NCBI GenBank assembly: GCA_948144175.1
Contig: CANXME010000869.1
Span: 1-64,000 of the forward strand
Reading direction: 5' to 3'
Origin: Closterium sp. NIES-65
Taxonomy: Eukaryota > Streptophyta > Zygnematophyceae > Desmidiales > Closteriaceae
Length of the DNA stretch: 64,000 nt
Part shown: positions 1-64,000 of the stretch, piece after piece
Numbering within the stretch: the stretch's first letter is position 1
Layout of the letters: every line of letters begins with the position of its first letter
The notes under the pieces: model-generated
Seen by the model: the letters and a program-made list of their open reading frames with translations, nothing else
Told to the model about the DNA's origin: nothing
Databases searched by the model: none
Made by a program: the position numbers and the translations under genes

Positions 1-130
1 CCCGCCCCATTCTCCCGCTTTCCATCACCCGCCCCATTCTCCCGCTTTCATCACCCGGCCCATTCTCCCTCCTTCCATCACCCGCCCCATTCTCCCGCTT
101 TCCATCACCCCGCCCCATTCTACCGCTTTC

Positions 131-1090
131 CATCATCCCGCTCCATTGTCCCGCTTTCCATCACCCCGCCCAATTCTCCCTCTTTCCATCACCCCTCCCA
201 TTCTCCCTTTTCCATAACCCCGCCCCATTCTCCCGCTTTCCATCACCCGCCCCATTCTCCCGCTTTCCATCACCCCGCCCATTCTCCCTCTTTCCATCAC
301 CCCGCCCGTTCTCCCGCTTTCCATCACCCCGCCCCATTCTCACGCTTTCCATCACCCCGCCCCATTCTCCCTCTTACCATCACCCGCCCCATTCTCCCGC
401 TTTCCATCACCCGCCCCATTCCCCCTCTATCCATCACCCCGCCCAATTCTCCCACTTTCCATCACCGCGTCCCATTCTCCGGTTTTCCATCACCCCGCCC
501 CATTCTCTCGCTTTCCATCACCCCGCCTTATTCTCCCGCTTTCCATCACCCCGCCCCATTCTCCCGATTTCCATCACCGCGCCCCATTCTCCCGCTTTCC
601 ATCACCTCGCCCCATTCTCCCGCTTTCCATCACCCCGCCCCATTCTCCCGCTTTCCAACACCTCGCCCCATTCTCCCGCTTTCCATCACCCCGCCCCATT
701 CTCCCTCTTTCCATCACCCCGCCCCATTCTCCCTCTTTCCATCACCCCGCCACATTCTCCCGCTTTCCATCACCCCGCCCCATTCTCCCGCTTTCCATCA
801 CCCCGCCCCATTCTCCCTCTTTCCATAACCTCGCCCCATTCTCCCGCTTTCCATCACCCCGCCCCATTCTCCCTCTTTCCATCACCCCGCCCCATTCTCC
901 CTCTTTCCATCACCCCGCCCCATTCTCCCGCTTTCCATCACCTCGCCCCATTCTCCCGCTTTCCATCACCCCGCCCCATTCTTCTGCTTTCCATCACCCC
1001 GCCCCATTCTCCCGCTTTCCATCACCCTGCCCCATTCACCCGATTTCCATCACCCCGCCCGATTCTCCCGCTTTCCATCACCCCGCCCCA
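131..1090 (+). repeat. Sat28 higher-order repeat, copy 1 (near-duplicate at about 2870-3830)
   Basis: A rare variant unit with CATTGTCCCG occurs at 144, 2351 and 2881. A second rare variant, GGTTTTCCAT, occurs at 481 and 3221. The order of variant units after 144 is closely followed after 2881, at an offset of about 2740 bp. This is a direct segmental duplication inside the array; the limits given are approximate. Confidence 0.75.
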
Positions 1091-2350
1091 TTCTCCCGCT
1101 TTATATCACCCCGCCCCATTCTCCCGCTTTCCATCATCCCGCCCCGTTCTCCCTCCTTCCATCACCCCGCCCCGTTCTCCCGCTTTTCCATCACTCCGCC
1201 CCATTCTCCCTCCTTCCATCACCCCGCCCCATTCTCCCCTCTTTCCAACACCCCGCCCCCATTCTCCCGCTTCCCATAACCCCACCCATTCTCCCGCTTT
1301 CCATCACCCCGCCACATTCTCCCACTTTCCATCACCCCGCCCCCTTCTCTCTCCTTCCATCACCCCGCCCCATTCTCCCTCCTTCCATCACCCCGCCCCA
1401 TTCTCCCGCTTTCCATCAGCCCGCTCCATTCTCCCGCTTTCCATCACCCCTCCCCTTTCTCCCGCTTTCCATCACCCCGCCCCATTCTTCCACTTCCCAT
1501 CATCCCGCCCCATTCCCCCGCTTTCCATCACCCCTCCCCATTCTCCCTCCCTCCATCACCCCGCCCCATTCTTCCTCCTTCCATCACCCCGCCCCATTCT
1601 CCCGCTTTCCATCACCCCGTCCCATTCTCCCTCCTTCCATCACCCCGCCCCATTCTCCTCATTCCATCACCCCGCCCCATTCTCCCGCTTTCCATCACCC
1701 CGCACCATTCTCCCGCTTCCCATAACCCCACCCCATTCTCCCGCTTTCCATCACCCCGCCACATTTTCCCACTTTCCATCACCCCGCCCCATTCTCCCGC
1801 TTTCTATCACCCGGCCCCATTCTACCGCTTTCCATCACCCCGCCCCATTCTCCCTCTTTCCATCACCCCGCCCCATTCTCCCTCTTTCCATCACCCCGCC
1901 CCATTCTCCCTCTTTCCATAACCCCGCCCCATTCTCCCGCTTTCCATCACCCCGCCCCATTCTCCCGCTTTCCAACACCTCGCCCCATTCTCCCCGCTTT
2001 CCATCACCCCGCCCCATTCTCACTCTTTCCATCACCCTGCCCCATTCTCCCTCTTTCCATCACCACGCCCCATTCTCCCGCTTTCCATCACCCCGCCCCA
2101 TTCTCCCTCTTTCCATAACCTCGCCCCATTCTCCCGCTTTCCATCACCCCGCCCCATTCTCCCACTTTCCATCACCCCGCCCCGTTCTCCCGCTTTCCAT
2201 CACCCCGCCCCATTCTCCCGCTTTCCATCACCCCGCCTCATTCTCCCGCTTTCCATCACCCCGGCCCATTCTCCCTCTTTCCATCACCCCGCCCCATTCT
2301 CCCGCTTTCCATCACCCCGCCCCATTCTACCGCTTTCCATCATCCCGCTC

Positions 2351-3410
2351 CATTGTCCCGCTTTCCATCACCCCGCCCAATTCTCCCTCTTTCCATCACC
2401 CCTCCCCATTCTCCCTTTTTCCATAACCCCGCCCCATTCTCCCGCTTTCCATCACCCGCCCCATTCTCCCGCTTTCCATCACCCCGCCCCATTCTCCCTC
2501 TTTCCATCACCCCGCCCCGTTCTCCCGCTTTCCATCACCCCGCCCCATTCTCACGCTTTCCATCACCCCGCCCCATTCTCCCTCTTACCATCACCCGCCC
2601 CATTCTCCCGCTTTCCATCACCCCGCCCCATTCTCCCTCTTTCCATAACCTCGCCCCATTCTCCCGCTTTCCATCACCCCGCCCCATTCTCCCACTTTCC
2701 ATCACCCCGCCCCGTTCTCCCGCTTTCCATCACCCCGCCCCATTCTCCCGCTTTCCATCACCCCGCCTCATTCTCCCGCTTTCCATCACCCCGGCCCATT
2801 CTCCCTCTTTCCATCACCCCGCCCCATTCTCCCGCTTTCCATCACCCCGCCCCATTCTACCGCTTTCCATCATCCCGCTCCATTGTCCCGCTTTCCATCA
2901 CCCCGCCCAATTCTCCCTCTTTCCATCACCCCTCCCATTCTCCCTTTTTCCATAACCCCGCCCCATTCTCCCGCTTTCCATCACCCGCCCCATTCTCCCG
3001 CTTTCCATCACCCCGCCCCATTCTCCCTCTTTCCATCACCCCGCCCCGTTCTCCCGCTTTCCATCACCCCGCCCCATTCTCACGCTTTCCATCACCCCGC
3101 CCCATTCTCCCTCTTACCATCACCCGCCCCATTCTCCCGCTTTCCATCACCCGCCCCATTCCCCCTCTATCCATCACCCCGCCCAATTCTCCCACTTTCC
3201 ATCACCGCGTCCCATTCTCCGGTTTTCCATCACCCCGCCCCATTCTCTCGCTTTCCATCACCCCGCCTTATTCTCCCGCTTTCCATCACCCCGCCTCATT
3301 CTCCCGATTTCCATCACCCCGCCCCATTCTCCCGCTTTCCATCACCTCGCCCCATTCTCCCGCTTTCCATCACCCCGCCCCATTCTCCCGCTTTCCAACA
3401 CCTCGCCCCA
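2351..3410 (+). repeat. Sat28 tandem pair of about 530 bp
   Basis: The CATTGTCCCG marker unit at 2351 recurs at 2881, 530 bp away (about 19 units minus 2 bp). The following variant units (CCCTCCCC, CCATAACCCC, TTACCATCACCC) recur in the same order. This is a direct duplication of about 19 monomers. Confidence 0.7.
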
Positions 3411-4536
3411 TTCTCCCGCTTTCCATCACCCCGCCCCATTCTCCCTCTTTCCATCACCCCGCCCCATTCTCCCTCTTTCCATCACCCGCCACATTCTCCC
3501 GCTTTCCATCACCCCGCCCCATTCTCCCGCTTTCCATCACCCTGCCTCATTCTCCCTCTTTCCATAACCTCGCCCCATTCTCCCGCTTTCCATCACCCCG
3601 CCCCATTCTCCCTCTTTCCATCACCCCGCCCCATTCTCCCTCTTTCCATCACCCCGCCCCATTCTCCCGCTTTCCATCACCTCGCCCCATTCTCCCGCTT
3701 TCCATCACCCCGCCCCATTCTTCTGCTTTCCATCACCCCGCCCCATTCTCCCGCTTTCAATCACCCTGCCCCATTCACCCGCTTTCCATCACCCACCCCA
3801 TTCTCCCGCTTTCCATCACCCCGCCCCATTCTCCCGCTTTCCATCACCCCGCCCCATTCTCCCGCTGTCCATCACCCCGCCCCATTCTCCCGCTTTCTTT
3901 CACCCCGCCCCATTCTCCCGCTTTCCATCACTCCGCCCCATTCTCCCGCTTTCCATCACCCCGACCCATTCTCCCACTTTCCATCAACCCGCCCCGTTCT
4001 CCCTCCTTCCATCACCCCGCCTCATTCTCCCTCCTTCCATCACCCCGCCCCATTCTCCCGCTTTCCATCACCCCGCCCCGTTCTCCCGCTTTCCATCACC
4101 CAGCCCCATTCTCCCGCTTTCCATCACCCCGCCCCATTTTCCCGCTTTCCATCACCCCGCCCCATTCTCCTGCTTTCCATCACCCTGCCCCAATCTCCCG
4201 CTTTCCATCACCCCACCCCATTCTCCCTCCTTCCATCACCCCGCCCCATTCTCCCGCTTTCCATCACCCCGCCCCATTCTCCCGCTTTCCATCACCCAGC
4301 CCCATTCTCCCGCTTTCCATCACCCCGCCCCATTCTCCCGCTTTCCATCACTCCGCCCCATTCTCCCGCTTTCCATCACCCCGCCCCATTCTGCCTCCTT
4401 CCATCACCCCCGCCCCATTCTCCCGCTTACCATCACCCCGCCCCATTCTCCCTCCTTCCATCACCCCGCCCCATTCTCCCTCCTTCCATCACCCCGCCCC
4501 ATTCTCCCGCTTTCCATCACCCCGCCCCATTCTCCC

Positions 4537-7500
4537 GCTTCCCATAACCCCACCCCCTTCTCCCGCTTTCCATCACCCCGCCACATTCTCCCGCTTTCTA
4601 TCACCCCGCCCCATTCTCCCTCTTTCCATCACCCCGCCCCATTCTCCCGCTTTCCATCACCCCGCCCCATTCTCCCGATTTCCATCACCCCGCCCCATTC
4701 TCCCGCTTTCCATCACCCCGCCCCATTCTCCCGCTTTCCATCATCCCGCCCCAGTCTCCCTCCTTCCATCACCCCGCCCCATTCTCCCGCTTTCCATCAC
4801 TCCGCCCCATTCTCCCTCCTTCCATCACCCCGCCCCATTCTCCCTCCTTCCATCACCCCGCCCCATTCTCCCGCTTTCCATCACCCCGCCCCATTCTCCT
4901 GCTTCCCATAACCCCACCCCATTCTCCCGCTTTCCATCACCCCGCCACATTCTCCCACTTTCCATCACCCCGCCCCCTTCTCTCTCCTTCCATCACCCCG
5001 CCCCATTCTCCCTCCTTCCATCACCCCGCCCCATTCTCCCGCTTTCCATCACCCCGCCCCATTCTCCCGCTTTCCATCACCCAGCCCCATTCTCCCGCTT
5101 TCCATCACCCCGCCCCATTTTCCCGCTTTCCATCACCCCGCCCCATTCTCCCGCTTTCCATCACTCTGCCCCAATCTCCCGCTTTCCATCACCCCACCCC
5201 ATTCTCCCTCCTCCCATCACCTCGCCCCATTCTCCCGCTTTCCATCACCCCGCCCCATTCTCCCGCTTTCCATCACCCAGCCCCATTCTCCCGCTTTCCA
5301 TCACCCCGCCCCATTCTCCCGCTTTCCATCACCCCGCCCCATTCTCCCGCTTTCCATAACCCCGCCCCATTCTCCCTCCTTCCAGCACCCCGCCCCATTC
5401 TCCCGCTTTCCATCACCCCGCCCCATTCTCCCTCCTTCCATCACCCCGCCCCATTCTCCCTCCTTCCATCACCCCGCCCCATTCTCCCGCTTTCCATCAC
5501 CCCGCCCCATTCTCCCGCTTTCCATCACCCCGCCCCATTCTCCCGCTTTCCATCATCCCGCCCCAGTCTCCCTCCTTCCATCACCCCGCCCCATTCTCCC
5601 GCTTTCCATCACTCCGCCCCATTCTCCCTCCTTCCATCACCCCGCCCCATTCTCCCTCCTTCCATCACCCCGCCCCATTCTCCCGCTTTCCATCAACCCG
5701 CCCCATTCTCCCGCTTCCCATAACCCCACCCCATTCTCCCGCTTTCCATCACCCCGCCACATTCTCCCACTTTCCATCACCCCGCCCCCTTCTCTCTCCT
5801 TCCATCACCCCGCCCCATTCTCCCTCCTTCCATCACCCCGCCCCATTCTCCCGCTTTCCATCAGCCCGCTCCATTCTCCCGCTTTCCATCACCTCTCCCC
5901 TTTCTCCCGCTTTCCATCACCCCGCCCCATTCTTCCACTTCCCATCATCACGCCCCATTCCCCCGCTTTCCATCACCCCTCCCCATTCTCCCTCCTCCCA
6001 TCACCTCGCCCCATTCTCCCGCTTTCCATCACCCCGCCCCATTCTCCCGCTTTCCATCACCCAGCCCCATTCTCCCGCTTTCCATCACCCCGCCCCATTC
6101 TCCCGCTTTCCATCACCCCGCCCCATTCTCCCGCTTTCCATAACCCCGCCCCATTCTCCCTCCTTCCAGCACCCCGCCCCATTCTCCCGCTTTCCATCAC
6201 CCCGCCCCATTCTCCCTCCTTCCATCACCCCGCCCCATTCTCCCTCCTTCCATCACCCCGCCCCATTCTCCCGCTTTCCATCACCCCGCCCCATTCTCCC
6301 GCTTTCCATCACCCCGCCCCATTCTCCCGCTTTCCATCATCCCGCCCCAGTCTCCCTCCTTCCATCACCCCGCCCCATTCTCCCGCTTTCCATCACTCCG
6401 CCCCATTCTCCCTCCTTCCATCACCCCGCCCCATTCTCCCTCCTTCCATCACCCCGCCCCATTCTCCCGCTTTCCATCACCCCGCCCCATTCTCCCGCTT
6501 CCCATAACCCCACCCCATTCTCCCGCTTTCCATCACCCCGCCACATTCTCCCACTTTCCATCACCCCGCCCCCTTCTCTCTCCTTCCATCACCCCGCCCC
6601 ATTCTCCCTCCTTCCATCACCCCGCCCCATTCTCCCGCTTTCCATCACCCCGCCCTATTCTCCCGCTTTCCATCACCCAGCCCCATTCTCCCGCTTTCCA
6701 TCACCCCGCCCCATTTTCCCGCTTTCCATCACCCCGCCCCATTCTCCCGCTTTCCATCACCCTGCCCCAATCTCCCGCTTTCCATCACCCCACCCCATTC
6801 TCCCTCCTCCCATCACCTCGCCCCATTCTCCCGCTTTCCATCACCCCGCCCCATTCTCCCGCTTTCCATCACCCAGCCCCATTCTCCCGCTTTCCATCAC
6901 CCCGCCCCATTCTCCCGCTTTCCATCACCCCGCCCCATTCTCCCGCTTTCCATAACCCCGCCCCATTCTCCCTCCTTCCAGCACCCCGCCCCATTCTCCC
7001 GCTTTCCATCACCCCGCCCCATTCTCCCTCCTTCCATCACCCCGCCCCATTCTCCCGCTTTCCATCACCCCGGCCCATTCTCCCGCTTCCCATATCCCCA
7101 CCCCCTTCTTCCGCTTTCCATCACCCCGCTACATTCTCCCGCTTTCTATCACCCCGCCCTATTCTCCCTCCTTCCAACACCCCGCCCCATTCTCCCGCTT
7201 TCCATCACCCCGCCCCATTCTCCCGATTTCCATCACCCCGCCCGATTCTCCCGCTTTCCATCACCCCGCCCCATTCTCCCGCATTCCATCACCCCGGCCC
7301 ATTCTCCCGCTTTCCATCATCCTGCCCCATTCTCCCTCCTTCCATCACCCCGCCCCGTTCTCCCGCTTTCCATCACTCCGCCCCATTCTCCCTCCTTCCA
7401 TCACCCCGCCCCATTCTCCCTCTTTCCATCACCCCGCCCCATTCTCCCGCTTTCCATCACCCTGCCCCATTCTCCCGCTTCCCATAACCCCACCCCATTC

Positions 7501-7990
7501 TCCCGCTTTCCATCACCCCGCCACATTCTCCCACTTTCCATCACCCCGCCCCCTTCTCTCTCCTTCCATCACCCCGCCCCATTCTCCCTCCTTCCATCAC
7601 CCCGCCCCATTCTCCCGCTTTCCATCAGCCCGCTCCATTCTCCCGCTTTCCATCACCTCTCCCCTTTCTCCCGCTTTCCATCACCCCGCCCCATTCTTCC
7701 ACTTCCCATCATCACGCCCCATTCCCCCGCTTTCCATCACCCCTCCCCATTCTCCCTCCCTCCATCACCCCGCCCCATTCTCTCGCTTTCCATCACCCCG
7801 CCACATTCTCCCGCTTTCCATGACCCCGCCCCATTCTTCCTCCTTCCATCACCCCGCCCCATTCTCCCGCTTTCCATCACCCCGCCCCATTCTCCCTCCT
7901 TCCATCACCCCGCCCCATTCTCCCTCATTCCAGCACCCCGCCCCATTCTCCCGCTTTCCATCACCCCGCCCCATTCTCCCGCTTCCCATA
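4537..7990 (+). repeat. Sat28 higher-order repeats marked by the CTTCCCATAACCCC unit
   Basis: The variant GCTTCCCATAACCCC occurs at 1715, 4537, 4901, 5713, 6497, 7477 and 7981, and in a CATATCCCC form at 7085. From 4537 on, the intervals between these markers are 364, 812, 784, 588, 392 and 504 bp, all exact multiples of 28. It is usually followed by a unit with GCCACATTCTCCCAC and then one with CCCCCTTCTCTCTCC, so whole multi-unit blocks were copied. Confidence 0.8.
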
Positions 7991-8379
7991 ACCCCACCCC
8001 ATTCTCCCGCTTTCCATCACCCCGCCACATTTTCCCACTTTCCATCACCCCGCCCCATTCTCCCGCTTTCCATCACCCCGCCCCATTCTACCGCTTTCCA
8101 TCACCCTGGCCCATTCTCCCTCTTTCCATCACCCCGCCCCATTCTCCCTCTTTCCATCACCCCGCCCCATTCTCCCTCTTTCCATCACCCCGCCCCATTC
8201 TCCCTCTTTCCATAACCCCGCCCCATTCTCCCGCTTTCCATCACCCCGCCCCATTCTCCCTCTTTCCATCACCCCGCCTCGTTCTCCTGCTTTCCATCAC
8301 CCTGCCCCATTCTCACGCTTTCCATCACCCCGCCCCATTCTCCTGCTTTCCATCACCCCGCCCCATTCTCCCTCTTTCC

Positions 8380-9300
8380 ATCACCCCCGCCCCATTCTCC
8401 CGCTTTCCATCACCCCGCCCCATTCTCCCGATTTCCGTCACCCCGCCCCATTCTTCCTCTTTCCATCATCCCGCCCCATTCTTCCTCTTTCCATCTCCCC
8501 GCCCCATTCTCCCTCTTTCCATCACCCCGCCCCATTCTCCCTCTTTCCATCACCCCGCCCCATTCTCCCTCTTTCCATCACCCCGCTCCATTCTCCTGAT
8601 ATCCGTCACCCCGCCCCATTCTCCTTCTTTCCATCACCCCGCCCCATTCTCCCGCTTTCCATCACCCCGCCCCATTCTCCCGCTTTCCATCACCCTGCCC
8701 CATTCTCCCGCTTTCCATCACCCCGCCCCATTCTCCCGCTTTCCATCACCCCGCCCCATTCTCCTTCTTTCCATCACCCCGCCCCATTCTCCCGCTTTCC
8801 ATCACCCCGCACCATTCTCCCGCTTTCCATCACCCCGCCCCATTCTCCCTCTTTCCATCACCCCCGCCCCATTCTCCCGCTTTCCATCACCCCGCCCCAT
8901 TCTCCCGATTTCCGTCACCCCGCCCCATTCTTCCTCTTTCCATCATCCCGCCCCATTCTTCCTCTTTCCATCTCCCCGCCCCTTTCTCCCTCTTTCCATC
9001 ACCCCGCCCCATTCTCCCTCTTTCCATCACCCCGCCCCATTCTCCCTCTTTCCATCACCCCGCTCCATTCTCCTGATATCCGTCACCCCGCCCCATTCTC
9101 CTTCTTTCCATCACCCCGCCCCATTCTCCCGCTTTCCATCACCCCGCCCCATTCTCCCGCTTTCCATCACCCCGCCCCATTCTCCCGCTTTCCATCACCC
9201 CGCCCCATTCTCCCGCTTTCCATCACCCCGCCCCATTCTCCCGCTTTCCATCACCCCGCCCCATTCTCCTTCTTTCCATCACCCCGCCCCATTCTCCCTC
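8380..9300 (+). repeat. Sat28 duplicated block, offset 477 bp
   Basis: The rare sequence CTGATATCCGTCACC is found near 8596 and again near 9073. It is preceded in both by units carrying GATTTCCGTCACC and TTCCATCTCCCC. This is a direct duplication of about 17 monomers near the right edge of the left Sat28 arm. Confidence 0.8.
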
Positions 9301-9656
9301 TTTCCATCACCCCGCCCCATTCTCCCGCTTTCCATCACCCCGCACCATTCTCCCGCTTTCCATCACCCCGCCCCATTCTCCCTCTTTCCATCACCCCGCC
9401 CCATTCTCCCGATTTCCATCACCCCGCCCCATTCTCCCGCTTTCCATCACCTCGCCCCATTCTCCCGCTTTCCATCACCCCGCCCCATTCTCCCGCTTCC
9501 CAAGACCTCGCCCCATTCTCCCGCTTTCCATCACCCCGCCCCATTCTCACTCTTTCCATCACCCGCCCCATTCTCCCTCTTTCCATCACCCCGCCCCATT
9601 CTCCCTCTTTCCTTCACCCCGCCCCATTCTCCCGCTTTCCATGTGTTACACCGGGT

Positions 9657-10020
9657 TTAACACACGGTAGGTTTAACACACGGTGGGTTGAACACACGGT
9701 GGGTTGAACACACGGTAGATTGAACACACGATGGGTTTAACACACGGTGGGTTGAACATACGGTGGGTTGAACACACGGTCGGTTGAACACATGGTGGGT
9801 TGAACACACGGTACGTTTAACACACAATGGGTTGAACACACGGTGGGTTGAACACACGGTGTGTTGAACACATGGTGGGTTGAACACACGGTGGGTTTAA
9901 CACACAATGGGTTGAACACACGGTGGGTTGAACACACGGTGGGTTGAACACACGGTAGGTTTAACACATGGTGGGTGTAACACACGGTGGGTTGAACACA
10001 CGGTAGGTTTAACACACGGT
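9657..10020 (+). repeat. Sat16A duplicated segment, left copy (right copy about 11194-11540)
   Basis: The order of variant units here (CGATGGG, CATACGG, CACATGG, CACAATGG) recurs almost unchanged at an offset of 1537 bp, close to the right end of the array. 1537 is 96 units plus 1 bp. The extra base fits the single 17-bp unit at about 10674-10690 that lies between the copies. Confidence 0.8.
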
Positions 10021-10454
10021 GGGTTTAACACACGGTGGGTTTAACGCACGGTGGGTTGAACACACGGTGGGTTGAACACATGGTAGGTTTAACACACTGT
10101 GGGTTTAACACACGGTGGGTTTAACACACGGTGGGTTTAACACACGGTGGGTTTAACACACGGTGGGTTTAACACACGGTGGGTTGAACACACGGTGGGT
10201 TGAACACACAGTAGGTTTAACACACGGTGGGTTGAACACACGGTGGATTGAACACACGGTGGGTTGAACACACGGTAGGTTTAACACACGGTGAGTTGAA
10301 CACACGGTGGGTTGAACACACGGTAGGTTTAACACACGGTGGGTTGAACACACGGTAGGTTTAACACACGGTGGGTTGAACACACGGTGGGTTTAACACA
10401 CGGTAGGTTTAACACACGGTGGGTTTAACACACGGTGGGTTTAACACACGGTGG

Positions 10455-10640
10455 GTTTAACACACGGTGGGTTGAATACACGGTGGGTTGAACACACGGT
10501 GGGTTGAACACGCGGTAGGTTTAACACTCGGTGGGTTGAACACACGGTGGGTTTAACTCACGGTGGGTTTAACACACGGTGGGTTCAACACACGGTAGGT
10601 TTAACACACGGTGGGTTGAACACACGGTGGGTTGAACACA
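10455..10640 (+). repeat. Sat16A duplicated segment (second copy about 10920-11105)
   Basis: The string of variants GAATACACGG, AACACGCGG, AACACTCGG, TTTAACTCACGG and GGTTCAACACACGG appears in order at about 10471-10600 and again 465 bp downstream (29 units plus 1 bp). This is a direct duplication. Confidence 0.85.
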
Positions 10641-11559
10641 CGGTGGGTTGAACACACGGTGGGTTGAACACACGGTAGGGTTTAGGGCACGGTGGTTTTA
10701 ACACATGGTGGGTGTAACACACGGTAGGTTGAACACACGGTAGGTTTAACACACGGTGGGTTTAACACACGGTGGGTTTAACACACGGTGGTTTTAACAC
10801 ACGCTCGGTTGAACACACGGTAGGTTGAACAGACGTTGGGTTTAACACACGGTGGGTTTAACACACGGTAGGTTTAACACACGGTGGGTTTAACACATGG
10901 TGGGTTTAACACACGGTGGGTTTAACACACGGTGGGTTGAATACACGGTGGGTTGAACACACGGTGGGTTGAACACGCGGTAGGTTTAACACTCGGTGGG
11001 TTGAACACACGGTGGGTTTAACTCACGGTGGGTTTAACACACGGTGGGTTCAACACACGGTAGGTTTAACACACGGTGGGTTGAACACACGGTGGGTTGA
11101 ACACACGTTGGGTTGAATACACGGTGGGTTGAAAACACGGTGTGTTGAACACACGGTGGGTTTAACACACAGTGGGTTGAACACACGGTGGGTTTAACAC
11201 ACGGTAGGTTTAACACACGGTGGGTTGAACACACGGTGGGTTGAACACACGGTAGATTGAACACACGATGGGTTTAACACACGGTGGGTTGAACATACGG
11301 TGGGTTGAACACACGGTGGGTTGAACACATGGTGGGTTGAACACACGGTAGGTTTAACATACGGTGGGTTGAACACACGGTGGGTTGAACACACGGTGTG
11401 TTGAACACATGGTGGGTTGAACACACGGTGGGTTTAACACACAATGGGTTGAACACACGGTGGGTTGAACACACGGTGGGTTGAACACACGGTAGGTTTA
11501 ACACATGGTGGGTGTAACACACGGTGGGTTGAACACACGGGCGGGGTGATGGAAAGCGG

Positions 11560-14500
11560 GAGAATGGGGCGAGGTGATGGAAAGCGGGAGAATGGGGTGG
11601 GGTGTTGGAAAGCGGGAGAATTGGGCGGGGTGATGAAAAGCGGGAGAATGGGGCGGGGTGATGGAAAGCGGGAGAATGGGGCGGGGTGATGGAAAGCGGG
11701 AGAATGGGGCGGGTGATAGAAAGCGGGTGAATGGGGAGGGGTGGTGGAAAGCGGGAGAATGAGGCGGGGTGATGGAAAGCAGAAGAATGGGGCGGGGTGA
11801 TGGAAAGCTGGAGAATGGGGCGAGGTGATGGAATGCGGGGGAATGGGGCGGGGTGATGGAAGGAGGTAGAATGAGGCGGGGTGATGGAAGGAGGGAGAAT
11901 GGGGCAGGGTGATGGAAAGCGGGAGAATGGGGCGGGGTGATGGAAAGCGGGAAAATGGGGTGGGCTGATGGAAAGCGGGAGAATGGGGCAGGGTGATGGA
12001 AAGCGGGAGAATGGGGCGGGGTGATGGAAAGCGGGAGAATGGGGCGGGGTGATGGAAAGCGGGAGAATGGGGCGGGCCGATGGAAAGTGGGAGAATGGGG
12101 CGGGGTGATGGAAGGAGGGAGAATGGGGCGGGGTGATGGAAGGAAGGAGAATAGGGCGGGTGATGAAAGGAGGGAGAATGGGGCGGGGTTATGGAAAGCG
12201 GGAGAATGGGGCGGGGTGATGGAAAGCGGGACAATGGGGCGGGGAGATGGAAGGAGGGAGAATGGGGCGGGGTGATGGAAAGTGGGAGATTGGGGCAGGG
12301 TGATGGAAAGCGGGAGAATGGGGCGGGGTGATGGAAAGCGGGAAAATGGGGCGGGGTGATGGAAAGCGCGAGAATGGGGCTGGGTGATGGAAAGCAGGAG
12401 AATGGGGCGGGGTGATGGAAAGCGGGAGAATGGGGCGGGGTGCTGGAAGGAGGGAGAATGAGGCGGGGTGATGGAAGGAGGGAGAATGGGGCGGGTTGAT
12501 GGATAGCGGGAGAATGGGGCGGGGTGATGGAAAGCGGGAGAATGGGGCGGAGTGATGGAAAGCGGGAGAATGGGGCGGGGTGATGGAAAGCGGGAGAATG
12601 GGGCGGGGTGATGGAAAGCGGGAGAACGGGGCGGGGTGTTGGAAAGCGGGAGAATGGGGCGGGGTGATGAAAAGAGGGAGGATGGGGCGGGGTGATGGAA
12701 AGCGGGAGAACGGGGCGAGGTGATGGAAAGCGGGAGAATGGGACGGGGTGATGGAAAGCGGGAGAACGGGGCGGGGTGTTGGAAAGCGGGAGAATGGGGC
12801 GGGGTGATGAAAAGCGGGAGGATGGGGCGGGGTGATGGAAAGCGGGAGAATGGGGCGGGGTGATTAAAAGCGGGAGAATGGGGCGGGGTGATGGAAAGCA
12901 GAAGAATGGGGCGAGGTGATGGAAAGTGGGAGAATGGGGCGAGGTGATGGAAAGCGGGAGAATGGGGCGGGTGATGGAAAGCGGGAGAATGGGGCGGGGT
13001 GATGGAAGGAGGGAGAATGGGGAGGGGTGATGGAAAGCGGGGGAATGGGGCGGGATGATGGGAAGCGGGAGAATAGGGCGGGGTGATGGAAAGCGGGAGA
13101 ATGGGGCGGGGTGATGGAAAGCGGGAGAATGGGGCGGGGAGATGGAAAGCGGGAGAATGGGGCGGGCTGATAGAAAGTAGGAGAATGGGGCAGGGTGATG
13201 GAAGGAGGGAGAATGGGGCGGGGTGATGGAAGGAGGGAGAAGGGGGCAAGGTGATGGAAAGCGGGAGAATGGGGTGGGGTGATGGAAAGCGAGAGAATGG
13301 GGCGGGGTGATGGAAAGCGGGAGAATGGGGAGGGCTGATAGAAAGCGGGAGAATGGGGCGGGGTGATCAAAGGAGGGAGAATGGGGCGGGGTGATGGAAG
13401 GAGGGAGAATGGGGCGGGGTGATGGAAGGAGGGAGAATGGTGCGGGGTGATGGAAAGTGGGAGAATGTGGCGGGTTCATGGAAAGCGGGAGAATGGGGCG
13501 GGGTTATGGAAAGCAGGAGAATGGGGCGGGGTGACGGAAAGCGGGAGAATGGGGCAGGGTGATGGAAGGAGGGAGAATGGGGCGGGGTGATGGAAAGCGG
13601 GAGAATGGGGCGTGGTGATGGAAAGCTGGAGAATGGGGCGGGGTGATGGAAAGCGGGAGAATGGGGCGGGGTGATGGAAAGTGGGAGAATGGGGCGGGGT
13701 GATGGAAGGAGGTAGAATGAGGCAGGGTGATGGAAGGAGAAGAATGGGGCGGGATGATGGAAAGCGGGAGAATGGGGCGGGGTGATGGAAAGCGGGAGAA
13801 TGGGGCGGAGTGATGGAAAGCGGGAGAATGGGGCGGGGTGATGGAAAGCGGGAGACTGGGGCGGGGTGATGGAAAGCGGGAGAATGGGGCGGGGTGATGG
13901 AAAGCGGGAGAATGGGGCGGGGTGATGGAAAGCGGGAGAATGGGGCGGGGTGATGGAAGGAGGGAGAATGGGGCGGGGTGATGGAAGGAGGGAGAATGGG
14001 GCGGGGCGATCGAAAGCGGGAGAATGGGGCGGGGTGATGGAAAGCGGGAGAATGGGGCGGGGTGATGGAAAGCGGGAGAATGGGGCGGGGAGATGGAAAG
14101 CGGGAGAATGGGGCGGGGAGATGGAAAGTGGGAGAATGGGGCGGGGTGATGGAAAGCGGGACAATGGGGCGGGGTGATGGAAAGCGGGACAATGGGGCGG
14201 GGTGATGGAAAGCGGGAGAATGGGGTGGGGTGATAGAAAGCGGGAGAATGGGGTGGGGTGATGGAAAGCGGGAGAATGGGGCGGGGTGATGGAAGGAGGG
14301 AGAGGTGATGGAAAGCGGGGGAATGGGGCGGGATGATGGGAAGCGGGAGAATGAGGCGGGGTGATGGAAGGAGGGAGAATGGGGCGGGGTGATGGAAAGC
14401 GGGAGAATGGGGCGGGGTGATGGAAAGCGGGAGAATGGGGCGGAGTGATGGAAAGCGGGAGAATGGGGCGGGGTGATGGAAAGCGGGAGAATGGGGCGAG

Positions 14501-16420
14501 GTGATGGAAAGCGGGAGAATGGGGTGGGGTGTTGGAAAGCGGGAGAATTGGGCGGGGTGATGAAAAGCGGGAGAATGGGGCGGGGTGATGGAAAGCGGGA
14601 GAATGGGGCGGGGTGATGGAAAGCGGGAGAATGGGGCGGGTGATAGAAAGCGGGTGAATGGGGCGGGGTAGTGGAAAGCGGGAGAATGAGGCGGGGTGAT
14701 GGAAAGCAGAAGAATGGGGCGGGGTGATGGAAAGCGGGAGAATGGGGCGAGGTGATGGAAAGCGGGGGAATGGGGCGGGGTGATGGAAGGAGGTAGAATG
14801 AGGCGGGTTGATGGAAGGAGGGAGAATGCGGCAGGGTGATGGAAAGCGGGAAAATGGGGCGGGGTGATGGAAAGCGGGAAAATGGGGTGGGCTGATGGAA
14901 AGCGGGAGAATGGGGCAGGGTGATGGAAAGCGGGAGAATGGGGCGGGGTGATGGAAAGCGGGAGGATGGGGCGGGGTGATGGAAAGCGGGAGAATGGGGC
15001 GGGCCGATGGAAAGTGGGAGAATGGGGCGGGGTGATGGAAGGAGGGAGAATGGGGCGGGGTGATGGAAGGAAGGAGAATGGGGCGGGTGATGAAAGGAGG
15101 GAGAATGGGGCGGGGTTATGGAAAGCGGGAGAATGGGGCGGGGTGATGGAAAGCGGGAGAATGGGGCGGGGAGATGGAAGGAGGGAGAATGGGGCGGGGT
15201 GATGGAAAGTGGGAGATTGGGGCAGGGTGATAGAAAGCGGGAGAATGGGGCGGGGTGATGGAAAGCGGGAAAATGGGGCGGGGTGATGGAAAGCGCGAGA
15301 ATGGGGCTGGGTGATGGAAAGCAGGAGAATATGGCGGGGTGATGGAAAGCGGGAGAATGGGGCGGGGTGATGGAAGGAGGGAGAATGAGGCGGGGTGATG
15401 GAAGGAGGGAGAATGGGGCGGGTTGATGGATAGCGGGAGAATGGGGCGGGGTGATGGAAAGCGGGAGAATGGGGCGGAGTGATGGAAAGCGGGAGAATGG
15501 GGCGGGGTGATGGAAAGCGGGAGAATGGGGCGGGGTGATGGAAAGCGGGAGAACGGGGCGGGGTGTTGGAAAGCGGGAGAATGGGGCGGGGTGATGAAAA
15601 GAGGGAGGATGGGGCGGGGTGATGGAAAGCGGGAGAACGGGGCGGGGTGATGGAAAGCGGGAGAATGGGACGGGGTGATGGAAAGCGGGAGAACGGGGCG
15701 GGGTGTTGGAAAGCGGGAGAATGGGGCGGGGTGATGAAAAGCGGGAGGATGGGGCGGGGTGATGGAAAGCGGGAGAATGGGGCGGGGTGATTAAAAGCGG
15801 GAGAATGGGGCGGGGTGATGGAAAGCAGAAGAATGGGGCGAGGTGATGGAAAGCGGGAGAATGGGGCGAGGTGATGGAAAGCGGGAGAATGGGGCGGGTG
15901 ATGGAAAGCGGGAGAATGGGGCGGGGTGATGGAAGGAGGGAGAATGGGGAGGGGTGATGGAAAGCGGGGGAATGGGGCGGGATGATGGGAAGCGGGAGAA
16001 TAGGGCGGGGTGATGGAAAGCGGGAGAATGGGGCTGGGTGATGGAAAGCGGGAGAATGGGGCGGGGAGATGGAAAGCGGGAGAATGGGGCGGGCTGATAG
16101 AAAGTAGGAGAATGGGGCGGGGTGATGGAAGGAGGGAGAATGGGGCGGGGTGATGGAAGGAGGGAGAAGGGGGCGGGGTGATGGAAAGCGGGAGAATGGG
16201 GTGGGGTGATGGAAAGCGAGAGAATGGGGCGGGGTGATGGAAAGCGGGAGAATGGGGAGGGCTGATAGAAAGCGGGAGAATGGGGCGGGGTGATCAAAGG
16301 AGGGAGAATGGGGCGGGGTGATGGAAGGAGGGAGAATGGGGCGGGGTGATGGAAGGAGGGAGAATGGTGCGGGGTGATGGAAAGTGGGAGAATGTGGCGG
16401 GTTGATGGAAAGCTGGAGAA
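11560..16420 (-). repeat. Sat28 segmental duplication, offset 2927 bp
   Basis: The variant order at about 11560-13490 is followed closely at about 14490-16420. Landmark units agree at a constant offset of 2927 bp, for example the GGGCCGATGG unit near 12075 and 15002, and the TGATTAAAAG unit near 12862 and 15789. The two copies differ by scattered substitutions. Confidence 0.85.
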
Positions 16421-19400
16421 TGGGGCGGGGTTATGGAAAGCGGGAGAATGGGGCGGGGTGACGGAAAGCGGGAGAATGGGGCAGGGTGATGGAAGGAGGG
16501 AGAATGGGGCGGGGTGATGGAAAGCGGGAGAATGGGGCGTGGTGATGGAAAGCGGGAGAATGGGGCGGGGTGATGGAAAGCGGGAGAATGGGGCGGGGTG
16601 ATGGAAAGTGGGAGAATGGGGCGGGGTGATGGAAGGAGGTAGAATGAGGCAGGGTGATGGAAGGAGAAGAATGGGGCGGGGTGATGGAAAGCGGGAGAAT
16701 GGGGCGGGGTGATGGAAAGCGGGAGAATGGGGCGGAGTGATGGAAAGCGGGAGAATGGGGCGGGGTGATGGAAAGCGGGAGAATGGGGCGGGGTGATGGA
16801 AAGCAGGAGAATGGAGCGGGGTGATGGAAAGCGGGAGCATAGGGCGGTGTGATGGAAAGCGGGTAAATGGGGTGGGCTGATGAAAAGCGGGAGAATGGGG
16901 CGGGGTGATGGAAGGAGGGAGAATGGGGCGGGGTGATGGAAAGCGGGAGAATGGGGCGGGGTGATGGAAAGCGGGAGAATGGGGCGGGGTGATGAAAAGC
17001 GGGAGATTGGGGCGGGGTGATGGAAAGCGGGAGCATGGGGCGGGGTGATGGAAGGAGGTAGAATGAGGCGGGGTGATGGAAGGAGGGAGAATGGGGCGGG
17101 GTGATGGAAAGTGGGAGAATGGGGCAGGGTGATGGAAACCGGGAGAATGGGGTGGGGTAATGGAATGCGGGAGAATGGGGCGGGTGATGGAAAGCGGGAG
17201 AATGGGGCGGGGTGATGGAAGGAGGGAGAATGGGGAGGGGTGATGGAAAGCGGGGGAATGGGGCGGGATGATGGGAAGCGGGAGAATGGGGCGGGGTGAT
17301 GGAAAGCGGGAGAATGGGGCGGGGTGATGGAAAGCGAGAGAATGGGGCGGGAAGATGGAAAGCGGGAGAAAGGGGCGGGGTGATGGAAAGCGGGAGAATG
17401 GGGCGGGCTGATAGAAAGTGGGAGAATGGGGCGGGGTGATGGAAGGAGGGAGAATGGGGCGGGGTGATGGAAGGAGGGAGAAGGGGGCGGGGTTATGGAA
17501 AGCGGGAGAATGGGGTGGGGTGATGAATAGCGAGAGAATAGGGCGGGGTGATGGAAAGCGGGAGAATGGGGAGGGCTGATGGAAAGCGGGAGAATGGGGC
17601 GGGGTGATCAAAGGAGGGAGAATGGGGCGGGGTGATGGAAGGAGGGAGAATGGGGCGGGGTGATGGAAGGAGGGAGAATGGGGCGGGGTGATGGAAAGTG
17701 GGAGAATGTGGCGGGGTGATGGAAAGCGGGAGAATGGGGCGGGGTTATGGAAAGCGGGAGAATGGGGCGGGGTGACAGAAAGCGGGAGAATGGGGCAGGG
17801 TGATGGAAGGAGGTAGAATGAGGCGGGGTGATGGAAGGAGAAAAATGGGGCGGGGTGATGGAAATCGGGAGAATGGGGCGGGGTGATGGACAGCAGGAGA
17901 ATGGGGCGGAGTGATGGAGAGCAGGAGAATGGGGCGGGGTGATGGAAAGCGGGAGAATGGGGCGTGGTGATGGAAAGTGGAAGAATGGGGCGGGGTGATG
18001 GGAGAATGGGGCGGGGTGATGGAAAGCGGGAGAATGGGGCGGGGTGATGGAAAGCGAGAGAATGGGGCGGGGTGATAGAAGGAGGGAGATTGGGAAGGGG
18101 TGATGGAAAGTGGGGGAATAGGGCGGGATGATGGGAAGCGGAAGAATGGGGCGGGGTAATGGAAAGCGGGAGAATGGGGCGGGGTGATGGAGAGCGGGAG
18201 AATGGGGCGGGGAGATGGAAAGCGGGAGAAAGGGGAGGGGTGATGGAAAGCGGGAGAATGGGGCGGGCTGACGGAAAGAGGGAGAATGGGGCGGGGTGAT
18301 GGAAGGAGGGAGAATGGGGCGGGGTGATGGAAGGAGAGAGAAGGGGGCGGGGTGATGGAAAGTGGAAGATTGTGGCGGGGTGATGGAAAGCTGGAGAATG
18401 GGGTGGGGTTATGGGAAGCGGGAGAATGGGGCGGGGTGATGGAAAGCGGGAGAATGGGGCGGGGTGATGGAAGGAGGGAGAATGGGGCGGGGTGATGGAA
18501 GGAGGGAGAATGGGGCGGGGTGATGGAAAGCGGGAGAATGGGGCGGGGTGATGGAAGGAGGGAGAATGGGGAGGGGTGATGGAAAGCGGGGGAATGGGGT
18601 GGGATGATGGGAAGCGGGAGAATGGGGCGGGGTGATGGAAAGCGAGAGAATGGGGCGGGGTGATGGAAAGCGGGAGAAAGGGGCGGGGTGATGGAAAGCG
18701 GGAGAATGGGGCGGGGTGATGGAAAGCGGGAGAATGGGGCGGGGTGATGGAAGGAGGGAGAATGGGGCGGGGTGATGGAAGGAGGGAGAAGGGGGCGGGG
18801 TGATGGAAAGCGGGAGATTGGGGCGGGGTGATGGAAAGAGGGAGAATGGGGAGGGGTGATGGAAGGAGGGAGAATGGGGCGGGGTGATGGAAAGCGGGAG
18901 AATGGGGCGAGTTGATGGGAAGCGGGAGAATGGGGTGGGGTGATGGAAAGCGGTAGAATGGGGCGGGGTGATGGAAAGCGGGAAAAAGGGGCGCGGTGAT
19001 GGAAAGCGGGAGAATGGGGCGGGCTGATGGAAAGCGGGAGAATAGGGCAGGGTGATGGAAGGAGGGAGAATGGGGCGGGGTGATGGGAGGAGGGAGAAGG
19101 GGGCGGGGTGATGGAAAGCGGGAGAATGGGGCCGGGTGATGGAAAGCGGGAGAATGGGGCGGGGTGATGGAAGGAGGGAGAATGGGGCGGGGTGATGGAA
19201 AAGCGGGAGAATGGGGCGGGGTGATGGAAAGCGGGAGAATGGGGCAGGGTGATGGAAAGCGGGAGAATGGGGCGGGGTGAAGGAAGGAGAGAGAATGGGG
19301 CGGGGTGATGGAAGGAGGAAGAAGGGGTCGGGGTGATGGAAAGCGAGAGAATGGGCTGGGGTGTTGGAAAGCGGGAGAATGGGGCGGGGTGATGAAAAGC

Positions 19401-21999
19401 GGGAGAATGGGGCGGGGTGATGGAAAGCGGGAGAATGGGGCGGGTTGATTGAAAGCGGGAGAATGGGGCGGGTGATGGAAAGCGGGTGAATGGGGCAGGG
19501 TGATAGAAAGCGGGAGAATGGGGCGGGGTGATGGAAAGCAGAAGAATGGGGCGGGGTGATGGAAAGCGGGAGAATGGGGCGAGGTGATAGAAAGCGGGAG
19601 AATGGGGGGGTGATGGAAAGTGGGAGAATGGGGCGGGGTGATGGAAGGAGGGAGAATGGGGAGGGGTGATGGAAAGTGGGGGAATGGGGCGGGATGATGG
19701 GAAGCGGAAGAATGGGGCGGGGTGATGGAAAGCGAAAGAATGGGGCGGTGTGATGGAAAGCGGGAGAATGGGGCGGGGAGATGGAAAGCGGGAGAAAGGG
19801 GCGGGTTGATGGAAAGCGGGAGAATGGGGCGGGCTGATGGAAAGCGGGAGAATGGGGCGGGGTGATGGAAGGAGGGAGAATGGGGCGGGGTGATGGAAGG
19901 AGAGAGAAGGGGGCGGGGTGATGGAAAGTCGGAAAATGTGGCGGGGTGATGGAAAGCGGGAGAATGGGGTGGGGTTATGGGAAGCGGGAGAATGGGGCGG
20001 GGTGATGGAAAGCGGGAGAATGGAGCGGGGTGATGGAAAGCGGGAGAATGGGGCGGGTGATGGAAGGAGGAAGAAGGGGGCGGGGTGATGGAAAGCGAGA
20101 GAATGGGCTGGGGTGTTGGAAAGCGGGAGAATGGGGCGGGGTGATGAAAAGCGGGAGAATGGGGCGGGGTGATGGAAAGCGGGAGAATGGGGCGGGATGA
20201 TGGAAAGCGGGAGAATGGGGCGGGTGATGGAAAGCGGGTGCATGGGGCAGGGTGATGGAAAGCGGGAGAATGGGGCGGGGTGATGGAAAGCAGAAGAATG
20301 GGGCGGGGTGATGGAAAGCGGGAGAATGGGGCGAGGTGATGGAAAGCGGGAGATTGGGGCGGGTGATGGAAAGTGGGAGAATGGGGCGGGGTGATGGAAG
20401 GAGGGAGAATGGGGAGGGGTGATGGAAAGCGGGGGAATGGGGCGGGATGATGGGAAGCGGAAGAATGGGGCGGGGTGATGGAAAGCGGGAGAATGGGGCG
20501 GTGTGATGGAAAGCGGGAGAATGGGGCGGGGAGATGGAAAGCGGGAGAAAGCGGCAGGGTGATGGAAAGCGGGAGAATGGGGCGGGCTGATGGAAAGCGG
20601 GAGAATGGGGCGGGGTGATGGAAGGAGGGAGAATGGGGCGGGGTGATGGAAGGAGAGAGAAGGGGGCGGGGTGATGGAAAGTGGGAAAATGTGGCGGGGT
20701 GATGGAAAGCGGGAGAATGGGGTGGGGTTATGGGAAGCGGGAGAATGGTGCGGGGTGATGGAAAGCGGGAGAATGGAGCGGGGTGATGGAATGAGGGAGA
20801 ATGGGGCGGGGTGATGGAAGGAGGGAGAATGGGGCGGGGTGATAGAAAGCGGGAGAATGGGACAGGGTGATGGAAGGAGGGAGAATGGGGCGGGGTGATG
20901 GAAAAAGGGAGAATGGGGCGGGGTGATGGAAAGCAGGAGAATGGGGCGGGGTGATGGAAAGCGAGAGAATGGGGCGGGGTGATGGAAGGAGGGAGAATGG
21001 GGAGGGGTGATGGAAAGCGGGGGAATGGGGCGGGATGATGGGAAGCCGAAGAATGGGGCGGGGTGATGGAAAGCGGGAGAATGGGGCGGGGTGATGGAAA
21101 GCGGGAGAATGGGGCGGGGAGATGGAAAGCGGGAGAAAGGGGAGGGGTGATGGAAAGCGGGAGAATGGGGCGGGCTGATGAAAAGCGGGAGAATGGGGCG
21201 GGGTGATGGAAGGAGGGAGAATGGGGCGGGGTGATGGAAGGAGAGTGAAGGGGGCGGGGTGATGGAAAATGGGAGAATGTGGCGGGGTGATGGAAAGCGG
21301 GAGAATGGGGTGGGGTTATGGGAAGCGGCAGAATGGGGCGGGGTGGTGGAAAGCGGGAGAATGGGGCGGGGTGATGGAAGGAGGGAGAATGGGGCGGGTA
21401 GATGGAAAGCGGGAGAATGGGGCGGGGTGATGGAAAGCGGGAGAATGGGGCGGGGTGACGGAAATCGGGAGAATGGGGCGGGGTGATGGAAAGCGGGAGA
21501 ATGGGGCGGGTGATGGAAGGAGGGAGACTGGGGCGGGGTGATAGAAAGCGGGAAAATGTGGCGGGTTGATGGAAAGCGGGAGAATGGGGTGGGGTTATGG
21601 GAAGCGGGAGAATGGGGCGGGGTGATGGAAAGCGGTAGAATGGGGCGGGGTGATGGAAGGAGGGAGAATGGGGCGGGGTGATGGAAGGAGGGAGAATGGG
21701 GCGGGGTGATGGAAGGAGGGAGAATGGGGCGGGGTGATGGAAAGCGGGAGAATGGGGCGGGGTGATGGAAAGCGGGAGAATGGGGCAGGGTGATGGAAAG
21801 CGGGAGAATGGGGCTGGGTGATGGAAAGCGGGAGAATGGGGCGGGGTGATGGAAAGCGGGAGAATGGGGCGGGGTGATGGAAGGAGGGAGAATGGGGCGG
21901 GGTGATGGAAAGCGGGAGATTGGGGCAGGGTGATGGAAAGCGGGAGAATGGGGCGGGGTGATGGAAGGAGGGAGAATGGGGCGGGGTGATAGAAAGCGG

Positions 22000-24900
22000 G
22001 AAAATGTGGCGGGGTGATGGAAAGCGGGAGAATGGGGTGGGGTTATGGGAAGCGGGAGAAAGGGGCGGGGTGATGGAAAGCGGGAGAATGGGGCGGGGTG
22101 ATGGAAGGAGGGAGAATGGGGCGGGGTGATGGAAGGAGGGAGAATGGGGCGGGGTGATGGAAAGCGGGAGAATGGGGCGGGGTGATGGAAGGAGGGAGAA
22201 TGGGGCGGGGTGATGGAAAGCGGGAGAATGGGGCGGGGTGATGGAAAGCGGGAGAATGGGGCGGGGTGATGGAAAGCGGGAGAATGGGGCTGGGTGATGG
22301 AAAGCGGGAGAATGGGGCGAGGTGATGGAAAGCGGGAGAATGGGGCGGGGTGATGAAAGGAGGGAGAATGGGGCGGGTTGATGGAAAGCGGGAGATTGGG
22401 GCAGGGTGATGGAAAGCGGGAGAATGGGGCGGGGTGATGGAAAGCGGAAAAATGGGGCGGGGTGATGGAAAGCGGGAGAATGGGGCTAAGTGATGGAAAG
22501 CGGGAGAATGGGGCGGGGTGATGGAAAGCGGGAGAATGGGGCGGGGTGATGGAAGGAGGGAGAATGAGGCGGGGTGATGGAAGGAGGGAGAATGGGGCGG
22601 GGTGATGGAAAGTGGGAGAATGGGTCGGGGTGATGGAAAGCGGGAGAATGGGGCGGAGTGATGGAAAGCGGGAGAATGGGGCGGGGTGATGGAAAGCGGG
22701 AGAATGGGGCGGGGTGATGGAAAGTGGGAGAATGGGGCGGGGTGATGGAAGGAGGGAGAATGGGGAGGGATGATGGAAAGCGGGGGAATGGGGCGGGATG
22801 ATGGGAAGCCGAAGAATGGGGCGGGGTGATGGAAAGCGGGAGAATGGGGCGGGGTGATGGAAAGCGGGAGAATGGGGCGGGGAGATGGAAAGCGGGAGAA
22901 AGGGGAGGGGTGATGGAAAGCGGGAGAATGGGGCGGTCTGATGAAAAGCGGGAGAATGGGGCGGGGTGATGGAGGGAGGGAGAATGGGGCGGGGTGATGG
23001 AAGGAGAGTGAAGGGGGCGGGGTGATGGAAAATGGGAGAATGTGGCGAGGTGATGGAAAGCGGGAGAATGGGGTGGGGTTATGGGAAGCGGCAGAATGGG
23101 GCGGGGTGGTGGAAAGCGGGAGAATGGGGCGGGGTGATGGAAGGAGGGAGAATGGGGCGGGGTGATGGAAGGAGGGAGAATGGGGCGGAGTGATGGAAAG
23201 CGGGAGAATGGGGCGGGGTGATGGAAGGAGGGAGAATGGGGCGGGGTGATGGAAAGTGGGAGAATGGGTCGGGGTGATGGAAAGCGGGAGAATGGGGCGG
23301 AGTGATGGAAAGCGGGAGAATGGGGCGGGGTGATGGAAAGCGGAATGGGGCGGGGTGATGGAAGGAGGGAGAATGGGGCGGGGTGATGGAAGAAGAAAGA
23401 AGGGGGCGGGGTGATGGAAAGTGGGAAAATGTGGCGGGGTGATGGAAAGCGGGAGAATGGGGCGGGGTGATGGAAAGCGGGAGAATGGGGCTGGGTGATG
23501 GAAAGCGGGAGAATGGGGCGGGGTGATGGAAAGCGGGAGAATGGGGCGGGGTGATGGAAGGAGGGAGAATGGGGCGGGGTGATGGAAAGCGGGAGATTAA
23601 GGCAGGGTGATGGAAAGCGGGAGAATGGGGCGGGGTGATGGAAGGAGGGAGAATGGGGCGGGGTGATGGAAAGCGGGAGAATGGGGCGGGGTGATGGAAA
23701 GCGGGAGAATGGGGCGGGGTGATGGAAAGCGGGAGAATGGGGCTGGGTGATGGAAAGCGGGAGAATGGGGCGAGGTGATGGAAAGCGGGAGAATGGGGCG
23801 GGTTGATGGAAGGAGGGAGAATGGGGCGGGGTGATAGAAAGCGGGAAAATGTGGCGGGGTGATGGAAAGCGGGAGAATGGGGTGGGATTATGGGAAGCGG
23901 GAGAAAGGGGCGGGGTGATGGAAAGCGGGAGAATGGGGCGGGGTGATGGAAGGAGGGAGAATGGGGCGGGGTGATGGAAGGAGGGAGAATGGGGCGGGGT
24001 GATGGAAAGCGGGAGAATGGGGCGGGGTGATGGAAGGAGGGAGAATGGGGCGGGGTGATGGAAAGCGGGAGAATGGGGCGGGGTGATGGAAAGCGGGAGA
24101 ATGGGGCGGGGTGATGGAAAGCGGGAGAATGGGGCTGGGTGATGGAAAGCGGGAGAATGGGGCGAGGTGATGGAAAGCGGGAGAATGGGGCGGGGTGATG
24201 GAAGGAGGGAGAATGGGGCGGGTTGATGGAAAGCGGGAGATTGGGGCAGGGTGATGGAAAGCGGGAGAATGGGGCGGGGTGATGGAAAGCGGAAAAAAAG
24301 GGGCGGGGTGATGGAAAGCGGGAGAATGGGGCTAAGTGATGGAAAGCGGGAGAATGGGGCGGGGTGATGGAAAGCGGGAGAATGGGGCGGGGTGATGGAA
24401 GGAGGGAGAATGAGGCGGGGTGATGGAGGAAGGGAGAATGGGGCGGGGTGATGGAAAGTGGGAGAATGGGTCGGGGTGATGGAAAGCGGGAGAATGGGGC
24501 GGAGTGATGGAAAGCGGGAGAATGGGGCGGGGTGATGGAAAGCGGGAGAATGGGGCGGGGTGATGGAAAGCGGGAGAATGGGTCGGGGTGATGGAAAGCG
24601 GGAGAAAGGTGCAGGGTGATGGACAGCGGGAGAATGGGGCGGGCTGATGGAAAGCGGGAGAATGGGGCGGGGTGATGGAAGGAGGGAGAATGGGGCGGGG
24701 TGATGGAAGAAGAAAGAAGGGGGCGGGGTGATGGAAAGTGGGAAAATGTGGCGGGGTGATGGAAAGCGGGAGAATTGGGTGGGGTTATGGGAAGCGGGAG
24801 AATGAGGCGGGGTGATGGAAAGCGGGAGAATGGGGCGGGGTGATGGAATGAGGGAGAATGGGGCGGGGTGATGGAAGGAGAGAGAATGGGGCGGGGTGAT

Positions 24901-26360
24901 GGAAAGCGGGAGAATGGGGCGGGGTGATGGAAGGAGGAAGAATGGGGCGGGGTGATGGAAAGCGGGAGAATGGGGCGGGGTGATGGAAACCGGGAGAATG
25001 GGGCGGGGTGATGGAAAGCGAGAGAATGGGGCGGGGTGATGGAAGGAGGGAGAATGGGGAGGGGTGATGGAAAGCGGGGGAATGGGGCGGGATGATGGGA
25101 AGCGGAAGAATGGGGCGGGGTGATGGAAAGCGGGAGAATGGGGCGGGGTGATGGAAAGCGGGAGAATGGGGCGGGGAGATGGAAAGCAGGAGAAAGGGGA
25201 GGGGTGATGGAAAGCGGGAGAATGGGGCGGGCTGATGGAAAGCGGGAGAATGGGGCGGGGTGATGGAAGGAGGGAGAATGGGGCGGGGTGATGGAAGGAG
25301 AGAGAAGGGGGCGGCGTGATGGAAAGTGGGAGAATGTGGCGGGTGATGGAAAGCGGGAGAATGGGGTGGGGTTATGGGAAGTGGGAGAATGGGGCGGGGT
25401 GATGGAAAGCGGGAGAATGGGGCGGGGTGATGGAAGGAGGGAGAAAAAGGGGCGGGGTGATGGAAGGAGGGAGAATGGGGCGGAGTGATGGAAAGCGGGA
25501 GAATGGGGCGGGGTGATGGAAGGAGGGAGAATGGGGCGGGATGATGGAAAGCGGGAGAATGGGGCGGGGTGATGGAAAGCGGGAGAATGGGGCGGGGTGA
25601 TGAAAAGCGGGAGAATGGGGCGGGGTGATGGAAATCGGGAGAATGGGGCGGAGTGATGGAAAGCGGGGTGATGGAAGGAGGGAAAATGGGGCGGGGTGAT
25701 AGAAAGCGGGAGAATGTGGCGGGGTGATGGAAAGCGGGAGAAGGGGGTGGGGTTATGGGAAGCGGGAGAACAGGGCGGGGTGATGGAAAGCGGGAGAATG
25801 GGGCGGGGTGATGGAAGGAGGGAGAATGGGGCGGGGTGATGGAAAGCGGGAGAATGGGGCGGGGTGATGCAAAGCGGGAGAATGGGGCGGGGTGATGGAA
25901 GGAGGGAGAATGGGGCGGGGTGATGGAAAGCGGGAGAATGGGGCGGGGTGATGGAAAGCGGGAGAATGGGGCGGGATGATGGAAAGCGGGAGAATGGGGC
26001 TGGGTGATGGAAAGCGGGAGAATGGAGCGGGGTGATGGAAAGCGGGAGAATGGGGCGGGGTGATGGAAGGAGGGAGAATGGGGTGGGGTGATGGAAAGCG
26101 GGAGATTGGGGCAGGGTGATGGAAAGCGGGAGAATGGGGCGGGGTGATGGAAGGAGGGAGAATGGGGCGGGGTGATGGAAAGCGGGAGATTGGGGCAGGG
26201 TGATGGAAAGCGGGAGAATGGGGCGGGGTGATGGAAAGCGGAAAAATGGGGCGGGTGATGGAAAGCGGGAGAATGGGGCTAAGTGATGGAAAGCGGGAGA
26301 ATGGGGCGGGGTGATGGAAAGCGGGTGAATGGGGCGGGGTGATGGAAAGCGGGAGAATGG
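22000..26360 (-). repeat. Sat28 higher-order repeat of about 1.85-1.95 kb, three copies
   Basis: The rare unit GGGGCTAAGTGATGG occurs at about 22485, 24331 and 26279 (spacings 1846 and 1948 bp). It is preceded each time by a unit with AAAGCGGAAAAA and one with GAGATTGGGGCAGGG. The copies therefore hold the same ordered set of variants. Confidence 0.8.
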
Positions 26361-27889
26361 GGCGGGGTGATGGAAAGCGGGAGAAAGGGGCGGGGTGATG
26401 GAAAGCGGGAGAATGGGCCGGGCTGATGGAATGTGGGAGAATGGGGCGGGGTGATGGAAGGAGGGAGAATGGGGCGGGGTGATGGAAGGAGAGAGAAGGG
26501 GGCGGGGTGATGGAAAGTGGGAAAATGTGGCGGGGTGATGGAAAGCGGGAGAATGGGGTGGGGTTATGGGAAGCGGGAGAATGGGGCGGGGTGATGGAAA
26601 GCGGGAGAATGGGGCGGGGTGATGGAATGAGGGAGAATGGGGCGGGGTGATGGAAGGAGTGAGAATGGGGCGGAGTGATGGAAAGCGGGAGAATGGGGCG
26701 GGGTGATGGAAGGAGGGAGAATGGGGCGGGATGATGGAAAGCGGGAGAATGGGGCGGGTTGATGGAAAGCGGGAGAATGGGGCGGGGTGATGGAAAGCGG
26801 GAGAATCAGGCGGGGTGATGGAAATCGGGAGAATGGGGCGGGGTGATGGAAAGCGGGAGAATGGGGCGGGGTGTTGGAAGGAGGGAGAATGGGGCGGGGT
26901 GATAGAAAGCAGGAGAATGTAGCGGGGTGACGGAAAGCGGGAGAAGGGGGTGGGGTCATGGGAAGCGGGTGAATGGGGCGGGGTGATGGAAAGCGGGAGA
27001 ATAGGGCGGGGTGATGGAAGGAGGGAGAATGGGGCGGGGTGATGGAAGGAGGGAGAATGGGGCGTGGTGATGGAAAGCGGGAGAATGGGGCGGGGTGATG
27101 GAAGGAGGGAGAATGGGGCGGGGTGATGGAAAGAGGGAGAATGGGGCGGGGTGATGGAAAGCGGGAGAATGGGGCGGGGTGATGGAAAGCGGGAGAATTG
27201 GGCGGGGTGATGGAAAGCGGGAGAACGGGGCGGGGTGATGGAGAGCGGGAGAATGGGGCGGGGTGATGGAAAGCGGGGGAATGAGGCGGGGTGATAGAAA
27301 GCGGGAGAATGGGGCGGGGTGATGGAAAGCGGGAGAATGGGGCGGAGTGATGGAAAGCGGGAGAATGGGGCGAGGTGATGGAAGGAGGGAGAATGGGACG
27401 GGGTGATAGAAGGTGGGAGGATGGGGTGGGGTGATGGAAAGCGGGAGAATGGGGCGGGGTGATGGAAAGCGGGAGAATGGGGCGGGGTGGTGGAAAGCAG
27501 GAGAATGGGGCGGGGTGATGGAAAGCAGGAGAATGGGGCGGGGTGATGGAAAACGGGAAAATGGGGTGGGGTGATGGAAGGAAGGAGAATGGGGCAGGGT
27601 GATGGAAGGAAGGAGAATGGGCCGAGGTGATGGAAGGAGGGAGAATGGGGTGGGGTGATGGAAAGAGGGAGATTGGGGCGGGGTGATGGAAAGCGGGAGA
27701 ATGGGGCGGGGTGATGGAAAGCGGGAGAATGGGGCGGGGTGATGGAAAGCGGGAGAATGGGGCGGGGTGATGGAAAGCGGGAGAATGGTGCGGGGTGATG
27801 GAAAGCGGGAGAATGGGTCGGGGTGAAGGAAAGCGGGAGAATGGGGCGGGATGATGGAAAGCGGGAGAATGAGGCGGGGTGGTGGAAAG

Positions 27890-29660
27890 TGGGATTATGG
27901 GGCGGGGTGATGGAAAGCGGGAGAATGAGGCGGGGTGGTGGAAAGCGGGAGAATGGGGCGGGTGATGGAAAACGGGAGAATGGGGCGGAGTGATGCAAAG
28001 CGAGAGAATGGGGCGGGGTGATGGAAAGCGGGAGAATTGGGCGGGGTGATTGAAGGAGGGAGAATGGGGCGGGGTGATGGAAGGAGGTAGAATGGGGAGG
28101 GGTGATGGAACGCGGGAGAATCAGACGGGGTGATGGAAAGCGGGAGAATGGAGCGGGGTGATGGAAAGCGGGAGAATGGGGCGAGGTGATGGAAGGCGGG
28201 AGAATGGGGCGGGGTGATGGAAGGAGGGAGAATGGGGCGGGTTGATGGAAAGCGGGAGAATGGTGCGGGGTGATGGAAAGTGGGAGAATGGGGCGGGGTG
28301 ATGAAAAGATGGAGAATGGGGTGGGGTGATGGAAAGCGGGAGAATGGGGAGGGGTGATGGAAAGCGAGAGAATGGGGCGGGGTGATGGAAGGAGGGGGAA
28401 TGGGGCGGGGTGATGGAAAGCGGAAGAATTGTGCGGGGTGATGGAAAGCGGGAGAATGGGGCGGGGTGATGAAAAGATGGAGAATGGGGTGGGCTGATGG
28501 AAAGCGGGAGAATGGGCCGGGGTGATGGAAAGCGGGAGAATGGGGCGGGGTGATGGAAAGCGGGAGAATGGGGCGGGGTGATGGAACACGGGAGAATGGG
28601 GCGGGGTGATGGAAGGAGGGAGAATGGGGCGGGGTGATGGAAGGAGTGAGAATGGGGTGGGGTGATGGAAGGAGGGAGAATGGGACGGGGTGATGGAAAG
28701 CGGGATTATGGGGCGGGGTGATGGAAAGCGGGAGAATGAGGCGGGGTGGTGGAAAGCGGGAGAATGGGGCGGGTGATGGAAAACGGGAGAATGGGGCGGA
28801 GTGATGCAAAGCGGGAGAATGGGGCGGGGTGATGGAAAGCGGGAGAATTGGGCGGGGTGATCGAAGGAGGGAGAATGGGGCGGGGTGATGGAAGGAGGGA
28901 GAATCGGACGGGGTGATGGAAAGCGGGAGAATGGGGCGGGGTGATGGAAAGCGGGACAATGGGGTGGGGTGATGGAAAGCGGGAGAATGGGGCGGGGTGA
29001 TGGAAAGCGGGAGAATGGGGCGGGGTGATGAAAAGATGGAGAATGGGGTGGGGTGATGGAAAGCGGGAGAATGGGGAGGGGTGATGGAAAGCGAGAGAAT
29101 GGGGCGGGGTGATGGAAGGAGGGGGAATGGGGCGGGGTGATGGAAAGCGGAAGAATTGTGCGGGGTGATGGAAAGCGGGAGAATGGGGCGGGGTGATGAA
29201 AAGATGGAGAATGGGGTGGGCTGATGGAAAGCGGGAGAATGGGCCGGGGTGATGGAAAGCGGGAGAATGGGGCGGGGTGATGGAAAGCGGGAGAATGGGG
29301 CGGGGTGATGGAACACGGGAGAATGGGGCGGGGTGATGGAAGGAGGGAGAATGGGGCGGGGTGATGGAAGGAGTGAGAATGGGGCGGGGTGATGGAAGGA
29401 GGGAGAATGGGACGGGGTGATGGAAAGCGGGATTATGGGGCGGGGTGATGGAAAGCGGGAGAATGAGGCGGGGTGGTGGAAAGCGGGAGAATGGGGCGGG
29501 TGATGGAAAACGGGAGAATGGGGCGGAGTGATGCAAAGCGGGAGAATGGGGCGGGGTGATGGAAAGCGGGAGAATTGGGCGGGGTGATCGAAGGAGGGAG
29601 AATGGGGCGGGGTGATGGAAGGAGGGAGAATCGGACGGGGTGATGGAAAGCGGGACAATG
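27890..29660 (-). repeat. Sat28 higher-order repeat of 727-811 bp, three tandem copies
   Basis: The variant GGGATTATGG is found at about 27893, 28704 and 29431 (spacings 811 and 727 bp, which differ by 84 bp or three monomers). It is followed each time by units with GAGGCGGGGTGG, GAAAACGGG and TGATGCAAAGC. Copy number of internal monomers has changed between copies. Confidence 0.85.
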
Positions 29661-30970
29661 GGGTGGGGTGATGGAAAGCGGGAGAATGGGGCGGGGTGAT
29701 GGAAAGCGGGAGAATGGGCCGGGGTGATGGAAGGAGGGAGAATGGGGCGGGGTGATGGAAAGCGGGAGAGTGGGACGGGGTGATGGAAATCGGGAGAATG
29801 GGGAGGGGTGATGGGAGGAGGAAGAATGGGGCGGGGTGGTGGAAGGAGGGAGAATGGGGCGGGGTGATAGAAAGCGGGAGAATGGGGCGGGGAGATCGAT
29901 AGCGGGAGAATGGGGCGGGGTGATGGAAAGCGGGAGAATGGGGCGGGGTGATGGAAAGCGGGAGAATGGGGCGGGGTGATGGAAGGAGGGAGAATGGGGC
30001 GGGGTGATGGAAGGAGGGAGAATGGGGCGGGGTGATGGAAAGCGGGAGAATGGGGCGGGGTGATCGGTAGCGGGAGAATGGGGCGGGGTGATGGAAAGCG
30101 GGAGAATGGGGCAGGGTGATGGAAAGCGGGAGAATGGGCGGGGTGATGGAAAGCGGGAAAATGGGGCGGGGTGATGGAAAGCGGGAGAATGGGGCGGGGT
30201 GATGGAAAGCGGGAGAATGGGGCGGGGTGATGGAAAGCGGGAGAATGGGGCGGGGTGATGGAAAGCGGGAGTATGGGGCGGGGTGATGGAAAGTTGGAGA
30301 ATGGGGTGGGGTGATGGAAAGCGGGAGAATGGGGCGGGGTGATGGAAGGTGGGAGGATGGGGCGGGGTGATGGAAAGCGGGAGAATGGGGCGGGGTGGTG
30401 GAAAGCGGGAGAATGTGGCGGGGTGATGGAAGCCAGGGAAATGGGGCGGGGTGATGTAAGGAGGGAGAATGGGGCGGGGTGATAGAAGGAGGGAGAATGG
30501 AGCGGGGTGATGGAAGGAGGGAGAATGGGGCGGGGTGATGGAAAGCGGGAGAATGGGGCGGGGTGATGGAAAGCGGGAGAATGGGGTGGGGTGATGGAAA
30601 GCGGGAGAATGGGGCGGGGTGATGGAAAGCGGGAGAATGGGGCGGGATGATGGAAAGCGGGAGAATGGGACGGGTTGATGGAAAGCGGGAGAATAGGGCG
30701 GGGTGATGGAAAGCGGGAGAATGGGGCGCGGTGATGGAAAGCGGGAGAATGGGGCGGGGTAATGGAAAGCGGGAGAATGGGGCGGGGTGATGGAAGGGAG
30801 GAGAATGGGGCGCGGTGATGGAAAGCGGGAGAATGGGTTGGGGTTATGGAAAGCGGGAGAATAGGGCGGGATGATGGAAAGCGGGAGAATGGGCCGGGGT
30901 GATGGAAAGTGGAGGAATGGGGCGGGGTGATGGAAGGCGGGAGAATGGTGCGGGGTGATGGAAGGAGGGA

Positions 30971-33574
30971 TAGGCGCCGCTAAAGATAGGCGCCCTAGAG
31001 ATAGGCGCCCCAAGAGATAGGCGCCCATAGAGATAGGCGCCCATAGAGATAGGCGCCCAAAGAGATAGTCGCCTATCGAGATAGGCGCCCCTAGAGATTG
31101 GCGCCCATAGAGATATGCGCCCCTAGAGATAGCCGCCCCTAGAGATAGGCACCCCTAGAGATAGGCGCCCCTAGAGATAGGCGCTTCTCGGGAAAGACGC
31201 CCCTAGAGATACGTGGCCCTAGAGATTGGCGCCCTTAGAGATAGGCGCCCCTAGAGATAGGCGCCCATAGAGATAGGCCGCCGCTAGAGATAGGCGCCCC
31301 TAGAGATAGGCGCCCCTAGAGATAGGCGCCCATAGAGATAGGCGCCCATAGACATAGGCGCCCCCAGAGATAGGCACCCATAGAGATAAGCGCCCACAGA
31401 GATAGGCGCCCCATAGAGATAGGCACCCCTAGAGATAGGCGCCCATAGAGATAGGCGCCCATAGAGATAGGCGCCCATAGAGATAGGCGCCCATAGAGAT
31501 AGGCGCCCCAAGAGATAGGCGCCCCTAGAGATAGGCGCCCATAGAGATAGGCGCCCAAAGAGATAGCCGCCCATAGAGATTGGCGCCCCTAGAGATAGGC
31601 GCCCATAGAGATAGGTGCCCCTAGAGATAGCCGCCCCTAGAGATAGGCACCCCTAGAGATAGGCGCCCTTAGAGATAGGCGCCCCTGGAGATAGGCGCCC
31701 CTAGAGATAGGTGCCCCTAGAGGTAGGCGCCCCTAGAGATGGGCGACCATAGAGATAGGGGCCTCTAGAGATTGGCGCCCCTAAAGAGAGGCGCCCATAG
31801 AGATAGGCGCCCATAGAGATAGGCACCCCTAGAGATAGGCGCCCCTTGAGATAGACGCCCATAGAGATAGCCGCCCCTAGAGATAGGCGCCCATTGAGAT
31901 AGGCGCCCATAGAGATAGGTGTCCCTAGAGATTGGCGCCCATAGAGATATGCGCCCCTATAGATAGGCGCTCCTAGAGATAGGCACCCCTAGAGATAGGC
32001 GCCCCTAGAGATAGGCGCCCCTAGAGATAGGCGCCCATAGAGATAGGCGCCCATAGAGATAGGCGCCCATAGAGATAGGCGCCCATAGAGATAGGCGCCC
32101 ATAGAGATAGGCGCCCATAGAGATAGGCGCCCATAGAGATAGGCGCCCCTAGAGATAGGCGCCCCTAGAGATAGGCGCCCATAGAGATAGGCGCCCATAG
32201 AGATAGGCGCCCAAATAGATAGGCGCCCATAGAGATAGGCGCCCATAGAGATAGGCGCCCATAGAGATAGGCGCCCATAGAGATAGGTGCCCCTAGAGAT
32301 TGGCGCCCATAGAGATATGCGCCCATAGAGATAGGCGCCCACAGAGATAGGCGCCCCTAGAGATTGGCGCCCATAGAGATATGCGCCCCTAGAGATAGGC
32401 GCTCCTAGAGATAGGCGCCCCTAGAGATAGGCGCCCATAGAGATAGGCGCCCATAGAGATAGGCGCCCATAGAGATAGGCACCCATAGAGATAGGCGCCC
32501 ATAGAGATAGGCGCCCCTAGAGATAGGCGCCCATAGAGATAGGCGCCCATAGAGATATGCGCCCCTAGAGATAGGCGCCCCTAGAGATAGGCGCCCCTAG
32601 AGATAGGCGCCCCTAGAGATAGGCGCCCATAGAGATAGGCGCCACTAGAGATAGGCGCCCCTAGAGATAGGCGCCCATAGAGATAGGCGCCCATAGAGAT
32701 AGGCGCCCCTAGAGATAGGCGCCCCTAGAGATAGGCGCTCCTAGAGATAGGGGCCCCTAGAGATAGGCGCCCATAGAGATAGGCGGCCATAGAGATAGGC
32801 GCCCCTAGAGATAGGCGCCCCTAGAGATAGGCGCCCATAGAGATAGGCGCCCATAAAGAGGGGCGCCCATAGAGATAGGCGCCCATAGAGATAGGCGCCC
32901 CTAGAGATAGGCGCCCCTAGAGATAGGCGCCCATAGAGATAGGTGCCCCTAGAGATAGGCGCCCCTAGAGATAGGCGCCCCTAGAGATAGGCGCCCCTAG
33001 AGATAGGCGCCCCTAGAGATAGGCGGCCATAGAGATAGGCGCCCCTAGAGATAGGCGCCCATAGATATAGGCGCCCATAGAGATAGGCGCCCCTAGAGAT
33101 AGGCGGCCATAGAGATAGGCGCCCCTAGAGATAGGCGCCCATAGATATAGGCGCCCATAGAGATAGGCGCCCCTAGTGATAGGCGGCCATAGAGATAGGC
33201 GCCCCTAGAGATAGGCGCCCATAGAGATAGGCGCCCATAGAGATAGGCGCCCATAGAGATAGGCGGCCATAGAGAAAGGCGCCCATAGAGATAGGCGCCC
33301 CTAGAGATAGGCGGCCATATTGATAGGCGCCCCTAGAGATAGGCGCCCATAGAGATAGGCGCCCATAGAGATAGGCGCCCATAGATATAGGCGCCCCTAG
33401 AGATAGGCTCACCTAGAGATAGGCGCCCATAGAGATAGGCGCCCAGAGAGATAGGCGCCCCTAGAGATAGGCGCCCCTAGAGATAGGCGCCCATAGAGAT
33501 AGGCGCCCCTAGAGATAGGCGCCCCTAGAGATAGGCGCCCCTAGAGATAGGCGCCCCTAGAGATAGGCTCACCT
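30971..33574 (+). repeat. 16-bp satellite (Sat16B), forward block 1
   Basis: Tandem units of ATAGGCGCCCATAGAG. The main variation is A or C at one site (CCCATAG or CCCCTAG). It begins abruptly after Sat28. The first kilobase (to about 32000) is clearly more divergent than the rest, for example around 31185-31215 and 31730-31800. Each unit contains the palindrome GGCGCC. Confidence 0.96.
32502..33476 (+). repeat. Left arm of a 975-bp inverted repeat
   Basis: Reading outwards from the axis at 33622.5, the order of rare variants matches the arm at 33769-34743 in reverse complement. Examples are TAGTGATAGGCGG, TAGATATAGG, AGGTGCCCC, ATAAAGAGGGGC, GCTCCTAG, GCCACTAG and AGATATGCGC. By eye I found one mismatch (near 32753). 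The spacer is about 292 bp and is itself Sat16B. Confidence 0.9.
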
Positions 33575-36562
33575 AGGAGCGCCTTTCTCTATGGGCGCCT
33601 ATCTCTATGTGCGCCTATCTCTATGGGCGCCTATCTCTATGGGCGCCTATCTCTAGGGGCGCCTATCTCTAGGGGCGCCTATCTCTAGGGGCGCCTATCT
33701 CTATGGGCGCCTATCTCTAGGGGCGCCTATCTCTAGGGGCGCCTATCTCTATGGGCGCCTATCTCTATGGGCGCCTATCTCTAGGGGCGCCTATCTCTCT
33801 GGGCGCCTATCTCTATGGGCGCCTATCTCTAGGTGAGCCTATCTCTAGGGGCGCCTATATCTATGGGCGCCTATCTCTATGGGCGCCTATCTCTATGGGC
33901 GCCTATCTCTAGGGGCGCCTATCAATATGGCCGCCTATCTCTAGGGGCGCCTATCTCTATGGGCGCCTTTCTCTATGGCCGCCTATCTCTATGGGCGCCT
34001 ATCTCTATGGGCGCCTATCTCTATGGGCGCCTATCTCTAGGGGCGCCTATCTCTATGGCCGCCTATCACTAGGGGCGCCTATCTCTATGGGCGCCTATAT
34101 CTATGGGCGCCTATCTCTAGGGGCGCCTATCTCTATGGCCGCCTATCTCTAGGGGCGCCTATCTCTATGGGCGCCTATATCTATGGGCGCCTATCTCTAG
34201 GGGCGCCTATCTCTATGGCCGCCTATCTCTAGGGGCGCCTATCTCTAGGGGCGCCTATCTCTAGGGGCGCCTATCTCTAGGGGCGCCTATCTCTAGGGGC
34301 ACCTATCTCTATGGGCGCCTATCTCTAGGGGCGCCTATCTCTAGGGGCGCCTATCTCTATGGGCGCCTATCTCTATGGGCGCCCCTCTTTATGGGCGCCT
34401 ATCTCTATGGGCGCCTATCTCTAGGGGCGCCTATCTCTAGGGGCGCCTATCTCTATGGCCGCCTATCTCTATGGGCGCCTATCTCTAGGGGCGCCTATCT
34501 CTAGGAGCGCCTATCTCTAGGGGCGCCTATCTCTAGGGGCGCCTATCTCTATGGGCGCCTATCTCTATGGGCGCCTATCTCTAGGGGCGCCTATCTCTAG
34601 TGGCGCCTATCTCTATGGGCGCCTATCTCTAGGGGCGCCTATCTCTAGGGGCGCCTATCTCTAGGGGCGCCTATCTCTAGGGGCGCATATCTCTATGGGC
34701 GCCTATCTCTATGGGCGCCTATCTCTAGGGGCGCCTATCTCTAGGGGCGCCTATCTCTAGGGGCGCATATCTCTAGGGGCGCCTATCTCTAGGGGCGCCT
34801 ATCTCTATGGGCGCCTATCTCTATGGGCGCCTATCTCTATGGGCGCCTATCTCTATGGGCGCCTATCTCTATGGGCGCCTATCTCTATGGGCGCCTATCT
34901 CTAGGGGCGCCTATCTCTAGGGGCGCCTATCTCTAGGGGCGCCTATCTCTATGGGCGCCTATCTCTAGGGGCGCCTATCTCTATGGCCGCCTATCTCTAG
35001 GGGCGCCTATCTCTAGGGGCGCCTATCTCTAGGGGCGCCTATCTCTAGGGGCGCCTATCTCTATGGGCGCCTATCTATATAGGCGCCTATCTCTAGGGGC
35101 GCCTATCTCTAGGGGCGCCTATCTCTATGGCCGCCTATCTCTATGGGCGCCTATCTCTATGGGCGCCTATCTCTATGGGCGCCTATCTCTAGGGGCGCCT
35201 ATCTCTAGGGGCGCCTATCTCTAGGGGCGCCTATCTCTATGGGCGCCTATCTCTAGGGGCACCTATCTCTATGGGCGCCTATCTCTATGGGCGCCTATCT
35301 CTAGGGGCGCCTTTCTCTAGGAGCGCCTATCTCTATGGGCGCCTATCTCTATGGGCGCCTATCTCTAGGGGCGCCTATCTCTATGGGCGCCTATCTCTAG
35401 GGGCGCCTATCTCTATGGGCGCCTATCTCTATGGGCGCCTATCTCTATGGGCGCCTATCTCTATGGGCGCCTATCTCTAGGGGCGCCTATCTCTAGGGGC
35501 GCCTATCTCTAGGGGCGCCTATCTATGCCTCTATGGGCGCCTATCTCTATGGGCGCCTATCTCTATGGGCGCCTATCTCTATGGGCGCCTATCTCTATGG
35601 GCGCCTATCTCTATGGGCGCCTATCTCTATGGGCGCCTATCTCTATGGGCGCCTATCTCTATGGGCGCCTATCTCTAGGGGCGCCTATCTCTAGGGGCGC
35701 CTATCTCTATGGGCGCCTATCTCTATGGGCGCCTATCTCTATGGGCGCCTATCTCTAGGGCCGCCTATCTCTAGGGCCGCCTATCTCTAGGGGCGCCTAT
35801 CTCTAGGGGCGCCTATCTCTATGGGCGCCTATCTCTATGGGCGCCTATCTCTAGGTGAGCCTATCTCTAGGGGCGCCTATCTCTATGGGCGCCTATTTCT
35901 ATGGGCGCCTATCTCTAGGGGCGCCTATCTCTAGGGGCGCCTATCTCTAGGGGCGCCTATCTCTATGGGCGCCTATCTCTATGGGCGCCTATCTCTAGGG
36001 CCGCCTATCTCTAGGGCCGCCTATCTCTAGGGGCGCCTATCTCTAGGGGCGCCTATCTCTATGGGCGCCTATCTCTATGGGCGCCTATCTCTAGGTGAGC
36101 CTATCTCTAGGGGCGCCTATCTCTATGGGCGCCTATTTCTATGGGCGCCTATCTCTAGGGGCGCCTATCTCTAGGGGCGCCTATCTCTAGGGGCGCCTAT
36201 CTCTATGGGCGCCTATCTCTATGGGCGCCTATCTCTAGGGGCGCCTATCTCTAGGGGCGCCTATCTCTAGGGGCGCCTATCTCTAGGGGCGCATATCTCT
36301 ATGGGAGCTTATCTCTAGGGGCGCCTATCTCTATGGGCGCCTATCTCTAAGGGCGCCTATCTCTATGGGCGCCTATCTCTATGGGTGCCTATCTCTATGG
36401 GCGCCTATCTCTATGGCCGCCTATCTCTAGGGCCGCCTATCTCTAGGGCCGCCTATCTCTAGGGGCGCCTATCTCTAGGGGCGCCTATCTCTATGGGCGC
36501 CTATCTCTATGGGCGCCTATCTCTAGGTGAGCCTATCTCTAGGGGCGCCTATCTCTATGGGC
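33575..36562 (-). repeat. Sat16B, inverted block 1
   Basis: The same satellite in reverse orientation (CTCTATGGGCGCCTAT on top). The left switch point is centred on CCTAGG at 33572-33577 inside a distinctive GGCTCACCTAGGAGC. The right switch point is a seamless palindrome centred at 36562/36563 within GGGCGCCC. A 239-bp run of variants is duplicated at about 35760-36000 and 36000-36240. Confidence 0.95.
33769..34743 (-). repeat. Right arm of the 975-bp inverted repeat
   Basis: Mirror image of 32502-33476 (coordinates sum to 67245 at every landmark checked). Beyond 34743 the A/C pattern of the monomers stops matching, which sets the outer limit. The inner limit is set by a mismatch at 33477/33768. 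Confidence 0.9.
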
Positions 36563-36699
36563 GCCCATAGAGATAGGCGCCCATAGAGATAGGCACCCCT
36601 AGAGACAGGCGCCCATAGAGATAGGCGCCCATAGAGATAGGCGCCCATAGAGATAGGCGCCCATAGAGATAGGCGCCCATAGAGATAGGCGGCCATAGA

Positions 36700-39600
36700 G
36701 ATAGGCGCCCATAGAGATAGGCACCCATAGAGATAGGCGCCCATAGAGATAGGCGCCCTTAGAGATAGGCGCCCATAGAGATAGGCGCCCCTAGAGATAG
36801 GCGCCACTAGAGATAGGCGCCTCTAGAGATAGGCGCCCATAGAGATAGGCACCCCTAGAGACAGGCGCCCATAGAGATAGGCGCCCATAGAGATAGGCGC
36901 ACATAGAGATAGGCGCCCATAGAGATAGGCGCCCATAGAGATAGGCGCCCATAGAGATAGGCGCCCATAGAGATAGGCACCCATAGAGATAGGCGCCCAT
37001 AGAGATAAGCGCCCCTAGAGATAGGCGCCCCTAGAGATAGGCGCCCATAGAGATAGGCGCCCCTAGAGATAGGCGCCACTAGAGATAGGCGCCCCTAGAG
37101 ATAGGCGCCCATAGAGATAGGCACCCCTAGAGACAGGCGCCCATAGCGATAGGCGCCCATAGAGATAGGCGCCCATAGAGATAGGCGCCCATAGAGATAG
37201 GCACCCATGGAGATAGGCGCCCATAGAGATAGGCGCCCATAGAGATAGGCGCCCATAGAGATAGGCGCCCCTAGAGATACGCGCCCATAGAGATAGGCGC
37301 CCATAGAGATAGGCGCCTATAGAGATAGGTGCCCCTAGAGATTGGCGCCCATAGAGATATGCGCCCCTAGAGATAGGCGCCCCTAGAGATAGGTGCCCCT
37401 AGAGATAGGCGCCCATAGAGATAGGCGCCCCTAGAGATAGGCGCCACTAGAGATAGGCGCCCCTAGAGATAGGCGTCCATAGAGATAGGAACCCCTAGAG
37501 ATAGGCGCCCATAGAGATAGGCGCCCATAGGGATAGGCGCCCAAAGAGATAGGCGCCCATAGAGATAGGCGCCCATAGAGATAGGCGCCCATAGAGATAG
37601 GCGCCCATAGAGATAGGCGCCCATAGAGATAGGCGCCCATAGAGATAGGCGCCCATAGAGATAGGCGCCCCTAGAGATAGGCGCCCATAGAGATATGCGC
37701 CCCTAGAGATAGGCGCCCCTAGAGATAGGCGCCCCTAGAGATAGGCGCCCCTAGAGATAGGCGCCCATAGAGATAGGCGCCCATAGAGAAAGGCGCCCAA
37801 ATAGATAGGCGCCCATAGAGATAGGCGCCCATAGAGATAGGCGCCCATAGAGATAGGCGCCCATAGAGATAGGTGCCCCTAGAGATTGGCGCCCATAGAG
37901 ATATGCGCCCATAGAGATAGGCGCCCAAATAGATAGGCGCCCAAAGAGATAGGCGCCCATAGAGATAGGCGCCCATAGAGATAGGCGCCCATAGAGATAG
38001 GTGCCCCTAGAGATTGGCGACCATAGAGATATGCGCCCCTAGAGATAGGCGCTCATAGAGATAGGCGCCCCTAGAGATAGGCGCCCCTAGAGATAGGCGC
38101 CCATAGAATTAGGCGCCCCTAGAGATAGGCACCACTAGAGATAGGCGCCCCTGGAGATAGGCGCCCATAGAGATAGGCACCCCTAGAGATAGGCACCGAT
38201 AGAGATAGGCGCCCATACAGATAGGCGCCCATAGAGATAGGCGCCCATAGAGATAGCCGCCCCTAGAGATAGGCGCCCATAGAGATAGGCGCCCATAGAG
38301 ATAGGCGCCCATAGAGATAGGCACCCATAGAGATAGGCGCCCATAGAGATAGGCGCCCTTAGAGATAGGCGCCCATAGAGATAGGCGCCCCTAGAGATAG
38401 GCGCCACTAGAGATAGGCGCCTCTAGAGATAGGCGCCCATAGAGATAGGCACCCCTAGAGACAGGCGCCCATAGAGATAGGCGCCCATAGAGATAGGCGG
38501 ACATAGAGATAGGCGCCCATAGAGATAGGCGCCCATAGAGATAGGCGCCCATAGAGATAGGCGCCCATAGAGATAGGCACCCATAGAGATAGGTGCCCAT
38601 AGAGATAGGCGCCCCTAGAGATAGGCGCCCCTAGAGATAGGCGCCCATAGAGATAGGCGCCCCTAGAGATAGGCGCCACTAGAGATAGGCGCCCCTAGAG
38701 ATAGGCGCCCATAGAGATAGGCACCCCTAGAGACAGGCGCCCATAGCGATAGGCGCCCATAGAGATAGGCGCCCATAGAGATAGGCGCCCATAGAGATAG
38801 GCACCCATGGAGATAGGCGCCCATAGAGATAGGCGCCCATAGAGATAGGCGCCCATAGAGATAGGCGCCCCTAGAGATACGCGCCCATAGAGATAGGCGC
38901 CCATAGAGATAGGCGCCTATAGAGATAGGTGCCCCTAGAGATTGGCGCCCATAGAGATATGCGCCCCTAGAGATAGGCGCCCCTAGAGATAGGTGCCCCT
39001 AGAGATAGGCGCCCATAGAGATAGGCGCCCCTAGAGATAGGCGCCACTAGAGATAGGCGCCCCTAGAGATAGGCGTCCATAGAGATAGGAACCCCTAGAG
39101 ATAGGCGCCCATAGAGATAGGCGCCCATAGGGATAGGCGCCCAAAGAGATAGGCGCCCATAGAGATAGGCGCCCATAGAGATAGGCGCCCATAGAGATAG
39201 GCGCCCATAGAGATAGGCGCCCATAGAGATAGGCGCCCATAGAGATAGGCGCCCATAGAGATAGGCGCCCCTAGAGATAGGCGCCCATAGAGATATGCGC
39301 CCCTAGAGATAGGCGCCCCTAGAGATAGGCGCCCCTAGAGATAGGCGCCCCTAGAGATAGGCGCCCATAGAGATAGGCGCCCATAGAGATAGGCGCCCCT
39401 AGAGATAGGAGCCCCTAGAGATAGGCGCCCATAGAGATAGGCGCCCATAGAGAAAGGCGCCCAAATAGATAGGCGCCCATAGAGATAGGCGCCCATAGAG
39501 ATAGGCGCCTATAGAGATAGGCGCCCATAGAGATAGGTGCCCCTAGAGATTGGCGCCCATAGAGATATGCGCCCATAGAGATAGGCGCCCAAATAGATAG

Positions 39601-39963
39601 GCGCCCAAAGAGATAGGCGCCCATAGAGATAGGCGCCCATAGAGATAGGCGCCCATAGAGATAGGTGCCCCTAGAGATTGGCGCCCATAGAGATATGCGC
39701 CCCTAGAGATAGGCGCTCATAGAGATAGGCGCCCCTAGAGATAGGCGCCCCTAGAGATAGGCGCCCATAGAATTAGGCGCCCCTAGAGATAGGCGCCACT
39801 AGAGATAGGCGCCCCTGGAGATAGGCGCCCATAGAGATAGGCACCCCTAGAGATAGGCACCGATAGAGATAGGCGCCCATACAGATAGGCGCCCATAGAG
39901 ATAGGCGCCCATAGAGATAGCCGCCCCTAGAGATAGGCGCCCATAGAGATAGGCGCCCATAGA
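36700..39963 (+). repeat. Sat16B tandem higher-order repeat, 1600 bp (100 units)
   Basis: Landmarks recur at exactly 1600 bp over much of the block: 36791/38391, 36855/38455, 37095/38695 and 37431/39031. The monomer A/C pattern is essentially identical between copies. Further along the offset becomes 1664 bp (37751/39415, 38051/39715), meaning four extra monomers were gained in copy 2 or lost in copy 1. A related segment at 40087-40359 sits 1696 bp beyond its counterpart. Confidence 0.9.
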
Positions 39964-40427
39964 GATAGGTGCCCTTAGAGATTGGCGCCCATAGAGATAT
40001 GCGCCCCTAGAGATAGGCGCTCCTAGAGATAGGTGCCCCTAGAGATAGGCTCCCCTAGAGATAGGCGCCCATAGAGATAGGCGCCCCTAGAGATAGGCGC
40101 CACTAGAGATAGGCGCCCCTAGAGATAGGCGCCCATAGGGATAGGCACCCCTAGAGACAGGCGCCCATAGAGATAGGCGCCCATAGAGACAGGCGCCCAT
40201 AAAGATAGGCGCCCATAGAGATAGGCGCCCATAGAGATAGGCGCCCATAGAGATAGGCGCCCATAGAGATAGGCACCCATAGAGATAGGCGCCCATAGAG
40301 ATAGGCGCCCCTAGAGATAGGCGCCCATAGAGATAGGTGCCCCTAGAGATAGGCGCCACTAGAGATAGGCGCCCCTAGAGATAGGCGCCCATAGAGATAG
40401 GCACCCCTAGAGACAGGCGCCCATAGA

Positions 40428-40432
40428 GATAG
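40428..40432. repeat. Target-site duplication, left copy (GATAG)
   Basis: GATAG directly precedes the left LTR and also directly follows the right LTR. A length of 5 bp is usual for Ty1/copia integrases. GATAG is part of every satellite unit. The right side resumes at GATAGGCGCCC, in phase with the left flank once one copy is removed. Confidence 0.92.
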
Positions 40433-40563
40433 TGTGAAACTAACTGAACAGGAATGAATTGACTAAGTCAGAGTTGGGTACAAATACAACCCTAGCAAAC
40501 TGTACCCCATATGTGCTACCCCACTATAGCCTACAAACATGCATCAGCTATAATAATCTGACA
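40433..40563 (-). repeat. Copia 3' LTR (left in window)
   Basis: 131 bp, TG...CA ends. It is identical to the right LTR except for one G/A difference near the TGTGAAAC end. An LTR of 131 bp is short for copia. No strong TATA box was seen. Confidence 0.95.
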
Positions 40564-40575
40564 CACCCCCATAGG
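40564..40575 (-). promoter_or_regulatory. Polypurine tract of the copia element
   Basis: On the minus strand a short G-run (CTATGGGGGTG) lies immediately upstream of the 3' LTR, the expected place for the plus-strand primer. Short but well placed. Confidence 0.65.
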
Positions 40576-40767
40576 CAAAGTGGGGGAGAACAAGGGGTCA
40601 CAAGACCAGTCAAGCAAAGCAAAGCAAGCTCAGGGTGAATCACAAAGTCACCACACAGTCCGAGCACAAGAGCAAGGCCAGAGGCCAGTTCACATGCAAG
40701 AGTACAGACATATATATAAAACTAGACAAGCAAGAGCAGGTATATATATGTCAAAGTACAAGTAAAG

Positions 40768-43131
40768 TCAAGAAGAGAGCAAGTGAGGCAAGACAGGTAC
40801 AAGACCCAGCTGGGTACAAAAGCGCTGATGGTCGCAAGGCGCAAGTGCCTTGGTGAACACATCAGCATTGTTGGCCTCAGAGGCCACGTAAGCAAGTCGC
40901 AACTGACCACGCTGCTGCAGCTCACGAGCAAGGAAGTAGCGGAGAGCAATGTGCTTCGTTCTGTGCTCCAAGCGCTGCTCTCGACACAAGGCCAACATGG
41001 CCTTGTTGTCTACGTACAGCACTGGAGGAGAACGAGGCAGCTCTCCAAGGTCAGTCAGCAGGTAGGTGAGCCAGCGAAGCTCCTGTGCAGCCATGGCCCC
41101 GGCGTAGATCTCAGCCTCACAACTGGAGCCGAGAACCGAAGACGAGCGAGTAGACCGCCACGAGACAGAGCCGGAACCAAGGCTGAAGGTGTAACCCTGT
41201 GACGACCGCTGCGTAGCCTGGTCGTCAGCCCAAGAAGCGTCTGCGTGCCCAGTAAGGACCACTGGACTCCGCCCTCCAAGCACTAGCCCCATGCCCGACG
41301 TACTGCACAGGTAGCGCAATACCCTCTTCGCTGCAGCCATGTGCTCTGGTCGGTGTCTCCCAGGAGCAACATAGCGTGCAAGGATGCTCAGAGGGTATGC
41401 AAGGTCAGGTCGTGTGCAGGTCATCAGGTACATGAGGCAGCCAACAAGCTCTGCATACGGACCACTCGACTCTACGGACTCATCCGAAGGCAGAGCTGAG
41501 AGTGAGTGGCGAGTAGGCAGAGGAGTGGCCTGAGGCGAGGAGTACGTGAAGCCGAAGCGCTGAAGGACCTGCTGCACCATGTGTGACTGAGTCAGGGTAA
41601 TGGTGCGGCGTGCTCTGTCCCGAGTGATCTGCAAGCCAAGGTAGCTGCGCAGTTCACCCAGGTCTGTGCACGTGTGTCTCTTCAGCAGCTCGGACTTCAC
41701 GTAGGCGAGTCCAGCAGTGTCCGCTGTGGCAAAGACCAAGTCGTCGACGTACACGAGGATGTAGAACGGCGGCAGGGAAGTGTCGGTGCGAAGAAACAGC
41801 GACGGGTCAGCAGTAGAAGGAGCAAACCCAAGAGCCGCAAGCGTAGTCCTCAGTGTGTCGTGCCACTCACGCGGTGCCTGGCGGAGACCGTAGACTGGCC
41901 GTCGGAGGCTCCACTGGGTGCCAGGAGGGAAAGTCCCAGTGAAGCCAGGCGGACGGCGCAGCAAGATCTCCTCGTGCAGGCTACCCTGCAGGAACGCAGT
42001 GCTGAAGTCGAGAGAGTGAAGCTCGTAGTCGCGCTGAGCGGCAATGTGCAGCAGCACCCGAAGAGTGGTCATCTTCGGGGTGGGAGAGAAGGTCTGAAAG
42101 TAGTCAACTCCCTGCCGCTGACTGAAGCCACGAGCCACGTAACGCGCCTTGAAGACAGGCGGCGAGCCCGGCGGCCGCTTCACCCTGAAGATCCACATGC
42201 CACTGACGATGTTCGCCCCAGGAGGGGGAACCGCGTCAACGTAGGTGCCTGTGGACTTCCAGGAAGCCATCTCTGCATCCATAGCTGCCTGCCACTGAGA
42301 GGAGTAGGGACCCTCTACGGCCTCCGCGTAAGAACGCGGAGTCGGGATGTCTAGTGCATCCGGGTCTCCCTCAGGGGCTAGCAGTACAGACGCGAGACGA
42401 GGTGAAGCAGCGGCTAGGCACTGGAACTCCTCCTGCCTGTCCTCTAGGACGTCCGTGCCAAGGGCACACTCACCCCCGACGGACGGAGGACAGGCGGACT
42501 CAGACTCAGCGACAAGACGAGCAGCGTAGTCTAGACGACAGCGCGCAGCAAAGTCGACAAGCTCAGTGACAAGGGCAGACGCAGCAGACGACTCGAAGGA
42601 AGGGTCAGTGACAGCAGTAGCAAGGAGACGCGTGACAGTAGGACTGGCAGCACGAAGAGAGTCCGACTCCGGGTCGGCAAGAGCAGGAAGAGAGGAAGCA
42701 GGAGGAGAAGGCAAAGGGGCACGCAGAGGAGCAGTGGACGGACGCAGTGACATCCGGTGCGTGCCAGGGACAGGAGGAGGACGCTGACGCGACCCGCGAC
42801 CACTAGCGCGCTCAGTACGAACAGGCGACGCAGGACGAGACGCAGGCTCACGACGCTCAGTAAGGCCTCCAGTCGGACCAGCGTAGGGAGAAGGAGCATG
42901 CAAAGGGGAGGCAGGCTCTAGCTGTGGCTGTGACCTGACGGCAGAGTCAGCATCAGCAGGCGGGGCAGGGACAGCGCCAGAGACAAAGTCAAAGAGAGAG
43001 ACCTCATCTACCGCATCACACAGTAAGTACAGCTGCAGGTCCTCGATCCAGACGGCAAAGTCAATGGCCCTCCCCTCAGCGTCAAAAGTGAGAACATTGG
43101 GGGTGGCCATGGCAGCAGCTGAAAGTCTCAC
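40768..43131 (-). CDS. Copia polyprotein segment: gag-like N-terminus, reverse transcriptase, RNase H
   Basis: A single open frame of 787 codons. The natural start is probably Met8 (MATPNVLTFDAEGRAIDF), which resembles the gag start of related algal copia elements as I remember them. Residues about 50-260 are Pro/Ser/Arg-rich and of low complexity. Reverse transcriptase of the copia type (RVT_2) covers about 296-540, with the first catalytic Asp near 375 (HSLDFSTAFLQGSLHEE) and the YVDD box at 461-464. Copia RNase H follows at about 624-770, with acidic residues D631, E674, D708 and D757 in the expected motifs (HADASW, CEAE, YVDNKA, NADVFTKAL). Protease, zinc knuckle and integrase were not recognised, so this is treated as the coding part of an incomplete element. 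It would act in cytoplasmic virus-like particles in a complete relative. It is not a host gene. Confidence 0.93.
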   Translation of the reverse strand: MRLSAAAMATPNVLTFDAEGRAIDFAVWIEDLQLYLLCDAVDEVSLFDFVSGAVPAPPADADSAVRSQPQLEPASPLHAPSPYAGPTGGLTERREPASRPASPVRTERASGRGSRQRPPPVPGTHRMSLRPSTAPLRAPLPSPPASSLPALADPESDSLRAASPTVTRLLATAVTDPSFESSAASALVTELVDFAARCRLDYAARLVAESESACPPSVGGECALGTDVLEDRQEEFQCLAAASPRLASVLLAPEGDPDALDIPTPRSYAEAVEGPYSSQWQAAMDAEMASWKSTGTYVDAVPPPGANIVSGMWIFRVKRPPGSPPVFKARYVARGFSQRQGVDYFQTFSPTPKMTTLRVLLHIAAQRDYELHSLDFSTAFLQGSLHEEILLRRPPGFTGTFPPGTQWSLRRPVYGLRQAPREWHDTLRTTLAALGFAPSTADPSLFLRTDTSLPPFYILVYVDDLVFATADTAGLAYVKSELLKRHTCTDLGELRSYLGLQITRDRARRTITLTQSHMVQQVLQRFGFTYSSPQATPLPTRHSLSALPSDESVESSGPYAELVGCLMYLMTCTRPDLAYPLSILARYVAPGRHRPEHMAAAKRVLRYLCSTSGMGLVLGGRSPVVLTGHADASWADDQATQRSSQGYTFSLGSGSVSWRSTRSSSVLGSSCEAEIYAGAMAAQELRWLTYLLTDLGELPRSPPVLYVDNKAMLALCREQRLEHRTKHIALRYFLARELQQRGQLRLAYVASEANNADVFTKALAPCDHQRFCTQLGLVPVLPHLLSS

Positions 43132-44166
43132 CGGGATGGGAGAGTCGGGTAGGTCAGCAGCAGGCGGCTCGGGCTGCTCGGGCGGCTCGGGCGGCTCGGG
43201 CGGCTCGGGCGTCTCGGGTACCGGGCGGCTCGGCTGCTGCTGGGCGGCTCGGCTGCTGCTGGGCGGTTCGGCTGCTGCTGGGCGGCTGGGCTGCTGCTGG
43301 GCGGCTCGGCTGCCGCTGGGCGGCTCGGCTGCGGCTGGGCGGCTCGGCTGCTGCTGGGCGGCTCGGCGGGGCCGTCAGGGTGCAGCTGCGGGGCCGGGAC
43401 AGGGGACGGTGGGGCCGTCAGGGTGCAGCGGCGGGGCCGGGACAGGGGACGGCGGAGCCGTCAGGTGGCGGGCCAGCAGGCGAGGTGGCGAGCCGTCAGG
43501 TGAGGCGGCGGGGCCGTCAGGTCAGGTGGCGGGCCAGCGGGTGAGGCGGCGGGCCGTCAGGTGAGGTGGCGGGCCAGCAGGTTAGGCGGCGGGCCGTCAG
43601 GTGAGGCGGCGGGGCCGTCAGGTCAGGTGGCGGGCCAGTAGGTGAGGCGGCGGGCCGTCAGGTGAGGCGGCGGGGCCGTCATGTAAGGTGGCGGCGGGCC
43701 GTCAGGTGAGGCGGCGGGGCCGTCAGGTAAGGTGGCGGGCCAGCAGGTGAGACGGTGGGCCGTCAGGTGAGGCGGGGGGGCCGTCTGGTGAGGTGGCGGG
43801 CCAGAAGTCGAGGCGGCGGGCCGTCAGGTGAGGCGGCGGCCGTCAGGTAAGGCGGCTGCGGGGCCGACAGAGGTGCAGCGGGGGGGGGGGGCCTGCTGCA
43901 GCGACGAAGAGGCCGCGCGGCCGTCTTGAGGGCGGCGCGGCGCGGCAGAGCCGAGAGGGCGGCGCGGCGCGGCTGTAAGGGCCGCGCGAAGTGGGGCCTG
44001 AACCGCGCGCGCGAAAAAAAATGAGTCGCGCGCGCGACTCTCGGTGCGCCACAAGGGCAGCTCGACGCGCACTAGGGGGAGCGCGCCTCGGGGAGAATAG
44101 GGCGCGCTCCGGGCAGGAAAAAAAAAAAAATCGTGGGTGGGCCCAAAGAACGGTCCTTAGGAGGGA
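43132..44166 (-). other. GC-rich repetitive 5' leader of the copia element
   Basis: About 1 kb between the primer binding site and the coding frame with no supported gene. From about 43149 to 43375 it holds short repeats built on GGCTCGGGC and CTGCTGCTGGGCGGCTCGG. From about 43380 to 43860 it holds some 20 imperfect copies of GGCGGGCCGTCAGGTGAGGC-like units. It ends with a GC-palindrome and an A-run (44118-44130). Open frames here on either strand are repeat by-products. Confidence 0.75.
44023..44040. other. 18-bp perfect palindrome with (CG)n core in the copia leader
   Basis: GAGTCGCGCGCGCGACTC is its own reverse complement. A further CGCGCGCGCG lies at 44004-44013, separated by an A-run, so either a local hairpin or a stem between the two CG tracts is possible. 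Alternating CG can adopt Z-DNA. No function is known. Confidence 0.7.
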
Positions 44167-44180
44167 CCCGCTCTATACCA
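44167..44180 (-). promoter_or_regulatory. Primer binding site of the copia element
   Basis: The minus strand directly after the 5' LTR reads TGGTATAGAGCGGG, a close match to the TGGTAT...AGAGC primer site complementary to plant initiator-Met tRNA that most plant copia elements use. It abuts the LTR with no spacer. Confidence 0.85.
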
Positions 44181-44311
44181 TGTGAAACTAACTGAACAAG
44201 AATGAATTGACTAAGTCAGAGTTGGGTACAAATACAACCCTAGCAAACTGTACCCCATATGTGCTACCCCACTATAGCCTACAAACATGCATCAGCTATA
44301 ATAATCTGACA
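44181..44311 (-). repeat. Copia 5' LTR (right in window)
   Basis: 131 bp, matching 40433-40563 at all but one position. It carries the element's promoter in relatives of this family; no specific promoter motif was clear to me here. Confidence 0.95.
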
Positions 44312-44316
44312 GATAG
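44312..44316. repeat. Target-site duplication, right copy (GATAG)
   Basis: Partner of 40428-40432. The satellite continues without phase loss after it. Confidence 0.92.
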
Positions 44317-45577
44317 GCGCCCATAGAGATAGGCGCCCATAGAGATAGGCGCCCATAGAGATAGGCGCCCATAGAGATAGGCGCCCATAGAGATAGGCGC
44401 CCATAGAGATAGGAGCCCATAGAGATAGGCACCCATAGAGATAGGCGCCCATAGAGATAGGCGCCCCAAGAGATAGGCGCCCCTAGAGATAGGCGCCCAT
44501 AGAGATAGGCGCCCCTAGAGATAGGCGCCACTAGAGATAGGCGCCCCTAGAGATAGGCGCCCATAGAGATAGGCACCCCTAGAGACAGGCGCCCATAGCG
44601 ATAGGCGCCCATAGAGATAGGCGCCCATAGAGATAGGCGCCCATAGAGATAGGCACCCATAGAGATAGGCGCCCATAGAGATAGGCGCCCATAGAGATAG
44701 GCGCCCCTAGAGATAGGCGCCCATAGAGATAGGCGCCCATAGAGATAGGCGCCTATAGAGATAGGTGCCCCTAGAGATTGGCGCCCATAGAGATATGCGC
44801 CCCTAGAGATAGGCGCTCCTAGAGATAGGCGCCCCTAGAGATAGGTGCCCCTAGAGATAGGCGCCCATAGAGATAGGCGCCCCTAGAGATAGGCACCACA
44901 AGAGATAGGCGCCCCTAGAGATAGGCGTCCATAGAGATAGGAACCCCTAGAGATAGACGCCCATAGAGATAGGCGCCCATAGGGATAGGCGCCCATAGAG
45001 ATAGGCGCCCATAGAGATAGGCGCCCATAGAGATAGGCGCCCATAGAGATAGGCGCCCATAGAGATAGGCGCCCATAGAGATAGGCGCCCATAGAGATAG
45101 GCGCCCCTAGAGATAGGCGCCCATAGAGATATGCGCCCCTAGAGATAGGCGCCCCTAGAGATAGGCGCCCCTAGAGATAGGCGCCCCTAGAGATAGGCGC
45201 CCATAGAGATAGGCGCCACTAGAGATAGGCGCCCCTAGAGATAGGCGCCCATAGAGATAGGCGCCCATAGAGATAGGCGCCCCTAGAGATAGGCGCCCCT
45301 AGAGATAGGCGCTCCTAGAGATAGGCGCCCCTAGAGTTAGGCGCCCATAGAGATAGGCGGCCATAGAGATAGGCGCCCCTAGAGATAGGCGCCCCTAGAG
45401 ATAGGCGCCCATAGAGATAGGCGCCCATAAAGAGGGGCGCCCATAGAGATAGGCGCCCATAGAGATAGGCGCCCCTAGAGATAGGCGCCCCTAGAGATAG
45501 GCGCCCATAGAGATAGGTGCCCCTAGAGATAGGCGCCCCTAGAGATAGGCACCCCTAGAGATAGGCGCCCCTAGAGA

Positions 45578-45607
45578 TAGGGGCGCCTATCTAGATAGGC
45601 GCCCCTA
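45578..45607. repeat. 30-bp perfect palindrome (single-monomer inversion), copy 1
   Basis: Arms TAGGGGCGCCTATCT and its reverse complement meet with no spacer, as if one monomer had flipped inside the array. The same structure occurs at 47212-47241 and 48632-48661. Confidence 0.9.
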
Positions 45608-47211
45608 GAGATAGGCGCCCCTAGAGATAGGCGGCCATAGAGATAGGCGCCCCTAGAGATAGGCGCCCATAGATATAGGCGCCCATAGAGATAGGCGCCC
45701 CTAGAGATAGGCGGCCATAGAGATAGGCGCCCCTAGAGATAGGCGCCCATAGATATAGGCGCCCATAGAGATAGGCGCCCCTAGAGATAGGCGGCCATAG
45801 AGATAGGCGCCCCTAGAGATAGGCGCCCATAGAGATAGGCGCCCATAGAGATAGGCGCCCATAGAGATAGGCGCCCATAGGGATAGGCGCCCATAGAGAT
45901 AGGCGCCCATAGAGATAGGCGCCCATAGAGATAGGCGCCCATAGAGATAGGCGCCCATAGAGATAGGCGCCCATAGAGATAGGCGCCCATAGAGATAGGC
46001 GCCCATAGAGATAGGCGCCCATAGAGATAGGCGCCCATAGAGATAGGCACCCATAGAGATAGGCGCCCATAGAGATAGGCGCCCCAAGAGATAGGCGCCC
46101 CTAGAGATAGGCGCCCATAGAGATAGGCGCCCCTAGAGATAGGCGCCACTAGAGATAGGCGCCCCTAGAGATAGGCGCCCATAGAGATAGGCACCCCTAG
46201 AGACAGGCGCCCATAGCGATAGGCGCCCATAGAGATAGGCGCCCATAGAGATAGGCGCCCATAGAGATAGGCACCCATAGAGATAGGCGCCCATAGAGAT
46301 AGGCGCCCATAGAGATAGGCGCCCATAGAGATAGGCGCCCCTAGAGATAGGCGCCCATAGGGATAGGCGCCCATAGAGATAGGCGCCTATAGAGATAGGT
46401 GCCCCTAGAGATTGGCGCCCATAGAGATCTGCGCCCCTAGAGATAGGCGCTCCTAGAGATAGGCGCCCCTAGAGATAGGTGCCCCTAGAGATAGGCGCCC
46501 ATAGAGATAGGCGCCCCTAGAGATAGGCACCACAAGAGATAGGCGCCCCTAGAGATAGGCGTCCATAGAGATAGGAACCCCTAGAGATAGGCGCCCATAG
46601 AGATAGGCGCCCATAGGGATAGGCGCCCATAGAGATAGGCGCCCATAGAGATAGGCGCCCATAGAGATAGGCGCCCATAGAGATAGGCGCCCATAGAGAT
46701 AGGCGCCCATAGAGATAGGCGCCCATAGAGATAGGCGCCCCTAGAGATAGGCGCCCATAGAGATATGCGCCCCTAGAGATAGGCGCCCCTAGAGATAGGC
46801 GCCCCTAGAGATAGGCGCCCCTAGAGATAGGCGCCCATCGAGATAGGCGCCACTAGAGATAGGCGCCCCTAGAGATAGGCGCCCATAGAGATAGGCGCCC
46901 ATAGAGATAGGCGCCCCTAGAGATAGGCGCCCCTAGAGATAGGCGCTCCTAGAGATAGGCGCCCCTAGAGATAGGCGCCCATAGAGATAGGCGGCCATAG
47001 AGATAGGCGCCCCTAGAGATAGGCGCCCCTAGAGATAGGCGCCCATAGAGATAGGCGCCCATAAAGAGGGGCGCCCATAGAGATAGGCGCCCATAGACAT
47101 AGGCGCCCCTAGAGATAGGCGCCCCTAGAGATAGGCGCCCATAGAGATAGGTGCCCCTAGAGATAGGCGCCCCTAGAGATAGGCGCCCCTAGAGATAGGC
47201 GCCCCTAGAGA

Positions 47212-47241
47212 TAGGGGCGCCTATCTAGATAGGCGCCCCTA
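47212..47241. repeat. 30-bp perfect palindrome (single-monomer inversion), copy 2
   Basis: Same arms as the copy centred at 45592.5, exactly 1634 bp away, so it was carried along in the higher-order duplication. Confidence 0.9.
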
Positions 47242-47802
47242 GAGATAGGCGCCCATAGAGATAGGCGCCCATAGAGATAGGCGCCCCTAGAGATAGGCGC
47301 CCATAGAGATAGGCGCCCCTAGAGATAGGCGCCCATAGAGATAGGCGCCTATAGAGATAGGCGCTCCTAGAGAAAGGCGCCCCTAGAGATAGGCGCCCAT
47401 AGAGATAGGCGCCCATAGAGATAGGCGCCCCTAGAGATAGGCGCCCATAGAGATAGGCGCCCCTAGAGATAGGCGCCCCTAGAGATAGGCGCCCCTAGAG
47501 ATAGGGGCCCATAGAGATAGGCGCCCATAGAGATAGGCGCCCATAGAGATAGGCGGCCATAGAGATAGGCGCCCCTAGAGATAGGCGCCCCTAGAGATAG
47601 GCGCCTATATAGATAGGCGCCCATAGAGATAGGCGCCCCTAGAGATAGGCGCCCCTAGAGATAGGCGCCCCTAGAGATAGGCGCCCCTAGAGATAGGCGG
47701 CCATAGAGATAGGCGCCCCTAGAGATAGGCGCCCATAGAGATAGGCGCCCCTAGAGATAGGCGCCCCTAGAGATAGGCGCCCCTAGAGATAGGCGCCCAT
47801 AG

Positions 47803-48460
47803 AGATAGGCGCCCATAGAGATAGGCGCCCATAGAGATAGGCGCCCCTAGAGATAGGCGCCCCTAGAGATAGGCGCCCATAGAGATAGGCGCCCCTAGAG
47901 ATAGGCGCCCCTAGAGATAGGCGCCCCTAGAGATAGGCGCCCATAGAGATAGGCGCCCATAGAGATAGGCGCACATAGAGATAGGCGCCCATAGAGAAAG
48001 GCGCTCCTAGGTGAGCCTATCTCTAGGGGTGCCTATCTCTAGGGGCGCCTATCTCTAGGGGCGCCTATCTCTAGGGGCGCCTATCTCTATGGGCGCCTAT
48101 CTCTAGCGGCGCCTATCTCTAGGGGCGCCTATCTCTCTGGGCGCCTATCTCTATGGGCGCCTATCTCTAGGTGAGCCTATCTCTAGGGGCGCCTATTTCT
48201 ATGGGCGCCTATCTATATAGGCGCCTATCTCTAGAGGCGCCTATATCTATGGGCGCCTATCTCTATGGGCGCCTATCTCTATGGGCGCCTATATCTAGGG
48301 GCGCCTATCAATTTGGCCGCCTATCTCTAGGGGCGCCTATCTCTATGGGCGCCTATCTCTATGGCCGCCTATCTCTATGGGCGCCTATCTCTATGGGCGC
48401 CTATCTCTATGGGCGCCTATCTCTAGGGGCGCCTATCTCTATGGCCGCCTATCTCTAGGG
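47803..48460 (-). repeat. Inverted copy of the 33.1-33.8 kb switch junction
   Basis: The sequence across the orientation switch at 48008 is the reverse complement of the sequence across the switch at 33574 (GGCTCACCTAGGAGC at 33566-33580 against 48003-48017; landmark sums 81583). It includes the TTTCTCTATG and ATGTGCGCC units on one side and the CAGAGAG and second GGCTCACC units on the other. A 48-bp (three-monomer) length difference appears near 48300. Confidence 0.88.
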
Positions 48461-48631
48461 GCGCCTATCTCTATGGGCGCCTATATCTATGGGCGCCTAT
48501 CTCTAGGGGCGCCTATCTCTATGGCCGCCTATCTCTAGGGGCTCCTATCTCTATGGGCGCCTATATCTATGGGCGCCTATCTCTAGGGGCGCCTATCTCT
48601 ATGGCCGCCTATCTCTAGGGGCGCCTATCTC

Positions 48632-48661
48632 TAGGGGCGCCTATCTAGATAGGCGCCCCTA
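48632..48661. repeat. 30-bp perfect palindrome, copy 3, within inverted block 2
   Basis: Same 15-bp arms (TAGGGGCGCCTATCT) as the copies at 45578 and 47212, now inside reverse-oriented units. Confidence 0.88.
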
Positions 48662-49079
48662 TCTCTAGGGGCGCCTATCTCTAGGGGCGCCTATCTCTAG
48701 GGGCGCCTATCTCTAGGGGCACCTATCTCTAGGGGCGCCTATCTCTAGGGGCGCCTATCTCTAGGGGCGCCTATCTCTATGGGCGCCTATCTCTATGGGC
48801 GCCTATCTCTAGGGGCGCCTATCTCTATGGGCGCCTATCTCTATGGGCGCCTATCTCTATGGGCGCCTATCTCTATGGGCGCCTATCTCTATGGGCGCCT
48901 ATCTCTAGGGGCGCCTATCTCTATGGGCGCCTATCTCTATGGCCGCCTATCTCTATGGGCGCCTATCTCTATGGGCGCCTATCTCTATGGGCGCCTATCT
49001 CTAGGGGCGCCTATCTCTAGGGGCGCCTATCTCTAGGGGCGCCTATCTCTATGGGCGCCTATCTCTAGGGGCGCCTATC

Positions 49080-52000
49080 TCTATGGGCGCCTATCTCTAT
49101 GGGCGCCTATCTCTAGGGGCGCCTTTCTCTAGGAGCGCCTATCTCTATGGGCGCCTATCTCTATGGGCGCCTATCTCTAGGGGCGCCTATCTCTATGGGC
49201 GCCTATCTCTAGGGGCGCCTATCTCTATGGGCGCCTATCTCTATGGGCGCCTATCTCTATGGGCGCCTATCTCTATCGGCGCCTATCTCTAGGGGCGCCT
49301 ATCTCTATGGGCGCCTATCTCTATGGGCGCCTATCTCTATGGGCGCCTATCTCTATGGGCGCCTATCTCTATGGGCGCCTATCTCTAGGGGCGCCTATCT
49401 CTAGGGGTGCCTATCTCTAGGGGCGCCTATCTCTAGGGGCGCCTATCTCTAGGTGCGCCTATCTCTAGGGGCGCCTATCTCTAGGGGTGCCTATCTCTAG
49501 GGGCGCCTATCTCTATGGGCGCCTATCTCTATGGGCGCCTATATCTATGGGCGCCTATCTCTAGGGGCGCCTATCTCTAGGGGCGCCTATCTCTAGGGGC
49601 GCCTATCTCTATGGGCGCCTATCTCTATGGCCGCCTATCTCTATGGGCGCCTATCTCTATGGGCGCCTATCTCTAGGGGCGGCTATCTCTAGGGGCGCCT
49701 ATCTCTAGGGAACCTATTTCTAGGGGCGGCTATCTCTAGGGGCGCCTATCTCTATGGGCGCCTATCTCTAGGGGCGCCTGTCTCTATGGGCGCCTATCTC
49801 TAGGGGCGCCTATCTCTATTGGCGCCTATCTCTATGGGCGCCTATCTCTAGGGGCGCCTATCTCTAGGGGCGCCTATCTCTAGGGGCGCCTATCTCTAGG
49901 GCCGCCTATCTCTAGGGGCGCCTATCTCTATGGGCGCCTATCTCTATGGGCGACTATCTCTATGGGCGCCTATCTCTAGGGGCGCCTATCTCTATGGGCG
50001 CCTATCTCTAGGGGCGCCTATCTCTAGGGGCGCCTATCTCTATGGGCGCCTATCTCTATGGGCGCCTATCTCTATGGGCGCCTATCTCTAGGGGCGCCTA
50101 TCTCTAGGGGCGCCTATCTCTAGGGGCGCCTATCTCTATGGGCGCCTATCTCTAGGGGCGCCTATCTCTATGGCCGCCTATCTCTAGGGGCGCCTATCTC
50201 TAGGGGCGCCTATCTCTAGGGGCGCCTATCTCTAGGGGCGCCTATCTCTATGGGCGCCTATCTATATAGGCGCCTATCTCTAGGGGCGCCTATCTCTAGG
50301 GGCGCCTATCTCTATGGCCGCCTATCTCTATGGGCGCCTATCTCTATGGGCGCCTATCTCTATGGGCCCCTATCTCTAGGGGCGCCTATCTCTAGGGGCG
50401 CCTATCTCTAGGGGCGCCTATCTCTATGGGCGCCTATCTCTAGGGCCGCCTATCTCTAGGGGCGCCTATCTCTATGGGCGCCTATCTCTATGGGCGACTA
50501 TCTCTATGGGCGCCTATCTCTAGGGGCGCCTATCTCTATGGGCGCCTATCTCTAGGGGCGCCTATCTCTAGGGGCGCCTATCTCTATGGGCGCCTATCTC
50601 TATGGGCGCCTATCTCTATGGGCGCCTATCTCTAGGGGCGCCTATCTCTAGGGGCGCCTATCTCTAGGGGCGCCTATCTCTATGGGCGCCTATCTCTAGG
50701 GGCGCCTATCTCTATGGCCGCCTATCTCTAGGGGCGCCTATCTCTAGGGGCGCCTATCTCTAGGGGCGCCTATCTCTAGGGGCGCCTATCTCTATGGGCG
50801 CCTATCTATATAGGCGCCTATCTCTAGGGGCGCCTATCTCTAGGGGCGCCTATCTCTATGGCCGCCTATCTCTATGGGCGCCTATCTCTATGGGCGCCTA
50901 TCTCTATGGGCCCCTATCTCTAGGGGCGCCTATCTCTAGGGGCGCCTATCTCTAGGGGCGCCTATCTCTATGGGCGCCTATCTCTAGGGGCGCCTATCTC
51001 TATGGGCGCCTATCTCTATGGGCGCCTATCTCTAGGGGCGCCTTTCTCTAGGAGCGCCTATCTCTATAGGCGCCTATCTCTATGGGCGCCTATCTCTAGG
51101 GCCGCCTATCTCTAGGGGCGCCTATCTCTAGGGGCGCCTATCTCTATGGGCGCCTATCTCTAGGGGCGCCTATCTCTATGGGCGCCTATCTCTATGGGCG
51201 CCTATCTCTAGGGGCGCCTTTCTCTAGGAGCGCCTATCTCTATAGGCGCCTATCTCTATGGGCGCCTATCTCTAGGGCCGCCTATCTCTAGGGGCGCCTA
51301 TCTCTATGGGCGCCTATCTCTATGGGCGACTATCTCTATGGGCGCCTATCTCTAGGGGCGCCTATCTCTATGGGCGCCTATCTCTAGGGGCGCCTATCTC
51401 TAGGGGCGCCTATCTCTATGGGCGCCTATCTCTATGGGCGCCTATCTCTATGGGCGCCTATCTCTAGGGGCGCCTATCTCTAGGGGCGCCTATCTCTAGG
51501 GGCGCCTATCTCTATGGGCGCCTATCTCTAGGGGCGCCTATCTCTATGGCCGCCTATCTCTAGGGGCGCCTATCTCTAGGGGCGCCTATCTCTAGGGGCG
51601 CCTATCTCTAGGGGCGCCTATCTCTATGGGCGCCTATCTATATAGGCGCCTATCTCTAGGGGCGCCTATCTCTAGGGGCGCCTATCTCTATGGCCGCCTA
51701 TCTCTATGGGCGCCTATCTCTATGGGCGCCTATCTCTATGGGCCCCTATCTCTAGGGGCGCCTATCTCTAGGGGCGCCTATCTCTAGGGGCGCCTATCTC
51801 TATGGGCGCCTATCTCTAGGGGCGCCTATCTCTATGGGCGCCTATCTCTATGGGCGCCTATCTCTAGGGGCGCCTTTCTCTAGGAGCGCCTATCTCTATA
51901 GGCGCCTATCTCTATGGGCGCCTATCTCTAGGGGCGCCTATCTCTATGGGCGCCTATCTCTAGGGGCGCCTATCTCTATGGGCGCCTATATCTATGGGCG

Positions 52001-53420
52001 CCTATCTCTAGGGGCGCCTATCTCTAGGGGCGCCTATCTCTATGGCCGCCTATCTCTAGGGGCGCCTATCTCTATGGGCGCCTATCTCTATGGGCGCCTA
52101 TGTCTATGGGCGCCTATCTCTAGGGGCGCCTATCTCTATGGGCGCCTATCTCTAGGGGCGCCTATCTCTATGGGCGCCTATCTCTAGGGGCGCCTATCTC
52201 TAGGTGAGCCTATCTCTAGGGGCGCCTATCTCTATGGGCGCCTATCTTTAGGGGCGCCTATCTCTAGGGGCGCCTATCTCTAGGGGCGCCTATCTCTACG
52301 GGCGCCTATCTCTAGGGGCGCCTATCTCTAGGGGCGCCTATCTCTACGGGCGCCTATCTCTAGGGGCGCCTATCTCTATGGGCGCCTACCTCTAGGGGCG
52401 CCTATCTCTATGGGCGCCTATCTCTAGGGGCGCCTATCTCTATGGGCGCCTATCTCTAGGGGCGCCTATCTCTATGGCTGCCTATCTCTATGGGCGCCTA
52501 TCTCTATGGGCGCCTATATCTATGGGCGCCTATCTCTAGGGGCGCCTATCTCTATGGGCGCCTATCTCTATGGGCGCCTATCTCTAGGGGCGCCTATCTC
52601 TATGGGCGCCTATCTCTATGGGCGCCTATCTCTATGGGCGCCTATCTCTATGGGCGCCTATCTCTATGGGCGCCTATCTCTATGGGCGCCTATCTCTAGG
52701 GGCGCCTATCTCTATGGGCGCCTATCTCTATGGGCGCCTATCTCTATGGGCGCCTATCTCTATGGGCGCCTATCTCTATGGGCGCCTATCTCTATGGGCG
52801 CCTATCTCTAGGGGCGCCTATCTCTAGGGGTGCCTATCTCTAGGGGCGCCTATCTCTAGGGGCGCCTATCTCTAGGTGCGCCTATCTCTAGGGGCGCCTA
52901 TCTCTAGGGGCGCCTATCTCTAGGGGCGCCTATCTCTATGGGCGCCTATCTCTATGGGCGCCTATATCTATGGGCGCCTATCTCTAGGGGCGCCTATCTC
53001 TAGGGGCGCCTATCTCTAGGGGCGCCTATCTCTATGGGCGCCTATCTCTATGGCCGCCTATCTCTATGGGCGCCTATCTCTATGGGCGCCTATCTCTAGG
53101 GGCGGCTATCTCTAGGGGTGCCTATCTCTAGGGAACCTATTTCTAGGGGCGGCTATCTCTAGGGGCGCCTATCTCTATGGGCGCCTATCTCTAGGGGCGC
53201 CTGTCTCTATGGGCGCCTATCTCTAGGGGCGCCTCTCTCTATTGGCGCCTATCTCTATGGGCGCCTATCTCTAGGGGCGCCTATCTCTAGGGGCGCCTAT
53301 CTCTAGGGGCGCCTATCTCTAGGGCCGCCTATCTCTAGGGGCGCCTATCTCTATGGGCGCCTATCTCTATGGGCGACTATCTCTATGGGCGCCTATCTCT
53401 AGGGGCGCCTATCTCTATGG
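49080..53420 (-). repeat. Sat16B duplication, offset 3423 bp
   Basis: Rare variants CTAGGTGCGCC (49449/52872), GGGAACCTATTTC (49708/53131) and CGACTATCTC (49951/53374) recur at a constant 3423 bp (214 units minus 1 bp). Confidence 0.85.
49950..51810 (-). repeat. Sat16B block repeated three times, offsets 544 and 832 bp
   Basis: CGACTATCTC at 49951, 50495 and 51327, and CTATCTATATAGG near 50261, 50805 and 51637, recur in the same relative order. 544 and 832 bp are 34 and 52 units. A shorter 176-bp duplication (CCTTTCTCTAGGAGC at 51041 and 51217) lies between the second and third copies. Confidence 0.88.
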
Positions 53421-54060
53421 GCGCCTATCTCTATGGGCGCCTATATCTATGGGCGCCTATCTCTAGGGGCGCCTATCTCTAGGGGCGCCTATCTCTATGG
53501 CCGCCTATCTCTAGGGGCGCCTATCTCTATGGGCGCCTATCTCTATGGGCGCCTATGTCTATGGGCGCCTATCTCTAGGGGCGCCTATCTCTATGGGCGC
53601 CTATCTCTAGGGGCGCCTATCTCTATGGGCGCCTATCTCTAGGGGCGCCTATCTCTAGGTGAGCCTATCTCTAGGGGCGCCTATCTCTATGGGCGCCTAT
53701 CTTTAGGGGCGCCTATCTCTAGGGGCGCCTATCTCTAGGGGCGCCTATCTCTACGGGCGCCTATCTCTAGGGGCGCCTATCTCTAGGGGCGCCTATCTCT
53801 ACGGGCGCCTATCTCTAGGGGCGCCTATCTCTATGGGCGCCTACCTCTAGGGGCGCCTATCTCTATGGGCGCCTATCTCTAGGGGCGCCTATCTCTATGG
53901 GCGCCTATCTCTAGGGGCGCCTATCTCTATGGCTGCCTATCTCTATGGGCGCCTATCTCTATGGGCGCCTATATCTATGGGCGCCTATCTCTAGGGGCGC
54001 CTATCTCTATGGGCGCCTATCTCTATGGGCGCCTATCTCTAGGGGCGCCTATCTCTATGG
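51830..54060 (-). repeat. Sat16B duplication, offset 1455 bp
   Basis: Landmarks 51978/53433 (TATATCTATGG) and 52386/53841 (CTACCTCTAG) recur 1455 bp apart (91 units minus 1 bp). They include CTTTAGGGG, two CTACGGG units and TATGGCTGCC. Confidence 0.87.
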
Positions 54061-54824
54061 GCGCCTATCTCTATGGGCGCCCCTAGAGATAGGCGCCCCT
54101 AGAGATAGGCGCCCCTAGAGATAGGCGCCCCTAGAGGTAGGGGCGCCCATAGAGATAGGCGCCCCTAGAGATAGGCGCCCATAGAGATAGGCGCCCATAG
54201 AGATAGGCGCCCATAGAGATAGGCGCCCATAGATATAGGCGCCCATAGAGATAGGCGCCCATAGAGATAGGCGCCCCTAGAGATAGGCGCCCATAGAGAT
54301 AGGCGCCCATAGAGATAGGCGGCCCTAGAGATAGGCGCCCCTAGAGATAGGCGCCCCTAGAGATAGGCGCCCCTAGAGATAGGCGCCCCTAGAGATAGGC
54401 GCCCATAGAGATAGGCGCCCAAAGAGATAGGCGCCCATAGAGATAGGTGCCCCTAGAGATAGGCGCCCCTTGAGATAGGCGCCCATAGAGATAGGCGCCC
54501 ATAGAGATAGGCGCCCATAGAGATAGGCGCCCATAGAGATAGGCGGCCATAGAGATAGGCGCCCCTAGAGATAGGCGCCCATAGAGATAGGCGCCCCTAG
54601 AGATAGGCGCCCATAGAGATAGGCGCCCCTAGAGGTAGGCGCCCATAGAGATAGGCGCCCCTAGAGATAGGCGCCCGTAGAGATAGGCGCCCCTAGAGAT
54701 AGGCGCCCCTAGAGATAGGCGCCCGTAGAGATAGGCGCCCCTAGAGATAGGCGCCCCTAGAGATAGGCGCCCCTAAAGATAGGCGCCCATAGAGATAGGC
54801 GCCCCTAGAGATAGGCTCACCTAG
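53655..54824. repeat. Large palindrome, axis about 54239.5
   Basis: The left segment (CTAGGTGAGCC at 53655, CTTTAGGGG, two CTACGGG units, CTACCTCTAG at 53841) mirrors the right segment (CTAGAGGTAG at 54629, two CCCGTAG units, CCCCTAAAG, GGCTCACCTAG at 54814). Sums are 108479 throughout. The visible arm is at least 280 bp with one mismatch seen near 53937/54542. Confidence 0.85.
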
Positions 54825-56699
54825 AGATAGGCGCCCCTAGAGATAGGCGCCCATAGAGATAGGCGCCCCTAGAGATAGGCGCCCATAGAGATAGGCGCCC
54901 CTAGAGATAGGCGCCCATAGAGATAGGCGCCCATAGAGATAGGCGCCCCTAGAGATAGGCGCCCATAGATATAGGCGCCCATAGAGATAGGCGCCCATAG
55001 AGATAGGCGCCCCTAGAGGTAGGCGCCCATAGAGATAGGCGCCCCTAGAGATAGGCGCCCGTAGAGATAGGCGCCCCTAGAGATAGGCGCCCCTAGAGAT
55101 AGGCGCCCGTAGAGATAGGCGCCCCTAGAGATAGGCGCCCCTAGAGATAGGCGCCCCTAAAGATAGGCGCCCATAGAGATAGGCGCCCCTAGAGATAGGC
55201 TCACCTAGAGATAGGCGCCCCTAGAGATAGGCGCCCATAGAGATAGGCGCCCCTAGAGATAGGCGCCCATAGAGATAGGCGCCCCTAGAGATAGGCGCCC
55301 ATAGACATAGGCGCCCATAGAGATAGGCGCCCCTAGAGATAGGCGCCCATAGAGATAGGCGCCCATAGAGATAGGCGCCCATAGAGATAGGCGCCCATAG
55401 AGATAGGCGCCCCTAGAGATAGGCGCCCATAGAGATAGGCGCCCATAGAGATAGGCGGCCATAGAGATAGGCGCCCCTAGAGATAGGCGCTCCTAGAGAT
55501 AGGCGCCCATAGAGATAGGCGCCCCTAGAGATAGGCGCCCATAGAGATAGGCGCCCATAGAGATAGGCGGCCATAGAGATAGGCGCCCCTAGAGATAGGC
55601 GCTCCTAGAGATAGGCGCCCATAGAGATAGGCGCCCCTAGAGATAGGCGCCCATAGAGATAGGCGCCCATAGAGATAGGCGCCCATAGAGATAGGCGCCC
55701 ATAGAGATAGGCGCCCCTAGAGATAGGCGCCCATAGAGATAGGCGCCCATAGAGATAGGCGGCCATAGAGATAGGCGCCCCTAGAGATAGGCGCTCCTAG
55801 AGATAGGCGCCCATAGAGATAGGCGCCCCTAGAGATAGGCGCCCATAGAGATAGGCGCCCATAGAGATAGGCGCCCATAGAGATAGGCGCCCCTAGAGAT
55901 AGGCGCCCCTAGAGATAGACGCCCCTAGAGATAGGCGCCCATAGAGATAGGCGCCCCTAGAGATAGGTGCCCCTAGAGATAGGCGCCCGTAGAGATAGGC
56001 GCCCATAGAGATAGGCGCCCCTAGAGATAGGCGCCCATAGAGATAGGCGCCCCTAGAGATAGGCGCCCATAGAGATAGGCGCCCATAGAGATAGGCGCCC
56101 CTAGAGATAGGCGCCCCTAGAGATAGGCGCCCCTAGAGATAGGCGCCCCTAGATATAGGCGCCCCTAGAGATAGGCGCCCCTAGAGATAGGTGCCCGTAG
56201 AGATAGGCGCCCATAGAGATAGGCGCCCCTAGAGATAGGCGCCCGTAGAGATAGGCGCCCATAGAGATAGGCGCCCATATAGATAGGCGCCCCAAGATAT
56301 AGCTGCTCCTAGAGATAGGCGCCCCTAGAGATAGGCGCCCCTAGAGATAGGCGCCCATAGAGATAGGCGCCCCTAGAGATAGGCGCCCCTAGAGATAGGC
56401 GCCCCTAGAGATAGGCGCCCCTAGAGATAGGCGCCCCTAGAGATAGGCGCTCCTAGAGATAGGCGCCCCTAGAGATAGGCGCCCCTAGAGATAGGCGGCC
56501 ATAGAGATAGGCGCCCCTAGAGATAGGCGGCCATAGAGATAGGCGCTCCTAGAGATAGGCGCTCCTAGAGATAGGCGCCCCTAGAGATAGGCGCCCATAG
56601 AGATAGGCGCCCCTAGAGATAGGCGCCCATAGAGATAGGCCCCCTTAGAGATAGGCGCCCATAGAGATAGGCGCCCTTAGAGATAGGCGCCCCTAGAGA

Positions 56700-59600
56700 T
56701 AGGCGCCCATAGAGATAGGCGCCCATAGAGATAGGCGCCCATAGAGATAGGCGCCCCTAGAGATAGGCGCCCATAGAGATAGGCGGCCATAAAGATAGGC
56801 GCCCATAGAGATAGGCGCCCCTAGAGATAGGCGCCCCTAGAGATAGGCGCCCATAGAGATAGGCGCCCATAGAGAAAGGCGCCCCTAGAGATAGGCGCCC
56901 CTAGAGATAGGCGCCCCTAGAGATAGGCGCCCCTAGAGATAGGCGCCCCTAGAGATAGGCGCCCCTAGAGATAGGCGCCCCTAGAGATAGGCGGCCATAG
57001 AGATAGGCGCCCATAGAGATAGGCGCCCATAGAGATAGGCGCCCCTAGAGAAAGGCGGCCATAGAGATAGGCGCCCCTAGAGATAGGCGCCCATAGAGAT
57101 AGGCGCCCCTAGAGATAGGCGCCCATAGAGATTGGCGCCCATAGAGATAGGCGCCCCTAGAGATAGGCGCCCCTAGAGATAGGCGCCCATAGAGATAGGC
57201 GCCCATAGAGATAGGCGGCCATAGAGATAGGCGCTCCTAGAGATAGGCGCTCCTAGAGATAGGCGCCCCTAGAGATAGGCGCCCCTAGAGATAGGCGCCC
57301 ATAGAGATAGGCGCCCATAGAGATAGGCGCCCATAGAGATAGGCGCCCATAGAGATAGGCGCCCATAGAGATAGGCGGCCATAGAGATAGGCGCCCCTAG
57401 AGATAGGCGCCATAGAGATAGGCGCTCCTAGAGATAGGCGCTCCTAGAGATAGGCGCCCCTAGAGATAGGCGCCCATAGAGATAGGCGCCCCTAGAGATA
57501 GGCGCCCCTAGAGATAGGCGCCCCTAGAGATAGGCGCCCCTAGAGATAGGCGCCCCTAGAGATAGGCGCCCCTAGAGATAGGCGCCCCTAGAGATAGGCA
57601 CCCCTAGAGATAGGCGCCCATAGAGATAGGCGCCCATAGAGATAGGCGCCCATAGAGATAGGCGCCCATAGAGATAGGCGCCCATAGAGATAGGCGGCCA
57701 TAGAGATAGGCGCCCCTAGAGATAGGCGCCCCTAGAGATAGGCGCCCATAGAGATAGGCGCCCCTAGAGATAGGCGCCCCTAGAGATAGGCGCCCCTAGA
57801 GATAGGCGCCCCTAGAGATAGGCGCCCCTAGAGATAGGCGCCCCTAGAGATAGGCGCCCCTAGAGATAGGCACCCCTAGAGATAGGCGCCCATAGAGATA
57901 GGCGCCCATAGAGATAGGCGCCCATAGAGATAGGCGCCCATAGAGATAGGCGCCCATAGAGATAGGCGGCCATAGAGATAGGCGCCCCTAGAGATAGGCG
58001 CCCCTAGAGATAGGCGCCCATAGAGATAGGCGCCCCTAGAGATAGGCGCCCATAGAGATAGGCGCCCATAGAGAAAGGCGCCCGTAGAGATAGGCGCCCC
58101 TAGAGATAGGCGCCCCTAGAGATAGGCGCCCCTAGAGATAGGCGCCCCTAGAGATAGGCACCCCTAGAGATAGGCGCCCCTAGAGATAGGCACCCCTAGA
58201 GATAAGCGCTCATAGAGATAGGCGGCCATAGAGATAGGCGCTCCTAGAGATAGGCGCTCCTAGAGATAGGCGCCCCTAGAGATAGGCGCCCCTAGAGATA
58301 GGCGCCCATAGAGATAGGCGCCCATAGAGATAGGCGCCCGTAGAGATAGGCGCCCGTAGAGATAGGCGCCCGTAGAGATAGGCGCCCGTAGAGATAGGCG
58401 CCCGTAGAGATAGGCGCCCGTAGAGATAGGCGCCCGTAGAGATAGGCGCCCGTAGAGATAGGCGCCCATAGAGATAGGCGCCCCTAGAGATAGGCGCCCC
58501 TAGAGATAGGCGCCCATAGAGATAGGCGGCCATAAAGATAGGCGCCCATAGAGATAGGCGCCCCTAGAGATAGGCGCCCCTAGAGATAGGCGCCCATAGA
58601 GATAGGCGCCCATAGAGAAAGGCGCCCCTAGAGATAGGCGCCCCTAGAGATAGGCGCCCCTAGAGATAGGCGCCCCTAGAGATAGGCGCCCCTAGAGATA
58701 GGCGCCCCTAGAGATAGGCGCCCCTAGAGATAGGCGGCCATAGAGATAGGCGCCCATAGAGATAGGCGCCCATAGAGATAGGCGCCCCTATAGAAAGGCG
58801 GCCATAGAGATAGGCGCCCCTAGAGATAGGCGCCCATAGAGATAGGCGCCCCTAGAGATAGGCGCCCATAGAGATTGGCGCCCATAGAGATAGGCGCCCC
58901 TAGAGATAGGCGCCCCTAGAGATAGGCGCCCATAGAGATAGGCGCCCATAGAGATAGGCGGCCATAGAGATAGGCGCTCCTAGAGATAGGCGCTCCTAGA
59001 GATAGGCGCCCCTAGAGATAGGCGCCCCTAGAGATAGGCGCCCATAGAGATAGGCGCCCATAGAGATAGGCGCCCATAGAGATAGGCGCCCATAGAGATA
59101 GGCGCCCATAGAGATAGGCGCCCATAGAGATAGGCGCCATAGAGATAGGCGCCACTAGAGATAGGCGCCCATAGAGATAGGCGCCTCCTAGAGATAGGCG
59201 CTCCTAGAGATAGGCGCCCTAGAGATAGGCGCCCCTAGAGATAGGCGCCCCTAGAGATAGGCGCCCCTAGAGATAGGCGCCCCTAGAGATAGGCGCCCCT
59301 AGAGATAGGCGCCCCTAGAGATAGGCGCCCCTAGAGATAGGCGCCCCTAGAGATAGGCGCCCCTAGAGATAGGCGCCCATAGAGATAGGCGCCCATAGAG
59401 ATAGGCGCCCATAGAGATAGGCGCCCATAGAGATAGGCGCCCATAGAGATAGGCGCCCATAGAGATAGGCGCCCTAGAGATAGGCGCCCCTAGAGATAGG
59501 CGCCCCTAGAGATAGGCGCCCCTAGAGATAGGCGCCCCTAGAGATAGGCGCCCCTAGAGATAGGCGCCCCTAGAGATAGGCGCCCCTAGAGATAGGCGCC

Positions 59601-60900
59601 CCTAGAGATAGGCGCCCCTAGAGATAGGCACCCATAGAGATAGGCGCCCATAGAGATAGGCGCCCATAGAGATAGGCGCCCATAGAGATAGGCGCCCATA
59701 GAGATAGGCGCCCATAGAGATAGGCGGCCATAGAGATAGGCGCCCCTAGAGATAGGCGCCCCTAGAGATAGGCGCCCATAGAGATAGGCGCCCCTAGAGA
59801 TAGGCGCCCATAGAGATAGGCGCCCATAGAGAAAGGCGCCCCTAGAGATAGGCGCCCCTAGAGATAGGCGCCCCTAGAGATAGGCGCCCCTAGAGATAGG
59901 CGCCCCTAGAGATAGGCACCCCTAGAGATAGGCGCCCCTAGAGATAGGCACCCCTAGAGATAAGCGCTCATAGAGATAGGCGGCCATAGAGATAGGCGCT
60001 CCTAGAGATAGGCGCTCCTAGAGATAGGCGCCCCTAGAGATAGGCGCCCGTAGAGATAGGCCGCCGTAGAGATAGGCGCCCGTAGAGATAGGCGCCCCGT
60101 AGAGATAGGCGCCCCTAGAGATAGGCGCCCCTAGAGATAGGCGCCCATAGAGATAGGCGGCCATAAAGATAGGCGCCCATAGAGATAGGCGCCCCTAGAG
60201 ATAGGCGCCCCTTAGAGATAGGCGCCCATAGAGATAGGCGCCCATAGAGAAAGGCGCCCCTAGAGATAGGCGCCCCTAGAGATAGGCGCCCCTAGAGATA
60301 GGCGCCCCTAGAGATAGGCGCCCCCTAGAGATAGGCGCCCCTAGAGATAGGCGCCCCTAGAGATAGGCGGCCATAGAGATAGGCGCCCATAGAGATAGGC
60401 GCCCATAGAGATAGGCGCCCCTATAGAAAGGCGGCCATAGAGATAGGCGCCCCTAGAGATAGGCGCCCATAGAGATAGGCGCCCCCTAGAGATAGGCGCC
60501 CATAGAGATTGGCGCCCATAGAGATAGGCGCCCCTAGAGATAGGCGCCCCTAGAGATAGGCGCCCATAGAGATAGGCGCCCATAGAGATAGGCGGCCATA
60601 GAGATAGGCGCTCCTAGAGATAGGCGCTCCTAGAGATAGGCGCCCCTAGAGATAGGCGCCCCTAGAGATAGGCGCCCATAGAGATAGGCGCCCATAGAGA
60701 TAGGCGCCCATAGAGATAGGCGCCCATAGAGATAGGCGCCCATAGAGATAGGCGGCCATAGAGATAGGCGCCCCTAGAGATAGGCGCCATAGAGATAGGC
60801 GCTCCTAGAGATAGGCGCTTCCTAGAGATAGGCGCCCCTAGAGATAGGCGCCCATAGAGATAGGCGCCCCTAGAGATAGGCGCCCCTAGAGATAGGCGCC
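56700..60900 (+). repeat. Sat16B higher-order repeat of 1.63-1.74 kb, three copies
   Basis: The unit ATTGGCGCCC after CATAGAG is found at 57131, 58874 and 60508 (spacings 1743 and 1634 bp). The shortened unit GGCGCCATAGAG, with GCGCTCCTAG nearby, follows each time (near 57410, 59148, 60787), as does the block of A-type units before it. Confidence 0.85.
58327..58460 (+). repeat. Run of eight G-variant monomers (CCCGTAGAG)
   Basis: Eight consecutive units carry G at the site that is normally A or C. Elsewhere the G variant is scattered. The related copy near 60047-60110 has only about four, with indels. This looks like local amplification of one variant. Confidence 0.9.
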
Positions 60901-63900
60901 CCTAGAGATAGGCGCCCCTAGAGATAGGCGCCCCTAGAGATAGGCGCCTCCCATAGAGCTAGCGCCCTAGAGATAGGCACCCCTAGAGATAGGCGCCCAT
61001 AGAGATAGGCGCCCCTAGAGATAGGCGCCCATAGAGATAGGCCCATAGAGACTAGGCGGCCCATAGAGATAGGCGGCCCATAGAGATAGGCGCCCATAGA
61101 GAAGGCGCCCATAGAGATAGGCGGCCCATAGAGATAGGCGCCCCTAGAGATAGGCGCCCCTAGAGATAGGCGCCCATAGAGATAGGCGCCCCCTAGAGAT
61201 AGGCGCCCCTAGAGATAGGCGCCCCTAGAGATAGGCGCCCCTAGAGATAGGAGCCCCCCTAGAGATAGGGCATTTAAGGCGCCCCTAGAGATAGGCGCCC
61301 CATAGAGATAGGCAGCCCCTAGAGATAGGCGCCCATAGAGATAGGCGCCCATAGAGATAGGCGCCCATAGAGATAGGCGCCCATAGAGATAGGCGCCCAT
61401 AGAGATAGGCGCCATAGAGATAGGCGCCCCTAGAGATAGGCGCCCCTAGAGATAGGCGCCCATAGAGATAGGCGCCCCTAGAGATAGGCGCCCATAGAGA
61501 TAGGCGCCCATAGAGAAGGCGCCCCTAGAGATAGGCGCCCCTAGAGATAGGCGCCCCTAGAGATAGGCGCCCCTAGAGATAGGGCCGCCCCTAGAGATAG
61601 GCACCCCCTAGAGATAGGCGCCCCTAGAGATAGGCCTAAGGCCCCTAGAGATAAGCGCTCATAGAGATAGGCGGCCCATAGAGATAGGCGCCCCTAGAGA
61701 TAGGCGCCATAGAGATAGGCGCCCCTAGAGATAGGCGCCCCTAGAGATAGGCGCCCCTAGAGATAGGCGCCCATAGAGATAGGCGCCATAGAGATAGGCG
61801 CCCTAAGAGATAGGCGCCCATAGAGATAGGCGCTCCTAGAGATAGGCGCCCCTAGAGATAGGCGCCCCTAGAGATAGGCGCCCATAGAGATAGGCGCCCC
61901 TAGAGATAGGCGCCCCCTAGAGATAGGCGCCCATAGAGATAGGCGACCCTAGAGATAGGCGCCCCTAGAGATAGGCGCCCCTAGAGATAGGCGCCCCTAG
62001 AGATAGGCGCCCATAGAGATAGGCGCCCCTAGAGATAGGCGCCCATAGAGATAGGCCCCATAGAGATAGGCGCCCATAGAGATAGGCGCCACATAGAGAT
62101 AGGCGCCATAGAGACTAGGCGCCCCTAGAGATAGGCGCTCCTAGAGATAGGCGCCCATAGAGATAGGCGCCCCTAGAGATAGGCGCCCCTAGAGATAGTC
62201 GCCCCTAGAGATAGGCGCCCCTTAGAGATAGGCTCCCCTAGAGATAGGCGCCCCTAGAGATAGGCGCCACTCAGAGATAGGCGCTCCCTAGAGATAGGCA
62301 CGCCCTAGAGATGGCGCCCATAGAGATAGGCAGCCCATAGAGATAGGCGCCCATAGAGATAGGCGCCCATAGAGATAGGCGCCCATAGAGATAGGCGCCC
62401 ATAGAGATAGGCGGCCATAGAGATAGGCGCCACTAGAGATAGGCGCCCTAGAGATAGGCGCCCCTAGAGATAGGCGCCCATAGAGATAGGCGCCCCTAGA
62501 GATAGGCGCCCCCTAGAGATAGGCGCCCCTAGAGATAGGCGCCCCTAGAGATAGGCGCCCCTAGAGATCTAGGCGCCCCTGAGATAGGCCGCCCCTAGAG
62601 ATAGGCGCCCACTAGAGATAGGCGCCCTATAGAGATAGGCCAAGCGCCCATAGAGATAGGCGCCCATAGAGATAGGCGCCCATAGAGATAGGCGCCCATA
62701 GAGATAGGCGCCCAGAGATAGGGCGGCCCATAGAGATAGGCGCCCCTTAGAGATAGGGCGCCCATAGAGATAGGCGCCCATAGAGATAGGCGCCCATAGA
62801 GATAGGCGCCCCTAGAGATAGGCGCCCCTAGAGATAGGCGCCCCTAGAGATAGGCGCCCCTAGAGATAGGCGCCCCTAAGATAGGCGCCCCTAGAGATAG
62901 GCGCCCCTAGAGATAGGCGCCCTAGAGATAGGCGCCCTAGAGATAGGCCCCTAGAGATAGGCGCCCATAGAGATAGGCGCCCATAGAGATAGGCGCCCCT
63001 AGAGATAGGCGCCCTAGAGATAGGCGCCCCTAGAGATAGGCGCCCCTAGAGATAGGCGCCCATAGAGATAGGCGCCCATAGAGATAGGCGCCCCTAGAGA
63101 TAGGCGCCCCTAGAGATAGGCGCCCCTAGAGATAGGCGCCCCTAGAGATAGGCGCCCCTAGAGATAGGCGCCCATAGAGATAGGCGCCCATAGAGATAGG
63201 CGCCCATAGAGATAGGCGCCCCTAGAGATAGGCGCCCATAGAGATAGGCGCCCTAGAGATAGGCGCCATAGAGATAGGCGCCCTAGAGATAGGCGCCCAT
63301 AGAGATAGGCGCCCATAGAGATAGGCGCCCCTAGAGATAGGCGCCCTAGAGATAGGCGCCCATAGAGATAGGCGCCCATAGAGATAGGCGCCCATAGAGA
63401 TAGGCGCCATAGAGATAGGCGCTCCTAGAGATAGGCGCCCTCTAGAGATAGGCGTCCCCTAGATATAGGCGCCCCCTAGAGATAGGCGCCCATAGAGATA
63501 GGCGCCCGTAGAGATAGGCGCCCGTATGAGATAGTACGAGATAGGCGCCCGTAGAGATAGGCGCCATAGAGATAGGCGCCATAGAGATAGGCCGCCCCGT
63601 TCAGAGAATAGGCGCCCGTAGAGATTATGCGCCCTAGAGATAGGCGCCCCTAGAGATAGGCGCCCCTAGAGATAGGCGCCCCTAGAGATAGGCGCCCCCA
63701 GGATAGGCGCCACTGAGAGATAGGCGCCCCCTAGAGATAGGCGCCCCTAGAGATAGGCGCCCTAGAGATAGGCGCCCCTAGAGATAGGCGCCCCTAGAGA
63801 TAGGCGCCCCCTAGAGATAGGCGCCCCTAGAGATAGGCGCCCCTAGAGATAGGCGCCCCTTAGAGATAGGCGCCCCATAGAGATAGGCGCCCATAGAGAT

Positions 63901-64000
63901 AGGCGGCCCCTAGAGATAGGCGCCCATAGAGATAGGCACCGCCTTAGAGATAGGCGCATAGATAGGCGCCCATAGATATAGGCGCCCCTAGAGATAGGCG

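Follow-up and report, generated by a model that had tools for sequence, protein, structure and literature searches.

Palindromes on sex chromosomes consist of near-identical arms around a spacer, with gene conversion between the arms. At the scale of satellite arrays, the excerpted report on TmSat1 and TmSat2 of Tribolium madens describes macro-dyad symmetries, i.e., inverted satellite subarrays with common inversion sites; TmSat1 has two predominant inversion types in thousands of copies, and an ancestral ~110-bp element underlies the units (PMC13081366). Human fold-back inverted duplications, in the excerpts of the source, are large and often lie beside terminal deletions; the spacers that were sequenced measure 766-70,466 bp, and 13/21 joins carry inverted microhomology of 2-8 bp (PMC3907307).

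Here we analyzed a window comprising the first 64,000 bases of the 67,920-base contig C868, from an assembly of 874 Mb in 2,400 contigs of Closterium sp. NIES-65. A 16-bp satellite, GATAGGCGCCCMTAGA, spans the contig from 30969 to its end (67920) and changes orientation at 33574, 36565, 48008, and 54080. Kilobase-scale blocks therefore alternate, five of them in C868, as in an inverted-subarray (macro-dyad) satellite. Orientation changes were also found in C1410 and in eight of the nine other contigs fetched, and the first 10 kb of C1529 held no orientation change of the satellite. Matching arrays lie near a contig end in C947 and within the contig in C2188. The remainder of the window (1-30970) is a 28-bp satellite, in opposite orientations flanking a different 16-bp array, GGGTTGAACACACGGT, at 9653-11540; this region is another large dyad, the center of which matches itself inverted (74% over 2.6 kb). 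The blocks and turning points of the 16-bp satellite are as follows.

30969-33573, forward block
33576-36564, reverse block
36565-48007, forward block
48010-54080, reverse block
54081-67920, forward block
33566-33583, + strand, left switch (L) with junction GGCTCACCTAGGAGCGCC; forward units end and reverse units begin at CTAG 33573-33576
36560-36565, GGCGCC of the reverse-to-forward switch between L and R
48000-48017, - strand, right switch (R) with the same 18 bases; dyad CTAG 48007-48010
54076-54081, GGCGCC of the reverse-to-forward switch beyond R

The junction and tract shared by the two switches

The 18-base junction GGCTCACCTAGGAGCGCC is asymmetric and had three exact matches in the 874-Mb assembly (L, R, and R again on C1410), while its reversed control word had none. 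It lies on opposite strands at L and R. The original prediction that the forward-to-reverse switches near 33574 and 48008 are reverse-complement copies of one another holds. Over 340 bp, L and R are 98.8% identical when one is inverted and 90.0% identical directly; an inversion-site sequence common to copies was likewise seen elsewhere, in 73 direct same-contig pairs of switches with at least 97% identity.

Plain BLAST of the two junctions returned many registers at 89-94% in both orientations and was uninformative. It was replaced by a comparison at the level of units, in which the arrays were cut into units, each arm was read outward from its switch, and unit matches were scored by a scheme of our own. 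The left arm of L was thus set against the right arm of R (side A), and the right arm of L against the left arm of R (side B).

32874-33573, + strand, side A at L; 44 units, 36 identical to R 48010-48791
48010-48791, - strand, side A at R; five extra units in four gaps
33576-33779, - strand, side B core at L; units 0-12, 13/13 identical to R
33780-34883, - strand, 69-unit insertion in side B of L; 60 units are an inverted copy of L's own left arm
34884-35443, - strand, side B resumption at L; 35 units, 32 identical to R units 13-47
47244-48007, + strand, side B at R; units 0-47
47210-47227, + strand, hinge unit with TCTAGA dyad, left border of the R tract; other copies at 45576-45593 and, inverted, at 48646-48663

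On side A, the eight aligned units that are not identical each have a one-base difference, and the five extra units of R comprise 2 + 1 units in two neighboring gaps, the hinge unit, and one further unit. The neighboring gaps are the three-monomer indel that had been predicted between the switches. On side B, identity is complete up to the insertion in L, after which the order resumes (32/35 units identical). Both sides together gave 92 aligned units, 81 of them identical, with 11 base differences over a shared tract of ~1.5 kb (~1,470 bases). Alignment of the L flanks to the reverse complement of R, the check that had been proposed, thus recovered a common order of variants and not just a short core; the flanking variant units are common to the two switches as reverse complements, on both sides, as had been expected. 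Rare variants also fall in step within this order, including GATAGGCGCCCAGAGA and GATAGGCGCACATAGA, which occur 7 and 8 times, respectively, among the 11,791 units of the fetched stretches.

Anchored at the junctions, the two inverted pairings scored 51.5 and 25.6; 200 shuffles of each pairing peaked at 13.7 and 16.8, none of them attaining either score. The direct pairings scored 0.0 (left-left) and 17.5 (right-right); the latter exceeds its own shuffle maximum of 3.4 because the left arm of L recurs, inverted, within its right arm. As a further control, 384 pairs of 48-unit windows were drawn at random from C868; their mean score was 1.7 and three pairs reached at least 40 (maximum 91.1), which indicates that other duplicated stretches exist in this array. 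The pairing of L and R at the switches is inverted and is not due to chance.

At the threshold used, parents of either arm were found in no fetched contig other than C868 and C1410. Tandem duplication of the 14.4-kb unit as a whole was also rejected: at the threshold used, neither the reverse-to-forward ends (36565 and 54080) nor the outer blocks matched one another in the order of their units. Nor did the loss of 69 units from R in a single deletion suffice as the sole difference on side B, with 6 to 13 of 30 units matching when R units from 48 on were set against L units from 117 on in seven registers.

The palindrome around L and the versions on other contigs

Of the 69-unit insertion, 60 units belong to a palindrome around L, in which units 7-66 of the left arm equal units 13-72 of the right arm in 59/60 cases, or all but one base in 960. 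These inverted arms enclose a single-copy spacer, the arrangement of a fold-back inverted duplication.

32506-33465, + strand, left arm of the L palindrome; 59/60 units identical to the right arm
33780-34739, - strand, right arm of the L palindrome; the spacer, 33466-33779, is 314 bp

When the two arms of each switch were compared with each other, anchored at the switch, L scored 74.9 and R scored 0.0; R is therefore not the center of a palindrome. Base-level palindromy within 340 bp was 0.906 for L and 0.924 for R, a test that misses the L palindrome because its arms are six units out of step, beyond the shift allowed. The palindrome (0.96 kb) would either have formed after the L/R pair or have been homogenized since, given that its arms differ at 1/960 bases and the two switches at 11/~1,470 bases, with four gaps and the insertion besides.

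Two other contigs bear on the locus. C1410, 34,816 bp long, follows the window colinearly and in unchanged orientation from 33776 to 57 kb or beyond; it carries the copia element and does not reach L. Against window positions 44312-48305, it has one substitution in 3,985 aligned bases and otherwise 1-bp gaps; other tracts have 10 mismatches/3,530 and 27/5,859, and the left end has 57/2,791. The idea that C1410 is a true second allele was set aside because the differences are mostly 1-bp gaps. We took the contig to be R and the middle in a second assembled version, perhaps a redundant one of the same allele rather than a separate allele. Up to 31913, C48 follows the window through the boundary between the 28-bp and 16-bp satellites, with 11 substitutions in 1,547 gap-free bases. 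Past that point it continues like the window from 37100 onward, with 114 of 136 aligned units identical and 7 gaps, and one stretch is missing from it:

31914-37099, 5.2-kb stretch holding L, missing from C48

From this comparison, C48 would represent either an allele or a sister locus, and L may have been either gained or lost. The same satellite boundary occurs on two further contigs, C205 (93%) and C1650 (85%). The C48 version without L, the 0.96-kb palindrome, and the 69-unit insertion were all overlooked in the original prediction.

A transposable element lies between the two switches:

40433-44311, - strand, Copia-type retrotransposon (RVT_2), 3,879 bp; GATAG at both flanks

Its long terminal repeats are 131 bp with one difference between them, and the matching place of C48 is an empty site. 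The element had been proposed as one of the later changes. It is real, but it lies outside the shared tract and is uninformative on the differences between L and R. A search of its 787-aa frame against Pfam at E 0.001 gave reverse transcriptase only, and GC-rich tandem repeats occupy about 43.2-43.9 kb within it.

Among other observations on the assembly, rbcL is present in both orientations within single contigs (C40, C75, C97, C162, C824, C1848, and C2174). The copies on C40 lie at 50341-51267 (+) and 51476-52402 (-). Such arrangements may reflect concatemers of the plastid genome or fold-back joins made in assembly. The presence of rbcL, TTTAGGG-type repeats at three switches, and 9chz as the best-scoring solved chain all fit a green photosynthetic eukaryote.

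Where orientation switches fall

A census covered 252 kb, including the window and C1410, in stretches picked for matching the L switch or its surroundings and not at random. It listed 110 orientation changes, 63 of which had at least four events on each side. These 63 larger switches, which include three rows from the redundant C1410 and copies that are not independent, were classed with our own regular expressions (up to 2 mismatches) as GGCGCC in phase (39), CTAG (4), telomere-repeat filler (3), and other (17). Classing by longest perfect palindrome was abandoned because it put in-phase A/C switches in the wrong class. The four CTAG switches are L, R, R again on C1410, and one in C318. Fifteen of the 17 "other" switches come from a higher-order repeat of C1508, so dyads do not explain all switches. 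Counted by distinct local sequence (24, with L and R as two), there were 13 GGCGCC, 3 CTAG, 3 telomere, and 5 other switches.

Perfect dyads of at least 4 bases are limited, in the two commonest tandem units, to GGCGCC (with GCGC inside) and CTAG; GGCGCC is found in nearly every copy, and CTAG in every C-type unit. On a naive chance of 1 in 16, 13/24 switches at GGCGCC would have a probability of 3e-10, and on 1 in 8 a probability of 1e-6, figures that serve as a guide only because the copies are related. Across the assembly, the exact forward-to-reverse word at GGCGCC, GAGATAGGCGCCTATCTC, occurs at 49 places on 7 contigs (reversed control, 0), and a search for the CTAG switch between consensus units gave 33 matches, all with one mismatch, versus 17 for the reversed control. 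The words at the joins, CTAG at L/R and GGCGCC at 39/63, may represent inverted microhomology, but in a satellite they recur along the array, so that the parent strands are indistinguishable. The concentration at GGCGCC and CTAG fits what template switching at short dyads predicts and would be compatible with such an origin.

Copies of a switch on one contig are nearly always direct: of the 74 same-contig pairs with at least 97% identity over 340 bp, L/R alone is inverted and the other 73 are direct. Another three inverted pairs, at 96% identity, link 4.400-4.409 and 4.442 Mb of C947. Short flips recur as direct higher-order repeats, with a two-unit flip in C947 and one of about 0.5 kb in C1508. 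Additionally, three forward-to-reverse switches hold telomere-type (TTTAGGG-type) repeats between the orientations (C2309 at ~61.78 and ~63.01 kb; C947 at ~4.4427 Mb), two of them with two GGGTTTA copies and one with seven CCCTAAA. The satellite block of C318 is flanked by long hexamer arrays at 78001-80200 and 83201-88000 (ACGTCC, CGTGGA, and ACGTGG types).

Origin of the inverted pair and comparison with known systems

Our preferred account, to which we assign a probability of roughly 0.62, is that the switch arose once and was then placed a second time in the array, inverted, by template switches at dyads. The GATAGGCGCCCMTAGA array would have changed strand once, at the CTAG dyad of one unit, after which the switch with about 0.7 kb on each side would have come to lie again, inverted, in the same array. 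Both steps would have been replication template switches of the fold-back type, aided by the dyads of the unit (GGCGCC, and CTAG in C-type units). As the divergence values suggest, a copy of the left arm of L would later have been added to L in inverted orientation, 13 units beyond the switch; gene conversion between the arms of the palindrome would give the same appearance. No cellular function is required for the switches or the palindrome. A single origin of the switch, followed by copying or flipping in inverted form, is supported because the junction is found only at the L/R locus and the order of flanking units is reversed on both sides. The inverted correspondence ends past 44 units on side A and 48 units on side B, which counts against this account.

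The alternative that comes nearest, which we consider unlikely, is a direct duplication followed by an in-place flip of the center of one copy (about 1.4 kb at R) through flanking inverted repeats. Such repeats are at hand, in that the left border of the R tract consists of units A43-A36 and the hinge unit, and the right border of the same units inverted, but they would have to pre-exist. The outer left flanks also agree directly (32426-32986 versus 46634-47194, 30/36 units identical), a match of L's outer left-arm units to the left side of R that fits an in-place flip equally well; it may, however, stem from a higher-order unit repeated in 44.3-47.3 kb, the copies of which are identical in 56/67 units. 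The predominance of direct copies among switches elsewhere (73/74) speaks for a flip, and the right flanks speak against it, having no direct correspondence except for higher-order units found on both arms. The alignments taken by themselves would accommodate either inverted copying or a flip in place.

That L is an assembly artefact, either a mis-join or a fold-back chimera, seems more improbable still. L occurs on C868 only, C48 lacks the region, C1410 begins at 33776, adjoining the inner edge of the right palindrome arm, and the oppositely oriented rbcL copies ~209 bp apart on C40 may themselves be fold-back joins. A simple fold-back read would not be expected, however, to bear single-base variants of its own and to lack five units of R, as L does; its spacer also holds the switch core, and its right arm reverts to an R-like order rather than continuing reversed. 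An independent origin of L and R at the same kind of unit could appeal to the CTAG in every C-type unit and to the frequency of switches in this satellite. We regard it as very improbable, in view of an asymmetric 18-base junction found at this locus only and of matches (13/13 and 36/44 units) that shuffles do not attain.

The original prediction of a switch formed once and then copied in inverted form holds up as to the single origin and the inverted copying, on the evidence of the locus-specific junction and the reversed unit order. Its other branch, inversion of the 14.4-kb stretch through exchange between the two copies, is possible but unsupported: such exchange has no positive evidence, and an inversion alone cannot create an inverted pair. 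From 33776, the orientation between L and R on C1410, a perhaps redundant contig that does not cover L, is the same as in the window.

Returning to the account by template switching, a broader version, which we put forward tentatively and with less than even confidence, is that each 16-bp unit is a possible hinge. Switches would favor GGCGCC and CTAG and spread via higher-order repeats, and a switch with its arms could be inverted or copied again, so that a self-folding satellite and large palindromes would follow from the sequence of the unit. Strand changes and palindromes in satellite arrays are hard to read since their parts are alike, and here rare variant units reveal a partial history, which would run from one switch to one inverted copy and then to a palindrome around one copy. 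The link between the unit dyad and the turning point makes the idea of template switching countable across whole assemblies.

A literature search judged by titles, which included ten letters of the unit and which papers without the word satellite may escape, gave no paper on this satellite; the one paper found to contain the ten letters is unrelated by its title. Inverted satellite subarrays are already known, and the features that look less usual here are the occurrence of a locus-specific switch as an inverted pair and the concentration of switches at a dyad of the 16-bp unit. Like sex-chromosome palindromes, L has near-identical arms and a spacer, and conversion and recent formation look alike in it. 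As in human fold-backs, in the excerpts of the report, inverted arms flank a short non-duplicated spacer, and the few bases of inverted microhomology at many of the human joins may have a counterpart in CTAG (4 bp) here (PMC3907307). Unlike them, L has arms of about 1 kb inside a satellite, which runs on beyond the arm, and its spacer is 314 bp. With TmSat1 and TmSat2, as the excerpted report presents them, the Closterium satellite has in common kilobase-long subarrays of opposite orientation, a shared inversion-site sequence, and short inverted repeats within the units (PMC13081366). It differs in its 16-bp unit and in the coexistence of many kinds of switch, 39/63 of them at GGCGCC, among which the L/R type was found at one locus only, in two inverted copies.
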